From positions 646,763 through 710,762 of the forward strand of contig NZ_UIGI01000001.1 of NCBI RefSeq assembly GCF_900446255.1: a stretch of 64,000 bases of DNA, given 5' to 3'. The notes beneath the pieces are model-generated. The model had not been told where the DNA came from. It searched no databases and saw only the letters and a list, made by a program, of their open reading frames with translations. Positions 1 to 64,000 of this stretch are shown piece by piece; position 1 is the stretch's first letter; every line of letters starts with the position of its first letter. Source of the DNA: Buttiauxella agrestis (lineage in GTDB: Bacteria; Pseudomonadota; Gammaproteobacteria; Enterobacterales; Enterobacteriaceae). The translations under genes and the position numbers were made by a program.

Positions 1-114
1 CAGTACGCCAATCTTGGCGCCAGGGAAGAAACTGAGCGAGATATTTTTCAGAATATGGCGTTTCGGCGGAACAACTTTGCCGACACGATGCATGGTATAA
101 ACGAATTGAGCCAC
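1..114 (-). CDS. ettA: EttA, energy-dependent translational throttle ABC-F ATPase (N-terminal fragment)
   Basis: Only the first 38 codons are present; the gene runs off the left edge of the window. The translation begins MAQFVYTMHRVGKVVPPKRH and continues into the start of the first ABC ATPase domain (ending ...GAKIGVL, just before the Walker A loop), which matches the EttA (YjjK) N-terminus. EttA binds the ribosomal E site and couples translation to the ATP/ADP ratio. The start is read as GTG at 114-112, because the family sequence begins exactly there. A purine-rich GAGGCG lies about 11 bases upstream. It is divergent from slt, as in E. coli. Confidence 0.9.
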   Translation of the reverse strand, partial: MAQFVYTMHRVGKVVPPKRHILKNISLSFFPGAKIGVL

Positions 115-345
115 AGTGCGACTTCGCCTCTTTTTCGTGATGTAAGATGGTACATATCAGTGGCGAAGTGTAGCCGTTTTCAGCAGGTAATCCCAGCAGG
201 GGAAGTGGGATGTGTTACCCGGAACAGCCTTAACGCTTTTAAAGACAAAATAACACCCTCTGGCGTGGCGAAACTGCAATACCAGGGTTAGCATGAAGTA
301 ATTAATGGCGGCATGATGCTGCCCGTGAACATGTGAGGAGAACTT

Positions 346-2280
346 GTGGGGAAAGCCAAACAAGTCGTAGGGCAATTGCTGGTGGCGATGGTAACTCTTG
401 CGGCAATAACTCATGCAGTTCGTGCGGATTCTCTGGACGAGCAGCGCAGCCGCTACGCGCAAATCAAACAAGCATGGGATAGCAAGCAAATGGATGTGGT
501 GGCGCGAATCATGCCCACTTTGCAAGATTATCCGCTGTATCCCTATCTCGAATATCGCCAGATTACTGACGACTTAATGAATGAGCCAACGCTCGTCGTC
601 AGCCAATTTATTGCAGCCAACCCAACACTTCCGCCAGCGCGGGTGCTGAAGTCACGTTTTGTGAATGAACTGGCGCGCCGTGAAGACTGGCGTGGCTTGC
701 TGGCATTTAGCCCTGATCAACCCGGCACAACTGAAGCCAAATGTAATTATTACTACGCGAAATTTAACACCGGGCAGGCAGATGCTGCATGGGCGGGTGC
801 TAAAGATTTATGGCTGACAGGTAAAAACCAGCCGTCGAGCTGTGATCGTTTATTCTCGGCGTGGCGTTCGTCCGGCACCCTGGATCCGCTGGCGTACCTG
901 GAACGTATTCGCCTGGCGATGAAAGAAGGCAATACTTCGCTGGTTAATAACCTGGCGAGCCAAATGCCAGCCGAATACCAGACCATTTCCAGCGCGCTGA
1001 TTAGCCTGCAAAACAATCCCAATTCCGTGCTGACATTTGCCCAAACCGTGGGGGCAACCGACTTCACCCGTCAGGCCGCAGCCGTGGCGTTTGCCCGCGT
1101 GGCGCGTGATGACGTCGAAAATGCGCGCTTGTTGGTTCCGGCATTAATTCAAGCTCAGCAACTTAACGATTCTCAGGCTCAGGAGCTAAGAGACACTGTG
1201 GCCTGGCGTTTGATGGGCAACGATATCACTGCCGAACAGGCCGCCTGGCGTGATGATGCGATTATGCGTTCAGAGTCCACAAGCTTAGTTGAACGACGCG
1301 TGCGTATGGCGCTGGGAACGGGCGATCGAAATGGTCTGAATACCTGGCTTGCGCGTTTGCCAATGGAAGCCAAAGAGAAAGATGAATGGCGCTACTGGCA
1401 GGCGGATCTGCTGATGGAGCGTGGCCGCGATACGGAAGCCAAAGATATCCTTCATTCCTTAATGCAGCAACGGGGTTTCTACCCGATGGTGGCAGCGCAG
1501 CGTTTAGGAGAAGAGTATCCGTTACGCGTCGATAAAGCGGTTGCGGTAAACCCGGCGTTGGTGCAAGGGCCTGAAATGGCGCGTGTGCGCGAACTGATGT
1601 ACTGGAATCTCGATAATACTGCGCGTAGCGAATGGGCAAACTTGATAAGCAGTCGTAGCAAACCGGAGCAGGAAGGGTTAGCCCGTTACGCTTTTGAGCA
1701 AAACTGGTGGGATCTTAGCGTACAGGCAACGATCGCCGGAAAACTTTGGGATCATCTCGAAGAGCGCTTCCCGCTGGCGTACAAAGATATTTTCTCTCGC
1801 TACGTGAGCGGAAAAGATATCTCGCAAAGCTACGCGATGGCGATTGCGCGTCAGGAAAGTGCCTGGAACCCTAAAGTAAGATCGCCTGTTGGCGCGAGTG
1901 GTTTAATGCAAATCATGCCGGGTACTGCGACGCACACCGTGAAGATGTTTAATATTCCAGGTTACACCAGCACGAATCAGCTACTGGACCCGGAGACCAA
2001 CATCAACATCGGCACCAGTTACTTGCAGTATGTTTCCCAGCAATTTGAGAATAACCGGATTTTCTCATCCGCGGCGTATAACGCAGGTCCTGGACGTGTC
2101 AGAACCTGGCTGGGTAACAGCGCCGGGCGTATCGACGCAGTGGCCTTCGTTGAAAGTATTCCTTTCTCCGAAACTCGCGGATATGTGAAAAACGTGCTGG
2201 CTTACGATGCCTACTACAGCTATTTCATGGGCAAATCGAAGCCGCTGCTCACCGATGGAGAGTGGCAACGCCGTTATTGA
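346..2280 (+). CDS. slt: Soluble lytic murein transglycosylase Slt70
   Basis: Periplasmic enzyme that cleaves the MurNAc-GlcNAc bond of peptidoglycan, forming 1,6-anhydroMurNAc. The 644 residues match the E. coli length (645). The start is GTG preceded by GAGGAGAA. Residues 1-27 form a signal peptide with likely cleavage after VRA. A long alpha-helical superhelix (U and L domains) is followed by the lysozyme-like C domain from about residue 470. The catalytic glutamate is E504 in RQESAWNP, with downstream GLMQIMPGTA and AYNAGPGR motifs typical of family 1 transglycosylases. It lies directly upstream of trpR, whose promoter overlaps the slt stop codon. Confidence 0.97.
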   Translation: MGKAKQVVGQLLVAMVTLAAITHAVRADSLDEQRSRYAQIKQAWDSKQMDVVARIMPTLQDYPLYPYLEYRQITDDLMNEPTLVVSQFIAANPTLPPARVLKSRFVNELARREDWRGLLAFSPDQPGTTEAKCNYYYAKFNTGQADAAWAGAKDLWLTGKNQPSSCDRLFSAWRSSGTLDPLAYLERIRLAMKEGNTSLVNNLASQMPAEYQTISSALISLQNNPNSVLTFAQTVGATDFTRQAAAVAFARVARDDVENARLLVPALIQAQQLNDSQAQELRDTVAWRLMGNDITAEQAAWRDDAIMRSESTSLVERRVRMALGTGDRNGLNTWLARLPMEAKEKDEWRYWQADLLMERGRDTEAKDILHSLMQQRGFYPMVAAQRLGEEYPLRVDKAVAVNPALVQGPEMARVRELMYWNLDNTARSEWANLISSRSKPEQEGLARYAFEQNWWDLSVQATIAGKLWDHLEERFPLAYKDIFSRYVSGKDISQSYAMAIARQESAWNPKVRSPVGASGLMQIMPGTATHTVKMFNIPGYTSTNQLLDPETNINIGTSYLQYVSQQFENNRIFSSAAYNAGPGRVRTWLGNSAGRIDAVAFVESIPFSETRGYVKNVLAYDAYYSYFMGKSKPLLTDGEWQRRY

Positions 2281-2323
2281 TTTTGTGGGGTCTATGATAT
2301 GCTGCGTACTAGTTGAATAGTAT
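2277..2323 (+). promoter_or_regulatory. trpR promoter with trp operator
   Basis: A -35-like TTGATT (2277-2282) and -10-like TATGCT (2298-2303, spacer 15) overlap the slt stop codon. Immediately downstream is an imperfect 18-bp palindrome at 2306-2323 (GTACTAGTTGAATAGTAT) built around the ACTAGT half-site used by TrpR. Autorepression of trpR through such an operator is established in E. coli. The exact transcription start is inferred. Confidence 0.75.
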
Positions 2324-2334
2324 GGTGGCATATC

Positions 2335-2664
2335 ATGACTCAGCATTCTCAATATTCGGCAGAGCACGCCGAGCAAAGTAATCAAGAGTGGCTCCGCTTT
2401 GTGGAGCTGCTACAGCAATCGTTCGATAAGCAGCTGCACATGCCGCTGCTTATGCTGTTGCTGACGCCAGACGAACGCACAGCCTTGGGGACGCGCGTCA
2501 GAATAATTGAAGAGTTACTGCGTGGTGAGATGAGTCAGCGTGAGCTTAAAAACGAGCTTGGCGCGGGGATTGCGACAATCACGCGTGGTTCCAATAGCCT
2601 GAAATCTGCCCCGCCTGCGTTGCGCGCCTGGCTGGAGCAGGAATTATTAGCCGGTAAAAACTAG
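2335..2664 (+). CDS. trpR: Trp operon repressor TrpR
   Basis: Dimeric tryptophan-activated repressor of trpEDCBA, aroH, mtr and its own gene. 109 residues, close to the E. coli 108. The conserved core [20 protein letters not shown] and the helix-turn-helix [20 protein letters not shown] (about residues 68-90) are intact. A GGTGG sequence lies about 7 bases before the ATG. Its last four bases overlap the convergent yjjX gene. The operator at 2306-2323 indicates autoregulation. Confidence 0.97.
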
Positions 2665-3176
2665 TGATAAATCGAGTTGTGGAACGGGCTTAATGCCAGA
2701 ATCACGGCCTGGTGATAAACGCTACTGCGCGTTAGTTTCCCGCCGGTAAAGACACCAATCGCCCCTTCTTTATTACCAATCTTATCAATCCCGGTATAGG
2801 CCGACATCACTGGCCCTAACGCTTCGCCTGCCCGGACTTTCTCAAGAATAATGGCGGGCAGCGGAAGGGTTGCCGAACGGGCTTCACCGCGCTGCTTGTG
2901 GTTTTCAATAACGACCCAGCTAAACGTACTGTCGTCGTCAATTCCTGCTTCAACCGCCACCCAAAAATCTGCCTCAGGGCGAACCTGGCGAGCATTCATA
3001 ATTCGGCATCGTGCGCCAGTTCGCGTTTCATGGTTTCCGAATGGCTGTTCGGGCACGCCACTATCGACGGCGACGGGTTCAATATGGCAGCATCCCTCAC
3101 CATAGATATCGTCGAATGCCTGGAGAATTGCCTGAATTTTGGCAGGATTGGTTGTTGCGCAGACGACATGGTACAT
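2661..3176 (-). CDS. yjjX: Inosine/xanthosine triphosphatase YjjX
   Basis: House-cleaning NTPase of the YjjX (DUF84) family that hydrolyses ITP and XTP, limiting non-canonical purines in nucleic acids. Family landmarks are [18 protein letters not shown] at the N-terminus, [17 protein letters not shown] and the C-terminal [19 protein letters not shown]. The start at 3176 aligns with the E. coli start and gives 171 residues. An ATG two codons upstream (3182) sits better behind a GAGAG sequence (spacing 6) and is a real alternative. An in-frame TTG at 3194 is unlikely. It converges on trpR (4-base overlap) and is divergent from gpmB. Confidence 0.92.
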
Positions 3177-3227
3177 AATCATTGAAACTCTCAAGAAATT
3201 GTTGCCGCAGTATAACGGAAAAAACGC

Positions 3228-3875
3228 ATGTTACAGGTATACCTTGTTCGCCACGGCGAAACGCAGTGGAATGCGCAACGCCGCATTCAGGGCCAGTCAG
3301 ACAGTGCGCTGACTGAAAAAGGAGAACGTCAGGCCGAGCAGGTGGCCGAGCGTGTCAAAACGTTGGGCATTACGCATGTGATTGCCAGTGATTTGGGGCG
3401 TACACGGCGTACCGCTGAGATCATTGCGATGGCGTGTGGTGTGGATGTCACGCTGGACGCCCGTTTACGCGAGCTGGATATGGGCGTTCTGGAACGTCGT
3501 AATCTGGATACGCTAAACGAAGAAGAAGAGGGCTGGCGTCGTCAACTCGTCAATGGCACGGCTGATGGCCGAATTCCTGACGGTGAAAGCATGTTGGAGA
3601 TGAGCGAACGTATGCACGCAGCTTTAAATGCTTGCCTGGATTTACCTGCGGGGAGTCGTCCGTTGCTGGTGAGTCACGGTATGGCGCTGGGCTGCCTGGT
3701 GAGTACGATTCTGGGTTTACCCGCCTGGGCTGAACGTCGCTTACGTTTAAGAAACTGTTCGATTTCTCGGGTGGATCACCAACAAAGTCCGTGGCTGGCT
3801 TCTGGCTGGGTGATTGAAACGGCAGGGGACATCTCGCATCTGGACGCCCCTGCGTTGGACGAATTACAGCGTTAA
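3228..3875 (+). CDS. gpmB: Histidine phosphatase family protein GpmB
   Basis: Member of the histidine phosphatase/phosphoglycerate mutase superfamily; 215 residues, identical in length to E. coli GpmB (YtjC). The phosphohistidine motif LVRHGET lies at residues 6-12 and the second catalytic histidine is in [10 protein letters not shown] (about residue 150). The family name suggests a cofactor-dependent phosphoglycerate mutase, but biochemical support for that activity is weak and a broader phosphatase role is equally possible. It ends exactly where the convergent rob gene ends (adjacent stop codons). Confidence 0.93.
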
Positions 3876-4745
3876 TTAACGGCGCACTGGAATCAGATAT
3901 TCACATCTGATTTGCATTGGTCGGTCCTGAACACGCGCTTCTTCCTGCGGGAAGAAGCGTTCAATATCCTGACCTTTGCGACGCGTCAGGTTCAGCGATG
4001 GCATACAGGTGCCGTAAATCGTCAGGATAAATTCCTGCAAACCGGTGCCTGGGCCTTCGTAGTCGAACTGTACGTAGTCGCCACCTTCCAGTCTGACTGG
4101 ATGGGAATCGGGCAAGAACCCATTCGCCAGTTCTGGCGCGAGAGCCGTGGTATAAAACACTTCCTGCTCGTCATCACGCTCAATGCTTGGGCGCGGCTCA
4201 TGCAAACCGTAAAGTACACGTGGCAAAGTTGGAGAGTTCCCCAGGAACTGCGTCCAGAACTGAATGCGCATTTCGTTGCGGAAATCAGAGATTTGTTCAA
4301 GCGTGCAGCTATAACTTTGCGTGACGCCAACCAGGTGAGTTTCTGGTAGCGTGACAAACTGCGCTTGAGGCAGTGCATACTCATCTAAACGCAACGGCGG
4401 ACGCATGCCGAAAGCGCTCCAGTCAGGAGAACGACGGTACAATGCAGGCGTTTGAGTAAACTGTTTTTTGAAGGCGCGAGTAAACGTCTGTTGCGAGTCA
4501 AAACGATACTGTAAGGCAATATCCAGAATTGGACGCGCGGTCAATCGCAATGCTACGGCGGATTTAGATAAACGACGCGCACGAATATATGCACCAATGG
4601 CATGACCCGTTACGTCTTTGAACATCCGTTGTAGATGCCACTTGGAATAGCCTGCTTTTGCCGCCACATTATCCAGTGACAGAGGCTGATCCAGATGGCC
4701 TTCTAGCCAGGTTAATAGATCGCGAATGATCCCTGCCTGATCCAT
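3876..4745 (-). CDS. rob: Right-origin-binding transcriptional activator Rob
   Basis: AraC/XylS-family activator that binds mar/sox/rob boxes and oriC, and raises resistance to antibiotics, solvents and superoxide. 289 residues as in E. coli. The N-terminal AraC DNA-binding domain (about 8-106) shows both helix-turn-helices, including KAGYSKWHLQRMFKDVTG and QYRFDSQQTFTRAFKKQF. The C-terminal GyrI-like effector-binding domain occupies about 120-289. It is unusual among MarA-type activators in having this C-terminal ligand domain, a known Rob property. It is divergent from creA across about 200 AT-rich bases. Confidence 0.96.
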   Translation of the reverse strand: MDQAGIIRDLLTWLEGHLDQPLSLDNVAAKAGYSKWHLQRMFKDVTGHAIGAYIRARRLSKSAVALRLTARPILDIALQYRFDSQQTFTRAFKKQFTQTPALYRRSPDWSAFGMRPPLRLDEYALPQAQFVTLPETHLVGVTQSYSCTLEQISDFRNEMRIQFWTQFLGNSPTLPRVLYGLHEPRPSIERDDEQEVFYTTALAPELANGFLPDSHPVRLEGGDYVQFDYEGPGTGLQEFILTIYGTCMPSLNLTRRKGQDIERFFPQEEARVQDRPMQIRCEYLIPVRR

Positions 4746-4952
4746 ATAATATCCTCATCCTGACACGGTGAGTGCCGTTAATGTGGGCGATGATAGCACT
4801 TTTTGTTGTTATGACATTCAGAGTTTTTTTTAACAAGTCGTGCCAAAATTAGCTACTCATTCTGATAATTTTATTAATAACGTGATATTTAACGACTTTC
4901 TGGTCGAAAAAGTTAATAGTCCCTACATGTAATCTTAACCAACGGTAACAAT

Positions 4953-5423
4953 ATGAAATATAAAGTTTTAGTTGTACTGGGTTCATTGATGTTGATTTCA
5001 TTGGGTGTTCGGGCAGAGCAAATTGGCTCGGTTGACACGGTTTTCAAAATATTTGGCCCTGACCATAAAATCGTCGTTGAGGCGTTTGACGACCCTGATG
5101 TTAAAAACGTGACCTGCTATATCAGTCGCGCAAAAACAGGTGGCATTAAAGGTGGTTTAGGTCTTGCCGAAGATACCTCAGATGCGGCAATTTCCTGCCA
5201 GCAAGTGGGACCGGTAGAACTGAGCGAGAAAATTAAAGCGGGTAAAACTCAGGGAGATGTGGTGTTCCAGAAACGGACATCGCTGGTCTTTAAAAAGCTG
5301 CAAGTAGTTCGTTTTTACGATGCAAAACGTAACACGCTGGCATACCTGGCTTATTCTGACAAAGTCGTCGACGGCTCGCCTAAAAACGCGCTAAGTGCCG
5401 TGCCAATTATGCCGTGGAAGTAA
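4953..5423 (+). CDS. creA: CreA, periplasmic protein of the cre locus
   Basis: Small exported protein (156 residues; E. coli 157) with a typical signal peptide, [21 protein letters not shown], cleaved near residue 22. The mature part is a CreA-family domain with two or three cysteines (for example [12 protein letters not shown] and ISCQQVG) that could form a disulfide. Its biochemical function is unknown. It precedes creB by 13 bases and is probably the first gene of a creABC unit. creD, further downstream, has its own CreB-responsive promoter. Confidence 0.93.
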
Positions 5424-5436
5424 CCAGGAGCGAATA

Positions 5437-6132
5437 ATGAGTCAGGCCACAATCTGGTTAGTTGAGGATGAAGCCAGTATCGCCGATACGCTTATCTACA
5501 CGTTGCAACAAGAAGGCTTTGTGGTGTGCGGGTTTGATCGCGGTTTGCCAGTGTTGGATGCGGCGCGTGTTGCGCGTCCGGACCTGGCGATTCTGGATGT
5601 CGGCCTGCCAGACATTAATGGTTTTGAGTTATGTCGTCGCTTGTTGGCTGATTATCCAGAATTACCGTTACTGTTTCTGACGGCGCGTAGCGAAGAGGTC
5701 GACCGGTTGATTGGCCTCGAAATTGGCGCGGATGACTATATTGCCAAGCCATTCTCCCCGCGGGAAGTGTGTGCGAGGGTGCGAACCGTTTTGCGCCGTT
5801 TACACAAGCAGCGGCAAAATACCGGAGCCAGCGTTCAGCGTATTGGATTGTTTGAACTTAACGAAATGGCTGCGCTGATCACCTGGTGCCAGCAACCTTT
5901 GCACCTCACTCGCTATGAATTCCTGATGCTAAAGATTTTTTTGCAGTGGCCAGGGCGTGTATTTTCGCGCCAGCAACTCATGGAATTAGTCTGGAGCACG
6001 GCGGAAGAAAGTTTTGATCGCACCGTGGATACTCACATCAAAACCCTGCGAGCCAAACTCCGGGCTATTAATCCTGATCTTTCCCCCATCAACACGCACC
6101 GTGGCCTGGGTTACAGCCTGGGGGTGAGCTAA
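5437..6132 (+). CDS. creB: Response regulator CreB
   Basis: OmpR/PhoB-type DNA-binding response regulator of the CreBC system, which responds to carbon source and cell-wall stress and activates cre-tag promoters. 231 residues from the ATG preceded by AGGAGCG; a longer reading starting inside creA is rejected. The receiver domain holds the acidic pair E10/D11, phosphoacceptor D54 (LAILDVGLPD) and K104 region AKPFSPRE. The winged-helix output domain ends RAKLRAINPDLSPINTHRG. The stop overlaps the creC start in TAATG, implying translational coupling. Confidence 0.96.
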   Translation: MSQATIWLVEDEASIADTLIYTLQQEGFVVCGFDRGLPVLDAARVARPDLAILDVGLPDINGFELCRRLLADYPELPLLFLTARSEEVDRLIGLEIGADDYIAKPFSPREVCARVRTVLRRLHKQRQNTGASVQRIGLFELNEMAALITWCQQPLHLTRYEFLMLKIFLQWPGRVFSRQQLMELVWSTAEESFDRTVDTHIKTLRAKLRAINPDLSPINTHRGLGYSLGVS

Positions 6133-7559
6133 TGCGCATCGGCATGCGCTTGTTGCTGGGCTATTTTCTGATTGTGGCGATTGCGGCCTGGTTTGTGCTG
6201 TCGATTTTTTTACAAGAAGTAAAACCCGGTGTTCGACGAGCAACCGAGGGAACGTTGATTGATACCGCAACGTTACTCGCCGAGTTTGCGCGTGCTGATA
6301 TGCTGGCTGGAAATGCGCAAAACGGGCAACTTGCGCAAGCATTTTCCCGCCTTAATCAACATAACTTTCAGGCCAATATCGGCGGTATTACCAAATCCCG
6401 AAATGAATATCGTGTCTACCTGACGGATGCGAAAGGCATTGTTTTGTTCGATTCCAGCGGCAAAGCAACGGGCCAGGATTACTCGCGCTGGAATGATGTG
6501 TGGCTGACCCTACAAGGGAAATATGGCGCGCGCAGTACGCCAGTCAATGCCAATAACCCGGAAAGCACGGTGATGTATGTGGCTGCTCCGGTGCGTGACG
6601 GCACAAACATTATTGGTGTACTGAGCGTAGGAAAACCTAATAGCGCGCTGGAACCGGTTATTCGCCGCAGCGAGCGCCGTATTTTGTGGGCGGGCGTTGC
6701 ATTGCTGGGTATCGCGTTGATGATTGGCTTCGGGGTGGTGTTATGGATTAACCGCTCGATTGGCGCGCTTGTGTGTTACGCCGATTCAGTCACCGAAGAA
6801 CATCCTTTGCCGTTGCCAAAACCGGGCAGCAGCGAATTGCGCAAACTGGCCTTAGCGCTGGAAAGTATGCGCCTGAAACTCGAAGGGAAAAGTTATATCG
6901 AACAGTATGTTCATGCGCTGACGCATGAGCTGAAAAGCCCGCTGGCGGCGATTCGGGGGGCGGCTGAAATTTTGCGTGAAGGCCCGCCGCAGGAAGTGGT
7001 GGAGAAATTCTCGGTGAATATTCTGCAGCAAAATCTGCGTATGCAGCAACTGGTGGATAATTTATTACGCCAGGCAAAACTGGAAAGCCGGGCGGAAATC
7101 ACACCGCAGACGATTCATCTGGTCGCACTATTTTCTGCCTTGTGCGACAGCCGTGAAGTGGTCGCTCATAGCAAACAGATTTCGTTAAGCATCGATGAGA
7201 GCACACTGAAAGACACCGTGGTTGAAGGCGACTTCGCGCTGCTGGAACAGGCTATCGGGAATTTGCTGGATAACGCGCTCGATTTCACCCCGCCAGGCGG
7301 TGAGGTGACGCTGAGTGTCGAAAATGCTGCTGACAGCGTGGCTATCCTGGTAACGGATACCGGAAGCGGTATTCCGGACTATGCTCGCGATCGTGTTTTT
7401 GAGCGTTTCTATTCCTTACCCCGCAGCAACGGGCAAAAGAGCAGCGGCTTAGGGCTGGCTTTTGTGCGCGAAGTGGCGCGTCTGCATCGTGGCACCATTA
7501 CGCTTGAGAACCGCCCGGAGGGTGGGGCGCAAGCCAGGCTGACCCTCCCGGGAAAATAA
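6132..7559 (+). CDS. creC: Sensor histidine kinase CreC
   Basis: Inner-membrane sensor kinase partner of CreB. 475 residues (E. coli 474). One membrane segment lies at about 7-27 and a second at about 183-206; they flank a periplasmic sensor domain. The HAMP linker is followed by the H-box HALTHELKSPLAAIRG with phosphorylated H265, an N-box (NLLDNALDFTPP), and the G boxes DTGSGIP and SSGLGLAF. CreC is stimulated by growth on fermentable carbon and, in several enterobacteria, by beta-lactam inhibition of PBP4. Confidence 0.96.
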   Translation: MRIGMRLLLGYFLIVAIAAWFVLSIFLQEVKPGVRRATEGTLIDTATLLAEFARADMLAGNAQNGQLAQAFSRLNQHNFQANIGGITKSRNEYRVYLTDAKGIVLFDSSGKATGQDYSRWNDVWLTLQGKYGARSTPVNANNPESTVMYVAAPVRDGTNIIGVLSVGKPNSALEPVIRRSERRILWAGVALLGIALMIGFGVVLWINRSIGALVCYADSVTEEHPLPLPKPGSSELRKLALALESMRLKLEGKSYIEQYVHALTHELKSPLAAIRGAAEILREGPPQEVVEKFSVNILQQNLRMQQLVDNLLRQAKLESRAEITPQTIHLVALFSALCDSREVVAHSKQISLSIDESTLKDTVVEGDFALLEQAIGNLLDNALDFTPPGGEVTLSVENAADSVAILVTDTGSGIPDYARDRVFERFYSLPRSNGQKSSGLGLAFVREVARLHRGTITLENRPEGGAQARLTLPGK

Positions 7560-7568
7560 TTTCACCAC

Positions 7569-7584
7569 TTCACCGTCTCTTCAC
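7569..7584 (+). promoter_or_regulatory. cre-tag (CreB binding site) upstream of creD
   Basis: TTCACCGTCTCTTCAC matches the CreB consensus TTCAC-N6-TTCAC exactly. An extra TTCAC at 7561-7565 and a degenerate TTCAT at 7590-7594 flank it, making a four-fold cluster. It lies 64 bases before the creD start codon, consistent with creD being the strongest CreBC target in E. coli. Confidence 0.85.
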
Positions 7585-7647
7585 ATAACTTCATTTAGCC
7601 CCCACATACGCTCGCTATCCTCGCCACATCAAAATATGGAGGGGATT

Positions 7648-9006
7648 ATGTTGAAATCTGCGTTGTTCTGGAAAGTGATGATTTTACTCGGTTGCATGCT
7701 GCTGTTGCTCATTCCGCTGAGTATGCTGAGTTCGTTAATTGATGAGCGCAGCAGTTATCGGGATGATGTTGAGCAGTCGCTGCGTCAGAGTACCAGCGGC
7801 CCACAGACCATTACCGGCCCGCTCATTGCCATTCCCATAACTGAACTGACAACCGTTATGGAAGACAATAAAGAGGTTAAAAAAGAGCGCCGCTTCATTC
7901 GCTACTATCTGCCGGAAAACTTAAATATAGTGGGAAAGCAGACCGTTGAGCCACGTCATATCGGCATTTACGAGGGGCAAATTTGGCGCACAGCTATCAC
8001 GATTGATGCCACGTTTAACCGCCAGCAGCTCAATAATGATTTTAGCGGTAACACCCAAATTGGCGCACCGTATGTCGTGCTGGCAGTAGGTGATTCTCGC
8101 GGTATCGGTAAAGTTGGCGAGTTGGATATCAACGGCAAATCTTATCCGATTGAACCTGGGAGTCACTTACCCGGCGTTGAACAGGGGCTGCACGCCATTC
8201 TCCCTGCTGAGCATCTCCAGGATGAGAAACTCACGCTTCGCTTTAGTCTGGACTTGATGGGCACCAAACAGCTTGCCGTGGTGCCGCTTGGACGCAATAG
8301 CCAGTTCAGTTTAACCAGCAACTGGCCGCATCCGAGCTTTATTGGCGATTTCCTGCCGCAACAGCGCACGGTAACGGAAAGCGGATTTACCGCTAATTGG
8401 CAGAGCACCTGGTTTGCCAACAACCTGAACACCAGCTTCTATGATGGACAAATTGTGGATGTCGATCGCCTGCCAGCCTTTAGCGTGACGGTGGCAAATC
8501 CTGTCGACCAGTATCAACTCACCGATCGCGCTGTAAAGTACGCCATCTTACTGATTGGTCTGACGTTTATGAGTTTCTTCCTGCTGGAGACGCTGACGGG
8601 TTTGCGCGTTCACCCGATGCAGTATTTGTTGGTTGGGCTATCGCTGGTGATGTTTTATCTTGTTCTGTTGGCGGTCTCAGAACATATCGGGTTTAACGGC
8701 GCGTGGCTGCTGGCGAGTCTGATTTGTGCGGGGATTAATGGGTTCTATTTGAAGGCCATTCTGAACAGCTGGAAAACCAGTTTGATGTTTACGATCGGCT
8801 TGCTGACGCTTGATGCAGTGCTCTGGCAGTTGCTTCAGTCTGAGGACAGTGCTTTGTTACTTGGTACGGGAGTCCTTTTTGTGGCGCTATCGGCCATTAT
8901 GATGCTAACCCGTCACACCGATTGGTACGGCATGAGTAAAAAAGTGCAGACACTGGAAACTGGCGACGCTCAGAAAGACCCTGACCGCTTCCGCCTGTGG
9001 AAATAA
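7648..9006 (+). CDS. creD: Inner membrane protein CreD
   Basis: Integral membrane protein of the CreD/CbrB family, induced by CreBC and linked to envelope integrity and colicin or beta-lactam tolerance; its molecular activity is unknown. 452 residues (E. coli 450) from the ATG behind a strong GGAGGGG. A single N-terminal membrane segment (about 8-28) is followed by a large periplasmic beta-rich domain (about 30-290), then a cluster of hydrophobic helices between about 295 and 425. A CreB site and a dedicated promoter region lie directly upstream. Confidence 0.95.
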   Translation: MLKSALFWKVMILLGCMLLLLIPLSMLSSLIDERSSYRDDVEQSLRQSTSGPQTITGPLIAIPITELTTVMEDNKEVKKERRFIRYYLPENLNIVGKQTVEPRHIGIYEGQIWRTAITIDATFNRQQLNNDFSGNTQIGAPYVVLAVGDSRGIGKVGELDINGKSYPIEPGSHLPGVEQGLHAILPAEHLQDEKLTLRFSLDLMGTKQLAVVPLGRNSQFSLTSNWPHPSFIGDFLPQQRTVTESGFTANWQSTWFANNLNTSFYDGQIVDVDRLPAFSVTVANPVDQYQLTDRAVKYAILLIGLTFMSFFLLETLTGLRVHPMQYLLVGLSLVMFYLVLLAVSEHIGFNGAWLLASLICAGINGFYLKAILNSWKTSLMFTIGLLTLDAVLWQLLQSEDSALLLGTGVLFVALSAIMMLTRHTDWYGMSKKVQTLETGDAQKDPDRFRLWK

Positions 9007-9028
9007 AGTTTTTCTAAAAGCAAAAGAA

Positions 9029-9054
9029 AAGGGCGGATTAAATCCGCCCTTTCG
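9029..9054. terminator. Bidirectional terminator between creD and arcA
   Basis: Inverted repeat with arms AAGGGCGGATT and AATCCGCCCTT, A-rich on the left and T-rich on the right. It can terminate both the rightward creD transcript and the leftward arcA transcript. Confidence 0.85.
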
Positions 9055-9074
9055 TGTTCAAGTTGATTACAGGT

Positions 9075-9791
9075 TTATTCCTGTAAATCGCCGCAGAAGC
9101 GATAACCTTCGCCATGGATGGTGGCGATGATTTCAGGTGTATCTGGAGTCGATTCGAAATGCTTACGAATACGACGAATTGTGACGTCAACGGTACGGTC
9201 GTGCGGCTTAAGCTCACGGCCTGTCATTTTCTTCAGCAATTCAGCACGAGACTGAATTTTCCCAGGGTTTTCGCAGAAGTGCAGCATCGCGCGGAATTCG
9301 CTACGCGGCAACTTGTACTGCTCGCCATTTGGGCTGACCAGTGAACGGCTGTTGATGTCCAGTTCCCAACCATTGAACTTGTAGCTTTCAACGGAACGAC
9401 GTTCTTCGCTGATTGCACCCAGGTTCATAGTACGAGACAACAAGTTACGCGCACGAATGGTTAATTCACGTGGGTTGAATGGCTTAGTGATGTAATCATC
9501 TGCGCCGATTTCAAGGCCAAGGATTTTATCCACTTCGTTATCGCGGCCGGTCAGGAACATCAATGCCACATTGGCTTGCTCACGCAATTCACGCGCCAGG
9601 AGCAGGCCATTTTTACCTGGCAGATTGATATCCATAATGACAAGGTTGATGTCATTATCGGAAAGGATCTGATGCATTTCAGCGCCATCTGTCGCTTCAA
9701 AAACATCATAGCCTTCAGCTTCAAAAATGCTCTTTAACGTGTTGCGTGTTACTAATTCGTCTTCGACGATAAGAATATGCGGGGTCTGCAT
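9075..9791 (-). CDS. arcA: Aerobic respiration control response regulator ArcA
   Basis: Global OmpR-type regulator phosphorylated by ArcB under micro-aerobic or anaerobic conditions, repressing respiratory genes. 238 residues, the family length. The receiver has acidic pocket E10/D11 and phosphoacceptor D54 (MDINLPGK); [10 protein letters not shown] carries the conserved lysine. The winged-helix domain ends [20 protein letters not shown]. It has a long upstream leader with an FNR-type site at 10072-10085, in line with FNR activation of arcA known in E. coli. Confidence 0.97.
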
Positions 9792-9887
9792 GTTTGCTAC
9801 CTAAAATTGCCAACTAAATCAAAACAGGAAGTACAAAAGTCCCTGACCTGCCTATTACATGCCATAAATTAACATGTTGGGCGTAAC

Positions 9888-10019
9888 ATGACTAAAGTAC
9901 GTAATTGCGTTCTTGATGCACTTTCCATCAACGTCAACAACATCATTAGCTTGGTCGTGGGCACTTTTCCCTCTGGACCCGACGGTGTCAAAAACGGTTG
10001 TTATCCTATACCATTTTAA
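9888..10019 (+). CDS. yjjY: YjjY-like small protein
   Basis: A 43-codon ORF starting MTKVRNCVLDALSINVNNII and ending with TAA at 10017-10019. The first 28 residues match E. coli YjjY as remembered, and the position between arcA and the lasT/yjtD gene is the same. The last 15 residues appear unrelated to the E. coli version. No function is known. The reading frame lies wholly antisense to the predicted arcA 5' leader, so conservation could reflect the RNA on the other strand rather than a protein. No convincing Shine-Dalgarno sequence is seen. Confidence 0.55.
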   Translation: MTKVRNCVLDALSINVNNIISLVVGTFPSGPDGVKNGCYPIPF

Positions 10020-10043
10020 CAGCAACATAACAGGCAGGACCGC

Positions 10044-10085
10044 TTTAGACATCTGATAAAACTACGCTTCGTTGACATATATCAA
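10044..10085 (-). promoter_or_regulatory. FNR-type site and putative arcA promoter
   Basis: TTGACATATATCAA at 10072-10085 matches the FNR consensus TTGAT-N4-ATCAA in 9 of 10 positions. Reading leftward, an extended-type -10 (TCTAAA, complement of 10044-10049) would place the start near 10037, about 41.5 bases from the FNR site centre, the class II activation geometry. This would give arcA a leader of about 245 bases. The site is seen; its use is inferred from E. coli arcA. Confidence 0.6.
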
Positions 10086-10432
10086 ATTCAATTGTAGCAC
10101 GTTAACAGTTTGATGAAATCATCGTAGCGTTTTGCCACCTTTCATCACATTTTTTTAATAATCAATATAGTTACGTGAATTGATTAGTAAACAATGTAAA
10201 TCAGATTGCCTGTGGTATGGGTTCGGCATTTTTGCTATATAAAACAAACTGATATTGCTTAATATTGCCTTGCGGTGTGCTGGTCAAACCACGAATAAGT
10301 ATTCAAGGTACTTATGATTCGCATTACATGCATTTTATAGGTGAATGTTGCCTTAATGTAAATTTTTGATGCGTATTATCATTTGTATTTTGTGAATGTC
10401 CGAAAACAGACAATTTTTTTAAGAGAGCTTTG
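10086..10432. other. AT-rich intergenic region before lasT/yjtD
   Basis: About 350 bases with no supportable gene. It contains an inverted repeat (AATCAAT at 10160-10166 and ATTGATT at 10179-10185) and several T/A-rich tracts that may hold the promoter of the downstream methyltransferase. No sRNA or other element was recognised with confidence. Confidence 0.5.
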
Positions 10433-11134
10433 ATGCGTTTTTTAATTATTTTGGTTGCTCCCGCCAGAGCTGAGAATGTCGGTGCCGCAGCCCGTGCAAT
10501 GAAGACCATGGGATTTGCTGAACTACGTGTTGTTGATAGCGAAGCGGACCGTCAGCCTGAAGCCCGATGGGTGGCGCATGGTTCCGGCGATGTGCTGGAT
10601 AACGCGCAGCATTTCGATACGCTCGCGCAAGCGCTGCATGATGTGGATTTCACGATTGCCACTACTGCCCGTAGCCGTGCGAAATTCCATTACTACGCCA
10701 CGCCGCAGCAACTCGTACCATTGCTTGAAGAAAAGCGGGAATGGGTCGGCACGGCGGCGCTGGTTTTTGGGCGTGAAGATTCGGGGCTGACCAACGAAGA
10801 GCTGGAGCTGGCTGATGTCTTAACTGGCGTGCCGATGGTGGCAGATTATCCGTCTCTCAATCTTGGGCAGGCTGTCATGGTGTATTGCTACCAACTCTCC
10901 GCGCTGATGCAGCAACCCGCGCCTGAACATGATGTGGTTGACGCAAAACAGTTAGTGGCTTTGCGTGCGCGTATCGCCTCTTTACTTGAGCGTGTTGATG
11001 CCAGTGAGGACCAAAAAATGGTCGACTGGTTACAGCAGCGGTTGGGGCTTTTAGCGCAGCGTGATACGGCAATGTTGCACCGTTTGCTCCACGATATTGA
11101 AAAAAAGTTACCAGAGAAAAATGCTGGCAACTGA
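10433..11134 (+). CDS. yjtD: tRNA/rRNA methyltransferase of the SpoU/TrmJ family (YjtD/LasT)
   Basis: SPOUT-superfamily RNA 2'-O-methyltransferase homologue, 233 residues (E. coli YjtD 228). Motif 1 is VAPARAENVGAAARAMKTMG near the N-terminus. The knotted SAM-binding region is VFGREDSGLTNEEL followed by PSLNLGQAVMVYCYQL, diagnostic of the TrmJ/TrmH group. The substrate RNA is not established for this subfamily. The start is the ATG behind AAGAGAG; a TTG one codon upstream is less likely. The gene lies just before the thr operon, as in E. coli. Confidence 0.92.
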   Translation: MRFLIILVAPARAENVGAAARAMKTMGFAELRVVDSEADRQPEARWVAHGSGDVLDNAQHFDTLAQALHDVDFTIATTARSRAKFHYYATPQQLVPLLEEKREWVGTAALVFGREDSGLTNEELELADVLTGVPMVADYPSLNLGQAVMVYCYQLSALMQQPAPEHDVVDAKQLVALRARIASLLERVDASEDQKMVDWLQQRLGLLAQRDTAMLHRLLHDIEKKLPEKNAGN

Positions 11135-11254
11135 ATGGATGGCAGTGGGAATAGGATGTGCTTCCCGCTCTTTTTCAGTGTAATAAACGCATTTTGTGAT
11201 GGATTATCAGCGTTCGATAGTCATGTCACAGATAGTGGTAAAATTAAAAATAAA

Positions 11255-11283
11255 TTGACTTAGCCTGTCGGATACTTTAGTCA
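11255..11283 (+). promoter_or_regulatory. thrLABC promoter
   Basis: TTGACT (11255-11260) with a 17-base spacer to a weak -10 TAGTCA (11278-11283) aligns with the arrangement upstream of E. coli thrL (TTGACT ... CAATATAGG is conserved). The -10 is poor, so the assignment is by position and homology. Confidence 0.6.
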
Positions 11284-11318
11284 ATATAGGTAAATCATAT
11301 TACGAGCACACAACATCC

Positions 11319-11387
11319 ATGATTCGCATCAGCCTGATGACCACAATTATTACAACCACCATTACCACAGGTAACGGTGCGGGCTGA
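11319..11387 (+). CDS. thrL: thr operon leader peptide
   Basis: 22-residue leader MIRISLMTTIITTTITTGNG plus AG, with seven threonine and five isoleucine codons in its central run. Stalling of the ribosome at these codons when charged tRNA-Thr or tRNA-Ile is scarce prevents formation of the downstream terminator. The N-terminal segment (MIRISLM) differs from E. coli (MKRIS), but the Thr/Ile block and the C-terminal TTGNGAG are conserved. Confidence 0.95.
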   Translation: MIRISLMTTIITTTITTGNGAG

Positions 11388-11412
11388 CGCATACCAGGAA
11401 AAACGAAAAAAG

Positions 11413-11443
11413 CCCGCACCTAAACAGTGCGGGCTTTTTTTTG
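11413..11443 (+). terminator. thr operon attenuator
   Basis: Perfect 8-bp stem GCCCGCAC / GTGCGGGC with a seven-base loop, followed by eight T residues. It sits between thrL and thrA. An upstream GGTGCGGGC within the thrL 3' end can pair alternatively with the left arm, as required for attenuation. Confidence 0.95.
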
Positions 11444-11469
11444 GACTAAAAACTCAAGGGTAATAACAA

Positions 11470-13932
11470 ATGCGAGTGTTGAAATTCGGTGGTACTTCAG
11501 TGGCAAATGCGGAGCGTTTTCTCCGTGTTGCCGATATCCTGGAAAGCAATGCCAAACAGGGGCAGGTGGCAACCGTGCTGTCTGCCCCGGCGAAAATTAC
11601 CAATCACCTCGTTGCCATGATTGAAAAAACCATTGGCGGCCAGGATGCCCTACCGAATATCAGTGACGCAGAACGCATCTTCAGCGAACTTCTTAATGGC
11701 CTGGCAGAAGCACAACCCGGTTTTCCTCATGCGCAGCTGAAATCGTTTGTTGACCAGGAGTTTGCTCAGTTAAAGCATGTCCTGCACGGCATCAGCCTGT
11801 TGGGGCAATGTCCGGACAGCATCAACGCCGCAATGATTTGCCGTGGAGAAAAACTCTCTATCGCGATCATGGCCGAATTGCTCAAAGCGCGCGGCCACAA
11901 CGTGACGGTTATCAATCCAGTTGAGAAACTTCTCGCCGTCGGGCATTACCTTGAGTCCACTGTTGATATCGCAGAGTCCGCACGCCGCATCGCCGCCAGC
12001 CGCATCCCGGCTGATCATATGATCCTGATGGCGGGCTTTACTGCCGGGAACGACAAAGGTGAGCTGGTGGTGTTAGGACGTAATGGTTCTGACTATTCCG
12101 CCGCCGTGCTGGCCGCCTGTTTACGTGCTGATTGCTGTGAAATCTGGACTGACGTTGACGGGGTTTACACTTGCGACCCACGCCAGGTTCCGGATGCCAG
12201 GTTATTGAAATCTATGTCGTATCAGGAAGCGATGGAGCTTTCTTACTTCGGCGCTAAAGTTCTGCATCCACGCACGATTTCTCCTATCGCTCAGTTCCAA
12301 ATCCCTTGTCTGATTAAAAACACCGGAAACCCGCAAGCGCCGGGCACGTTAATTGGCGCGGAGAGCGACGAAGACTCTCTGCCGGTCAAAGGCATCACCA
12401 ATCTGAACAACATGGCGATGTTTAACGTTTCAGGACCAGGCATGAAAGGCATGGTCGGTATGGCGGCACGTGTGTTTGCGGCAATGTCCGGTGCCGGGAT
12501 TTCGGTGGTGCTGATTACTCAGTCATCTTCTGAATACAGCATCAGCTATTGCGTGCCGCAGGCGGATTGCGCCCGAGCGCGTCGTGCGATGGAAGATGAG
12601 TTTTATCTCGAGCTGAAAGAGGGCCTGCTCGAGCCACTGGCGATCATGGAGCATCTGGCGATTATCTCCGTCGTCGGTGACGGCATGCGCACGCTACGTG
12701 GCATTTCCGCCAAGTTCTTCGCCGCTCTTGCACGTGCCAATATCAATATCGTGGCCATTGCACAAGGCTCTTCCGAGCGCTCGATTTCCGTGGTGGTCAG
12801 CAATGACGACGCGACAACTGGCGTGCGTGTGACCCATCAGATGCTATTCAATACCGATCAGGTTATCGAAGTGTTCCTGATTGGCGTGGGCGGCGTTGGT
12901 GCGGCATTAGTCGAGCAAGTGAAACGCCAGCAGGCGTGGCTCAAGCAAAAACATATCGATTTGCGCGTGTGCGGCATTGCGAACTCGAAAGCGCTGCTGA
13001 CCAATATTCACGGCCTGAATCTGGACAACTGGCAGGAAGAGCTGGCGCAGGCGAAAGAGCCGTTCAACCTTGGTCGCCTGATTCGCCTGGTGAAAGAGTA
13101 CCATTTGCTGAACCCGGTCATTGTTGACTGTACTTCCAGCCAGGCGGTGGCCGATCAGTACGCCGATTTCCTGGGTGAAGGTTTCCACGTGGTGACGCCG
13201 AACAAAAAGGCGAACACCTCGACCATGAACTACTACCACCAGATGCGTAACGCTGCGGCGAAATCACGCCGTAAATTCCTTTACGACACCAACGTGGGCG
13301 CGGGCCTGCCGGTTATCGAAAACCTGCAAAACTTGCTTAACGCAGGTGATGAATTGCAACGTTTCTCCGGCATTCTTTCTGGTTCGCTGTCGTTTATCTT
13401 TGGCAAACTCGACGAAGGTATGAGCTTGTCAGAAGCCACCAAAGTGGCGCGAGAAATGGGTTACACCGAACCCGATCCGCGTGACGATCTTTCCGGCATG
13501 GACGTCGCGCGTAAGCTGTTAATTCTGGCGCGTGAAACCGGCAGCAACCTTGAGCTATCCGATATTGTTATCGAGCCAGTGTTGCCTGAGTCGTTTGATT
13601 CTACAGGTGATGTCGAATCGTTTATGGCGCGTATCCCGCAACTGGATGACGAGTTTTCTGCGCGTGTGGCAAAAGCCCGCGACGAAGGAAAAGTGTTGCG
13701 TTATGTTGGCGTGATTGAAGCGGACGGCAGCTGCAACGTTAAAATTGATGCGGTTGATGGTAACGACCCGTTGTATAAAGTTAAAAACGGTGAGAACGCC
13801 CTGGCGTTCTATAGCCATTATTATCAGCCGTTACCGCTTGTCTTGCGAGGTTACGGAGCAGGAAATGATGTGACTGCTGCCGGTGTTTTCGCTGACTTAT
13901 TGCGCACTTTGTCATGGAAGTTAGGAGTTTAA
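11470..13932 (+). CDS. thrA: Bifunctional aspartokinase I / homoserine dehydrogenase I
   Basis: Catalyses the first (aspartate to aspartyl-phosphate) and third (aspartate semialdehyde to homoserine) steps of threonine synthesis; allosterically inhibited by threonine. 820 residues, the E. coli length. The kinase domain begins [14 protein letters not shown] (residues 3-16) and extends to about 290. Tandem ACT regulatory domains are at about 320-460. The NAD(P)-binding Rossmann motif of the dehydrogenase is [15 protein letters not shown] near residue 473. It is the first structural gene after the attenuator, and one base separates it from thrB. Confidence 0.98.
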
Positions 13933-13933
13933 G

Positions 13934-14863
13934 ATGGTTAAAGTATACGCCCCGGCTTCCAGTGCCAATATGAGCGTCGGGTTTGATGTGCTGGGCGCGG
14001 CGGTTTCGCCAATCGACGGTTCGCTGCTAGGCGATTATGTGACGGTCGAAGCGGCAGACACTTTCAGTTTGAATAATATTGGACGCTTCGCCAGCAAGTT
14101 ACCTGATGAGCCGCGCGAAAATATCGTTTACCAATGCTGGGAGCGTTTCTGCCAGGAAATCGGCAAAAACATTCCGGTGGCCATGACGCTGGAAAAAAGC
14201 ATGCCGATTGGTTCTGGTCTGGGATCGAGCGCGTGTTCGGTAGTCGCAGGCTTAATGGCGATGAACGAATACTGCGGTAAACCGCTAAACGACACCCGTT
14301 TGCTGAGTCTGATGGGTGAGCTGGAAGGGCGCATTTCGGGCAGCGTTCACTACGATAACGTTGCACCGTGCTTCCTCGGCGGTATGCAATTGATGATTGA
14401 AGAAAATGGCATCATCAGCCAGTCTGTACCGGGCTTTGATGAATGGCTATGGGTGCTGGCGTATCCGGGAATTAAAGTCTCGACCGCAGAAGCACGAGCG
14501 ATTCTGCCAGCGCTTTATCGCCGCCAGGATTGCATCAGCCACGGACGCCATCTGGCAGGCTTTATTCACGCCTGTCACACCCGTCAGCCACATCTTGCGG
14601 CAAAACTGATGCGTGATGTGATTGCCGAGCCGTACCGCGCAAAATTGCTGCCGCGCTTTAACGAAGCACGCCAGGCCGCCGCGGATATTGGTGCACTGGC
14701 GAGTGGTATTTCGGGTTCCGGCCCAACTCTTTTTGCGCTGTGCGATAACACTGACACCGCACAACGCGTGGCTGACTGGCTCAGCCAACACTATTTGCAG
14801 AACCAGGAAGGTTTTGTACATATTTGCCGTCTGGACACGGCGGGCGCACGAGTTCTGGGATAA
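13934..14863 (+). CDS. thrB: Homoserine kinase
   Basis: Phosphorylates homoserine with ATP, giving O-phosphohomoserine for ThrC. GHMP kinase family, 309 residues (E. coli 310). N-terminal motif [21 protein letters not shown]-binding motif [12 protein letters not shown] at about 91-102, and C-terminal [12 protein letters not shown] are all intact. One base follows the thrA stop and three precede thrC, indicating tight coupling in the thrLABC operon. Confidence 0.98.
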
Positions 14864-14866
14864 CGC

Positions 14867-16153
14867 ATGAAACTGTATAACCTTAAAGATCATAATGAGC
14901 AGGTCACTTTTGCCCAGGCAATTGTGCAGGGTTTGGGTAAACAGCAGGGGCTGTTTTTTCCTCACGATTTGCCGGAATTTGAACTGACCGAAGTCGACGA
15001 AATGTTGAAGATGGATTTCGTCTCTCGCAGCAGTAAGATTTTGTCTGCATTTATCGGTGATGAAATCCCGCAAGAAATTCTCGAAGAACGTGTGCGTGCG
15101 GCGTTTGCTTTCCCTGCACCGGTGAAAAGCGTAGAGCCAGATATCGGCTGCCTTGAGCTGTTCCACGGTCCAACGCTGGCGTTTAAAGACTTCGGTGGCC
15201 GCTTTATGGCGCAGATGCTGACGCATATCAGCGGCGACAAACCGGTCACTATTTTGACCGCGACTTCTGGCGATACGGGGGCTGCGGTAGCGCATGCTTT
15301 CTACGGCCTGAAAAACGTGCGCGTCGTTATCCTGTATCCGCGTGGCAAAATTAGCCCGCTACAGGAAAAACTGTTCTGTACCCTTGGCGGTAATATTGAA
15401 ACTGTCGCTATCGACGGCGATTTCGATGCTTGCCAGGCGCTGGTGAAACAAGCGTTTGATGATGAAGAGCTGAAATTGGCGCTGGGGTTAAACTCCGCCA
15501 ACTCAATCAACATCAGCCGTTTGCTGGCGCAGATTTGCTATTACTTTGAAGCGGTGGCGCAACTGCCGCAAGAAGCTCGCAATCAGCTGGTGGTTTCCGT
15601 ACCAAGCGGCAACTTTGGTGATTTAACCGCGGGCTTGCTGGCAAAATCTCTCGGCTTGCCGATCAAGCGTTTTATCGCGGCGACCAATGCCAACGACACC
15701 GTTCCACGTTTTCTGACCAACGGCGAATGGGCACCGAAAACCACGGTTGCGACACTTTCTAACGCCATGGATGTCAGCCAGCCTAACAACTGGCCTCGTG
15801 TAGAAGAGTTGTTCCGCCGTAAGATTTGGCGTCTGACCGACCTCGGTTATGCGACCGTCACCGACGAAACCACCAAAGCCACGATGAAAGAGCTGAAAGC
15901 GGTAGGCTATGTTTCTGAACCGCACGCGGCTATCGCTTATCGCGCACTACGTGACCAGCTCCAGCCAGGCGAATACGGCTTGTTCCTTGGCACTGCGCAT
16001 CCGGCGAAATTCAAAGAAAGCGTGGAGGAGATCCTCGGTGAAACTCTGCCACTGCCAGCAGAGCTTGCCGAACGTGCTGATTTACCGCTGCTGTCCCACA
16101 ATCTACCTGCGGATTTTGCTGAGCTGCGTAAATTAATGATGGCCAAAGCGTAA
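14867..16153 (+). CDS. thrC: Threonine synthase
   Basis: PLP enzyme that converts O-phosphohomoserine to threonine. 428 residues, as in E. coli. The PLP lysine is K107 in HGPTLAFKDFGGRF, and TATSGDTGAAVAHAF and SVPSGNFGDLTAG are the phosphate and cofactor-binding loops. It is the last gene of the thr operon and is followed by a strong terminator. Confidence 0.98.
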   Translation: MKLYNLKDHNEQVTFAQAIVQGLGKQQGLFFPHDLPEFELTEVDEMLKMDFVSRSSKILSAFIGDEIPQEILEERVRAAFAFPAPVKSVEPDIGCLELFHGPTLAFKDFGGRFMAQMLTHISGDKPVTILTATSGDTGAAVAHAFYGLKNVRVVILYPRGKISPLQEKLFCTLGGNIETVAIDGDFDACQALVKQAFDDEELKLALGLNSANSINISRLLAQICYYFEAVAQLPQEARNQLVVSVPSGNFGDLTAGLLAKSLGLPIKRFIAATNANDTVPRFLTNGEWAPKTTVATLSNAMDVSQPNNWPRVEELFRRKIWRLTDLGYATVTDETTKATMKELKAVGYVSEPHAAIAYRALRDQLQPGEYGLFLGTAHPAKFKESVEEILGETLPLPAELAERADLPLLSHNLPADFAELRKLMMAKA

Positions 16154-16200
16154 GTTTTTCTGCTCTCGCCATGCTAATCCGAGCTGGAAAACTATAAAGT

Positions 16201-16235
16201 AATGCCGTTCGTTTAATCGCGAGCGGCATTTTTTT
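16201..16235 (+). terminator. thr operon terminator
   Basis: Stem AATGCCGTTCG / CGAGCGGCATT (one G-T wobble) with an eight-base loop and a T7 tail. It lies between thrC and the convergent phytase gene. Confidence 0.9.
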
Positions 16236-16244
16236 GTCTGATAT

Positions 16245-17585
16245 TTACTGTAGCTGGCAGCCTGGTTCCACGCTTTGGCTAACCACGCGTGTGAACGTCG
16301 ACAGTGGGCAATATCCTTCAGCTGTCTGGTCGTTACAGCCAGGAATTTTTAGCCGTACGCTTCCCGCAGGTTGATTAAGGCTAAGTGGTGTTTGGGATCG
16401 CAACTGCTCGAGAGTCTGATACACCATGCTCACGCTAATATATTGTTTTCCTGACTTATCGCCCAAACGCTCAAAGACTAAAGCACCGCCCGGAGGGGTG
16501 TTATCGGGTTGCCCTGGTAGCGTCCAGCGCATGTTGAGCATGCCTGAGATATTGGCAATATTGGTATCGTGTCCGGCAAGAAACAGGATCTTATTGTCAG
16601 GTGAGATATCAGGCAGCTTGCTTGCGGTGGCGTTCGGGTCCAGCGCGTTACTGATGGTCTGCAATAACGGCGTTCCGTTATGTTTGGCGATGTAAGGTGT
16701 GCGCGCCATCAAATCAAACTGGGCGTTATGCAGTTTCAGTAGCGACGCCCACTCTTGCTCTGAATGAATATTCCCCCACGCCGCTTGCGGCATCCCTTGT
16801 GCATATTCCAGCAGGAAAATTTCAGCAAGCGTAGACGAAAGGCCAATGGCCCCGTCAAGAGCGACTTTGTTGCCATTATCTTTTATCGACAGCTTGCTCG
16901 GCATGGATTGCGCTAAATCACAGCTTTTATCCGCGCTGTGTTTCTGACACCAGGCAGACGTCGAAAAGTTGAGCGTCGTGTTCATCAAGGCCAGAGAGGG
17001 AATATAGTGCTGGTTCAGATTCTTAATGGGCGTTTGAGCTTCTTTTTCAACGGCCTGTTGGACTTGAGTTTTATCCATTGAACAGGTGCCCGCTTTCACC
17101 GGATGGAACAGCGGATCGGCTTTTTCAAGATTCTGCTGGTGGTGAATAGTTAAACCACATTGCGGAGCAAGTCCTGCCAGGAAAGCTTCGCCTGTTTTAA
17201 GCGTGCGCTGATCAACGTCTGCCCAGACATAAATTGAGTTTGGTGTAGGGCAACTGCCCTGCGATAAAATACCCTGTTGTTGAAACTTCTCGCGATAAAA
17301 CCCGCCCATCAGGCTAATCAGATGCTCACCGCGTGGCGTGATATAACCCAGTTTTACTGGCCATTCGGGCCAGGTATTAGGTGTTACGTCGCGCATGGTC
17401 TGTGTCATTTTGGTGGGGGCTCGTACACCGTGGCGGCTGAGGATTACCACTTTTTCAACCTGGTAGCCTGAAGCGGGAGTATCGCTGGCATATGCCGTAG
17501 AGCTTAATGAAAATATGGCGCTCATTGCGACGAACAGACCAGGGTGAAGCGTCAGTTTTTTGCGATTAAAGGCAGAGAACGTCAT
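16245..17585 (-). CDS. Periplasmic 6-phytase of the histidine acid phosphatase family (Buttiauxella type)
   Basis: Exported acid phosphatase that removes phosphate from phytate (myo-inositol hexakisphosphate). 446 residues with a signal peptide (cleavage near TAYAS at 30-34). The phosphohistidine motif is RHGVRAP at 51-57 (nucleophile H52) and the proton donor pair is H339-D340 in GHDTNI. Paired cysteines (for example CPTPN, CSMDK, CNDQTAEGYC, C-terminal CQLQ) suggest disulfides. The mature sequence is recognisable as the industrially studied Buttiauxella phytase with scattered substitutions. A good AGAGG precedes the start. It is monocistronic and absent from this position in E. coli, where the related appA is elsewhere. 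Confidence 0.95.
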   Translation of the reverse strand: MTFSAFNRKKLTLHPGLFVAMSAIFSLSSTAYASDTPASGYQVEKVVILSRHGVRAPTKMTQTMRDVTPNTWPEWPVKLGYITPRGEHLISLMGGFYREKFQQQGILSQGSCPTPNSIYVWADVDQRTLKTGEAFLAGLAPQCGLTIHHQQNLEKADPLFHPVKAGTCSMDKTQVQQAVEKEAQTPIKNLNQHYIPSLALMNTTLNFSTSAWCQKHSADKSCDLAQSMPSKLSIKDNGNKVALDGAIGLSSTLAEIFLLEYAQGMPQAAWGNIHSEQEWASLLKLHNAQFDLMARTPYIAKHNGTPLLQTISNALDPNATASKLPDISPDNKILFLAGHDTNIANISGMLNMRWTLPGQPDNTPPGGALVFERLGDKSGKQYISVSMVYQTLEQLRSQTPLSLNQPAGSVRLKIPGCNDQTAEGYCPLSTFTRVVSQSVEPGCQLQ

Positions 17586-17681
17586 TTACAGCCTCTTTTC
17601 TTTGGGGTGTTTGAGACTGATAAATATACTCCAGAAGCAAAGCGGTAATGTCGAGTTCGTCTCGTTGTCGTTTGGTATGTG

Positions 17682-17707
17682 AAAAAAATCCACGCAGGTG
17701 CGTGGAT
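17682..17707 (-). terminator. Terminator downstream of the GAPDH-like gene
   Basis: Hairpin ATCCACGC / GCGTGGAT with a short loop (17688-17707). On the minus strand it is followed by a T7 run (complement of 17682-17688). It ends the GAPDH transcript before the phytase promoter. Confidence 0.85.
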
Positions 17708-17732
17708 CTTAAAAGGGCTTGCGGGAGCATTT

Positions 17733-18743
17733 TTAGAGCCCGCGTTTAGCCATCATTGCTGCAAGGTCGACCAGGCGGTTAGAGAAGCCCCATTCATTAT
17801 CGTACCAGGCCAATATTTTGACAAGATTACCGCCAATCACCAGCGTCGAAAGCCCATCGATGATAGAAGAACGTGGATCACCCTGATAATCACTCGATAC
17901 CAGCGGTTCATCGCTGTAGCCCAAAATGCCTTTCAGCGGGCCGCTTGTTGCTGCTTCCAGGAATGCTGCATTCACCTGCGCGACGGTGACCGGGCGTTTT
18001 AAGGTTACCGTTAAATCAACGATAGAAACGACGGGGACAGGCACTCGCAATGAGTAACCGGTCAGGCGTCCGTCCAGTTCAGGAATAACTTTGCCTAACG
18101 CTTTTGCCGCGCCGCTGGAGTAAGGAACGATGGAGAGGGCGGCAGCTCGCGCACCACGCAGGTCTTTTTCCGGCTGATCGTGTAACGCCTGGCTGTTGGT
18201 GTAAGCGTGAGTGGTGTTCATCAAGCCGTGTTCAATACCAAACTGCTGATGCAAAACCTGAGCGGCAGGCGCAAGGCCGTTAGTGGTACAGCTGCCATTG
18301 CTCACAACATAATGGCGTTCCGGATCGTACTGCTGATGGTTAACGCCCATCACTATCGTCAGGTCGTCATCTTTGCCCGGTGCAGAGATGATGACGCGTT
18401 TTGCTCCGCCGCTATTGATGTGTACTGCGGCCTGCTCGCGACTGGTAAAGAAACCCGTGGCCTCAATAACAATATCGACGCCTGCATCACGCCACGGGAT
18501 ATTTGCCGGATCTCTTTCGCTAAACACGCGAACAAGTTTGCCGTCTACCTGCAAATGCCCGTCAGCCGCTTCAACCGGAACAGGCAATTTTCCCATCAGT
18601 GAATCGTGTTTCAGCAGGTGAGCAAGGGTTTTGCTGTCTGTCAGATCGTTGATTGCTACAATTTCTACGTCTGCGTTGCCCAGCGTGGCGCGTAAAACAT
18701 TACGACCAATTCTGCCGAAACCATTAATACCGACCTTAACCAT
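17733..18743 (-). CDS. Additional type I glyceraldehyde-3-phosphate dehydrogenase homologue
   Basis: NAD-type GAPDH fold, 336 residues from an ATG behind GGAG; a 22-codon upstream extension is rejected. Rossmann motif INGFGRIGR (6-14), D33 in AINDL favouring NAD, catalytic C152 in SNGSCTTNGLAP, H179 in TTHAYTNSQ, and C-terminal WYDNEWGFSNRLVDL. The usual second cysteine of the CTTNC motif is glycine here. It is clearly distinct from E. coli GapA (WYDNETG) and resembles Gap/Epd paralogues, so the substrate could be another aldose phosphate. It is downstream of a DJ-1/AraC regulator with 78 bases between, suggesting co-regulation. Confidence 0.85.
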   Translation of the reverse strand: MVKVGINGFGRIGRNVLRATLGNADVEIVAINDLTDSKTLAHLLKHDSLMGKLPVPVEAADGHLQVDGKLVRVFSERDPANIPWRDAGVDIVIEATGFFTSREQAAVHINSGGAKRVIISAPGKDDDLTIVMGVNHQQYDPERHYVVSNGSCTTNGLAPAAQVLHQQFGIEHGLMNTTHAYTNSQALHDQPEKDLRGARAAALSIVPYSSGAAKALGKVIPELDGRLTGYSLRVPVPVVSIVDLTVTLKRPVTVAQVNAAFLEAATSGPLKGILGYSDEPLVSSDYQGDPRSSIIDGLSTLVIGGNLVKILAWYDNEWGFSNRLVDLAAMMAKRGL

Positions 18744-18821
18744 GATTGACTCCTTCTTTGAAATGTCTGGAATCACTGTAGGCTTCAGGCAAAGTGGCGT
18801 AAATGACAAAAAAGGATCAAT

Positions 18822-19802
18822 TCACGCCATTTTTCGACAATGAAAACGCTCGCGGTATTCGCCCGGTGTGAGGTGTAGTTGACGCTCGAAGGCGCGGCGC
18901 AAAGTGATGGTATTGCCGAAGCCCACTTTACTCGCGATCTGCTCGAGCGTTTCCCGCGTTTGCTCAAGGCAATGTCGGGCTGCAGCAAGGCGGGCTTCTT
19001 CAACATAGCGCGCGGGTGTGATGCCCGTTTCTTTGCTGAAAACACGCGTGAAGTTACGAGGACTCATCGCGACCCGGTCTGCCAGTTTCTCAACCGACAA
19101 ATCGGCGGATAGATTTTCCAGAAGCCAGTTTTGCAGTTGACCTATCGGACCGGAGATGTCGCTTTGCTGGAGGTGGTATCGACTGAATTGCATCTGCCCG
19201 CCGGGACGACGCAGATACATCACCAGATCCTGCGCCACGTCGCGAGCAAGCGTAAAGCCATAATCTTCTTCGACCAGTGCGAGGGTCAGATCAAAACCTG
19301 AGCTTACGCCGCCGGAAGTCCAGATAGGGCCATCCTGAAGATAGAGCGGACCACTTTCGACTTTGACGTGTGGGTAAGTAGATTGCATTTTTTCGAGTAG
19401 ATGCCAGTGGGTTGTCGCACGACGGCCGTTGAGTAACCCAGCCTGCGCCAATAACATTGCCCCGCCGCAAATGGAAACAATGCGCTGAGCGTGAGGTGCG
19501 GCAAGCTTTAACCAATCGACCACCGCGGTACCTTCTAGCTCATCTGACCCTCTCCCCGTGATCATAATGGTATCCCGGGGTTCATAAGGATCAAGTTCGT
19601 GCAGGCGATGGTCGGCCAGCAAGTTCAGCCCGGATTGACCGTGGATCACCTGATGAGGCTGAGTGGTTGCAAGTCTTATCTGGTAGCGAGGTTGAGACAA
19701 GCCTTCCGCCTGTAAGCGGTTGGCTTGCATCAGTATGTCGGCAATCCCGGCGGCTTCGAACAATACCCCGCCATCCGGAACAATAATCAGAAAGGTTTTC
19801 AT
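18822..19802 (-). CDS. GlxA-type transcriptional regulator (DJ-1/PfpI domain plus AraC helix-turn-helix)
   Basis: 326 residues. The N-terminal half is a DJ-1/PfpI-like domain (about 3-190) with the elbow motif IVSICGGAMLLAQAGLLNGRR around C112. The C-terminal AraC domain (about 220-318) has VEKLADRVAMSPRNFTRVFSKETG and LEQIASKVGFGNTITLRRAF. Regulators of this kind usually sense small metabolites and activate neighbouring catabolic genes; the ligand is unknown. The adjacent same-strand GAPDH-like gene is the obvious candidate target. About 215 bases separate it from the divergent yaaX. Confidence 0.85.
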   Translation of the reverse strand: MKTFLIIVPDGGVLFEAAGIADILMQANRLQAEGLSQPRYQIRLATTQPHQVIHGQSGLNLLADHRLHELDPYEPRDTIMITGRGSDELEGTAVVDWLKLAAPHAQRIVSICGGAMLLAQAGLLNGRRATTHWHLLEKMQSTYPHVKVESGPLYLQDGPIWTSGGVSSGFDLTLALVEEDYGFTLARDVAQDLVMYLRRPGGQMQFSRYHLQQSDISGPIGQLQNWLLENLSADLSVEKLADRVAMSPRNFTRVFSKETGITPARYVEEARLAAARHCLEQTRETLEQIASKVGFGNTITLRRAFERQLHLTPGEYRERFHCRKMA

Positions 19803-20017
19803 GTCCTGAAAAGTACGCTTTAAACAAAATAAGTCAAGGTGGATCTACATCTGAATCATGGAGGAAATATGCAGGAAAGAAGGAGGGAAAATGTAGGAAT
19901 TCCCATTAAATGCGGGCGCTTAGAGATTAGGATTGCGGAGAATAACAACCCTATGCTGTAAGGCATATGCTCTCTTCAACGACCCATATGGGGCATGAAT
20001 GCAGTAAGGAGTCACTT

Positions 20018-20326
20018 ATGTTGAAATCAATTATTCTTGCGTTATCGATGCTGGTAATCGCTCCGTTAGCTGCACAAGCTTCAGAAATCACATTAGTTCC
20101 GGCAGTGAAATTACAAATAGGCGATCAGGATAATCACGGAAATTATTGGGATGGCGGTAACTGGCGCGACCATGGTTGGTGGAATGATCACTATGAATGG
20201 CGTGATAACAGATGGCATCCGCATGATCATAACAACGATCATCGTGACGACCACTATGACCACGATCATCATGGCAAAGACCATCATGACAACGGTAATC
20301 ACTACGGCCAAAACAAACATCACTAA
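20018..20326 (+). CDS. yaaX: YaaX, DUF2502 periplasmic protein with histidine-rich tail
   Basis: 102 residues. The start is the ATG behind AAGGAGTC, which gives the signal peptide MLKSIILALSMLVIAPLAAQA. The core EITLVPAVKLQIGDQDNHGN and WRDHGWWNDHYEWRDNRWH match E. coli YaaX. The C-terminal third consists almost only of His, Asp and Asn (about 17 histidines after residue 65), where E. coli has a proline/glycine-rich tail. This suggests periplasmic metal binding, but function is unknown. It is followed at once by a terminator shared with yaaA. Confidence 0.9.
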   Translation: MLKSIILALSMLVIAPLAAQASEITLVPAVKLQIGDQDNHGNYWDGGNWRDHGWWNDHYEWRDNRWHPHDHNNDHRDDHYDHDHHGKDHHDNGNHYGQNKHH

Positions 20327-20358
20327 ACAAAACGCCAGCATTGCGCTGGCGTTTTGTT
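20326..20358. terminator. Bidirectional terminator between yaaX and yaaA
   Basis: Fourteen-base arms (AACAAAACGCCAGC and its complement) enclose the loop ATTGC, with T-rich and A-rich flanks. It overlaps the last base of the yaaX stop codon and abuts the yaaA stop, so it serves both converging genes. Confidence 0.9.
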
Positions 20359-21132
20359 TTACTGCTCGTGGCGTTTAAACACTAATTCATTCTTACTCGA
20401 CGTTGTTTCATCGAAGAAATAGCCATCGGTGTTAAAGCCCGTGAGTTGCTCAGGTTTAGTCAGGCGGTTTTCAATGATGTAACGGCTCATCAAGCCACGC
20501 GCTTTCTTGGCGTAAAAGCTGATAACTTTAAACTTGCCGTTCTTCTCATCGAGGAACACCGGCTTGATGATTTCTGCATTGAGTTTTTTCGGTTTTACCG
20601 ATTTGTAATACTCATCAGATGCAAGGTTAACCACGATATTGTCACCCTGAGCCTCGAGCGCCTGATTCAACTTCTCGGTGATGGTATCGCCCCAGAAGTG
20701 GTACAGATCTTTACCCTTCGGATTCTCAAGCTTGATACCCATTTCCAGACGATACGGCTGCATTAAATCCAACGGGCGCAACACGCCATATAAGCCGGAA
20801 AGCATGCGTAAATGCTGCTGCGCAAAGTCGAAATCCGCATCGCTAAACTCTTCTGCCTGTAATCCGGTGTAGACGTCGCCTTTAAAGGCCAGAATCGCCT
20901 GACGCGCATTTTGCGGTGTGAAATCCGGCTGCCATTCGTGAAAACGGGTTTCGTTTAGTGAGGCCAGTTTGTCGCTGATATGCATCAGAGAAGAAATTTG
21001 CGGCGCACTGAGTTTGCGCGCCACGGCAATCAACTGCTGGGAATAGTCCAACAGTTCGGGTTGTGTATAACGATCGGTAGGCAGATCGCTTTGATAATCC
21101 AGGGTTTTTGCAGGTGAAATTAGAATTAGCAT
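20359..21132 (-). CDS. yaaA: Peroxide stress resistance protein YaaA
   Basis: YaaA/DUF328 family, 257 residues (E. coli 258). In E. coli it is induced by OxyR and lowers intracellular free iron during hydrogen peroxide stress. N-terminus [19 protein letters not shown], central [13 protein letters not shown], and [20 protein letters not shown] are family hallmarks. The start chosen has AAGGAA upstream and agrees with the family; a 20-codon N-terminal extension is not supported. Confidence 0.95.
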
Positions 21133-21201
21133 GTTTGTTCCTTGCTCACTTTTACCGCCTACTCTAACAAATTTACTGGAAGTATTAGCCAATGGTTGCG
21201 A

Positions 21202-22647
21202 TTAGCGTTTGGTTTCAGGAGGCTTGGGATTGTCCCAAATACCCGGTGCCAGTTGGCTTTTAATTTCAGGAAAACGGTTCGGGTCGAAAACCGGTATTTC
21301 TCCGAGCTTCAACTGGCGCAGGTAATCAGCACTCAGGTCGCGTGCAATCGGTGACAGCAGCAGGATTGCTGTGAGGTTGGTGACGGCCATAAACGCCATT
21401 GCCACATCCGCCATTTGCCAGACCAGCGGCAGCGGCGAAAGCGTACCAAACATCACCATCACCAGCGCCATGCAGCGGAATAGCACCGTCGCGAAGGGGC
21501 TTTTTTGTTGCAAAAAGAAGAGGTTGTTTTCTGCATAGGCATAGTTGGCGACAATCGATGTGAAGGCAAACAACATCACAATCAGCGCGATAAAACCGGT
21601 TCCCCACGAGCCAACCATGCTGCTAAGAGCTTGTTGTACCAGGGTAATGCCATTCATGCTGGGATCGGCGGTATCGAGTATTCCGGAAAACAGAATGATG
21701 CCTGCGGTTGCAGTACAAATGATCATGGTATCAATCAGCACACCGAACATTTGCACCAGCCCTTGCGAGGCAGGGTGGGGTGGCCACGCAGCCGCTGCCG
21801 CAGCCGCGTTAGGGGAAGAACCCATACCCGCTTCGTTAGAGAACATTCCGCGCTGAAAACCGGTGGTAATTGCCTGGCTGATGGTGAATCCAATTGCGCC
21901 CGAGGCAGCTTCTTGCCAGCCAAATGCGCTTTTGAACACCAGCGAAACCACTTCTGGTAAACGCTCAATGTTCATCGCCATAACCACCAGACTCGTCAAC
22001 ACCCAGATTAACGCCATGAAGGGCACTAACCATTGGGCAACACGCGCGGTGCCACGCATCCCGCCCCAAATGGTACCTGCGGTGATGACAACAAGAGCCA
22101 TGCCAATCCAGGTTTTAGGAATACCAAAAGCATGGTTTACCGCATTGGCGATAGAGTTTGCCTGGACCGCATTGAAAATCAGGCCAAAGGCTATCATCAG
22201 GAAGATGGAGAACATGACGCCCATCCAGCGCATTCCCAACCCGCGTTCCATGTACCAGGCCGGGCCGCCGCGATAATTGCCTTCGCTATCACGGGTTTTA
22301 TAAAGTTGGGCAAGGGTACATTCGGCAAAGGAAGTTGCCATACCCAGCATTGCGACGACCCACATCCAGAAAATAGCGCCTGGGCCACCGAGCGTCAGAG
22401 CGAGTGCGACACCGGAAAGATTACCGCTCCCAACACGCGCAGCAAGGCTTGTACACAATGCCTGGAATGAGGATAGTCCGGAAGAATCTGCGCTTTTGCT
22501 CGCCATAAGGAGGCTGCGTAGATGTGTCAGATAGCGGAATTGCACAAATCCACATCGCCAGGTGAACCACAAACCCGCGCCGACTAATAAGTAAATGAGG
22601 ATTGAACCCCAGAGTATCTCATTGATAAAAAGAAAAAAATCTGCCAT
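21202..22647 (-). CDS. yaaJ: Sodium:alanine/glycine symporter family transporter YaaJ
   Basis: Amino-acid carrier of the AGCS family (Na+ or H+ coupled), inner membrane, 481 residues with about ten hydrophobic segments. Signature elements are SLAARVGSGNLSGVALA (about 70-90), GGPAWYMERGLGMRW, and the conserved FSNEAGMGSSPNAAAAAA loop. The start at 22647 has GAGGG six bases upstream; an ATG two codons earlier lies too close to it. It is divergent from talB across about 215 bases. The substrate is not established in E. coli either. Confidence 0.93.
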   Translation of the reverse strand: MADFFLFINEILWGSILIYLLVGAGLWFTWRCGFVQFRYLTHLRSLLMASKSADSSGLSSFQALCTSLAARVGSGNLSGVALALTLGGPGAIFWMWVVAMLGMATSFAECTLAQLYKTRDSEGNYRGGPAWYMERGLGMRWMGVMFSIFLMIAFGLIFNAVQANSIANAVNHAFGIPKTWIGMALVVITAGTIWGGMRGTARVAQWLVPFMALIWVLTSLVVMAMNIERLPEVVSLVFKSAFGWQEAASGAIGFTISQAITTGFQRGMFSNEAGMGSSPNAAAAAAAWPPHPASQGLVQMFGVLIDTMIICTATAGIILFSGILDTADPSMNGITLVQQALSSMVGSWGTGFIALIVMLFAFTSIVANYAYAENNLFFLQQKSPFATVLFRCMALVMVMFGTLSPLPLVWQMADVAMAFMAVTNLTAILLLSPIARDLSADYLRQLKLGEIPVFDPNRFPEIKSQLAPGIWDNPKPPETKR

Positions 22648-22861
22648 TAACATCCCTCGTTTGCATGCGATACGTGCACAGCCAATGCGCAGCTTGCGCG
22701 TATGCTCCATTAGATTGCAGGCGAATAATACATAGAATATATCAGTTTAGCGTTCAGTTCTTACCGATGTGTCACTGCGGTTGCACCTGAATTGCGTCGT
22801 GATATCATCAAGCCAGACCGGTTACATCCCCCTAACAAGTTCTACCAAACGAGAAACTATC

Positions 22862-23815
22862 ATGACGGATAAATTGACCTCCCTGCGTCAGCTAACCACA
22901 GTTGTTGCGGACACCGGGGATATTGCGGCAATGAAGCTGTATCAGCCGCAAGATGCGACCACCAACCCCTCTCTGATTCTGAACGCTGCGCAAATTCCTG
23001 AATACCGCAAACTGATTGATGATGCGGTTGCATGGGCGCGTGAGCAGAGCAGTGACCATGCACAACAAGTTGTGGATGCCACTGACAAGCTGGCGGTGAA
23101 TATTGGTCTGGAAATCCTGAAACTGATCCCAGGTCGCATTTCTACTGAAGTAGATGCGCGTCTGTCCTATGACACCGATGCCAGCATCACTAAAGCAAAA
23201 CGCCTGATCAAAATGTATAACGATGCGGGCATCAGCAACGACCGTATCCTGATTAAACTGGCTTCTACCTGGCAGGGCATCCGTGCTGCCGAGCAGCTGG
23301 AAAAAGAAGGCATCAACTGTAACCTGACTCTGCTGTTCTCCTTCGCGCAGGCGCGTGCTTGTGCAGAAGCGGGCGTATTCCTGATTTCTCCATTCGTAGG
23401 CCGTATCCTCGACTGGTACAAAACGAATACCGATAAGAAAGAGTACGCACCAAACGAAGATCCAGGTGTGGTTTCTGTTACTGAAATCTACCAGTACTAC
23501 AAAGAACATGGTTACGAGACTGTGGTTATGGGCGCAAGCTTCCGTAACCTGGGCGAGATCATCGAACTGGCTGGTTGTGACCGTCTGACCATCGCTCCTG
23601 CGCTGCTCAAAGAGCTGGCAGAAAGCGAAGGCGCTGTTGAGCGTAAACTGTCTTACACCGGCGAAGTTAAAGCACGTCCAGAGCGTATGACCGAGTCTGA
23701 GTTCCTGTGGAGCCACAACCAGGATCCAATGGCAGTTGATAAACTGGCTGATGGCATCCGTAAGTTTGCTATCGACCAGGAAAAACTGGAAAAAATGATC
23801 GGCGACCTGCTGTAA
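22862..23815 (+). CDS. talB: Transaldolase B
   Basis: Pentose phosphate pathway enzyme transferring a dihydroxyacetone unit between sedoheptulose-7-P and glyceraldehyde-3-P. 317 residues, identical in length to E. coli TalB. The Schiff-base lysine is K132 in [12 protein letters not shown]17 lies in ADTGD and E96 in STEVDARLS. Codon use is strongly biased, typical of a highly expressed gene. An upstream in-frame extension of 31 codons lacks support. Confidence 0.98.
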
Positions 23816-23824
23816 TCATTTATT

Positions 23825-23856
23825 AGCGTGGCCGGAGCATTCCGGTCACGCTTTTT
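23825..23856 (+). terminator. talB terminator
   Basis: Stem AGCGTGGCCGGA / TTCCGGTCACGCT with one mismatch and a short loop, followed by TTTTT. Confidence 0.88.
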
Positions 23857-23930
23857 AGTGTTTCACCCTGTCTGCAACTCTCTTCGCCGTGTATCATTCC
23901 GTTAAGTTTGCTGATTTCCCCGGGAATGAT

Positions 23931-24518
23931 ATGAATACCTTACGCATTGGCTTAGTTTCCATCTCTGACCGCGCTTCGAGCGGTGTCTATCAAGATAAAG
24001 GCATTCCAGCGCTTGTTGCCTGGCTGGAAAAAACCTTAACCACCCCTTTCCAGATTGAAACCCGTTTAATCCCTGATGAGCAGCCGCTGATTGAGCAGGC
24101 TCTTTGCGAGCTGGTTGATGAAATGGCGTGTCATTTAGTTTTGACCACCGGTGGCACTGGCCCCGCGCGTCGTGATGTGACCCCTGATGCTACGCTTGCG
24201 ATTGCTGACCGCGTGATGCCTGGCTTTGGCGAGCAAATGCGCCAGATAAGCCTGCAGTTTGTGCCGACGGCCATTCTTTCTCGCCAGGTGGGTGTGATCC
24301 GCAAACAAGCATTAATCCTTAACTTGCCGGGGCAGCCGAAATCAATTCAGGAGACGCTGGAAGGCGTCAAAGATGCGGACGGGAAAGTCGTTGTGCCGGG
24401 AATCTTTGCAAGTGTACCGTATTGTATACAGTTGCTCGATGGTCCTTATATTGAAACGGATAGCGTTGTAGTAGCAGCTTTTCGGCCTAAAAGCGCGATT
24501 CGCGAGATAAACTCCTAA
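23931..24518 (+). CDS. mog: Molybdopterin adenylyltransferase Mog
   Basis: Activates molybdopterin by adenylation before molybdate insertion by MoeA. 195 residues, as in E. coli. MoaB/Mog fold with motifs IGLVSISDRASSGVYQDKGI, LTTGGTGPARRDVTPDAT and LNLPGQPKSIQE. The start ATG is preceded by GGGA at suitable spacing; 14 extra upstream codons are unlikely. It lies downstream of talB with its own terminator-separated promoter, as in E. coli. Confidence 0.96.
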   Translation: MNTLRIGLVSISDRASSGVYQDKGIPALVAWLEKTLTTPFQIETRLIPDEQPLIEQALCELVDEMACHLVLTTGGTGPARRDVTPDATLAIADRVMPGFGEQMRQISLQFVPTAILSRQVGVIRKQALILNLPGQPKSIQETLEGVKDADGKVVVPGIFASVPYCIQLLDGPYIETDSVVVAAFRPKSAIREINS

Positions 24519-24643
24519 AAATTAATTGTTTGTGACATAAGATGTAGTGAGTATGGTATGTGTAGTGGGGTTCGTTATAGTAAGTTTTGCTTTACAGAAA
24601 AATGGAAACTAAATACCACGCCCTATTGCATACGCAGGTTCTT

Positions 24644-25969
24644 ATGTCACAACAACAGCATTCAATACAACGCACAAGACCTCTGAATCGTCAGGATTAT
24701 AAAACTCTGACCCTTGCCGCCCTTGGTGGTGCGCTCGAATTTTACGACTTTATCATCTTCGTCTTCTTTGCCACCGTTGTCGGGGCGCTTTTCTTCCCTG
24801 CGGACATTCCTGAATGGCTACGTCAGCTACAAACCTTCGGCATTTTTGCTGCGGGATATCTGGCGCGTCCCTTAGGCGGCATCATCATGGCGCACTTTGG
24901 CGATCTGGTTGGCCGCAAGAAAATGTTCACCCTGAGCATTTTGCTGATGGCGTTACCGACGCTGGCGATTGGTATGCTGCCAACCTACGAAACGTTGGGC
25001 ATCGCGGCTCCAGTCTTGCTGCTTTTGATGCGTGTACTTCAGGGCGCGGCAATTGGCGGTGAAGTCCCTGGCGCCTGGGTCTTTGTTGCCGAACACGTTC
25101 CTTATAAACGTATCGGCATTGCGTGTGGCACGTTAACGGCGGGCTTAACAGCCGGGATTTTGCTGGGTTCCGTTGTCGCAACCATTATTAATACGTCGAT
25201 GACGCAGGAGGCCATTCACGATGGCGGCTGGCGTATTCCGTTCTTCTTGGGCGGTATTTTCGGCCTGGTGGCGATGTATCTGCGTCGCTGGCTGCAAGAG
25301 ACCCCCATCTTTATAGAGATGCAGCAACGTAAAGCACTGGCTGAAGAGTTGCCGTTGAAATCCGTTGTCGTGAACCATAAAAAAGCGGTAGTGGTTTCCA
25401 TGCTGCTGACATGGTTACTGTCGGCGGGGATCGTGGTGGTGATTTTGATGGCCCCCACCTGGTTGCAAAAACAGTTGGGGATTGCGCCTGCGTTAACGCT
25501 CCAGGCAAACAGCATTGCCATCGTGATGCTGTGTATCGGTTGTATCGTGGCGGGGTTGGTTATCGATCGTATTGGTGCCAGTAAAACGTTTATTGTCGGC
25601 AGTCTGATGCTGGCTGTTTGTAGCTGGATGTTCTATCACCTGACCGCGAGCCACCCTGAATACCTGTTCTTCTTATATGGTCTGGTCGGTTTAAGCGTCG
25701 GCGTTGTTGGGGCCGTTCCGTATGTGATGGTCAGAGCCTTTCCGGCGGAAGTGCGTTTTACCGGCATCTCGTTCTCTTACAATATGTCGTATGCCATTTT
25801 CGGTGGCCTGACGCCAATCTTCGTGACGATGCTATCGGCAATATCGCCGATGGGACCCGCGTGGTATGTGCTGGCGCTAGCAATGGTTGGTTTAGGTCTG
25901 GGGATTTGGCTGCGCAACGATTTAACGTCGGAAAGCAAAGTGGTTGAAAGGCCGCTGCAACATTCATAA
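24644..25969 (+). CDS. MFS transporter of the metabolite:H+ symporter (MHS) type
   Basis: Twelve-helix major facilitator, 441 residues. Helix 1 has LGGALEFYDFIIFVFFATVVG, typical of the ProP/ShiA/citrate MHS group. The cytoplasmic loop 2-3 motif is GDLVGRKKMF, and loop 4-5 includes RVLQGAAIGGEVPGAWVF. Substrates in this group are carboxylates, betaines or shikimate; the substrate here cannot be read from sequence. It lies between mog and satP, a slot that is empty in E. coli, and a terminator follows immediately, so it is monocistronic. The start is supported by GCAGG at about 7 bases. Confidence 0.88.
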   Translation: MSQQQHSIQRTRPLNRQDYKTLTLAALGGALEFYDFIIFVFFATVVGALFFPADIPEWLRQLQTFGIFAAGYLARPLGGIIMAHFGDLVGRKKMFTLSILLMALPTLAIGMLPTYETLGIAAPVLLLLMRVLQGAAIGGEVPGAWVFVAEHVPYKRIGIACGTLTAGLTAGILLGSVVATIINTSMTQEAIHDGGWRIPFFLGGIFGLVAMYLRRWLQETPIFIEMQQRKALAEELPLKSVVVNHKKAVVVSMLLTWLLSAGIVVVILMAPTWLQKQLGIAPALTLQANSIAIVMLCIGCIVAGLVIDRIGASKTFIVGSLMLAVCSWMFYHLTASHPEYLFFLYGLVGLSVGVVGAVPYVMVRAFPAEVRFTGISFSYNMSYAIFGGLTPIFVTMLSAISPMGPAWYVLALAMVGLGLGIWLRNDLTSESKVVERPLQHS

Positions 25970-25999
25970 AAAAACGCGGAGGGAAACCTCCGCGTTTTT
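25970..25999. terminator. Bidirectional terminator with GAAA tetraloop
   Basis: Thirteen-base arms AAAAACGCGGAGG / CCTCCGCGTTTTT closed by a GAAA tetraloop. It separates the convergent MHS transporter and satP genes. Confidence 0.92.
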
Positions 26000-26025
26000 G
26001 TTTTCTGATTCGTTGCTTGCCGGAA

Positions 26026-26595
26026 TTAGTGTTTTTCACCAATTGGCAGCACGGTACGGCCAAACTGCTCGTTGAGCACTTCGCCCATTGCCAGGTAGAT
26101 AGCGCTCGCGCCACACACCAGACCCACCCAACCTGCAACTTTTACGATGCTTTCGCTGTCAGCCAGGTGGCCGATAGCCAGCAGAGCAAACAGTACGGTC
26201 AGGCTTGCAAACACGAACTGCAGCATACGTGGCGCGGAAGCCAGGGTGCCGAAGAACATGAACAGCGTGAATACGCCCCACAGACCGAGATACGCGCCGA
26301 GGAAGTGTGCGTTTGCAGCGTCTGCAAGACCCATCTTAGGCATGATCAGAATGGCGACCAGAGTCAGCCAGAAAGAGCCGTAAGAAGTGAATGCTGTCAG
26401 GCCGAAAGTATTACCTTTCTTAAATTCCAACAGGCCGGCAAAAATTTGTGCGATACCACCGTAGAAAATGCCCATTGCAAGGATGTTGACATCAAAAGGG
26501 AAGATGCCGGTGTTATGCAAGTTGAGCAGAATGGTGGTCATGCCGAAGCCCATCAAGCCCAGGGGAGCTGGATTAGCCAACTTAGTGTTGCCCAT
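26026..26595 (-). CDS. satP: Acetate/succinate:proton symporter SatP (YaaH)
   Basis: Six-helix inner-membrane protein of the acetate uptake transporter (AceTr/GPR1-FUN34-YaaH) family, importing acetate and succinate. 189 residues (E. coli 188). The family signature NPAPLGLMGFGMTTILLN lies at about 8-25, and FGLTAFTSYGSFWLT follows in the middle. AGAGGA five bases upstream supports the start; 15 upstream codons are rejected. Confidence 0.96.
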   Translation of the reverse strand: MGNTKLANPAPLGLMGFGMTTILLNLHNTGIFPFDVNILAMGIFYGGIAQIFAGLLEFKKGNTFGLTAFTSYGSFWLTLVAILIMPKMGLADAANAHFLGAYLGLWGVFTLFMFFGTLASAPRMLQFVFASLTVLFALLAIGHLADSESIVKVAGWVGLVCGASAIYLAMGEVLNEQFGRTVLPIGEKH

Positions 26596-26742
26596 AGTTC
26601 CTCTAAAATTCGTCTGAAAATGAATAGTTGTAGTCGCCACACGACTGCGAAAGGGCAGCGGGGCGCGGCATCATAATCAGGTGAAGGGTTCGAGTCTATG
26701 ATCTAAACAGGTGTGAAGATGAAAATTTTTTTTGCCTTGCCC

Positions 26743-26768
26743 CTTGATGGCGAGCCGAGTGACCCCAT
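26743..26768 (+). promoter_or_regulatory. Sigma-32 heat-shock promoter of dnaKJ
   Basis: CTTGAT (26743-26748), a 14-base spacer and CCCCAT (26763-26768) match the sigma-32 consensus CTTGAA-N13-15-CCCCAT and the E. coli dnaK P1 promoter. Transcription would start near 26777, about 115 bases before dnaK. Confidence 0.9.
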
Positions 26769-26892
26769 CTTGTATGCAACCGCAGTTGATGAGCCTGCAA
26801 AAAATCATGTTTGGGCAGTTGAAAGACTCTTGTTTGCCCGCATAACAGGTTCACGACCATATGACGAACAAATTTTAAGTGGAGACGTTTAG

Positions 26893-28812
26893 ATGGGTAA
26901 AATTATTGGCATCGACTTGGGTACTACCAACTCTTGTATAGCAATTATGGATGGTACAACCGCTCGCGTTCTTGAAAACGCCGAGGGTGATCGCACCACT
27001 CCTTCAATCATTGCTTATACGCAGGATGGTGAGATTCTGGTTGGTCAGCCGGCTAAACGTCAGGCAGTGACTAACCCGCAGAACACACTGTTCGCGATCA
27101 AACGCCTGATTGGCCGTCGCTTCCAGGACGAAGAAGTGCAGCGTGATGAAGCCATCATGCCGTACAAAATCATTGCAGCCGACAACGGCGATGCATGGAT
27201 TGATGTTAAAGGTCAGAAAATGGCACCTCCGCAGATCTCTGCTGAAGTGTTGAAGAAAATGAAGAAAACCGCTGAAGATTATCTGGGCGAGCCAGTAACT
27301 GAAGCTGTTATCACCGTTCCTGCATACTTCAACGATGCACAGCGTCAGGCAACTAAAGATGCTGGCCGTATCGCAGGTCTGGAAGTAAAACGTATCATCA
27401 ACGAACCAACCGCAGCGGCTCTGGCCTACGGTCTGGATAAAGAAGTTGGCAACCGTACTATCGCGGTTTACGACTTGGGTGGTGGTACTTTCGATATCTC
27501 TATTATCGAAATCGACGAAGTTGATGGCGAAAAAACCTTCGAAGTTCTGGCAACCAACGGTGATACCCACCTGGGTGGTGAAGACTTCGATAGCCGTCTG
27601 ATCAACTACTTAGTGGAAGAGTTCAAGAAAGATCAAGGTATCGATCTGCGTAACGATCCACTGGCTATGCAGCGTCTGAAAGAAGCTGCTGAAAAAGCGA
27701 AAATTGAGCTGTCTTCTGCTCAACAGACCGACGTGAACCTGCCGTACATCACAGCAGACGCGACCGGTCCAAAACACATGAACATCAAAGTGACTCGTGC
27801 AAAACTGGAATCCCTGGTCGAAGACCTGGTAAACCGTTCTATCGAGCCGCTGAAAGTTGCACTGCAAGACGCTGGCCTGTCTGTATCTGATATCCAGGAC
27901 GTTATCCTGGTTGGTGGTCAGACTCGTATGCCAATGGTGCAGAAGAAAGTGACTGAGTTCTTCGGTAAAGAACCACGTAAAGACGTTAACCCGGACGAAG
28001 CTGTTGCAATCGGTGCTGCTGTTCAGGGTGGTGTGCTTGCTGGTGATGTGACTGACGTACTGCTGCTGGACGTTACCCCGCTGTCTCTGGGTATCGAAAC
28101 CATGGGCGGTGTGATGACATCCCTGATCAACAAAAACACCACTATCCCGACTAAGCACAGCCAGGTGTTCTCCACAGCTGAAGATAACCAGTCTGCGGTG
28201 ACCATCCATGTAATTCAGGGTGAGCGTAAGCGTGCGGCGGATAACAAATCTCTGGGTCAGTTCAACCTGGATGGTATCAGCCCAGCACCACGCGGCATGC
28301 CGCAGATCGAAGTGACTTTCGATATCGATGCTGATGGTATCCTGCACGTTTCCGCGAAAGACAAAAACAGCGGTAAAGAGCAGAAGATCACCATCAAGGC
28401 TTCTTCTGGTCTGAACGAAGAAGAAATCCAGAAAATGGTTCGCGATGCAGAAGCTAACGCTGAAGCTGACCGTAAGTTTGAAGAACTGGTTCAGACTCGC
28501 AACCAGGGCGACCATTTGCTGCACAGCACTCGCAAGCAGGTTGAAGAAGCGGGCGACAAACTGCCAGCTGATGACAAAACTGCCATTGAGTCTGCACTGA
28601 CAGCGCTGGAATCTTCTCTGAAAGGCGAAGACAAAGCAGACATCGAAGCGAAAATGCAGGCACTGGCACAAGTTTCTCAGAAACTGATGGAACTGGCTCA
28701 GGCGCAACACGCTGAGCAGCAAGCCGGTAACGCAACTGATGCTGGTAACTCAACAAGCAAAGACGACGATGTTGTTGATGCTGAGTTCGAAGAAGTTAAA
28801 GACAAAAAATAA
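26893..28812 (+). CDS. dnaK: Chaperone DnaK (Hsp70)
   Basis: ATP-dependent Hsp70 chaperone working with DnaJ and GrpE on nascent and misfolded proteins. 639 residues (E. coli 638). The nucleotide-binding domain begins [18 protein letters not shown], with [17 protein letters not shown] near 195 and [14 protein letters not shown] near 338. The substrate-binding domain follows an acidic interdomain linker with [15 protein letters not shown]. The C-terminus ends [16 protein letters not shown]. Strong codon bias reflects high expression. It is first in a dnaKJ operon under sigma-32. Confidence 0.98.
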
Positions 28813-28836
28813 TCGCCCTTTGAGCGGTTGGTAACT

Positions 28837-28872
28837 GGCACGGGCGTCGAGGTTTTCCTCTGCGCCCGTGCC
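28837..28872 (+). other. Long hairpin between dnaK and dnaJ
   Basis: Ten-base arms GGCACGGGCG / CGCCCGTGCC are extended by an inner GAGG / CCTC stem with a TTTT loop. No T-run follows, so it is not an intrinsic terminator. It could act in mRNA processing or in setting the lower expression of dnaJ relative to dnaK (inference). Confidence 0.7.
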
Positions 28873-28897
28873 CGCATGTTAGGGGCAGACAAAAAAG

Positions 28898-30037
28898 ATG
28901 GCGAAGAGAGACTATTACGAGGTTTTAGGCGTTCCGAAAAACGCGGAAGAGCGTGAAATCAAGAAAGCCTATAAACGCCTGGCAATGAAGTTTCACCCGG
29001 ATCGTAATCAGGGTGACAAAGAGTCCGAAGGCAAATTTAAAGAAATTAAAGAAGCCTACGAAATCCTGACCGATGATCAAAAACGCGCTGCTTACGACCA
29101 ATATGGTCATGCCGCATTTGAGCAAGGCGGGATGGGCGGCGGCGGTCACGGCGGATTTGGCGGTGGCGGTGCTGACTTTGGCGATATCTTTGGCGACGTA
29201 TTCGGTGACATCTTCGGTGGTGGCCGTCGTCAACGCGCTTCCCGCGGGTCCGATTTGCGTTACAACATGGACTTAACGCTGGAAGAAGCGGTTCGTGGCG
29301 TCACCAAAGAGATCCGTATCCCAACGCTTGAAGAGTGTGGTGTATGCCACGGTAGCGGCGCGAAAGCTGGCTCTAAGCCGCAGACTTGCCCGACTTGTCA
29401 TGGACAAGGCCAGGTGCAAATGCGCCAGGGCTTCTTCACCGTGCAGCAGAGTTGTCCGCACTGCCAGGGTCGTGGCTCTATTATTAAAGATCCGTGCAAT
29501 ACCTGTCATGGTCATGGCCGTGTAGAGAAAACGAAAACCCTGTCGGTGAAAATCCCGGCGGGCGTCGATACCGGTGACCGTATTCGTCTTGCAGGCGAAG
29601 GTGAAGCGGGTGAGCATGGCGCTCCATCAGGTGATTTGTACGTTCAGGTTCAGGTTAAACAGCACCCGATCTTCGAACGTGAAGGCAACAACCTGTATTG
29701 CGAAGTGCCAATTAACTTCGCGATGGCTGCGTTGGGTGGCGAAATCGAAGTCCCTACGCTTGATGGCCGTGTGAACCTGAAAGTGCCGGGCGAAACGCAA
29801 ACGGGCAAATTGTTCAGAATGCGTGGCAAAGGTGTGAAATCCGTACGTGGCGGCGCTCAGGGCGATCTGCTGTGCCGCGTTGTGGTGGAAACCCCTGTCA
29901 GCCTGAACGAAAAGCAGAAACAACTGCTGCGCGATTTGGCTGAAAGCTTTGGTGGCCCAAGCGGTGAAAAGAACAGTCCGCGTTCAAAGAACTTCTTTGA
30001 CGGCGTGAAAAAGTTCTTTGATGATTTGACCCGCTAA
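28898..30037 (+). CDS. dnaJ: Co-chaperone DnaJ (Hsp40)
   Basis: Stimulates DnaK ATPase and delivers substrates. 379 residues (E. coli 376). J domain with the HPD motif at H33-P34-D35, then a G/F-rich stretch (about 76-107) and four CxxCxGxG zinc repeats ([32 protein letters not shown]) between about 147 and 210. The C-terminal substrate domains end [16 protein letters not shown]. It is co-transcribed with dnaK. Confidence 0.98.
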
Positions 30038-30060
30038 ACCCCAATTCCCTTCAGCAGTAC

Positions 30061-30098
30061 AAAAGCCTGAATCGTTTGTTTTTTGATTCAGGCTTTTT
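30061..30098 (+). terminator. dnaKJ operon terminator
   Basis: Arms AAAAGCCTGAATC / GATTCAGGCTTTT with an 11-base loop and a T6 tail, 23 bases after the dnaJ stop. Confidence 0.92.
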
Positions 30099-30258
30099 TA
30101 TGCGCTAAAAATGTATTAATTCTACAAGCAAGATGCTTCGTTATTTCCGATTGTTTGATGCTATATAATCTACTTTTCTCGATGTATTAGACAGGCTATG
30201 CTTAATACATATTAAAGCCCTAAATGATTTAAGGCAGTTGAAAAACCGGGATGACAGA

Positions 30259-31437
30259 ATGACAAAAAAACTAAAATGCTTTTTCCATAGCGATGTCTCA
30301 AGCGGCATCTTTTTGATCCTTGCCGCAGTGCTGGCAATGGTTCTTGCTAATCTGGGTTCCACCAGCGAGTTATATCAATCGTTTTTGAACACGCCGGTAG
30401 AAGTCCGTATCGGTTCTCTGGATATCAGTAAAAACCTGTTGTTGTGGGTGAACGATGCACTGATGGCCATCTTCTTCCTGATGATTGGTCTGGAAGTGAA
30501 ACGTGAAATGGTGAGCGGCTCGCTTGCCAGTATGCGTCAGGCATCGTTCCCGGTGATTGCGGCGTTGGGTGGCATGGTTGTTCCAGCGGCAATCTATTTA
30601 CTGTTTAACTTCCAGGACCCAATCACCCGTGAGGGCTGGGCGATCCCGGCTGCCACGGATATCGCTTTCGCTTTGGGTATTCTGGCATTGCTGGGCAACC
30701 GTGTGCCGGTCGCGCTTAAAGTGTTCCTGATGGCGCTGGCGATCATCGATGACCTGGGCGCGATTGTTATCATCGCTTTGTTCTACACCAGCGATCTTTC
30801 AATTCTGTCGCTGGCGGTTGCTGCGGGGGCGATTGCGGTTCTGGCATTACTGAACATCTGCAACGTTCGTCGCACCGGCTTGTATATTCTGGTGGGGGTC
30901 GTATTGTGGACTGCGGTATTGAAATCGGGCGTACACGCAACGCTTGCCGGGGTCATCATTGGCTTCCTTATTCCGCTTAAAGAGAAAGACGGGCGTTCCC
31001 CGGCAAAAGAACTGGAGCATGTGCTTCACCCTTGGGTCGCGTTCCTGATTCTGCCACTGTTCGCTTTTGCCAATGCAGGCGTGTCGTTGAGCGGTGTAAC
31101 TTTTGCCGGCTTAACCTCGCTGTTGCCAATGGGGATTATGGCGGGTCTGTTTATCGGCAAGCCGCTGGGCATTAGCCTGTTCTGCTGGGCTGCCCTGAAA
31201 TTTAAACTGGCAACCTTGCCTGAAGGGACAACCTGCAAAGAGATTATGGCGGTGGGTGTGCTATGCGGAATCGGCTTTACGATGTCGATTTTCATCGCAT
31301 CGCTGGCATTCGACGGTGCGGATCCGGCACTCATTACCTGGGCGAAACTGGGTATTCTGCTTGGGTCGCTGCTTTCAGCAGTGGTGGGTTACTGCATGTT
31401 GAGAAGTCGTTTCAGCCCGCAACTAAAACATAATTAA
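30259..31437 (+). CDS. nhaA: Na+/H+ antiporter NhaA
   Basis: Electrogenic 2H+/1Na+ exchanger for sodium and alkaline-pH homeostasis; twelve membrane helices. 392 residues from the ATG (E. coli 388); a TTG seven codons upstream is a less likely start. Catalytic aspartates are the adjacent D164-D165 in [14 protein letters not shown] (D163/D164 in E. coli). The helix IV motif [19 protein letters not shown] is intact. It is followed by its regulator nhaR, as in E. coli. Confidence 0.96.
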
Positions 31438-31502
31438 TATTCCACTAACGGCTCCTTGGGAGCCGTTAGCAAATGGATGGTTTATCAGGGAGCGAACAAC
31501 GC

Positions 31503-32396
31503 ATGTCACACATAAATTACAATCATCTCTACTATTTCTGGCACGTGTGCAAAGAAGGTTCTGTCGTAGGTGCAGCAGAAGCTCTGTATCTGACGCCACA
31601 AACCATTACCGGCCAAATCAAAGCATTAGAAGAACGCCTGCAAGGTAAACTGTTCCGTCGCCAGGGGCGTGGTTTAGTCCCTTCTGAGCTGGGCCAGCTT
31701 GTATTTCGTTATGCGGACCGCATGTTTACGCTAAGCCAGGAGATGCTGGATATCGTCAACTATCGCAAAGAGTCGAGCCTGCTGTTTGATGTGGGTATTG
31801 CCGATGCGTTATCAAAACGTCTGGTCAGCGGGGTGCTGGATGCCGCGGTGGTTGAGGATGAACAAATTCACCTGCGCTGCTTTGAATCGACACACGAAAT
31901 GCTGCTCGAACAATTGAGCCAACATAAGCTGGATATGATTATCTCGGATTGCCCGATTGATTCGACCCAGCAAGAAGGGTTGTTCTCGGTAAAAATCGGC
32001 GAATGCGGGATTAGCTTCTGGAGCCAGAATCCGGTGCCTGATTTGCCATTCCCTGCATGCCTGGAAACCCGACGCTTATTGATTCCGGGTCGTCGTTCAA
32101 TGTTAGGGCGCAAAATTCTCAACTGGATTAATGGCCAGGGGCTGAATGTTGAGATCCTCGGCGAGTTTGATGATGCGGCACTGATGAAAGCTTTTGGGGC
32201 GGCACACAATGCGATATTTGTCGCACCAACTCTTTACGGTGAAGACACTTACAAAGATGAGAGTATTGTCGAAATCGGGCGCGTAGAGAATGTGATGGAA
32301 GAATATCACGCGATATTCGCTGAACGAATGATTCAGCACCCCGCGGTGCAGCGTGTGTGTAACCGGGATTATTCGGCTCTGTTCAAAGAAGCTTGA
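31503..32396 (+). CDS. nhaR: LysR-type activator NhaR
   Basis: Sodium-responsive LysR regulator that activates nhaA and, in E. coli, pgaABCD and osmC. 297 residues starting [19 protein letters not shown]. The winged helix is at about 5-65 ([25 protein letters not shown]), followed by the effector-binding domain. GGGAG lies about 10 bases before the ATG. E. coli NhaR is a few residues longer at both ends. It is separated by about 65 bases from nhaA and probably co-transcribed. Confidence 0.95.
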
Positions 32397-32420
32397 TTCA
32401 GAAGCTCAAATTTCAGATAT

Positions 32421-32448
32421 AAAAAAACCGGCAGAAGCCGGTTTTTTT
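32421..32448. terminator. Bidirectional terminator between nhaR and rpsT
   Basis: Arms AAAAAAACCGGC / GCCGGTTTTTTT with an AGAA loop. It is T-rich on both strands' downstream sides, so it serves the converging nhaR and rpsT transcripts. Confidence 0.92.
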
Positions 32449-32470
32449 TAAGCTAACAACAAGTTGGCGA

Positions 32471-32755
<285 letters not shown>

Positions 32756-32791
32756 CTATGTGGACAATTCAAAGGCCGAGGAATATGCCCT

Positions 32792-32820
32792 CTTAGCCTT
32801 CTTTTGTCAATGGATTTGTG
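32792..32820 (-). promoter_or_regulatory. rpsT proximal promoter
   Basis: On the minus strand, TTGACA (complement of 32815-32820), a 17-base spacer and CATATT (complement of 32792-32797). It matches the position of the strong P2 promoter of E. coli rpsT. A GC-rich segment follows the -10, as expected for a stringently controlled ribosomal promoter. Confidence 0.8.
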
Positions 32821-33002
32821 CAAATAAGCGCCGTTAAATTTCCGGAGCCTCTTACGTTGTGATGGCGCGGATTCTACCAGCTTCATGCTCATGAATACAG
32901 CTTTAAGCAACAAAAATCGTCCAGTGATGCGCATCTATAGAGAAACCAGACGCCAGCGCGATGAAATCCTTCACGCTTTATGTCAAAGGGTACAATCGCC
33001 GG

Positions 33003-33031
33003 TTAACCTTCACCGTGGTAATTGATATAAT
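33003..33031 (+). promoter_or_regulatory. Promoter of the ribF-ileS-lspA operon
   Basis: A consensus TATAAT at 33026-33031 lies 29 bases before the ribF ATG, with a weak -35 TTAACC at 33003-33008 (spacer 17). The whole 326-base gap 32735-33060 contains this promoter and the divergent rpsT promoters; no gene equivalent to E. coli yaaY was found. Confidence 0.65.
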
Positions 33032-33060
33032 CCGCCGATTTCCACTGTCTTGAGCCAGCC

Positions 33061-33993
33061 ATGAAGCTGATACGCGGCATACATAATTTACGCCAGAACC
33101 ACCACGGGTGTGTCCTCACCATTGGGAATTTCGACGGTGTTCATCGAGGCCACAAGTCCCTGTTAAAAGGGCTGTGTGCGGAAGGACGTGCGCGCAATCT
33201 GCCGGTGATGGTCATGATCTTTGAGCCGCAACCGCTTGAGCTTTTTGCGGGTGATAAAGCTCCAGCACGCCTGACAAGGCTGCGCGAAAAGCTGCGTTAT
33301 TTGGCCGAGTGTGGAGTGGACTACGTGTTGTGCGTGCGATTTGACCGTCGCTTTGCTGCACTCACCGCGCAAAACTTCGTCAGCGATCTGCTGGTCGACC
33401 GCCTCGGGGTAAAATTCCTCGCGGTAGGTGATGATTTCCGCTTTGGCGCTGGTCGCCAGGGGGATTTCTTGTTATTACAGAAGGCTGGGCAGGATATTGG
33501 CTTTGACGTCACCAGTACGCAAACTTTCTGTGAAGGCGGCGTGCGAATTAGCAGCACAGCGGTGCGTCAGGCCTTGGCCGAGGACGACTTAGCGCTGGCT
33601 GAAAGTTTACTGGGTCATCCGTTTATCATCTCCGGGCGCGTTGTCCATGGTGATGAACTCGGAAGAACCATTGGTTTCCCAACGGCGAATTTACCGCTTC
33701 GTCGTCAGGTCTCCCCGGTAAAAGGGGTATTTGCGGTAGAAGTCGCAGGCCTTGGCGACAAACTGCTGCCAGGCGTTGCTAATATCGGCACGCGCCCAAC
33801 GGTGGCGGGCCTGCGCCAACAGCTGGAAGTCCATTTGCTGGACGTTGTAATGGACTTATATGGGCACCATATAGATGTGGTGCTCCACAAGAAAATACGA
33901 AATGAACAACGGTTTGCTTCGCTTGATGAATTGAAAGCGCAAATCGCCAAAGATGTGGTAACCGCCCGCGAATTTTTTGGGTCTAATACCTGA
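33061..33993 (+). CDS. ribF: Bifunctional riboflavin kinase / FAD synthetase
   Basis: Makes FMN from riboflavin and FAD from FMN. 310 residues (E. coli 313). The N-terminal nucleotidyltransferase domain has [17 protein letters not shown] (about 19-35) and [11 protein letters not shown] (about 160-170). The C-terminal flavokinase domain has [13 protein letters not shown] and [11 protein letters not shown]. It is first in the ribF-ileS-lspA-fkpB-ispH cluster, 41 bases before ileS. Confidence 0.97.
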
Positions 33994-34034
33994 GCTGGCT
34001 TTCCTCAAAACCGAAATACGGAACCGAGAATCTA

Positions 34035-36851
34035 ATGAGTGACTTTAAATCTACCCTGAACTTACCGGAAACAGGGTTCCCGATGCGTGGCGATCTCGCT
34101 AAACGTGAACCGGGCATGCTGGCTCGCTGGAATGATGATGACCTGTACGGCATCATCCGTAATGCAAAGAAAGGCAAAAAATCCTTCATTCTGCATGATG
34201 GCCCTCCATACGCGAACGGCAGCATTCACATTGGTCACTCAGTCAACAAGATTCTGAAAGACATTATCGTGAAGTCCAAAGGACTGAGCGGTTTTGACTC
34301 CCCGTATGTTCCGGGTTGGGACTGCCACGGCCTGCCAATCGAGCTGAAAGTAGAGCAGCTTATCGGTAAGCCAGGTGAGAAAGTGTCTGCCGCTGAATTC
34401 CGTGCCGCGTGCCGTAAATACGCCGCTGAGCAGGTTGATGGGCAGCGCGAAGACTTCATCCGTCTGGGTGTGCTGGGCGACTGGTCACGTCCGTACCTGA
34501 CTATGGATTTCAAAACCGAAGCGAACATCATCCGTGCGCTGGGTAAAATCGTCGGTAACGGCCACCTGCATAAAGGCGCTAAGCCTGTGCACTGGTGCGT
34601 TGACTGCCGTTCAGCATTGGCTGAAGCGGAAGTTGAGTATTACGACAAAACGTCTCCATCCATCTTCGTGAACTTCAAGGCTGTTGATGCCGACGCGGTC
34701 AAAGCGAAGTTTGGTGCAACACAAGTAAACGGCCCGGTTTCAATGGTTATCTGGACGACCACTCCGTGGACTCTGCCAGCTAACCGCGCTGTTTCTCTGA
34801 ATGCAGAATTTGAATACGTGCTGGTTCAGGTTGACGGTCAGGCGCTGATTGTCGCGAAAGATTTGCTCGAAGGTGTCATGAAGAGCGCGGCTATTACCGA
34901 TTGGACCGTTCTGGGTACTGCCAAAGGTGCAGACCTGGAATTGACCCGCTACAAACACCCATTCTTAGATTTCGATGTTCCCGCTATTCTGGGTGAGCAC
35001 GTTACGCTGGAAGCCGGTACCGGCGCGGTGCATACCGCAGGTGGCCATGGTCCAGACGACTACGTGATCAGCCAGAAATACAACCTGGAAATCGCTAACC
35101 CGGTTGGCCCGGACGGTTGCTACCTGCCAGGTACGTATGAAGGTCTGGACGGCGTTCAGGTGTTCAAAGCAAACGACCTGATCGTCAATATCCTGCGTGA
35201 TAAAGGCGTTCTGCTGCATGTTGAAAAACTGCTGCACAGCTACCCGCACTGCTGGCGTCACAAAACACCAATCATCTTCCGTGCAACGCCACAGTGGTTC
35301 ATCAGCATGGATCAAAAAGGCCTGCGCGCGCAGTCTCTGAAAGAGATCAAAGGCGTGCAATGGATCCCTGACTGGGGCCAGGCGCGTATCGAATCTATGG
35401 TTGCGAACCGCCCGGACTGGTGTATCTCTCGTCAGCGTACATGGGGCGTGCCAATGTCCATGTTTGTACACAAAGACACAGAAGAGCTGCACCCGCGCAC
35501 GCTGGAGCTGATGGAAGAAGTCGCTAAACGCGTGGAGCAAGACGGCATCCAGGCGTGGTGGGATCTCGATCCGCGCGACATCCTGGGCGATGACGCTGAC
35601 AACTACACCAAAGTGCCAGACACCCTGGACGTGTGGTTCGACTCCGGTTCAACACATTCATCTGTTGTAGATGTGCGCCCAGAGTTCAGCGGCCATGCAG
35701 CAGACATGTATCTGGAAGGTTCGGATCAGCATCGCGGCTGGTTCATGTCTTCTCTGATGATTTCGACGGCGATGAAAGGCAAAGCGCCATACCGCCAGGT
35801 ACTGACTCACGGTTTCACCGTTGATGGTCAGGGCCGCAAAATGTCTAAATCCATCGGTAACACCGTTTCTCCACAAGACGTGATGAACAAACTGGGCGCG
35901 GATATCCTGCGTCTGTGGGTGGCATCGACGGATTACACTGGCGAAATGGCGGTTTCTGACGAAATCCTGAAACGTGCTGCTGACGCTTATCGTCGTATCC
36001 GTAACACCGCACGCTTCCTGCTGGCGAACCTGAACGGCTTCAATCCAGAAACCGATATGGTGAAACCAGAAGAGATGGTGAAACTGGACCGCTGGGCGGT
36101 AGGTTGTGCGCAAGAAGCACAGGCCGATATCCTTGCAGCCTACGAAAACTACGACTTCCACGAAGTGGTGCAACGCCTGATGCGTTTCTGCTCCATCGAA
36201 ATGGGTTCATTCTATCTCGACATCATTAAAGACCGCCAGTACACCGCGAAGTCCGACAGCGTGGCGCGTCGTAGCTGCCAGACTGCTCTGTACCACATTG
36301 CCGAAGCGCTGGTTCGCTGGATGGCACCGATCATGTCCTTCACCGCTGATGAAATCTGGGCTTACCTGCCAGGTGAGCGCGAGAAATATGTCTTTACCGG
36401 CGAATGGTACGAAGGTTTGTTCGGCCTGGCTGATAGCGAAACCATGAACAACGATTACTGGGACACCCTGTTAACCGTACGTGGCGAAGTGAACAAAGTC
36501 ATCGAACAAGCGCGTGCTGACAAGCGTGTGGGCGGTTCTCTGGAAGCAGCAGTGACTTTGTATGCAGACAGCGAACTGGCAGCGAAGCTCAACAGTCTGG
36601 GCGAGGAATTGCGATTTGTCCTGTTGACCTCAGGTGCTGAAGTTGCCGATTATGCGCAGGCAACGGAAGACGCGCAGCAAAGCGAAATCCTTAAAGGATT
36701 GAAAGTGGCTCTGCGTAAAGCTGACGGTGAGAAGTGCCCGCGTTGCTGGCATTACACCACCGACGTCGGTCAGGTAGCGGAACATGCAGAAATCTGTGGC
36801 CGCTGTGTCACTAACATTGCCGGTGACGGCGAAAAGCGTAAATTTGCCTGA
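34035..36851 (+). CDS. ileS: Isoleucyl-tRNA synthetase
   Basis: Class Ia synthetase charging tRNA-Ile, with an editing domain against valine. 938 residues, as in E. coli. HIGH motif at 65-68, KMSKS at 602-606, and the C-terminal zinc cluster [11 protein letters not shown]...CGRC. The connective peptide 1 editing domain includes [16 protein letters not shown]. The stop codon overlaps the lspA start in TGATG. Confidence 0.98.
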
Positions 36852-37357
36852 TGAGTAAATCGATTAGTTCGACTGGTCTGCGCTGGCTGTGGCTGGTGGT
36901 CGTAGTCCTGATTGTCGATCTGGGCAGTAAATACCTGATCCTCCAGCATTTCATGCTGGGGGACACCGTATCGCTGTTCCCGTCGCTCAATCTGCACTAT
37001 GCCCGTAACTACGGTGCCGCGTTTAGTTTCCTTGCGGATAAAGGCGGCTGGCAGCGCTGGTTCTTCGCGGGTATCGCCATTGGTATCTGCGTGATTCTGG
37101 CGGTGCTGATGTATCGCGCTAAAGCGACGCAGAAGCTGAATAATATCGCCTATGCTTTAATCATTGGCGGCGCACTCGGAAACTTGTTTGACCGTTTATG
37201 GCACGGTTTTGTGGTCGACATGATTGATTTCTATGTCGGCGACTGGCACTTCGCCACGTTTAATCTGGCCGATACGGCAATCTGTATCGGCGCGGCGCTG
37301 ATTGTGCTGGAGGGGTTCTTTGTCTCCTCCGACAAGCCCGCTAAGGAAAAAGGGTAA
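36851..37357 (+). CDS. lspA: Lipoprotein signal peptidase II
   Basis: Aspartyl membrane protease that removes signal peptides from prolipoproteins; the target of globomycin. 168 residues with four membrane segments (E. coli 164). Conserved blocks [22 protein letters not shown], and the two catalytic aspartates in [16 protein letters not shown] and [11 protein letters not shown] are present. It overlaps ileS by one base, the normal enterobacterial arrangement. Confidence 0.97.
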
Positions 37358-37360
37358 TCC

Positions 37361-37831
37361 ATGGCTGAGTCTATCCAGGCCAATAGCAGAGTTTTCGTGC
37401 ATTTCACGCTGAAACTCGAAGATGGCTCCACTGCCGAGTCGACCCGCAACAACGGCAAACCGGCACTCTTCACGCTGGGCGATGAAACACTGTCGCCAGG
37501 CATGGAAGACCAGCTAGTCGGTTTGAAAGCAGGGGACAAAAAGGCGTTCTCTCTGGCACCTGAATCCGCGTTTGGTATTCCAAGCCCGGACATGATCCAG
37601 TATTTCTCGCGTCGTGAATTTATTGACGCGGGCGAGCCGGTGCCGGGTGCCATTATGCTGTTCACAGGAATGGATGGCAGCGAGATGCCAGGCGTGGTGC
37701 GTGAAGTTAACGGCGATTCCATCACCGTTGATTTTAACCACCCACTTGCCGGGCAAACCATTCATTTTGATATCGAAGTACTGGAAATTGACCCGGTACT
37801 GGAGGCGTTGAATGCAGATCCTGTTGGCTAA
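37361..37831 (+). CDS. fkpB: FKBP-type peptidyl-prolyl cis-trans isomerase FkpB
   Basis: SlyD-like FKBP with an FKBP domain interrupted by an insert-in-flap chaperone domain (about 70-125). 156 residues. [16 protein letters not shown] opens the domain, and [23 protein letters not shown] closes it. The C-terminus is seven residues longer than E. coli (149 as remembered), because the frame runs on to a stop 20 bases inside ispH. It is three bases after lspA. Confidence 0.95.
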
Positions 37832-38759
37832 CCCACGCGGCTTTTGTGCCGGGGTAGACCGCGCTATCAGCATTGTTGAAAACGCGTTGGCTATTTACGG
37901 CGCGCCGATTTATGTCCGTCACGAAGTGGTGCATAACCGCTACGTGGTTGATAGCCTGCGTGAACGTGGGGCGATTTTCATCGAGCAGATCAGTGAAGTG
38001 CCGGATGGTGCAATCCTGATTTTCTCGGCACATGGTGTTTCCCAGGCGGTGCGTAACGAAGCCAAAGGCCGTGATTTAACGGTGTTTGATGCGACGTGCC
38101 CGTTGGTGACTAAAGTGCATATGGAAGTGGCTCGCGCCAGCCGCCGTGGTGAAGAATCCATTCTGATTGGCCACGCCGGTCATCCGGAAGTGGAAGGCAC
38201 CATGGGCCAGTACAGCAACCCGAAAGGTGGCATGTACCTGGTTGAATCGCCGGAAGATGTCAGCAAGCTGGATGTGAAAAACGAAGGAAAACTTTCGTTT
38301 ATGACGCAAACCACGCTTTCCGTTGATGACACTTCTGACGTGATTGACGCGCTGCGTAAACGCTTCCCGAAAATCATCGGCCCACGTAAAGACGACATTT
38401 GCTACGCAACGACTAACCGTCAGGAAGCCGTGCGTGCGCTGGCTGATGAAGCGGATGTGGTGCTGGTGGTTGGCTCGAAAAACTCGTCCAACTCCAACCG
38501 TCTGGCAGAGCTTGCACAACGCATGGGCAAAGCCGCCTATCTGATTGATGATGCGATGGATATCCAGGAATCCTGGGTTAAAGATGTGGCATGTGTTGGT
38601 GTTACGGCAGGAGCGTCCGCGCCAGATATCCTGGTGCAAAACGTTCTGGCTCGCCTGCGTGAGTTAGGCGGCAGCGAAACCCGCGAGTTGGTCGGGCGCG
38701 AAGAAAATATTATCTTCGAAGTGCCGCGTGAACTGCGAGTGGATGTGAAAGAAGTGTAG
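37812..38759 (+). CDS. ispH: 4-hydroxy-3-methylbut-2-enyl diphosphate reductase
   Basis: Last step of the MEP isoprenoid pathway, reducing HMBPP to IPP and DMAPP with a [4Fe-4S] cluster. 315 residues. Cluster cysteines lie in [12 protein letters not shown] (C12), [11 protein letters not shown] (about C96) and ICYATTNRQ (about C197). The start overlaps fkpB by 20 bases, with GGAGG five bases upstream. In E. coli rihC follows; here about 9.7 kb of inserted sugar genes intervene. Confidence 0.97.
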
Positions 38760-38788
38760 GGTGGATAAGCAATACCGTCATCCGTTTC

Positions 38789-38814
38789 AAATGGGGAGCT
38801 TAGGCTCCCCATTT
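38789..38814. terminator. Bidirectional terminator after ispH
   Basis: Arms AAATGGGGAGC / GCTCCCCATTT with a TTAG loop and T-rich right flank. It marks the left boundary of the inserted carbohydrate region and separates ispH from the convergent SDR gene. Confidence 0.92.
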
Positions 38815-38829
38815 TTCTTTGCCAGAAAC

Positions 38830-39612
38830 TCAGGCGTCTTCCTCATCCTGCATAATTGCGCTGCGCCCGCCATCCATCACAATCGTTGTCCCGGCAATAA
38901 ATCCGGCTTTATCGCTGGATAAAAACAGGCAAAGATCGCCAACTTCTTCTGAGCGGCCAATACGCCCAACCGGGTGCTTTTTTATGGTTTTCTCGCGTGC
39001 CATTTTTCCATCAGCATGCGAGTCGAACCACACCTGGTTGCCATCTGTATCGATAAAGCCAGGCGCGATACCCACGGTTCGGATTTCTGGTCCCCATTCG
39101 ATAGTTAGGCTTTGCACCAGCGACAACAGCGCCCGCTTACTGATGTTGTAGGGCGCACAACCCGGCATGGTCGAGAAGGCGTGATTCGAGGTAATAACAA
39201 TAATCACCCCGTTGCTTTTGCGCAGCGCCGGGCGCGCACATTTCGCCAGGTACCAGTGGGATCGCAGATTCAAATCGAAGTTATGCGACCAGTCACTCTC
39301 TTCGCAGTCGATGCCTTTGAATACGTTTTTGCCCGCGTTAGAAACCACGACATCAATGCGACCAAACAGCTTTTCGGCATCAATAACGAACTGCTTAATA
39401 GATTCCGTTTTGGTGACGTCGACGGAAAAATAGAAATAACGATCGGGATATTCAGCCAGCATCTTCCGGGCATTGGGTGCTTTTTCTAACGCAGAAAAAG
39501 CGCAGCCGATAACGATGTCGCCATTGTCCAGAAAGGTCTGTGCAATGGCCTGACCGATCCCCTGACTGGTTCCGGTCACAATCACAACGCGTGGTGATTT
39601 TTCACTACCCAT
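38830..39612 (-). CDS. Short-chain dehydrogenase/reductase (classical SDR)
   Basis: 260 residues, classical SDR. Cofactor motif TGTSQGIG at 13-20, NAG at 92-94, and catalytic S142, Y155, K159 (YNISK). The C-terminal IAGTTIVMDGGRS is typical. Family members oxidise sugars, polyols or sugar acids. As the last gene of the operon it could be a sugar 1-dehydrogenase that makes the lactone substrate of the SMP-30 lactonase, or a reductase for a 2-keto-3-deoxy intermediate; sequence alone does not decide. A terminator-like hairpin lies just upstream. Confidence 0.88.
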   Translation of the reverse strand: MGSEKSPRVVIVTGTSQGIGQAIAQTFLDNGDIVIGCAFSALEKAPNARKMLAEYPDRYFYFSVDVTKTESIKQFVIDAEKLFGRIDVVVSNAGKNVFKGIDCEESDWSHNFDLNLRSHWYLAKCARPALRKSNGVIIVITSNHAFSTMPGCAPYNISKRALLSLVQSLTIEWGPEIRTVGIAPGFIDTDGNQVWFDSHADGKMAREKTIKKHPVGRIGRSEEVGDLCLFLSSDKAGFIAGTTIVMDGGRSAIMQDEEDA

Positions 39613-39624
39613 CTTGTTAACCTC

Positions 39625-39648
39625 AAAAAGCTGCGGCTTACCCGCAGC
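39625..39648 (-). terminator. Intra-operon terminator before the SDR gene
   Basis: Stem GCTGCGG / CCGCAGC (39630-39648). On the minus strand it is followed by TTTTT (complement of 39625-39629). It lies 13 bases before the SDR start codon, so SDR expression is expected to be lower than, or separate from, that of the upstream genes. Confidence 0.75.
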
Positions 39649-39654
39649 CTAAGT

Positions 39655-40560
39655 TTAGAGTTGGAATTCGCTCAGGAAGCGATCAATCGTCTGATGGTCT
39701 TCGCTGGAAAGCGGCCAGCCAGGTTTGCGGCAATAATCAGTCGCGATAATTCCGCGCCGCTTCAGAATCGTTTTCTCAACCTGAATGATGTATTCGCAAT
39801 GCGTCATCCAGCGTTGGATATACGGCAACAACGCCTGATGTAACGCCTCGGCCTGCGCCGTTTCGCCCCGTTGCCAGTGCTGATAAATCCGCACATAAAC
39901 CTCGGTAAACGAACATCCCGGCATCACGCCTTTTCCGCCTGTCGCCAGCATTTGCAGCATATACAGCCCTGCATAGCCGTTGAGCACACTTGCCTGTGGT
40001 GCCAGTTTCAGGAAATCTCGGGTGTAGTCGACCGGCGGGTTACACTCGATTTTGAATACCGCATGCGGATATCGCGCCGCGACAGCCGCCAGTTGTTCAG
40101 GCGTAATCGCCAGGCCAGTTTCGCCCGGTGCGTACTGCACCATCACCGGGATATCGACCGCTTCAAGCACGGCAAAAATATGCTCCTGAATCGCCTGTGG
40201 ATTAGGGCTGAGAAAGAACGGTGGCAGCAGCATTAGCGCATCCGCGCCCAACCTGGCGTAGTAACGCGCCCGTTTGACTGCCAGCTCGGTGCTGTGATCG
40301 GTCACTGACATCGCCCGATAAAGCGGGCTACCCGCCAGAGTGCTGACAAACATTTGCGCCAGTCGGTCACGTTCTTGATCATGCAATTTCGGGAACTCAC
40401 TGGCGATGCCAAATAGCGTAGTGCCTTGCGCGCCGCTGGCGGAAAGATGCTCCAGCAGGCGCCCAAAACTCACTTCATCTATTTCGCCGCCAGCGGTAAA
40501 CGGCATTGCGGTAATCGGATTCACGCCACCGATGTCTTGCGCCGAATAGTGCTTAGTCAT
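39655..40560 (-). CDS. DapA/NAL-family aldolase or dehydratase
   Basis: 301-residue (beta/alpha)8 enzyme of the dihydrodipicolinate synthase / N-acetylneuraminate lyase superfamily. The Schiff-base lysine is K170 (VFKIECNPP) and the catalytic tyrosine Y143 (VQYAPGETG). The substrate carboxylate loop is GIASE at 51-55, replacing the usual GTTGE. This superfamily includes 2-keto-3-deoxy-sugar-acid aldolases and dehydratases, fitting its place after an IlvD/Edd dehydratase, whose stop it overlaps in TGATG. The start is backed by GGAGGAAG. The exact substrate is unknown; true DapA is unlikely given the context. Confidence 0.85.
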   Translation of the reverse strand: MTKHYSAQDIGGVNPITAMPFTAGGEIDEVSFGRLLEHLSASGAQGTTLFGIASEFPKLHDQERDRLAQMFVSTLAGSPLYRAMSVTDHSTELAVKRARYYARLGADALMLLPPFFLSPNPQAIQEHIFAVLEAVDIPVMVQYAPGETGLAITPEQLAAVAARYPHAVFKIECNPPVDYTRDFLKLAPQASVLNGYAGLYMLQMLATGGKGVMPGCSFTEVYVRIYQHWQRGETAQAEALHQALLPYIQRWMTHCEYIIQVEKTILKRRGIIATDYCRKPGWPLSSEDHQTIDRFLSEFQL

Positions 40561-42266
40561 CAGTCTTCCTCCCGGTCGGCCAGCACCGCACCTTGCGCGG
40601 CAGGTAGCGCCCAACGGCGATACAAACGCAGGAAACCGCGCGGGACTTCTTTATCGACCGGCTGCCAGTTTTCACGACGCGTAGCCAGTTCGGTTTCGGC
40701 TACGTGCAACGTCAGGGTGCGCGATGGAATATCAATCGAGATTTCATCGCCATTTTCCACCAGCCCCAGTTCGCCGCCGTCTACCGCCTCAGGCGAAATA
40801 TGACCCACGAACAAACCCCGGTTGGAGCCAGAAAAACGCCCGTCGGTGATCAGGGCACAAGTATCAGAAAGCCCCATGCCTTCCAGCGATTTCATCGGCT
40901 TATACATTTCCGGCATGCCAGGCCCGCCTTTCGGCCCTTCGTAGCGCAGCACCAGCACGCTGCCCGGCTGAATTTGACCGGACATGATCGCTTCTACTGA
41001 TTCCAGCTCGCTGTTGAACACCACCGCAGGGCCACGGAACACCATTAGATTTTCCGGTACGGCAGCCGGTTTCACCACGCATCCGAGTGGCGAAAGATTA
41101 CCGTGCAGCACGGCAACGCCCGCTTCATTTCGCACAGGAATCGCCAGCGTATGAATCACTTCCGGGCGGCAACTTGGTTTTGTTTCGGCAATCAGTTCAG
41201 CTTTGGTTTTACCTGCCACCGTCAGCGCATCCAGATGCATCAGCTTGCTGATTTCAACCTCTACTGCCTGCACGCCACCCGCTTCCCAGAAATCGATCAT
41301 GTCATGCTCGGAAGCCGGATACAGCGACGCGACTAACGGGACTTTATGGCTCAGTTCATCAAACGCTGACAGCGGCAGATGGCCCAGCTCTGCTTCATAA
41401 TAAATTGCCTGTAAGTGCAGAATTGCGTTGGTTGAGCCGCCCGTTGCCAGCAGATAAACCATCGCATTATGGATGGATTCCCGGGTAATAATCTGGCGAG
41501 CGTTCACGCCATTGAGCACCAGCTCTACTGCCTGGCGGCCGGTTTCTACTGCACAATCACGGCGCTCTTGCGACACCGCAGGCAGCGTACTGCTACCCGG
41601 CAAACTCATGCCCAGCACTTCGCCGATACAGCACATGGTGTTCGCGGTGCCGTACATGGTGCAGGAGCCAGGGCCAGGTTCGGCGATATTTTCAATATGC
41701 GCGAACTCTTCTTCGCTGATTTCACCACGCTTTTTCCAGCCGATGGCTTCGGTAACGATATTGCCGTCCCAGTGTTTACCTTTATATTCCGCCGGGTACA
41801 TTGGCCCGCCGTTAACCATAATCGCCGGAATATCTAAGCGTGCTGCCGCCATTAACATCGCCGGAACGATTTTGTCGCATGAGCCAAGCAGCACCATGCC
41901 GTCGAAACGGTGGGCGCGCATCATCACTTCAATCGATGCGGTAATCACTTCGCGGGCGGCGAGGATATAGCGCATCCCCAAATGCCCTTCGGCAATGCCG
42001 TCGCACGGCGCGATGGTGCCAAACACCATGCCCACGCCACCGGCTTCATCAATGCCTTCGAGCACTTTGGCTGTCAGCTCATTGAGGTTGGCATGGCCCG
42101 CCGTTGCGTTGGTATAGCTGTTCACTACGGCAATCACTGGTTTGCGCAGTTGTTCATCGGTATGACCCATTGATTTGTACAGCGCACGTTTCAGTGCGCC
42201 ATCGTCACCTTCGAGGATCGGGTTGAAATGCGTGCCACAGCTGGCACATCCGCCACATCCACTCAT
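40560..42266 (-). CDS. IlvD/Edd-family sugar-acid dehydratase
   Basis: 568-residue iron-sulfur dehydratase of the dihydroxy-acid / 6-phosphogluconate dehydratase family. Cluster cysteines C130 (LGSCDK) and C202 (PGSCTMYG) are present. The region VNSYTNATAGH resembles the E. coli IlvD type that lacks the third cysteine. C-terminal blocks VLRYEGPKGGPGMPEM and LITDGRFSG are conserved. An extra N-terminal CxxCxxC (C4, C7, C10) is unusual. Located with a KDGal kinase/aldolase, lactonase and sugar-acid transporter, it most likely dehydrates an aldonate (for example galactonate or fuconate) to a 2-keto-3-deoxy acid. Confidence 0.88.
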   Translation of the reverse strand: MSGCGGCASCGTHFNPILEGDDGALKRALYKSMGHTDEQLRKPVIAVVNSYTNATAGHANLNELTAKVLEGIDEAGGVGMVFGTIAPCDGIAEGHLGMRYILAAREVITASIEVMMRAHRFDGMVLLGSCDKIVPAMLMAAARLDIPAIMVNGGPMYPAEYKGKHWDGNIVTEAIGWKKRGEISEEEFAHIENIAEPGPGSCTMYGTANTMCCIGEVLGMSLPGSSTLPAVSQERRDCAVETGRQAVELVLNGVNARQIITRESIHNAMVYLLATGGSTNAILHLQAIYYEAELGHLPLSAFDELSHKVPLVASLYPASEHDMIDFWEAGGVQAVEVEISKLMHLDALTVAGKTKAELIAETKPSCRPEVIHTLAIPVRNEAGVAVLHGNLSPLGCVVKPAAVPENLMVFRGPAVVFNSELESVEAIMSGQIQPGSVLVLRYEGPKGGPGMPEMYKPMKSLEGMGLSDTCALITDGRFSGSNRGLFVGHISPEAVDGGELGLVENGDEISIDIPSRTLTLHVAETELATRRENWQPVDKEVPRGFLRLYRRWALPAAQGAVLADREED

Positions 42267-42287
42267 AGTTTCTATCTCTTCTAAACG

Positions 42288-43688
42288 TTAGCGATCGATT
42301 GTCGCGTTGATATGTTGAGCAGCGTCAGACTGCTCAGTTGTCTGTTCGGGTGCAGTGATGACTTTTTTTGGGTTTGCCAGCCGGGCTGGCAGAGTGAGAA
42401 TTAGCGGGGCGCACAACAGCAAGAAGGCGGCCAGAATATATAAACCCGTATCGGTGCGTCCGGTGGTGTCTTTCAGCCAGCCAAGAACCGTTGGGCCAAA
42501 GAAACCGGCCAGGTTGCCGATGGAGTTAACAAACGCGATACCTGCGGCAGCAGCGGTGCCGGAAAGCAGGGCGCCAGGCAGGCTGATATAGGTGGGAATC
42601 AATGCCAGGGTGCCGGACATCGCCACGCAAATCCACGCCATCATCCAGAAGGTGGAACCGCTGCAATACGCACTCAGTGCCAGGCCCACACAGCCGATCA
42701 TGGCTGGAATGGCGATATGCCAACGGCGTTCTTGTTTCAAATCAGAATGGCGACTGTTCCACACCATAAAACAGGCACCGAAAACATACGGCAGTGCCGC
42801 GAGCAGGCCGATATGGAAATCGTCGCTGACACCGGAGGATTTGATGATCGACGGCAGCCAGAAGTTGATACCGTAGTAGCCAATATTGAAGCTAAAGAAC
42901 ACCACCGCCAGCAGCCAGACATAGCCGTTTTTCAGCATGCCTTTCAGGCTGCTATCCACTTTGCCTTTATTGGCACGCTCACGGTTGGCGGCATCTTTTG
43001 CCAGGTCATTAATGACGACCTGTTTTTCGGCATCAGTTAACCATTTTGCCGATTTCACATCGTTATCGAGATAACGCAGCACCACAAAAGCGAGCAGAAA
43101 AGAGGGAATCGCTTCGACCAGGAACAGCCACTGCCAGTTGTGCAGGCTGCCAACACCCTCAAAAAGCTTAAGGATCAGGCCGGAAAGCGGACTGCCGATA
43201 ATGGTTGAAAGCGGCGTCACCAGAATAAACAGGCCCAGCGTGCGAGCGGAGCGCCACGACGGGAACCACAGCGTGAGATAGAACACGATGCCAGGGAAGA
43301 AACCGGCTTCCGCCACGCCGAGCAAGAAACGCACCACGTAAAACTGCGTCGGCGTGGTGACGAACATCATGCCCGCGGAGAGCACCGCCCAGGTCACCAT
43401 GATTCGGGCAATCCAGAAGCGTGGCCCAAACTTCTGCATCAGCAGGTTGCTTGGCATTTCAAACAGGAAGTAGCCGATAAAAAAGATGCCCGCTCCTAGC
43501 CCATACACGGTGTCGCTAAAGTTCAGCGCATCTTGCATGTGCAGTTTGGCGAAACCGACGTTTACGCGGTCCAGATAGGCGAAGAAATAACACAAAATTA
43601 AAAACGGAATCAGTCGCCGGGTAATCTTGCTGTAGACCTTTGATTCTTCCACCGCAGCGGTGGGATTGTTGCCCAGATTTTCCTGCAT
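42288..43688 (-). CDS. MFS transporter, anion:cation symporter (ACS) family, sugar-acid type
   Basis: 466 residues, twelve membrane helices. Close in pattern to galactonate/glucarate/tartrate transporters: LILCYFFAYLDRVNVGFAKLHMQ in helix 1, GYFLFEMPSNLLMQKFGPRFWIARIM in helices 2-3, and RFLLGVAEAGFFPGIVFYLTLWFP in helices 4-5. Likely proton-coupled uptake of an aldonate or related acid that feeds the dehydratase 21 bases downstream. The start is taken at MQENLG, with GGAGC upstream; 53 extra upstream codons are rejected. Confidence 0.9.
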   Translation of the reverse strand: MQENLGNNPTAAVEESKVYSKITRRLIPFLILCYFFAYLDRVNVGFAKLHMQDALNFSDTVYGLGAGIFFIGYFLFEMPSNLLMQKFGPRFWIARIMVTWAVLSAGMMFVTTPTQFYVVRFLLGVAEAGFFPGIVFYLTLWFPSWRSARTLGLFILVTPLSTIIGSPLSGLILKLFEGVGSLHNWQWLFLVEAIPSFLLAFVVLRYLDNDVKSAKWLTDAEKQVVINDLAKDAANRERANKGKVDSSLKGMLKNGYVWLLAVVFFSFNIGYYGINFWLPSIIKSSGVSDDFHIGLLAALPYVFGACFMVWNSRHSDLKQERRWHIAIPAMIGCVGLALSAYCSGSTFWMMAWICVAMSGTLALIPTYISLPGALLSGTAAAAGIAFVNSIGNLAGFFGPTVLGWLKDTTGRTDTGLYILAAFLLLCAPLILTLPARLANPKKVITAPEQTTEQSDAAQHINATIDR

Positions 43689-43719
43689 GTTTATCTGCTC
43701 CAGAAAGTTAAACGTATTG

Positions 43720-45135
43720 CTATTTCGCCACGGCCGTATTCGGGCGAGTTTCCTTGAGGATTTGCTGGCCGATAAGACGCAACGGCTCGCCACGCATAAG
43801 ATTGCGTTCAATGTTTTCAAGGGAAATATTTTTGGTTTCAGGCACAAAGAGGATCGTCAGTACGATGCAGACGATGTTCATTACGCCGTAAAGCCAGAAG
43901 GTATTTGGGCTGCCGATGGTGTCGATGAGCGTCAGGAAGGTCGCGCCGATGATCATATTGGCAATCCAGTTCGCCATCGTTGAACAGGTGACACCAAAAT
44001 CACGCCCGGCCAGCGGCTGAATTTCGGAGCACAGCACCCAAATCAGCGGGCCTGCACTCATGGCAAAACCAACGATGAAAATAAGCAGGACGATAACGGC
44101 GGCGTACTGCTCCGTCGTGTTTGATATCCCGCTATGGAACATATAACCGAGAATACCCATGCAGATGGCCATGCCGGAGAAACCTAATTTCAGGATAGGT
44201 TTGCGCCCCCAACGATCCACCAGGGCGATAGCAATAAAGGTCGCAAGCACGTTCGTTAACCCGGCAATCACCGTTCCCCACATTTGTTCACGCGTGGTAG
44301 AGAAACCGGCAATTTCGAAGATTTTCGGGGCGTAATACATGATGACGGTCATGCCGGTGAACTGCTGCATGAACTGGAGTAATACGCCAAGATAGGTGGA
44401 ACGGCGAAAATGCGAGTTATGGCGGAAAAGCTGCCATCCGCGCTGTTTCATCTTCAGACTGTCGCGGATCTGATTGAGCTCGTTCTGTGCTTCTTTGTCG
44501 GAATTACGCAGCAGTTTCAGCACTTTTCCAGCCAGTTCATGCCTGTCTTTCATCGCCAGCCAGCGCGGGCTTTCCGGCAGTGTTAACACGCCGATAAACA
44601 GAACAATCGCCGGGAAGGTGATCACACCCAACATCCAACGCCAGTGTCCACCTTCACTCAGTGCGGTGTCAGAGAGAAACGCCACCAGAATCCCGATGGT
44701 GATCATCAGCTGATAGAGCGAAATCATGCTGCCACGAATACGTTCCGGAGCGATTTCTGAGAGATACAGCGGGGCAGTAAAAGATGCGACGCCGACCGCC
44801 AGGCCGAGGATGAAGCGGGAGACCGTGAGGATCTCAACATTGTGTGCAAATGCGCAGCCAATCGAGCCAATCACAAACAGCACCGCACCCAGTAGCAGGC
44901 TCTTTTTACGGCCCAGAGAAGATGACATCGGGCCGCTACACAAGGCACCAAACGCGGCACCAAACATCATCACGCTGACCACAATCTCTTGATGGTGGCT
45001 GCTTAAACCAAATTCTTTAGCAATAAATGGTAGTGCACCCGCGATAACGCCCATATCCAGACCAAACAGCAATCCAGCGAGGGCGGCAAGAAGGCAAACA
45101 AGTATTGTTTGCCGGTTTGTTTTTGTAGGGTTCAT
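43720..45135 (-). CDS. Sugar:proton symporter of the MFS sugar porter family (GalP/AraE-like)
   Basis: 471 residues. Sugar-porter signatures are all present: [14 protein letters not shown] in helix 1, [45 protein letters not shown], the [14 protein letters not shown] motif of helix 7, DRWGRKP and PETK. This group carries free hexoses or pentoses such as galactose or arabinose with H+. Pairing with a sugar-acid transporter in the same operon suggests that both the sugar and its acid are taken up. It lies between the SMP-30 lactonase and the ACS transporter. Confidence 0.9.
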
Positions 45136-45161
45136 AGTTAAGACCTTAATAATTATAATTT

Positions 45162-46031
45162 TTAAAATAGGAATCGATGGCTTTGGCTGCCAGTGAGTGT
45201 GGTACTCATTTTTAACAGGCCTCCATCAAATGCTGTGGGTTGTGCCAGCCCATCGCGGGCCGAAGTCATGTAGAGATCCGAAAGTTCCGGCCCACCGAAA
45301 GCGCAACTGCTTGGCTGGCTTACGGGGAGATCAAAACGATCGATTTCCTGTAATTCAGCGCCGTTAATCTGATAGCGCTTAAGAGAACTTTCTCCCCAGC
45401 TGGCGTTGATTAATTGGCGCTGAGTGGTCAGGGCTGAGCCATCCGGGATCCCACAAACCGGGTATTTCTCAAGTATCTGCAACCCCTCGTCTTGAAGCGT
45501 TGCGCGATAAAAAGTGTGCAGCAGCGAGTCGGCAAACCAGATGTCGTCTTCCACCCATTGCAGGGTGTTTGGCACTCGCTGGTTTCCCAGTAAAAACTGT
45601 ACTGAGCCAGACTTGCCGCTTAACCGATACCAACTGCCTGTGGCTCGTTCAGCCTGAGTGTCCATCGTGCTAAACCACAATGCTCCATCAGGGGCAATCG
45701 CCGCTTCATTAGGGCGTGTGCCCTGCGCCGCCGCTGGATAAGCGCAGATAAATTCCAGTTGTTGGTGGGCGTAGTTATACAGCGCAATGCCTTGCTGGCA
45801 GACCACCAGGAAGCACTCGACCTGCTCGGTCAGCAGCACGGCGCTGGTGAAACACGGCATATCGTGAATTTCTATGCGTCCGTCTTCATCGGGCCAGTAA
45901 CGCAGCAGTCGTTGTTGCAAAATATCCACCCACAACAATGAATGACTGCGCATACACCACACAGGGGTTTCACCAAGCTGGGCGCGGTAATCGCCAATGA
46001 TTTGCAGGCTGCCGCTGATAAATGCCGCCAT
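45162..46031 (-). CDS. SMP-30/gluconolactonase family sugar lactonase
   Basis: 289-residue six-bladed beta-propeller lactonase. The metal-binding glutamate is in LGETPVW (about E21), the asparagine in [11 protein letters not shown] and the aspartate in [27 protein letters not shown] is a family hallmark. These enzymes hydrolyse aldono-1,4/1,5-lactones to aldonates, which fits between a sugar dehydrogenase (SDR) and an IlvD-type dehydratase. It lies three bases after the aldolase gene, clearly in the operon. Confidence 0.9.
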
Positions 46032-46034
46032 GAT

Positions 46035-46682
46035 TTATTCTGCACACTCGCGCCAGGCGTGTTGATAAGCCTGCGCACGTTCGCGCAGCAGGGCCATACT
46101 CATGCCCGCTTGATAAAGCCCGCCGCCAAGGCCAAAACCGTTGGCACCCGCCTGAATGTAGCTACGCATTTGCGCGGCATCGGGCTGAATGCCACCAACG
46201 GGAAGTAACGCCACCTCTGCGGGGATCACCGCGCGAAAGGCTTTGGTTATCACCGGGCTGATATGTTCGGCAGGGAACAGCTTCAAGGCGCTGGCTCCGG
46301 CGGCCATGGCGCTGAACACCTCGCTTGGGGTCATGATCCCCGGCATGCTGATAAGCCCAAGCTTGCGGGTATGGCGGATCACCTCCGGGCAGCAGTTCGG
46401 CGAGATGATCAATTGCCCGCCGCATTCGGCGACAGCATCAACTTGCTCAACCGTCAGCACGGTTCCTGCGCCAACGTAGCCGCGTTCGCCGACCACTTTT
46501 CGCATCAGGGAAATCGAATCCAGCGGCTTCGGGCTATTGAGCGGCACTTCAAGGTAGCGAAATCCGCTGTCGAGCAGAATTTCCGCGGCTTCGGCGGCGT
46601 CCTGCGGCGTAATACCACGCAAAATAGCGACCAGCGGTAACGGCTCTTTTTGCCATTGGGCGATGAAGTTTTCTGAGTTCAT
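46035..46682 (-). CDS. dgoA: 2-dehydro-3-deoxy-6-phosphogalactonate aldolase
   Basis: Class I KDPG/KDPGal aldolase, 215 residues, splitting KDPGal to pyruvate and glyceraldehyde-3-phosphate. Core motif PLVAILRGITP (16-26), catalytic E45 in YLEVPLNSP and Schiff-base K134 in ALKLFPAE. The EVPLNSP loop resembles DgoA rather than Eda. The start ATG is in an ATGA overlap with the kinase stop and has AGGAA upstream. Symbol assigned by similarity; this is not the E. coli dgo locus context. Confidence 0.88.
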   Translation of the reverse strand: MNSENFIAQWQKEPLPLVAILRGITPQDAAEAAEILLDSGFRYLEVPLNSPKPLDSISLMRKVVGERGYVGAGTVLTVEQVDAVAECGGQLIISPNCCPEVIRHTRKLGLISMPGIMTPSEVFSAMAAGASALKLFPAEHISPVITKAFRAVIPAEVALLPVGGIQPDAAQMRSYIQAGANGFGLGGGLYQAGMSMALLRERAQAYQHAWRECAE

Positions 46683-47581
46683 GATGGGGTTCCTTGAAGT
46701 TGGCAAAAGAGATGCCACAGGCCGTGAATAAAGCAGTCATCGCCATTTTCCGGGATGAGATTGAGATCCATCTGTCCTGCCGCAAGCTGATAGCGAGCCG
46801 TCAAAGCCGGGCTGCCAACCACCCACGCCTGCAACCCCGCGGGAAGTGCCTGCAATTCGTAGCCAATAGTTAAGCCGGACAGATAGCTGTGAACGCTCGT
46901 TTCAGCAATTTCACCGGCCAGGCGGCGGGTGCGGGCTGAGAAGATTAAGTGAGTGAATGGCGCACCTTGCTGAGCGGTTTTCACGCCCAACAAGAAAGCA
47001 TCTGCATCTTCCTGCTGTTCAGGCAGCGCACGCCCAAGAATGGAATGCTGGCTGAGGAGCGAGAATATTTCGCCTGTCATAAACGTGGCGAACGAGGTGA
47101 TTTCACCGTTCACCATATACGCATGTTTACTGTGCGTGCCGGGCAGTAATGCGGTGTGCTGGCGGGCGGGATGCAGCGATGCCAGGCCTAATAATTGGAC
47201 TTCCTCGCCGCGCATCACATCGGGTTGAGAGAACGGGCTGTTGCCGTTAGCGCCTGGGATAATCCACGCCGTGCTGCCCCAGGGGGTGGTGAAAGCCAGC
47301 GTGCGGGCAGCCAGATCTTTCGCCACACAGGGGAGCGGCGCATAAGACACTTCATGCCAGCCCTGCTGCGAACCGACCATTCCCGCCATCACAATCGGCA
47401 GGCAGCCATACTCTTCTAACCACGTTTGCAGCAAGTTTTGCAGCGTCGGTGCAAATTGATCTTTCTCGACGGATAACAATCCGCAAGGCTGGCTAATTCT
47501 GGAAACTGGCTTTGAACCCTGCATCAAAAATGCACGGAAGTTGGTTGTTCCCCAATCGATGGCAATCCAGTGAGTTTTCAT
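46679..47581 (-). CDS. dgoK: 2-dehydro-3-deoxygalactonokinase
   Basis: ASKHA-fold kinase phosphorylating 2-keto-3-deoxygalactonate; 300 residues. The phosphate-1 loop is AIDWGTTNFRAFL (7-19). MAGMVGSQQGWHE, MRGEEVQLLG and LLPGTHSKHA match DgoK. It is the first gene of the eight-gene operon. No clear Shine-Dalgarno is visible before the ATG; a predicted promoter would leave only a very short leader, because the GntR-type operator ends about four bases upstream. Confidence 0.9.
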   Translation of the reverse strand: MKTHWIAIDWGTTNFRAFLMQGSKPVSRISQPCGLLSVEKDQFAPTLQNLLQTWLEEYGCLPIVMAGMVGSQQGWHEVSYAPLPCVAKDLAARTLAFTTPWGSTAWIIPGANGNSPFSQPDVMRGEEVQLLGLASLHPARQHTALLPGTHSKHAYMVNGEITSFATFMTGEIFSLLSQHSILGRALPEQQEDADAFLLGVKTAQQGAPFTHLIFSARTRRLAGEIAETSVHSYLSGLTIGYELQALPAGLQAWVVGSPALTARYQLAAGQMDLNLIPENGDDCFIHGLWHLFCQLQGTPS

Positions 47582-47584
47582 TCA

Positions 47585-47617
47585 AGTAATACAAACCATG
47601 TAATCTTGTAATACAAG
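47585..47617. promoter_or_regulatory. Putative GntR/FCD operator
   Basis: Two direct copies of GTAATACAA (47586-47594 and 47608-47616), 22 bases apart. The second is inside the perfect palindrome CTTGTAATACAAG (47605-47617). It is placed exactly between the gntR-type gene and the operon it likely controls. FadR-subfamily sites often have such TTGTA/TACAA arms. Binding is inferred. Confidence 0.65.
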
Positions 47618-47678
47618 AATGCTAGAGCAAAAAACACCCACAGTGTGTGAGGGAGATCGAAATTACGTCAGATGAGGA

Positions 47679-48410
47679 TCAAATAATGTGGTCGAACATT
47701 TCCGGACGATCTTGCCAGATACGTTTTTTGGCAGCATTGAGCAAAATATCGCGCATTTTAAGACGGGCGTTATCGACCTGTTTCAGGCGAATCGCATCGA
47801 ATAACTGGTAGTGTTCATCGACGGCGGCTTTGGTCTGACGCACATCTTTTTCGAGGGTTTGTTTAAACGAGAGCGCCATGGCCGCAGAAAGCGCGTTGCC
47901 GAGGGCTAAAAGAAAGGGGTTATGCGTGGCGCGTAATAAGGCATGGTGAAAGGCCATATCGCCTTCTTCAAACAAGGATCGCTGCGCCTCGAGCTGGCCT
48001 TTGCGCATTAACTGTAACGCATCTTCCATCGCCGCCAGATCGCGTCCGTTGGCGTTTAAGGCCGCAAGCGTTGCCACGTTTGGCTCGAAAATCAGGCGCG
48101 TCACAATCAGTTGCTCAACCAGTTTCAGATCGAGTTCACCTTCAGCCAGCCAGCCGAGCACGTCAATATCCAGCAGGCTCCACTGCTCGCGGCTGTTCAC
48201 CGTGCTGCGTTTTTTGGCCTGAATCGAGATAAGCCCTTTTGCCGCAAGCACTTGCAGGGCGTTGCGCACTGAGGTGCGGGAGACTTCATATTCCACGGCC
48301 AGTTCGTTTTCACCTGGTAAAGAAAGCCCCGGCGCGAGATCGCCATGCATAATCCGGCGCGCAAGATGCTGGGTGACAGATTCTGAAATATTTGTCTGTG
48401 GGACTTTCAT
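47679..48410 (-). CDS. GntR-family (FadR/FCD) transcriptional regulator
   Basis: 243 residues from MKVPQTNISES. The winged-helix domain is at about 8-72 (LARRIMHGDLAPGLSLPGENELAVEYEVSRTSVRNALQVLAAKGL, quoted in parts). The FCD ligand-binding domain (about 95-230) has metal-type residues in FEEGDMAFHHALLRATHNPF. DgoR, which responds to galactonate, is the closest known type. It is same-strand and upstream of the kinase-led operon and divergent from rihC. An alternative start 9 codons upstream lacks a ribosome site. Confidence 0.88.
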   Translation of the reverse strand: MKVPQTNISESVTQHLARRIMHGDLAPGLSLPGENELAVEYEVSRTSVRNALQVLAAKGLISIQAKKRSTVNSREQWSLLDIDVLGWLAEGELDLKLVEQLIVTRLIFEPNVATLAALNANGRDLAAMEDALQLMRKGQLEAQRSLFEEGDMAFHHALLRATHNPFLLALGNALSAAMALSFKQTLEKDVRQTKAAVDEHYQLFDAIRLKQVDNARLKMRDILLNAAKKRIWQDRPEMFDHII

Positions 48411-48510
48411 TACACTTTCTCGGTCGAGTCTGAACATGGAAATGAGCTACATAGTAAGCTAATCGCGCCGTATTCGCACCGTATGTACTTAAAAGATAAG
48501 AGAGCAACGT

Positions 48511-49428
48511 ATGAGCAGAACTCCCATTATTCTCGACACCGACCCAGGCATCGACGACGCCGTAGCCATTGCCGCCGCACTCTTTGCCCCACAGCTTGAT
48601 TTAAAGTTGCTGACGACGGTCGCCGGAAATGTCAGCGTCGAGAAAACCACCCGCAACGCCTTGCAATTGATGCACTTTTGGCAGAAGGATATTCCGGTCG
48701 CGCAGGGGGCTGCCACGCCACTGGTGCGTAAATTGCGCGATGCGGCTTATGTGCACGGCGAGTCCGGCATGGAAGGTTATGCGTTTGTGGAACATCAACG
48801 CCAGCCGCTCGATAAACCCGCTTTTCAGGCGATTTATGATTGTTTAAATGCCAGCCCTGAACCCGTCACGCTGGTGGCAATCGGCCCACTGACGAATATT
48901 GCGCTGCTGCTCACCCAATACCCTGGCTGTAAAGAGAAAATCAAACGCCTGGTGATTATGGGCGGATCGGCAGGACGCGGCAACTTCACGCCAAATGCCG
49001 AGTTTAATATTGCTATCGATCCCGAAGCGGGCGCGCGCGTATTTGAAAGTGGCCTGGAAATTGTGATGTGCGGTCTCGACGTCACCAACCAGGCGTTGCT
49101 GAGTCCGGAATATCTGGCGACGCTGTCAGAACTCAACCAAACCGGCAAAATGTTGCATGCGCTGTTTAGCCATTACCGCAGCGGCAGCATGGCGACGGGT
49201 TTACGCATGCACGATCTGTGCGCCATTGCCTGGCTGGTAAAACCGGAGTTATTTCAGACTCAACCGTGTTTTGTGGCGGTAGAAACTCACGGCGAATTTA
49301 CCGCAGGCACCACGGTTGTGGATATTGAAGGGCGTTATCAGCGCGAGCCAAACGCCCATGTGGCGTTGGATCTCGATGTTGCCGGTTTTCAGACATGGGT
49401 TGCAGAAGTCCTGGCACTAGCACCTTAA
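48511..49428 (+). CDS. rihC: Non-specific ribonucleoside hydrolase RihC
   Basis: Hydrolyses purine and pyrimidine ribonucleosides to base and ribose. 305 residues (E. coli 304). The Ca-binding motif [12 protein letters not shown] begins at residue 9, [16 protein letters not shown] and [19 protein letters not shown] follow, and the C-terminal catalytic histidine is in [12 protein letters not shown]. Strong match to E. coli RihC throughout. In E. coli it sits directly between ispH and dapB; here it is flanked on both sides by accessory sugar genes. Confidence 0.95.
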
Positions 49429-49472
49429 ATATTTAACGCGACGTAGATCGAGTTTCTTCGGCCAGACTATAG

Positions 49473-49488
49473 GGTTAATCGATTAACC
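49473..49488. promoter_or_regulatory. LacI-type operator O1 upstream of the cupin genes
   Basis: Perfect 16-bp palindrome GGTTAATCGATTAACC. A TATAGG-like -10 just left of it suggests repression by promoter occlusion. The same motif, with one or two changes, recurs at 55301 and 55423 beside the LacI gene. Confidence 0.85.
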
Positions 49489-49531
49489 TGCTATGCTGAT
49501 TAAGCAGTTCTCCTTGGGCCGGAGAAACAAA

Positions 49532-50095
49532 ATGAATATACCTGTCATCGTGCCACCGGGCGTGGCATTCCAGAACGGCCATTTCACGGCTGAAAATACC
49601 ATTAATAAAACCACGCACAGTGGCGATCTTGTGGGCGTCTTTCACGACGAAGCCGCATGGCTGGCGCTGCCTGCCGATACACCCATCTATCAGGTTGAAA
49701 TGCTGCAATCTGCGCAAGGGGAAGGTGAGCTTTTTGTCGGCACCACGCACCTCAATCCGGGGCGTGTTGGCGATGAGTTTTATATGACGCGTGGCCATTT
49801 CCATCAACGGCGTGAACAAGGCGAAGTGTATATTGGCTTGCGCGGAACGGGCCTGTTGCTGCTGCAAGACGAGCAGGGCAAGGCGCGGCTTGAGCAGGTT
49901 TCGGCGGGGTCAGTGCATATCATTCCAGGTGCAACAGCGCACCGCCTGATTAACACTGGCACCGAAGTTCTCTCTGCACTCGCCGTTTGGCCAACGATTG
50001 CTGGGCATGATTACGCGGCGTTGGCACAAGGCTTTGCGCTGCGAGTAGTTTTGCAGGACGACAAAATCCAGGCAAAAGAGGTGCAAAATGGCTGA
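49532..50095 (+). CDS. Cupin-type phosphoglucose isomerase family protein (first of a pair)
   Basis: 187 residues from the ATG with GGAG eight bases upstream. Cupin of the archaeal-type glucose-6-phosphate isomerase family: metal ligands in TRGHFHQRREQGEVYIGLRG (two histidines and a glutamate) and PGATAHRL (third histidine). These enzymes interconvert aldose and ketose phosphates without the PGI fold. It is likely to act on a phosphosugar delivered by the mannose-family PTS, with which it shares an operator. It overlaps the next gene by 8 bases. The true substrate is unknown. Confidence 0.82.
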   Translation: MNIPVIVPPGVAFQNGHFTAENTINKTTHSGDLVGVFHDEAAWLALPADTPIYQVEMLQSAQGEGELFVGTTHLNPGRVGDEFYMTRGHFHQRREQGEVYIGLRGTGLLLLQDEQGKARLEQVSAGSVHIIPGATAHRLINTGTEVLSALAVWPTIAGHDYAALAQGFALRVVLQDDKIQAKEVQNG

Positions 50096-50870
50096 TCAGC
50101 ACCTGAATTTTGGGTTGGATATGAAGATCCACCACCAGCCGATGGGTTTTAGCTACGGCGAAGAGGTGATCGGCCCGGTGCCGGAGATCCGTAAACTCGA
50201 TCAGATCCGCGCCTCGTTGCGCGATCCGTCGTGCAACGGGCCGGAGGATGTGTACGCGATCGTGATGGATGTGGCGCGTTTGCAGGACAGAGAAGAACTG
50301 AAGAAACGCATGTTGCTTTTTGGCGTGGTGACTTACGCTTCTGGTCGCCTGGGAGATGAGCCGATTCGCAGCCAGGGCCACATTCACCGTATCAGCAGCC
50401 ACAGCGGTTGGTCGCCACCCGAGCTATATGAAATCTGGCAGGGCAAAGCGATTATCTACATGCAGGAGTCTGTGGCGGACGATCCGGGGCGTTGCTTTGC
50501 GGTTTGCGCCGGGCCTGGCGAGAAAGTGCTGGTGCCGCCGGGTTGGGCGCACGCCACGATTTCAGCTTCGCCGGATGAACCGCTGACGTTTGGTGCCTGG
50601 TGCGACCGCGAATACGGTTTTGAATACGATGCCGTCCGCGCCTACAAAGGGCTGGCATGGTATCCGCTGTTGCAAGACGAGCATATTGCCTGGCAGCACA
50701 ACCGCAGCTATATGCCGGGGCGTTTGCAGGTGACTTCACCGCGCCAATATACCGAGTTTGGGATAACCGAGGAGCCGCTGTATCAGCAATTTATTGATGA
50801 TCCCGCGCGGTTTCAGTTTATTTCGAAGCCAGGGATAGTTGGGCAGAAGTGGGTAGGGTTTCATCCTTAA
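50088..50870 (+). CDS. Cupin-type phosphoglucose isomerase family protein (second of a pair)
   Basis: 260 residues; same family as the preceding gene but longer, with cupin motifs SQGHIHRISSHS, PPELYEIWQGKAIIYMQ and VPPGWAHATIS supplying His, His, Glu and His ligands. ARLQDREELKKRMLLFGVVTYASG precedes the cupin core. Its start lies within the first gene (8-base overlap), so the two are translationally coupled and may form a hetero-oligomer. A palindromic repeat follows and separates it from the convergent PTS genes. Confidence 0.82.
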   Translation: MADQHLNFGLDMKIHHQPMGFSYGEEVIGPVPEIRKLDQIRASLRDPSCNGPEDVYAIVMDVARLQDREELKKRMLLFGVVTYASGRLGDEPIRSQGHIHRISSHSGWSPPELYEIWQGKAIIYMQESVADDPGRCFAVCAGPGEKVLVPPGWAHATISASPDEPLTFGAWCDREYGFEYDAVRAYKGLAWYPLLQDEHIAWQHNRSYMPGRLQVTSPRQYTEFGITEEPLYQQFIDDPARFQFISKPGIVGQKWVGFHP

Positions 50871-50875
50871 AACAA

Positions 50876-50957
50876 CCCTCACCCTGGCCCTCTCCCTGAG
50901 GGAGAGGGAATTAACTCGATTTTCTCCCTCTCCTGGGGGAGAGGGTCGGGGTGAGGG
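50876..50957. repeat. REP-like intergenic palindromic repeat
   Basis: About 82 bases with outer arms CCCTCACCCTGGCCCTCTCCC and a complementary right end finishing GGGGTGAGGG. Two nested hairpins, CCCTCTCCC-TGA-GGGAGAGGG and CCCTCTCC-TGG-GGGAGAGGG, lie inside. This CCCTCACCC...GGGTGAGGG type of extragenic palindrome is scattered through many enterobacterial and pseudomonad genomes. It sits between convergent genes and may also protect or end their transcripts. Confidence 0.85.
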
Positions 50958-50964
50958 CATACAA

Positions 50965-51780
50965 CTAAGAAAATAACCCCACCGCCACGCCAACTGCCGC
51001 CAGCACCAGCAGTAACAGCATTGCTTTCACCGGAGACACGCCGCGTTTTGCCATCAAATACCAGGTGCCAATCACCACCAACAGCGGCAGCAGATTAGGG
51101 AAAATTCCGTCCAGCATCTGCTGCACATGAATATTCACGCCGTCTTTGGTGACAAACTCAAGCCCGGTGCCGAGCTTCACGTAGCTTGCCGCCACGCCGC
51201 CCATCACGAACACGCCTAATAACGATAGCGCTTCGCGCAGGCGTGTCGATTTACTGCTGACCAACATCTCAACGGACGTCGATCCCATGCGGTAGCCTTT
51301 CAGGAACAAGAACCACGAGCCAGGAATAATAATCGCCAGCCACGCCACGCAGTAAAACAGTGGCCCGAGGATATTCCCGCCCGCCGCCAGCGCCATGCCG
51401 ATACTGAGCAAAATTGGGATCAGCATGCCCGGAATCATCGAATCGCCAATCCCCGCCACGGGTCCCATCAGTCCGACTTTCAGGGTGTTGATGGTTTCGC
51501 CGTCGATGGGCTCGCCGTTGGCGCGTTTCTCTTCCAGCCCTAGCACCATGCCGTTCACAATCGCACCCAGCTGCGGTTCGGTGTTGTAGAACGACGCGTG
51601 GCGTTTGAGCATCTCTTTGCGTTGTTCGTCATCGGGATACAGCTTTTTCGCCACCGGCAACATACTCAAACAAAAGCCGAATGATTCAAGGCGCTCAAAG
51701 CTCATGGACGAAAGGTTGTACATCATCCAACTGCGCCAGCAGCGGCGCAGATCCTGGCGAGTGAGTTTACGTTCTTCCAT
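50965..51780 (-). CDS. PTS mannose-family transporter subunit IID
   Basis: 271 residues, IID component of a mannose/fructose/sorbose (Man) family PTS. N-terminal LTRQDLRRCWRSWMMYNLSSMSFERL and central GPVAGIGDSMIPGMLIPIL (about 130-148) are diagnostic, and the C-terminus has membrane segments ending AAVGVAVGLFS. It forms the membrane complex with IIC, which it overlaps by one base. Last gene of the operon, next to the palindromic repeat. Confidence 0.92.
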   Translation of the reverse strand: MEERKLTRQDLRRCWRSWMMYNLSSMSFERLESFGFCLSMLPVAKKLYPDDEQRKEMLKRHASFYNTEPQLGAIVNGMVLGLEEKRANGEPIDGETINTLKVGLMGPVAGIGDSMIPGMLIPILLSIGMALAAGGNILGPLFYCVAWLAIIIPGSWFLFLKGYRMGSTSVEMLVSSKSTRLREALSLLGVFVMGGVAASYVKLGTGLEFVTKDGVNIHVQQMLDGIFPNLLPLLVVIGTWYLMAKRGVSPVKAMLLLLVLAAVGVAVGLFS

Positions 51781-52577
51781 CAGAATTCATCCTCATCATC
51801 AGCGGGCGTGGAGGCTGTACGTTCAGCCTGCGGCTCAGGTTTGTAGTTGTAGTGAATCAGGGCCAGCAACGCGCCGACGATGACCAGCGCCACCATGTTC
51901 AGTTTCAGGAAAACGATGCAGATAAACCCCACGAGGAAGTAAATCAACATGCTGTAATTTTTGATGATTTGCTTAAGCAGAATCGCGATACCCACCGCTG
52001 GCAGAATGCCGCCGAGCACATTCATCGTCGAAAGCACGATGTGCGGCAGGCTGTCCATAAAGGCGTTGATGTACTGCGCGCCGAAATAGACTGCGATAAA
52101 CGTCGGAATAAAACGTATCAGGAAGTTGGTCGCCTGCGGCCAGATAGCACTGTTGAGATACACGCCACGCTCGTCGCCTTTTTCCAGCGCCAGATCTGCG
52201 CGGTGGTTCCACCAGGAATTGAGCACCATCATGGCGTTAAACAACACGGTGCCTGCAATACCGATAGTGGCCGCCAGCGCCACGGCCACTTCCGGGCCTT
52301 TATTGGAAAGAATACCCAGCGCGATAGCGGGGAAAGCTACAAAGTTGAGATCCGCAGGCATTGAGCCACCGGGGGTTACCATCGCGATATACACGGCCTG
52401 AACTGCCACGCCGATGATAATCCCGGTCTGCACATCGCCGAGAATGAAACCTACCAGCATCCCTGAAACCAATGGGCGGGTAATCAAATACCAGCCGCCG
52501 GTTAGCCCCAGCAGCCATGGGCTACTTAACGCACCGAGGTAACAGAGAATGCCGATCAAAGCCGCTTCAAAAGCCAT
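51780..52577 (-). CDS. PTS mannose-family transporter subunit IIC
   Basis: 265 residues, polytopic IIC component. Starts MAFEAALIGILCYLGAL, contains RPLVSGMLVGFILGDVQTGIIIG and AVYIAMVTPGGSMPADLNFVAFPAIALG, the sugar-channel region of the Man family. It forms the translocation unit with IID. The C-terminal tail is hydrophilic (QAERTASTPADDEDEF). Within the operon it is 11 bases from the IIB gene. Confidence 0.92.
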   Translation of the reverse strand: MAFEAALIGILCYLGALSSPWLLGLTGGWYLITRPLVSGMLVGFILGDVQTGIIIGVAVQAVYIAMVTPGGSMPADLNFVAFPAIALGILSNKGPEVAVALAATIGIAGTVLFNAMMVLNSWWNHRADLALEKGDERGVYLNSAIWPQATNFLIRFIPTFIAVYFGAQYINAFMDSLPHIVLSTMNVLGGILPAVGIAILLKQIIKNYSMLIYFLVGFICIVFLKLNMVALVIVGALLALIHYNYKPEPQAERTASTPADDEDEF

Positions 52578-52588
52578 ATTGCACTCCT

Positions 52589-53083
52589 TTATTTGAGTTT
52601 TTGGCGAGCGTCCTGCCAGCTGTAGCTGCTGGCATCGGGCACCAGACGAAATTCAATCTGATGCCCGCGCTGCAAGAGGTAGTCGAACGCAGCACTCTCT
52701 TCGGGGTTGACGGACTGATTCGGGCCTATGGTAGTGGTGTTGGCTCGCGCGCTCATCGGGCCGACGTTGATTTTTTTATTGCTGTTTTGCAGGCTGATAC
52801 CTGCTTCTTCGATGCGCTTTAACGTGACCGGCGATTTGCCAATCACGAAGTAATGCTTCTCGCTGGCGATGATTTTTGGCAGTTTTTCGATGGCGGTGGC
52901 GGTGTCAAACAGCCAGACTTTGATGTCCTGAACCGCCCCTTTCATGACTGATGAAAGCAAAGGATCGGCGGCGACGGCATCGTCGATGGCAATAATCCCA
53001 TCGCACGGCAACTCTTTTGCCCAGCGGGTGACGAGCTGGCCGTGGATCACGCGGTCGTCGATTCGTACAAATGAAATGCTCAT
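52589..53083 (-). CDS. PTS mannose-family transporter subunit IIB
   Basis: 164 residues, cytoplasmic IIB phosphotransfer protein. The phosphorylated histidine is H14 in RIDDRVIHGQLVTRW, unlike the cysteine of other PTS IIB families. It accepts phosphate from the separate IIA protein and passes it to the incoming sugar. The IIA and IIB domains are separate genes here, whereas E. coli ManX is a fused IIAB. Confidence 0.93.
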   Translation of the reverse strand: MSISFVRIDDRVIHGQLVTRWAKELPCDGIIAIDDAVAADPLLSSVMKGAVQDIKVWLFDTATAIEKLPKIIASEKHYFVIGKSPVTLKRIEEAGISLQNSNKKINVGPMSARANTTTIGPNQSVNPEESAAFDYLLQRGHQIEFRLVPDASSYSWQDARQKLK

Positions 53084-53092
53084 CGTTGCCCC

Positions 53093-53521
53093 TTAAAAAT
53101 CATCTGACTGCGTAGTTTCAGCAAGTGTCGCCTGCACCAGCGTGTCCTGGGTGTTTGCAAGCAGTTGCGCGGTGGCCTGTTCGACATCCGCGAGATCTTT
53201 TATCTCATCGCTTAACAGCACCATGGGGAAGTTGACGCCACCCAGAACAGTGACGGGCGGTTGCGTATCAGGGTTAAAAGCGTAGTGGCAGGCGATATTC
53301 CACGGCGTGCCGCTTTGCAAATCGCACAGCACCACGACGCCATCAGCATCTTTGCTGGCCTGTTTCAACACCGCCGCAAACTCATCGCCAAAGCTATTAA
53401 TGCCTTTGTTTTCAGTGAGCATGACCGGGAATACATGCGGCAATTCGCCGTAGACCATGCGTGAACTTGCCAGCAGGGCTTCCGCCAGCGAGCCGTGTGT
53501 TGCCAGAATGACGTTGATCAT
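53093..53521 (-). CDS. PTS mannose-family transporter subunit IIA
   Basis: 142 residues, IIA component with phosphorylated H9 in VILATHGSLAEALLASS. DGVVVLCDLQSGTPWNIACHYAF is the conserved second active-site block. It transfers phosphate from HPr to IIB. It lies two bases after the isomerase gene and nine bases before IIB. Confidence 0.92.
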   Translation of the reverse strand: MINVILATHGSLAEALLASSRMVYGELPHVFPVMLTENKGINSFGDEFAAVLKQASKDADGVVVLCDLQSGTPWNIACHYAFNPDTQPPVTVLGGVNFPMVLLSDEIKDLADVEQATAQLLANTQDTLVQATLAETTQSDDF

Positions 53522-53523
53522 AA

Positions 53524-55272
53524 TTAACCCCTTACCCAGGCTTTCATGGTGGCGAGTTGCTGACCGGCACCCCGACCATACGGTGAAATGCGGTATTCCC
53601 CGACGGCAGCAGGAATGATGAAGGTTTCGGCGTAATGCACCACAAACGGCTCGAACGCGCCGCTCGGGCTTTCAACCAGAGCCTCGTCGCCTTCCACCAG
53701 ATTCAGGACATTCACGCCGCCGTGCGTGTGGTGTGTGACGGGCTGCGTAAACCAGTGGCGACGCGTTTCAATAAACTCGCGTTCATGCAGGCCGGTGCGC
53801 TCCTCGCGCCAGCCATCGCCTTCGGCAATTGGTTCAAAATGGTTAACCAGATGCTCAGTGACCCATTGGGTATCGCGTTGCCAGTCAATGACTTGTGCGC
53901 CATGGTCCAGATGCACCGGGCGCGGTAAACCGTCTAAACCCAGGCGGCCCCAGTCCCATAATTTGAAGGTGAAAATATACGGCGTCGCGCTGATCTCCAG
54001 CACCATGGCTCCCGATCCGGAACAGTGCACGGTGCCTGCCGGTATCAGGAAGTGATCGTGTTTACGCGCCTGGAAACGGTTAACGAATTTCTCGTCATCA
54101 AACGCTTTTTCGCCACGCTGGGCGCGGGCCAAATCGTCGAGCATTTCCTGCGGGTCGATCCCCGTTTTTGTGCCGAGATAGACTTCTGCGCCCGGCTCGG
54201 CTTCCAGCAAGTAATAGCTCTCATCCTGGGTGTAATGCATCCCGAAATGCTGCTGGATGTATTCGGTAATCGGGTGAACCTGGAAACTCAAATTCTGCCC
54301 GCCGATGGTATCGAGGAAGTCGAAACGGATCGGGAACTCTGCGCCAAATCGGGCATGAACGCGCTCGCCAAGTAGCGGACGCGGGTAGAGCAACACCAGA
54401 TCTTGTGAGGGGATCTCGATCCGCACATCACCAAAACGCAGTAACAGGCTGTTCTCCTCGGGCACACAGTCAAAACACCAAGCGTAATTTGGCTTTGAGG
54501 GATCGAGATCAAACTTGTCTTTCATCCATTGCCCGCCCCAGACACCGGGGTCGAAGAATGGCACCACGCGGAACGGTTGTTGCGTGGTTTGTTGCAGGCC
54601 ATGGCGCAGCGCATCTCCGCTCACCATCACCGGTTGCTGCGCATTATTGGTATCGAGCAGGAAATCCGCGCGCTTGAGCAGCGGGGTTTTATGGCGGTCG
54701 AACACGCGCCACTCAATGAAAAAGGCACGTTTGTAGCGACGCAGAATATCTTCATTAACGTTATCTGCCCCCCAGTTGCCCAATTCTCCACGGCGAAAAC
54801 GCTGCTGAATTTCCCAGCGGGCGAGATCGGCATAAATCAGCACATCACCCGGATGAACTAAGGCAGCACCTGGGCCGTAAATCACCACCAGGCCAGACGT
54901 CGTTTCTGCGACTTCACGCCGTACTTGCGCCAGTTTATCCGGGCAGAAAAACTCTGGTAATTCGTGGCAGGAAAGCACGCCGAACACCCGGTCATCCGTC
55001 AAATTGCGGGCCAGTAAATCATGCAGGTGCTGTTCACTCAGACGCGCGGATTCAGCGTTGATAATGTGGTGCGGGTTAAGTTGTTCAATGAGTTGTGTGT
55101 GCAGTTCGTCGAGTTGAACGCCGGGATAACAGTCAATCACCAGCACCGTTTTGCCCGAAGCGGAAAGCCGTTCGCTCACGGCTTGTTTGATGGCGGACCA
55201 TCCCTGCCATGCCTGATGCTCAAACCCCGAAACGCGCACTTCGGGATACTTATCGTATGATGCCAGATGCAT
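53524..55272 (-). CDS. Class I mannose-6-phosphate isomerase with an extra N-terminal domain
   Basis: 582 residues, far longer than ManA (about 390). The C-terminal two thirds is a type I phosphomannose isomerase/cupin: FFDPGVWGGQWM, then NLSFQVHPITEYIQ (Gln and His ligands), DESYYLLEAEPGAEVYLG (Glu) and LIPAGTVHCSGSG (His). The first about 220 residues (TVLVIDCYPGVQLDELHTQL, GVLSCHELPEFF, GLVVIYGPGAALVHPGDVLIYADLARWEIQQRF) form a separate alpha/beta domain of unclear role; it recalls a nucleotide kinase fold without an obvious P-loop. First gene of the PTS operon, so it likely converts the imported hexose phosphate. Confidence 0.85.
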   Translation of the reverse strand: MHLASYDKYPEVRVSGFEHQAWQGWSAIKQAVSERLSASGKTVLVIDCYPGVQLDELHTQLIEQLNPHHIINAESARLSEQHLHDLLARNLTDDRVFGVLSCHELPEFFCPDKLAQVRREVAETTSGLVVIYGPGAALVHPGDVLIYADLARWEIQQRFRRGELGNWGADNVNEDILRRYKRAFFIEWRVFDRHKTPLLKRADFLLDTNNAQQPVMVSGDALRHGLQQTTQQPFRVVPFFDPGVWGGQWMKDKFDLDPSKPNYAWCFDCVPEENSLLLRFGDVRIEIPSQDLVLLYPRPLLGERVHARFGAEFPIRFDFLDTIGGQNLSFQVHPITEYIQQHFGMHYTQDESYYLLEAEPGAEVYLGTKTGIDPQEMLDDLARAQRGEKAFDDEKFVNRFQARKHDHFLIPAGTVHCSGSGAMVLEISATPYIFTFKLWDWGRLGLDGLPRPVHLDHGAQVIDWQRDTQWVTEHLVNHFEPIAEGDGWREERTGLHEREFIETRRHWFTQPVTHHTHGGVNVLNLVEGDEALVESPSGAFEPFVVHYAETFIIPAAVGEYRISPYGRGAGQQLATMKAWVRG

Positions 55273-55300
55273 AATCTTCTCCCTGTTTCTGATGAACTAA

Positions 55301-55316
55301 GATTAATCGATTAACC
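55301..55316. promoter_or_regulatory. LacI-type operator O2 upstream of the isomerase/PTS operon
   Basis: GATTAATCGATTAACC, containing the perfect 12-bp core TTAATCGATTAA. It differs from O1 (GGTTAATCGATTAACC) at one base. It lies 29 bases before the isomerase start codon. Confidence 0.82.
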
Positions 55317-55387
55317 CATTTTGAACAGCGTGGTAAACGCGATTAACCCGCCATTTTTAACAAGGTGTTGCTTAAAGTTGAGTTATC

Positions 55388-55403
55388 TGTGACGGCATTC
55401 ACA
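55388..55403. promoter_or_regulatory. CRP binding site
   Basis: TGTGACGGCATTCACA matches TGTGA-N6-TCACA exactly. It is placed between the two LacI operators in the divergent promoter region, so it can activate the PTS operon, the regulator gene, or both under low glucose. Confidence 0.82.
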
Positions 55404-55422
55404 TGGAAATATGCATTTTTTT

Positions 55423-55438
55423 GGTTATTCGATTAATC
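55423..55438. promoter_or_regulatory. LacI-type operator O3 upstream of the LacI gene
   Basis: GGTTATTCGATTAATC, matching O1 at 14 of 16 positions. Its place 33 bases before the regulator start suggests autoregulation and, with O2 about 122 bases away, possible DNA looping. Confidence 0.75.
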
Positions 55439-55470
55439 TGTGTGGAATTGCTTAATTTTGAGGAGTGCTA

Positions 55471-56481
55471 ATGAGCACTGTCACCCTTGCCCAGGTTGCA
55501 AAACAGGCCGAAGTTTCAACCGCTACCGTTTCAATGGTGTTGCGAAATCGGGGCCGTATTTCTGACGCCACTCGCCAACGCGTGCTCAAAGCGCTGGATG
55601 ATTTGGGTTACGTGTATAACCAAACGGCGGCCAATTTACGCAACCGCACCAGCAATCAGGTTGGGTTGTTACTCCACGACATCACCAACCCGTTTTACGG
55701 TGAAATGACCGCTGGTCTGAGCCAGGAAATGGAGCGTCACGATCTGCTGCTCTTTCTGGCAAACAGCGAAGAATCCGGCGAGCGGCAGCAAAAGTTTGTC
55801 GATTCTCTGATGCGCAATAACGCCTGCGGCATGGTGTTGTGTGCGGCACGAGAAACGCCGCCGCTGTTTTTTGAAACGCTGAAACGGCGCAACGTTCCGG
55901 CGATTATGGTGGTGCGCCCGATGGACGACGTGGATTTCGATTTTGTCGGCACCGATAACTTCCTTGGCACCCAACTGGCAACGCAACATCTGCTGCGTCT
56001 GGGGCATCGTCATATTGCGTTTATTGGTGGGAGTGAAAATTCCATCAGCCGCGCGCAACGTATTGGCGGCTACAGCAGCAAATTGCTCGAACATCGTATT
56101 CAGCCGAAAAGCGAGTGGGTGGTGTCTTCTCTTGCCAGCCAAAGTGACGGCGCGCGCGTGGCCGAGGAGCTGTTCCGTTATTACCCGGAAATCACGGCGG
56201 CGGTCTGTTATCAGGATATCGTGGCGCTGGGCGTGATGCAGACGCTGCGCAAAATGGGCCGCCAGCCGGGTGTCGATTTTGCGCTGGTGGGGTTTGACGA
56301 TATTACCGAGGCATCTTTGGTTCAGCCTGCGTTGACCACCGTTTCGGTGGCGGCTAAAGAGATTGGCCGTAAAGCCGGGGAGCTGTTATTTAGCCGCATT
56401 CAGGGCAACGACGAGCCGCCAAAACGTATTATTCTCCCGCCCACTCTGGTGGTACGGGAGTCTTGCGGGTTTGGGCTATGA
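55471..56481 (+). CDS. LacI-family regulator of the PTS/isomerase genes
   Basis: 336 residues. N-terminal LacI helix-turn-helix (about 4-24: [20 protein letters not shown]) and hinge region, followed by a periplasmic-binding-protein-like effector domain (from about 60: [20 protein letters not shown]). The pattern resembles MalI-type regulators. The start has GAGGAG six bases upstream. Divergent from the isomerase/PTS operon and flanked by three near-identical palindromes. The inducer is probably a phosphosugar or the transported sugar (inference). Its last six bases overlap the convergent glycosidase gene. Confidence 0.9.
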
Positions 56482-57552
56482 ATAGGTTAAGCGCCTGACC
56501 AGTTCCATTTCACTGTGGCGGAAGGGAATGCCATATTCATCAAGCACATCGTGGAACCACAGGTGCGCGTAATCCACGCCACATTTGCGCACTGACGGCC
56601 AGGGGAGGGTGGTTTGCGTTTTGCCGCGCACCAGCCCCCACTGGAAACAGCCGACATTCAGGGCGGCAAGCAGCGGCAGTTGTTCCTCCATCACGCAGCC
56701 GACATGCCGCGCCAACCATTCGGTGCATAACAGCGGACGATCGAATGTTTGCCAGTAGCGCAATACTTGCAGCATTTTCGGTGTGGCCAGATAGGCGTGG
56801 AAGCTGATCACATCCGAAAGATCGGCTGCTGCCTTATCGATCGGATGGGCAAAAAACTCCGCTTCCGGTTCGTCAGGATCTTGCGAAATGTGCCAGGCAC
56901 CCACGGTCAGTGGCTGCCGGGGATCTTCGTCACGTGCCCAGGCGAAAACCTGTGGCAGCAGCTCCAGCGCAAAATACTCCAGCTTTTCATCGAACTGGAT
57001 TTCCTCAAGCCCGCTGGCAAACGTGCCGCGGTTGCCAGGCTCGTTGTACAAATCCCAGATGGCGATACGCGAATCGTTTTTGAAATGGCGCACAATGTCG
57101 CGCACATAGCGCTCAAGCTGCGGCCACATCTCGCGGTTACATATCGTTTCACGCCCGGGACTCGCCGCCGCCTGGCTGTTGTGTTTGCCGGGTTCGGGTG
57201 CTTTTTGAGGCCCTAAAAATGGCTCATCTCCGGAAAAACCACAGTCGTCCATCAGCGTCAGCATGACTTTTATTTGATGGCGTTCGGCGATACGCAGAAA
57301 GCTCTCGATGCGCATCAGCAATCCATCGCGATCGTGCTGCCAGACGATAAACGGCAGGTTGATGCGCAGTTGGTTATAGCCGATCTCCTGCGCCCAACCG
57401 AGTTCCTGATCGATGGTTTCGGGATCAAAGGTTTCGCGCTGCCATAGCTCTGTCCAGTTTACGGCGCTGCGGGGCAGGTAATTAAACCCGCAAATCCAAA
57501 CCTGATTTTTGTGCCACTGCGCGGCCTGTTGTTTGCTCCATTGTGTACGCAT
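56476..57552 (-). CDS. Cytoplasmic clan GH-A glycosidase (GH5-like)
   Basis: 358 residues with no signal peptide. (beta/alpha)8 glycoside hydrolase pattern: [16 protein letters not shown] at the N-terminus, acid/base E171 in WDLYNEPGN and nucleophile E278 in [10 protein letters not shown], both after the expected strands. Related database entries are usually called cellulase-family or endo-beta-glycosidase, but a cytoplasmic enzyme next to a symporter more likely cleaves a small imported glycoside. It is the last gene of an operon with three Gfo/Idh oxidoreductases and a GPH transporter, 10 bases after the transporter. Confidence 0.82.
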
Positions 57553-57562
57553 GACGTGTCTC

Positions 57563-59104
57563 CTACGGTGATTCCGGCGTTAAGCTTGATACCGATTTAC
57601 GCCCTGGCGTGTTGCCCCAGACTTTGTCGTATTCATAGCCGGTCAGGTCTTTGATGACTTTGCGGGTTTCCATATCGCAGTCTGCGAGGTTGCCACCCAG
57701 TTTGAGTCGGGCGACTTCTTTAATCAGCGTTTTATGGGATTCGCGGGTGAGTTTGAATTTAAAGGTCATCCAGAAACTGATCGCCAGCAATGCTGTGGTG
57801 GCAAAGACCATTAGCCCGACAATCGCGTGTAACGCTTCAATAGGCTGCTCGCCCTGGCCTTTAACAAAACCGCTTTCTTCCAGCACCACACCAATCAGCA
57901 TGATGGCCAGCGCCACGGTACTTTTCCGGGTTAAGACCATCACGCCGGCAAAGATGCCTTCGCGGCGTTTTTTAGTCACGATTTCATCGACGTCAGGAAT
58001 AAAGCTGTAAATATTCCAGGGGATAAAATAAAGACCCGCACGTGAAATACCTAAAATGACAAACACAGCGGAGAACAAGATCACGGATACATTGATATTG
58101 TTGATATAGGCATAAAACAGGAAAGCTAATACTGCGAAAATAAAACTATAAGATAAACGCAGTGCGCCGGAAGGCGTGAAATTCAATTTGCTGAGTAACA
58201 GCATAAAGACAAATGTTCCCGGAACAGAAACAAATGCGGCCACGCTTAAATAACCTGAAACGGCGGCGGCATCCTGATGTAATCCGTAAACGACATAATA
58301 AGTAAATACTGATCCGAAAACGTCCATCGCGGTGAATGAAGCAATATAAATAATAATATGCTGGCGGAACATGCGGATCTTAAATGAAGAGAGTAAATCT
58401 AACACCAGGCTTTTTAAATGGTGCCAAAGATTACCGCTATTTGCTCCTTCGGGTTCGGGTTCAAACTCTTCACGCACATCTTTCGCTTCCCAGGTGCACA
58501 TCCAGGTGGTAAATACCGCGAGGCAAAAAATCGCTGAGAAAAGCAGGCCCGTGTAAGTGTACGTCATCGAGTTATCTTTACCGGTGAACTGCATGATGAC
58601 ACCCGGCACCGACACCGCCAGAAAACCGCCAAGCTGCGAGCAGATCATACGCACACCGGATAAACGGGCGCGTTCGGTGTAGCGGTTGGTCATCTCTGCC
58701 GCCAGCGTTTCCCATGGCACCAGCACCATTGCGGAGAGCAGTTCGATTGAGAGATAAGTGCCGAGATAATACCAGTAGCCCATATCCGTCACCCAAAGCA
58801 GGGCGTACAAAAACATCAGTGGGGCGCTGAGTAATAAAAAGAAGCGGCGGCGACCGAAGCGTTTACCCAGCCAGGTATTAGCGAAGTTATCGGTGATGTA
58901 ACCCATAATTGGACTTAATACCGCATCTATCACTCGGGCAATGGCAAATATCGAACCGGCTTCTAATACCGATAATCCACAATAAGTGGTGTAGAAAAAT
59001 AGAAGCCAGGTGCCAATAATAGCAAATGCGCCACCACCAAATAAATCGGTAACACCATATCCTATGGCTGTTCCATAGCCAACTCTGCGTTCTGTAGGTT
59101 TCAT
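57563..59104 (-). CDS. GPH-family glycoside:cation symporter (MelB-like)
   Basis: 513 residues, twelve membrane helices. Glycoside-pentoside-hexuronide:cation symporter pattern: [25 protein letters not shown] at the start, [18 protein letters not shown] in helix 2, [15 protein letters not shown], and the central hydrophilic loop near 215-235. Likely imports the glycoside processed by the neighbouring enzymes, using Na+ or H+. The C-terminus has a long cytoplasmic tail (about 60 residues). 48 bases separate it from the preceding Gfo/Idh gene. Confidence 0.9.
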
Positions 59105-59152
59105 ATTATTATTCCATTTCTGTGTAGGGTGAAAAGGAAAACATTATTGTTG

Positions 59153-60169
59153 TTAAATTTTTATCCAGTTCCTGGTTATCGAAGACTGGTAAATCGCTTC
59201 GACCATGCGCAGGGATGTTTCCGCCTGGTGTATATCAACGTAATTATGATTGTCGGGTGTTTGTATTGAATGATAGAAATGATTAATTGCCTGCTGGTGG
59301 CTGCTTCCCCAGTAACATTTCTGGACTTCACGTGGTATTTCATCGCAGGCCAATAAACTTTTCTCTTCGCCAGTCATAAACCACAGATTATTGTGATGAA
59401 GTTGCAGCAGGCCATCTTCGCAATGGATCTCAAGAAATAGCGGTGAGTCGGTGGTATGACAGTTGGTCGCGTAAAAAATCCCTCGCGCCCCGTTGGCTAA
59501 TTGCATATTTGCCATCGCGGTGTCCTCGGCCTGGGTGGCATTGCTGAGAAAACTGCTCTCCACCACGCCTTTCAGCGACTCAACTCCGCCAGCAAACCAC
59601 TGCATTAAATCCAGCGTATGAATCGCCTGATTGATAAGCAGGCTGCCGCCTTCGGTGGCAAAACGTCCGCGCCACGGGCTTTGCGCATAGTAATCTTGCG
59701 TTCGATTCCATGTCAGCACCGCTTTGATACTCAGCACTTTTCCGTAGGTGTTCGCCTCCAGCAATGATTTGATCTTCTGGCTGCTCGGGTTCAGTCGGTT
59801 CTGATAACAGACACCAAGCTGGCTCGTTGCGTGCTTCAGTGCGGTTTTAATGTCTTTTACTTCGCCTGGATTCAGCGCCACCGGCTTTTCCGTGAAGACG
59901 TGTTTCCCGGCGGCAAGGGCGGCAAGAATCACTTCTTTGTGTGCGACATGCGGCGTGCAGACGTGTACCACATCAATTTCGGTATCACACAGCATTTCGC
60001 GGTAATCGGCGTAATAACGGCAAGCGTAACGCTCGGCCAGTAAGTGACCCTTTGCGGAGTCTGTTTCGACAATTGCCCGAAGCCTGCAGGCTGGATTCGA
60101 TTGAATTGCCTCGACGTGCAAGGTGTGGATTGCTCCACACCCGACGACTGCGGCCTGTGTCGTCTTCAT
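59153..60169 (-). CDS. Gfo/Idh/MocA-family oxidoreductase (third of three)
   Basis: 338 residues from the ATG (MKTTQAAVVGCGAIHTLHVEA); 14 upstream codons are rejected. NAD(P)-binding GCGAIH at 10-15 and the family EKP motif at 94-96 (HVFTEKPVALN). NQAIHTLDLMQWFAGG holds the likely catalytic residues. The family oxidises or reduces sugars and sugar derivatives, often at C3, and includes redox-type glycosidases. It begins two bases after the stop of the previous dehydrogenase. Confidence 0.87.
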   Translation of the reverse strand: MKTTQAAVVGCGAIHTLHVEAIQSNPACRLRAIVETDSAKGHLLAERYACRYYADYREMLCDTEIDVVHVCTPHVAHKEVILAALAAGKHVFTEKPVALNPGEVKDIKTALKHATSQLGVCYQNRLNPSSQKIKSLLEANTYGKVLSIKAVLTWNRTQDYYAQSPWRGRFATEGGSLLINQAIHTLDLMQWFAGGVESLKGVVESSFLSNATQAEDTAMANMQLANGARGIFYATNCHTTDSPLFLEIHCEDGLLQLHHNNLWFMTGEEKSLLACDEIPREVQKCYWGSSHQQAINHFYHSIQTPDNHNYVDIHQAETSLRMVEAIYQSSITRNWIKI

Positions 60170-60171
60170 CG

Positions 60172-61239
60172 CTATTGCACTCCGTTTGCCAGCATTTGCG
60201 CGCGCACGCACAGTTCGGCGGCTTTGAAGGCATGCGCCTGAGTCATCGCCTTTTCGGTGCGATTCAGGCAGTCAAGAATCAGTTCGCCGAAGAACGGGAA
60301 GCCCACATTCCCGGCAACCGGATAGCGGAATTCACCTTCTTTATTAACCAGATACACCACATCTTGTTCCTGGCGAGTGATGTCGACGTATTTGCGGATT
60401 TCGATATAGCCGTCGGTGCCGAGCAGCGTCAGGCGTCCGTCGCCCCAGGTGCTGAGTCCTGCTGGTGTGAACCAGTCGCAGCGGAAATAGCCGCTGGCCC
60501 CGTTCTCGCCTTTGAGCATCGCATCGCCGAAATCTTCAAATTCAGGGTGTTGGGGATGGGCGAAGTTGTTGGTTTGCGCGGCAACAACCTGTGCTTCGCT
60601 GTTGCCCGTGTAAAACAGGAATTGTTCAATCTGATGGCTGCCAATATCACAAAGAATGCCGCCGAAGCGTTTCTTAAAGTAGAACCAGTCCGGGCGACCC
60701 TGGCCTTCACGGTGTGGTCCCATACCCAGAGTCTGAATCACCCGACCAATTGCGCCGTCGTGCACCAGTTGCCCGGCAAAGACCGCACTTTCAACGTGAA
60801 GTCGTTCGCTGTAATACACCGCATATTTGCGTCCGGTTTCGGCGACTTTCGCTTTTGCCGCAGCCAGTTGTTCGAGGGTGGTCAGCGGAGCTTTATCGGT
60901 GAAATAGTCTTTTCCTGCGTCCATCACTTTCAGGCCAAGCGCGCAACGTTCATCAGGAATCGCCGCTCCGGCAACCAGTTTGACGCCCGGATCGGCCAGT
61001 ATCGCTTCAAGAGACGGCGCAATTTTCGCCTGTGGGTATTGCTTAACAAACTGCTCGATTTTTTGTGGGTCAGGATCGTAAACCCATTTCAGCGTCGCGC
61101 CCGCTTCAATCAGGCCATTGCACATGCCGTAGATATGGCCGTGATCGAGTGCGGCGGCGGCAAAAACAAAATCATCTGGCTGCACGACTGGCTGCGGTTT
61201 GCCTTTTGGCGCGTAATTCATACCGTCTTTGATGCTCAT
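60172..61239 (-). CDS. Divergent Gfo/Idh/MocA-family oxidoreductase (second of three)
   Basis: 355 residues. The Rossmann region is atypical (AAAALDHGHIYGM in place of GxGxxG, about 27-39) and the EKP motif is DKAP at 115-118, with the lysine kept. CDIGSHQIEQFLFY supplies the conserved histidine. YYSERLHVESAVFAGQLV and GPHREGQGRPDWFY are characteristic of this subgroup. It may use the cofactor differently from its two neighbours. It is tightly packed between them (2-base gaps on both sides). Confidence 0.85.
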   Translation of the reverse strand: MSIKDGMNYAPKGKPQPVVQPDDFVFAAAALDHGHIYGMCNGLIEAGATLKWVYDPDPQKIEQFVKQYPQAKIAPSLEAILADPGVKLVAGAAIPDERCALGLKVMDAGKDYFTDKAPLTTLEQLAAAKAKVAETGRKYAVYYSERLHVESAVFAGQLVHDGAIGRVIQTLGMGPHREGQGRPDWFYFKKRFGGILCDIGSHQIEQFLFYTGNSEAQVVAAQTNNFAHPQHPEFEDFGDAMLKGENGASGYFRCDWFTPAGLSTWGDGRLTLLGTDGYIEIRKYVDITRQEQDVVYLVNKEGEFRYPVAGNVGFPFFGELILDCLNRTEKAMTQAHAFKAAELCVRAQMLANGVQ

Positions 61240-61241
61240 GT

Positions 61242-62417
61242 TTATGCCCCTTTATCCATATCTTTACCCAATGGAATCGCCTCTTCATTGGCGAAATTTT
61301 CCACTGAGGCGGATTTCTCAAAGAAATGCGGTGCCATTTTCACTAACCCGCCCGTCTGGTAATACGGGTCGCTTGCGCTAATGGGCAGCGAAACAATACT
61401 GCGAGTGATGGCTGATTTATAAATTGCGGTGATGAGTTCCAGCGAACGCTTGCCTTGGGGGCCGTCCACTAGCGGTGCGGTGCCCGTTTGCAACGCGTGC
61501 AGGAAGTTTTCGATTTGCCCGGTATGCAGCGTCCAGGTCAGACGCGGCACAGTCTGGTAACTATCTTCAAGCTGATTTTCAAGCGAGGTATCGCGCGCGT
61601 CGATGGGGAAACCGTTGGGGGCGGCGATGCTGGCGAATTTATCCCACGGCGCAGAAATGCGCGCTTTTTCACCCTGAATCACAATTTTCTGGTCTTCACC
61701 GTGGTGTACAACCGATGCGGTAAGTTGCGTCAATGCGCCACTGTCGTATTTGAAAATCGCAGCGCTGAGATCTTCGACTTCGGCGTTGTCATGGGAAACA
61801 TTGGTGGTGATGGCGACCACTTCCGTCGGGAAACCCAACATCCACTGAATGGCGTCGATGTGATGCACGGCATGGTTTAGCGTGCAGCCGCCGCCTTCTT
61901 TTTCCCAGGTGCCACGCCACCACAGGTCGTAATAGGAGTGACCGCGCCACCAGAAGGAATCCACCTGCGCATGGCAAATTTTGCCGATTTGGTCGGTTTC
62001 GAGCACTTTTTTCAAACGCCAGAAAGCATCGGTAAAGCGGTTTTGAGCGATGATCGACAATGTTTTTCCGCTGGCCTCGGCCGCGGCAATCATCGCATCA
62101 CATTCCTGGAGTGACGCGGCCATTGGCTTTTCGCACAACACATGTTTGCCTGCATTTAACGCATCGATAGAAATAGCGGCGTGTACATACGGTGGGGTGC
62201 AGATATCAAATACGTCAATGGAGGGGTCATTAAGAATATCTTGATGGTTGCTGTAGATTTTGGCTTCCGTCAGCCCGTAATGTTTCTTCTTTTCCTCGGC
62301 TTTTTCTGGGTAGATATCAACCAGAGCGACAATCTGACAGAGGTCAGGAAATTCAAGATAACCCTGAATGTGATTGTGGGAAATATTACCGGTTCCAATA
62401 ATAGCGATTCTTTGCAT
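61242..62417 (-). CDS. Gfo/Idh/MocA-family oxidoreductase (first of three)
   Basis: 391 residues, canonical member: IGTGNISHNH at 7-16, CEKP at 95-98, and NHAVHHIDAIQWMLGFP with the likely catalytic histidine/aspartate pair. DSFWWRGHSYYDLWWRGTWEKEGGG is an aromatic-rich substrate region. The C-terminal about 50 residues extend beyond most members. First gene of the operon; GAGAG precedes the start. Similar dehydrogenases (for example YcjS/YcjT type or inositol dehydrogenases) oxidise sugar hydroxyls with NAD. Confidence 0.87.
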   Translation of the reverse strand: MQRIAIIGTGNISHNHIQGYLEFPDLCQIVALVDIYPEKAEEKKKHYGLTEAKIYSNHQDILNDPSIDVFDICTPPYVHAAISIDALNAGKHVLCEKPMAASLQECDAMIAAAEASGKTLSIIAQNRFTDAFWRLKKVLETDQIGKICHAQVDSFWWRGHSYYDLWWRGTWEKEGGGCTLNHAVHHIDAIQWMLGFPTEVVAITTNVSHDNAEVEDLSAAIFKYDSGALTQLTASVVHHGEDQKIVIQGEKARISAPWDKFASIAAPNGFPIDARDTSLENQLEDSYQTVPRLTWTLHTGQIENFLHALQTGTAPLVDGPQGKRSLELITAIYKSAITRSIVSLPISASDPYYQTGGLVKMAPHFFEKSASVENFANEEAIPLGKDMDKGA

Positions 62418-62475
62418 TGTGCTCTCACTTATACAAAAAAATAGGACTTATTTTTATCAGGAATCATTTTTTGAG

Positions 62476-62504
62476 AGCATAGTTATGGTTTTTTTTGCAC
62501 ACAA
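62476..62504 (-). promoter_or_regulatory. Putative promoter of the Gfo/Idh-GPH-glycosidase operon
   Basis: On the minus strand, a weak -35 TTGTGT (complement of 62499-62504), a 17-base spacer and a -10 TATGCT (complement of 62476-62481). The start would lie near 62470, about 50 bases before the first gene. Confidence 0.5.
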
Positions 62505-62505
62505 C

Positions 62506-62542
62506 CGCTATTTATGACAGGAATTGCACGGCATAAATAACG
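62506..62542. repeat. Inverted repeat in the divergent promoter region
   Basis: CGCTATTTATG (62506-62516) and CATAAATAACG (62532-62542) are complementary at 10 of 11 positions, 15 bases apart. The placement beside the -35 of the operon and upstream of the divergent LacI gene makes it a candidate operator. It is unlike the GGTTAATCGATTAACC motif, consistent with a different regulator. Confidence 0.55.
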
Positions 62543-62629
62543 CTGTTGTGATCGAAGAAAAATGCTTGTGATGAGAAAGAGTTAGTTATGAAAATAATGT
62601 CAAAACGCTAATGAGGCATCGATCACAAA

Positions 62630-63697
62630 ATGACGGGTAAGCTGAAAATCAAAGAGATAGCCGGGCTGACAGGGCTTTCACCAAGCACGGTATCAAGGGT
62701 GCTGGCGGGTAAAAATAATGTTAGCCCGCAGGCAAAAGAAAAGGTTTTTTACCATGCTCGTTATATGGGTATTTTGCGAGATATTCCCGCCAGTCGTTTA
62801 CTCATGAATTCATTATTAGTGTGTGCTCCGGCGGCGGCTTTTACCCCAAATGGCGATCGTTATTATTACGAAGTGATTCAGGGTATTATTTCAGAAATAT
62901 CGCATTATGATATTCATGTTAAAAAATGCTCGCTGGATATTAACGAAGCAGACACGACTTTATTTATGAAACACGTTAACGAAGACGATGTCGATGGAGT
63001 AATAATCATTGGGATTGATGATGAATCTTTGTATCGACTGGCCGCAGAAAGCAATAAACCTGTGGTGACAATTAATGCCAGAGATAAAAAGATGCGCCTT
63101 GATTGCGTCTCGCCAGATCATTCTTCCATTGGTTATAGCGCGGCAAAACACTTGCTAGAAAAAGGCCACCGCCAGGTACTGCTCTTCACCGATTTGCGCC
63201 GTGAAACCATGATCCAGCGTCTCGAAGGGTTCAAGCGAGCCTGCCAGGATCACCACCTTGTATTTGATGAATCGGAAAATTTGCTGGTCACGAAAGGTTA
63301 TGGCGAGCCAGAAGTGCGGGCGAATTTTAAAAAGTACCTCCAACAACGTTCAAAGCAACAGCTGCCTTCGGCCATATTATGTGGCGGGGGAGCCATTGCG
63401 CGAGCGGTGCTCGGCGAGCTGAAAAACCATCAGCTCCAGGTGCCTGAAGATATTTCCGTCATGAGTTGCGCTTACTCACATGAAATGGACGAAATAAAAT
63501 CGCTGGGATTAACCGCGGCTTTTCAGCCTTGCCGCGAACTCGGCAGTGAAGCGGTTTGTATCCTGCAAAGTCGCTTAACGCGCAACATCAGCTCCCGGTT
63601 TAATTTATTGCTCCAGGGTTCCATTGAGTTGGGGAATTCAGTGGCAGATGTGAACTGGCGACGCCGGGAATTGTATCAAACGCATTCAATTCCCTGA
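62630..63697 (+). CDS. LacI-family regulator of the Gfo/Idh-glycosidase operon
   Basis: 355 residues. DNA-binding domain at about 4-55 (LKIKEIAGLTGLSPSTVSRVLAGKNNVS) with the hinge helix region, then a type I periplasmic-binding-protein fold: GVIIIGIDDESLYRLAAESNKPVVTIN, CVSPDHSSIGYSAAKHLLEKGHRQVLL. Ligand unknown. It is divergent from the operon at 56476-62417. The ribosome-binding site is poor (GAGG about 13 bases upstream), which may mean low expression. Base composition is AT-rich for the region, especially the first 500 bases. Confidence 0.88.
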   Translation: MTGKLKIKEIAGLTGLSPSTVSRVLAGKNNVSPQAKEKVFYHARYMGILRDIPASRLLMNSLLVCAPAAAFTPNGDRYYYEVIQGIISEISHYDIHVKKCSLDINEADTTLFMKHVNEDDVDGVIIIGIDDESLYRLAAESNKPVVTINARDKKMRLDCVSPDHSSIGYSAAKHLLEKGHRQVLLFTDLRRETMIQRLEGFKRACQDHHLVFDESENLLVTKGYGEPEVRANFKKYLQQRSKQQLPSAILCGGGAIARAVLGELKNHQLQVPEDISVMSCAYSHEMDEIKSLGLTAAFQPCRELGSEAVCILQSRLTRNISSRFNLLLQGSIELGNSVADVNWRRRELYQTHSIP

Positions 63698-63847
63698 TTC
63701 TGCTATGGGATTAATGGCTTTTACTGATAATTCCGCCGTTTTGTCATAAATTTCTTATTATCGGTGTTTTCGAGTGGCGAGCCTCCCAAGGCCTCGTTAA
63801 TCTGAGAACAGTTTCATTGGTTATTGAATAAAGAAAAGAGAGTGAAT

Positions 63848-64000
63848 ATGGATGAGTCACAAGTCCGCGTAGCAATCGCGGGTGCGGGTGGTCGCATGGG
63901 GCGACAACTGATTCAGGCAGCCTTGCAACTGGATGGCGTAAAACTGGGTGCAGCGCTTGAGCGCACGGGTTCATCCTTAGTGGGGAGCGATGCAGGCGAA
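63848..64000 (+). CDS. dapB: 4-hydroxy-tetrahydrodipicolinate reductase (N-terminal fragment)
   Basis: First 51 codons; the gene runs off the right edge. The translation [20 protein letters not shown] carries the Rossmann motif [12 protein letters not shown], and [19 protein letters not shown] follows, as in E. coli DapB. Lysine/diaminopimelate pathway. The 150 bases upstream contain no recognisable gene. Presence of dapB here shows the core gene order resumes after the inserted sugar region. Confidence 0.95.

Follow-up and report, generated by a model that had tools for sequence, protein, structure and literature searches.

Taken as a whole, the six-gene locus analysed here is best explained as a LacI-controlled catabolic operon, a reading to which we assign a probability of about 0.4. 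On the best reading, an oxidation coupled with a reduction would rewrite a rare sugar or uronide that is released by a glycosidase. The locus belongs to a 64,000-nucleotide stretch of a Buttiauxella genome (the window), in which the operon DhA-DhB-DhC-GPH-GH on the minus strand and a divergent LacI gene on the plus strand occupy positions 56476-63697:

56476..57552, minus strand: GH, glycosidase of GH5-like (clan A) type, cytoplasmic; last in the operon and optional (PF00150, 25.6 bits)
57563..59104, minus strand: GPH-family sugar:cation symporter (MFS_2 PF13347, 157.1 bits, over its own cut-off)
59153..60169, minus strand: DhC, Gfo/Idh/MocA dehydrogenase (PF01408, 92.8 bits; TEKP; GCGAIH)
60172..61239, minus strand: DhB, Gfo/Idh/MocA protein (PF01408, 27.3 bits; loop LDHGH; DKAP)
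61242..62417, minus strand: DhA, Gfo/Idh/MocA dehydrogenase (PF01408, 107.2 bits; CEKP; GTGNIS)
62475..62528, minus strand: conserved block in the LacI-DhA spacer (alignment of 9 spacers)
62630..63697, plus strand: LacI-family regulator, divergent from the operon (PF00356, PF13377)

All six genes that the earlier note had placed here are present at these coordinates, and its picture of one operon combining uptake, three divergent Gfo/Idh enzymes and a cytoplasmic GH-A-type glycosidase with a dedicated LacI regulator is supported by our analysis. The operon is tightly packed, with intergenic gaps of 2, 2, 48 and 10 bases from DhA to GH, and is faced by the divergent LacI gene. For DhC, a start at the listed GTG (60211) gives an overlap with DhB, and the ATG at 60169 lies 2 bases past the DhB stop codon. 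A neighbourhood search found LacI, DhA, DhB, DhC and GPH together in 27 genomes, so that their association is more than chance; among these genomes, this core sits at no fewer than three chromosomal sites, and 17 of the 27 carry a fourth Gfo/Idh gene, Dh4. A near match to the operon was absent from the E. coli collection, and a distant search of the same collection with the three dehydrogenases of a relative (L096) gave no match. The symporter scores 137.4 bits against TIGR00792, under the cut-off of 231.35.

A relative of the LacI regulator (39-99% identical) adjoins the core in 27/27 loci, although it is cut by the contig end in L153. Between LacI and DhA, most of the about 54 columns of the block at 62475..62528 are invariant in the nine aligned spacers (seven from Buttiauxella, the window included, plus L093 and L164), and this block is a probable candidate for the promoter/operator of the operon. 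When 13 LacI spacers were scanned for 14-base palindromes with at most one mismatch, none was found in those of the window, L014, L015 and L016, and a TGCAAATATTTGCA-type palindrome recurred in six Dh4-type spacers. Scans for promoters and terminators returned signals no more frequent than in shuffled sequences.

PF01408 lies above its cut-off of 24 in each of the three dehydrogenases, and PF22725 is likewise matched in all of them (Pfam). The active-site Lys of the EKP-type motif and the His are kept in 84/84 aligned Gfo/Idh rows, and the three divergent enzymes are apparently active. The best solved relatives of DhA are 3q2i, which we take to be a sugar 3-dehydrogenase, 3q2k, DgpA (7xr9) and a glucuronide-3-dehydrogenase (8tdi); those of DhC include the same entries.

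DhB had been singled out for its DKAP motif and for lacking a clear GxGxxG, and both observations were correct. The GxGxx pattern occurs in 52/52 rows of the other five classes versus 1/32 DhB rows, and in the alignment the commonest forms of the first loop are three residues shorter than that of DhA; the absence of GxGxxG is a trait of the DhB subfamily. K116, D198 and H202 are invariant in 15 rows, and an HxH motif is invariant in the DhB alignment. Because Lys, Asp and His are kept in 32/32 rows, with the Asp four positions before the His, DhB is probably a working dehydrogenase; we considered that it might be a degenerate enzyme and rejected this on account of the same invariant residues. 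Its solved relatives, 2p2s (463 bits, E 7e-138; 'putative oxidoreductase') and 3u3x (267 bits, E 2e-78; 'oxidoreductase'), belong to the DhB subfamily, and their entries name no activity.

DhB has a partner well beyond the Enterobacteriaceae. DhA and DhY form one clade, with an SH-aLRT support of 99 by a quick method in a tree that included another 25 Gfo/Idh proteins, drawn from three genomes, and with support of 100/98 in a tree without these 25; the dehydrogenase trees exclude five doubtful rows. DhY adjoins DhB in 15 of the 16 loci examined from other Pseudomonadota, and DhA adjoins DhB in Paenibacillus. DhA/DhY and DhB are thus evidently an old couple. The conserved unit is DhA/DhY plus DhB, often with a third Gfo/Idh gene, and it reaches Alphaproteobacteria and Paenibacillus. 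That three such enzymes stand together, which the earlier note stressed, is in part a local count: the most widespread conserved unit is the pair, accompanied by zero to two additional Gfo/Idh genes. Nor is the pair found everywhere, as a DhB relative occurs without a DhA-type gene in L045, L098, L099 and L122.

The neighbourhoods of the pair give hints on the product. Glucuronate-pathway genes lie near it in 5/16 loci, four of the five from one family: mannonate dehydratase, glucuronate isomerase and a mannitol-dehydrogenase-family gene in L111, L113, L117 and L120, and mannonate dehydratase alone in L112. In L111 the mannonate dehydratase and the glucuronate isomerase both exceed their NCBIfam cut-offs, and in L097 a fructuronate reductase, also over its cut-off, follows DhB. 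These genes point to a product at the level of a hexuronate, a suggestion that is not valid for every owner of the core, as a mannonate dehydratase search of the core-bearing genome G046 gave no match at 1e-20.

The glycosidase is the most variable member of the locus. Its only Pfam match, PF00150, is marginal (25.6 bits versus a cut-off of 23.5), no PDB match was obtained by sequence search, and a profile search returned seven matches of mixed kinds (xylanase, mannanase, GH42-like; best E 2e-4), which offer no usable family. Both catalytic glutamates reported before, E171 (in NEP) and E278 (in CTEW), are invariant in 19/19 aligned relatives, the N-terminus MRTQWSKQQ does not, by eye, resemble a signal peptide, in agreement with the earlier note, and TAGGAG precedes the ATG. 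An obligate place in the operon was considered and rejected, for in the 27 core genomes GH is intact at the operon end in 11, broken in 2 and absent in 14. The opposite candidate, a GH unrelated to the core, is weakened by the 13 of these 14 genomes that encode GH elsewhere and by its co-occurrence with DhA: among 246 genomes of the family it is present in 19/20 DhA-positive versus 11/226 DhA-less ones, part of which reflects ecology or kinship, since an unlinked control gene is also commoner with DhA (9/20 versus 2/23 genomes). The proposed tie between glycosidase and dehydrogenases thus stands as a co-occurrence but not as an obligate one, and GH often travels in a LacI-GH-transporter cassette of its own. 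Near GH in Aeromonas (L035) we read galT/galK-like genes from the translations, and in Polymorphobacter the annotation gives GH a family 43 gene and an aldose epimerase as neighbours; the two neighbourhoods disagree on the substrate.

This variability bears on the idea that the substrates of the dehydrogenases are free sugars or cyclitols unconnected with GH, which would be a passenger sharing only the promoter. Besides the absences just given, GH is degenerate in G002, and in five of the eight loci listed from elsewhere it is immediately preceded by a LacI gene and immediately followed by a sugar transporter. Among the models, one for inositol 2-dehydrogenase gives the Dh proteins their highest score, which is still far under its cut-off. 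The operon glycosidases fall into two separate clades (single clade rejected, p-AU 0.0007, in a test that assumes a group named before the tree was seen, which was not quite the case here); this tree omits the long-branch L106-L108 and fragments below 330 residues (L042, L153, L011, L013) and counts L002, L003 and L010 as operon-borne. The same result can be turned against the passenger idea, as glycosidases of both clades occupy the 3' end of the operon, which suggests selection for the link. With GH also encoded elsewhere in nearly all genomes that lack it in the operon, and present in 12/13 DhA-positive genera versus 8/141 others, we regard a mere passenger as unlikely.

Published keto-sugar systems share features with the locus, and a variant of levoglucosan lgdA-lgdB1-lgdB2-lgdC, E. 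coli ycj or Bacteroides BT2156-2159 would account for the enzyme superfamily, the uptake and the regulator theme, which are all alike. It is nevertheless highly improbable, as the NCBIfam scores fall far under the cut-offs and the defining parts are missing. Against the levoglucosan dehydrogenase model (cut-off 650), DhA, DhC and DhB reach 99.8, 89.5 and 22.2 bits, and DhA scores 49.3 of 750 bits against BT_2158 and 35.9 of 650 against BT_2159. Pfam detected neither PF01261 nor PF06439 among the six cluster proteins; as the cluster therefore holds neither a PF01261 eliminase nor a 3-keto-disaccharide hydrolase, it does not appear to encode any of these three pathways. The nearest genome, G001, stood in for the window's own assembly in genome-wide scans; it has eight PF01261 matches, seven elsewhere and one on a mannonate dehydratase, and none on C60, the contig holding the cluster. 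Away from the cluster, it carries a Gfo/Idh-PF01261-Gfo/Idh row at C25:44014-46543. In E. coli, the two Gfo/Idh enzymes of the YcjQ/YcjR/YcjS system reportedly rewrite the configuration of a glycoside via keto intermediates, with YcjR being a PF01261-type epimerase. The earlier comparison with ycj consequently keeps its Gfo/Idh theme but loses its PF01261 protein, a YcjR-type counterpart being absent from the G001 cluster contig.

The levoglucosan cluster likewise has two Gfo/Idh enzymes (LgdA, LgdC), sugar uptake and a LacI gene (PMC7676230, PMC10066097); its pathway uses PF01261 eliminase/hydratase proteins, whereas the window cluster has no PF01261. With Bacteroides BT_2158/BT_2159 the Gfo/Idh fold is common, and the PF06439 domain that the 3-ketotrehalose hydrolase BT2157 carries (PMC9007349) is found at one relative locus, L100, and not in the window cluster. 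DgpA of the puerarin/C-glycoside system is the third-best solved relative of DhA, but the two-subunit eliminase of that system (PMC10628242) has no counterpart among the six window genes. A described pathway with this gene set was not found in the open-access PMC literature.

We infer the following course, including its substrate, oxidation position and step order and the epimerisation by the couple. GPH would import a rare sugar, either free or as a glycoside, and a cytoplasmic glycosidase, encoded in the operon or elsewhere in the genome, would free the rare sugar. DhA and DhB would then work as a couple at the same ring position, one oxidising a hydroxyl with NAD+ and the other reducing the ketone to the opposite configuration, for a net epimerisation. 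DhC, joined by Dh4 in relatives, may catalyse a step of this type that is directed at a second position or at the glycoside, and the product, a common hexose or hexuronate, would enter central metabolism. That the chemistry is arranged around a deglycosylation step, and at C3, is likewise inference.

Redox-assisted cleavage by Gfo/Idh enzymes alone is a different proposal, which we consider possible though doubtful: DhA would oxidise the glycoside at C3, DhB would carry out or assist elimination and hydration, DhC would reduce the keto sugar, and GH would take the directly hydrolysable linkages. It is favoured by 3q2i/3q2k, the glucuronide-3-dehydrogenase and DgpA as the best solved relatives of DhA and DhC, and plain dehydrogenation leaves the invariant HxH of DhB unexplained. 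L100 encodes a 3-keto-disaccharide hydrolase (PF06439) in a Dh4-DhB neighbourhood, which points to 3-keto-glycoside cleavage rather than epimerisation. YjhC, an E. coli homologue of levoglucosan dehydrogenase, performs oxidation, elimination, hydration and reduction alone with NAD+ (PMC7315737), and SqgA and GH109, of similar fold, cleave glycosides in this way (PMC10755693). In these cases one Gfo/Idh-like fold alone can cleave or hydrate, whereas the window holds a multi-enzyme set, and DhA matches solved YjhC (6o15) with 67 bits, among many equal or better matches. Weighing against cleavage, DhB retains the dehydrogenase Lys-Asp-His, both the eliminase and the hydratase of the levoglucosan pathway belong to PF01261, a family missing from the G001 cluster contig, and the eliminase/hydratase of an Agrobacterium O-glycoside operon are annotated as sugar phosphate isomerases/epimerases; the seven PF01261 matches elsewhere in G001 could, though, be borrowed for the purpose.

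Beyond the reading by paired oxidation and reduction, we tentatively suggest, as a proposal that may well prove wrong, that DhA/DhY and DhB constitute an undescribed, phylum-crossing two-enzyme module that rewrites, or cleaves without an eliminase, glycosides or uronides. The altered loop and the HxH of DhB would then reflect a role beyond ordinary dehydrogenation, and the Enterobacteriaceae would have added the symporter and, at least twice, a GH5-like glycosidase. Gfo/Idh keto-sugar pathways are an alternative to plain hydrolysis. The published operons consulted carry recognisable eliminases, whereas this set is without them and has a conserved partner, DhB, whose two solved relatives are listed without an activity. 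The gene set marks those genomes that would be expected to use the substrate, and it yields a prediction of the product.

The six-gene cluster lies exactly where the earlier note had placed it (56476-63697), as re-reading the genes in the window confirmed. The window comes from a Buttiauxella species: the six proteins share 96-100% identity with their counterparts in Buttiauxella agrestis ATCC 33320 (locus L014). The cluster and its catabolic neighbors are arranged as follows:

38830-50870: sugar-acid cluster with genes for an IlvD-type dehydratase, DapA-like and SDR proteins, and a 2-dehydro-3-deoxy-6-phosphogalactonate aldolase
50965-56481: mannose-type PTS operon, recognized by reading of the sequence
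Minus strand, from 56476: operon of DhA, DhB and DhC (Gfo/Idh/MocA dehydrogenases), a GPH-type symporter (GPH) and a glycosidase (GH), with intergenic gaps of 2, 2, 48 and 10 bases
About 62475-62528: conserved block in the LacI-DhA spacer, common to seven Buttiauxella and two related spacers (alignment)
62630-63697, plus strand: LacI gene, facing the minus-strand operon

Pfam bears out the assignments of the cluster proteins, with the glycosidase as a marginal GH5 member (25.6 bits; cut-off 23.5) that has no match in NCBIfam and no relative in the PDB by sequence search. The conserved spacer block probably contains the promoter and operator. A TGCAAATATTTGCA-type palindrome occupies the same place in LacI spacers of relatives with a fourth Gfo/Idh gene, Dh4 (L036, L040, L090, L092, L095, L096), and was not found in the Buttiauxella LacI spacers; the two LacI regulator types (about 40% identical) therefore probably read different operators. 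The gene for the MalI-like LacI regulator of the PTS operon (309.3 bits; cut-off 310) overlaps the GH gene tail-to-tail by 6 bases, and this operon also encodes a 582-aa mannose-6-phosphate-isomerase-like fusion without an NCBIfam match at 1e-10. By reading of translations, the sugar-acid cluster additionally harbors kinase-like, SMP-30-like, cupin-like and two MFS-like genes; catabolic islands are abundant in the stretch before dapB.

The earlier note had described one of the three dehydrogenases as having DKAP in place of EKP and no clear GxGxxG, and rightly so for DhB: in an alignment, the GxGxx pattern is present in 1 of 32 DhB rows as against all 52 rows of other Gfo/Idh classes, and the commonest DhB loops (e.g., AAAALDHGH) are three residues shorter than that of DhA. 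The active-site Lys and His are found in 84/84 aligned Gfo/Idh rows, and DhB alone among the classes carries an Asp four positions before the His (32/32 rows). The oddity of DhB thus resides in its cofactor loop and leaves the catalytic residues unaffected. Two solved structures of the DhB subfamily, 2p2s and 3u3x, are listed without activity.

A LacI gene followed by DhA, DhB, DhC and the symporter in one run is present in 27 distinct genomes, a count that takes the identical loci L036/L159 and L040/L167 once each, includes L042 although its DhC is split, and leaves out the rearranged L097. At a first site, dapB adjoins LacI in seven of eight Buttiauxella loci; in the eighth, L153 (genome G002), the contig ends before it. 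Dh4 occurs in 17 of the 27 genomes, including Trabulsiella and Pluralibacter, at a site flanked by MsrA- and YtfL-like genes in 14, by YtfL alone in two and by neither in L161. L093 and L164, both lacking Dh4, have yet another location in common, the third, next to an NlpA-like gene.

The glycosidase gene at the end of the run is intact in 11 genomes, broken in two (fragments with stops in L153, split in L042) and absent from 14. The earlier note had suggested that the dehydrogenase trio performs sequential oxidation and reduction around the deglycosylation of an unusual glycoside; this core idea survives in changed form. In L153, the three dehydrogenases and GPH align from end to end, and the contig boundary truncates LacI. 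Thirteen of the 14 genomes lacking the operon glycosidase encode one elsewhere, the sole exception being G004. In our tree, the operon glycosidases split into two clades; Rahnella-type stand-alone copies join the first, and stand-alone copies of other genera the second. A single clade was rejected (p-AU 0.0007); the gene would either have entered the operon twice or have also left it. L014 and L015 are both titled B. agrestis ATCC 33320, but identity to the GH protein of the window is 96% for the former and 90% for the latter; L015, flagged UNVERIFIED_ORG, probably belongs to a different species. L031, titled Chryseobacterium, carries an enterobacterial GH grouping with Cedecea and Dryocola copies in the tree and is probably a contaminated or mislabelled assembly.

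Among the 246 family genomes covered by each of the DhA and glycosidase searches, assumed to be the identical draw, DhA occurs in 20, the glycosidase in 30 and both in 19. The glycosidase is hence found in 19 of 20 genomes with DhA versus 11 of 226 without it (Fisher 1e-19, uncorrected for kinship); counted per genus, the figures are 12 of 13 versus 8 of 141. Genome size does not account for this association, as 1 of 23 same-family genomes of at least 3.5 Mb outside the DhA-positive set possesses the glycosidase, a set that leaves out G039 (49% complete) and whose presence in the DhA search is confirmed for only some members. An unlinked catabolic gene of the window, used as control, occurs in 9/20 DhA-positive genomes versus 2/23 of these large ones; some background association consequently exists, smaller than that of the glycosidase. 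That the glycosidase is unconnected with the dehydrogenases we consider quite unlikely. In five of eight stand-alone loci inspected, it is immediately preceded by a LacI gene and immediately followed by a GPH-like transporter (L017, L025, L026 with a split transporter, L032, L033); at L035 the transporter is present and LacI adjoins a second copy, and ABC-type genes accompany those of L030 and L039. A GH relative (about 55% identity) is found in 17 E. coli plasmid records, and in the one inspected (L105, NZ_CP086621.1) IS2 lies between the LacI and GH genes.

Beyond the family, DhB forms are 43-68% identical. The 16 loci of other Pseudomonadota inspected (L103, L104, L109-L122; L109-L111 are Alphaproteobacteria) represent all 11 phylum-search matches outside the order, two of four strong matches from another search and three of 195 plasmid records. 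DhY adjoins DhB in 15 of these loci, and a third Gfo/Idh gene stands beside both in nine. A tree including DhC, Dh4, DhX and 25 further Gfo/Idh proteins of three genomes groups DhA and DhY in a single clade (SH-aLRT 99 by a quick method; 100/98 without those 25), and in Paenibacillus (L044) DhA and DhB adjoin an AraC-like gene, a regulator by reading of its translation. By virtue of this adjacency, the common clade and the Paenibacillus pair, the couple of DhA or DhY with DhB is the widest conserved unit. Exceptions are L045, L098, L099 and L122, where DhB has no DhA-type neighbor; in L100-L102 a Dh4-type gene takes the place of the DhA-type gene. The lone DhB relative of L098 and L099 (about 60%) is divergently oriented to two porin-like genes (by reading) and to a gene for a periplasmic pectate lyase, whose PF06917 assignment was checked in L098.

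A mannonate dehydratase gene lies near the couple in five of the 16 loci (L111, L112, L113, L117, L120; in L113 some 4.5 kb off, beyond transporter genes), four of which also contain glucuronate isomerase and a mannitol-dehydrogenase-family gene. In L097 (1-12552), the core dehydrogenases are rearranged around a nickel-dependent lactate-racemase-type (LarA) gene (598.9 bits; cut-off 460) and glycerate kinase, together with a PF00731 gene and others resembling racemase maturation genes (by reading); fructuronate reductase comes after DhB. In L100, the neighbors of DhB are a Dh4-like gene, a transporter resembling Nramp and a 3-keto-disaccharide hydrolase. Such surroundings suggest keto-sugar chemistry and partly also hexuronate products, although G046, an owner of the core, speaks against such products, having yielded no mannonate dehydratase match.

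According to passages in PMC7676230, PMC10066097 and PMC10628242, redox cleavage operons provide C3 oxidation, followed by an eliminase and hydratase, and a Gfo/Idh reductase; the levoglucosan eliminase/hydratase belongs to PF01261, that of Agrobacterium is sugar-phosphate-isomerase-like, and the puerarin eliminase is a two-subunit enzyme. The cluster-bearing contig of G001, the genome nearest to the window, gave no PF01261 match. With no eliminase, several Gfo/Idh enzymes would most simply serve epimerization: one would oxidize, and another would reduce with stereo-inversion. We assign this reading a probability of 0.4. The rival reading, which we rate somewhat less probable, is glycoside cleavage by Gfo/Idh enzymes alone, as demonstrated for YjhC (PMC7315737) and also for NAD-dependent glycosidases of like fold (PMC10755693). 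Possibly, eliminases are borrowed from other genomic loci; a Gfo/Idh-PF01261-Gfo/Idh row does occur elsewhere in G001 (C25:44014-46543). This row resembles the E. coli ycjQRS arrangement. A search of the open-access literature yielded no description of such a system; the cluster is a genuine and conserved catabolic system whose general kind is known.
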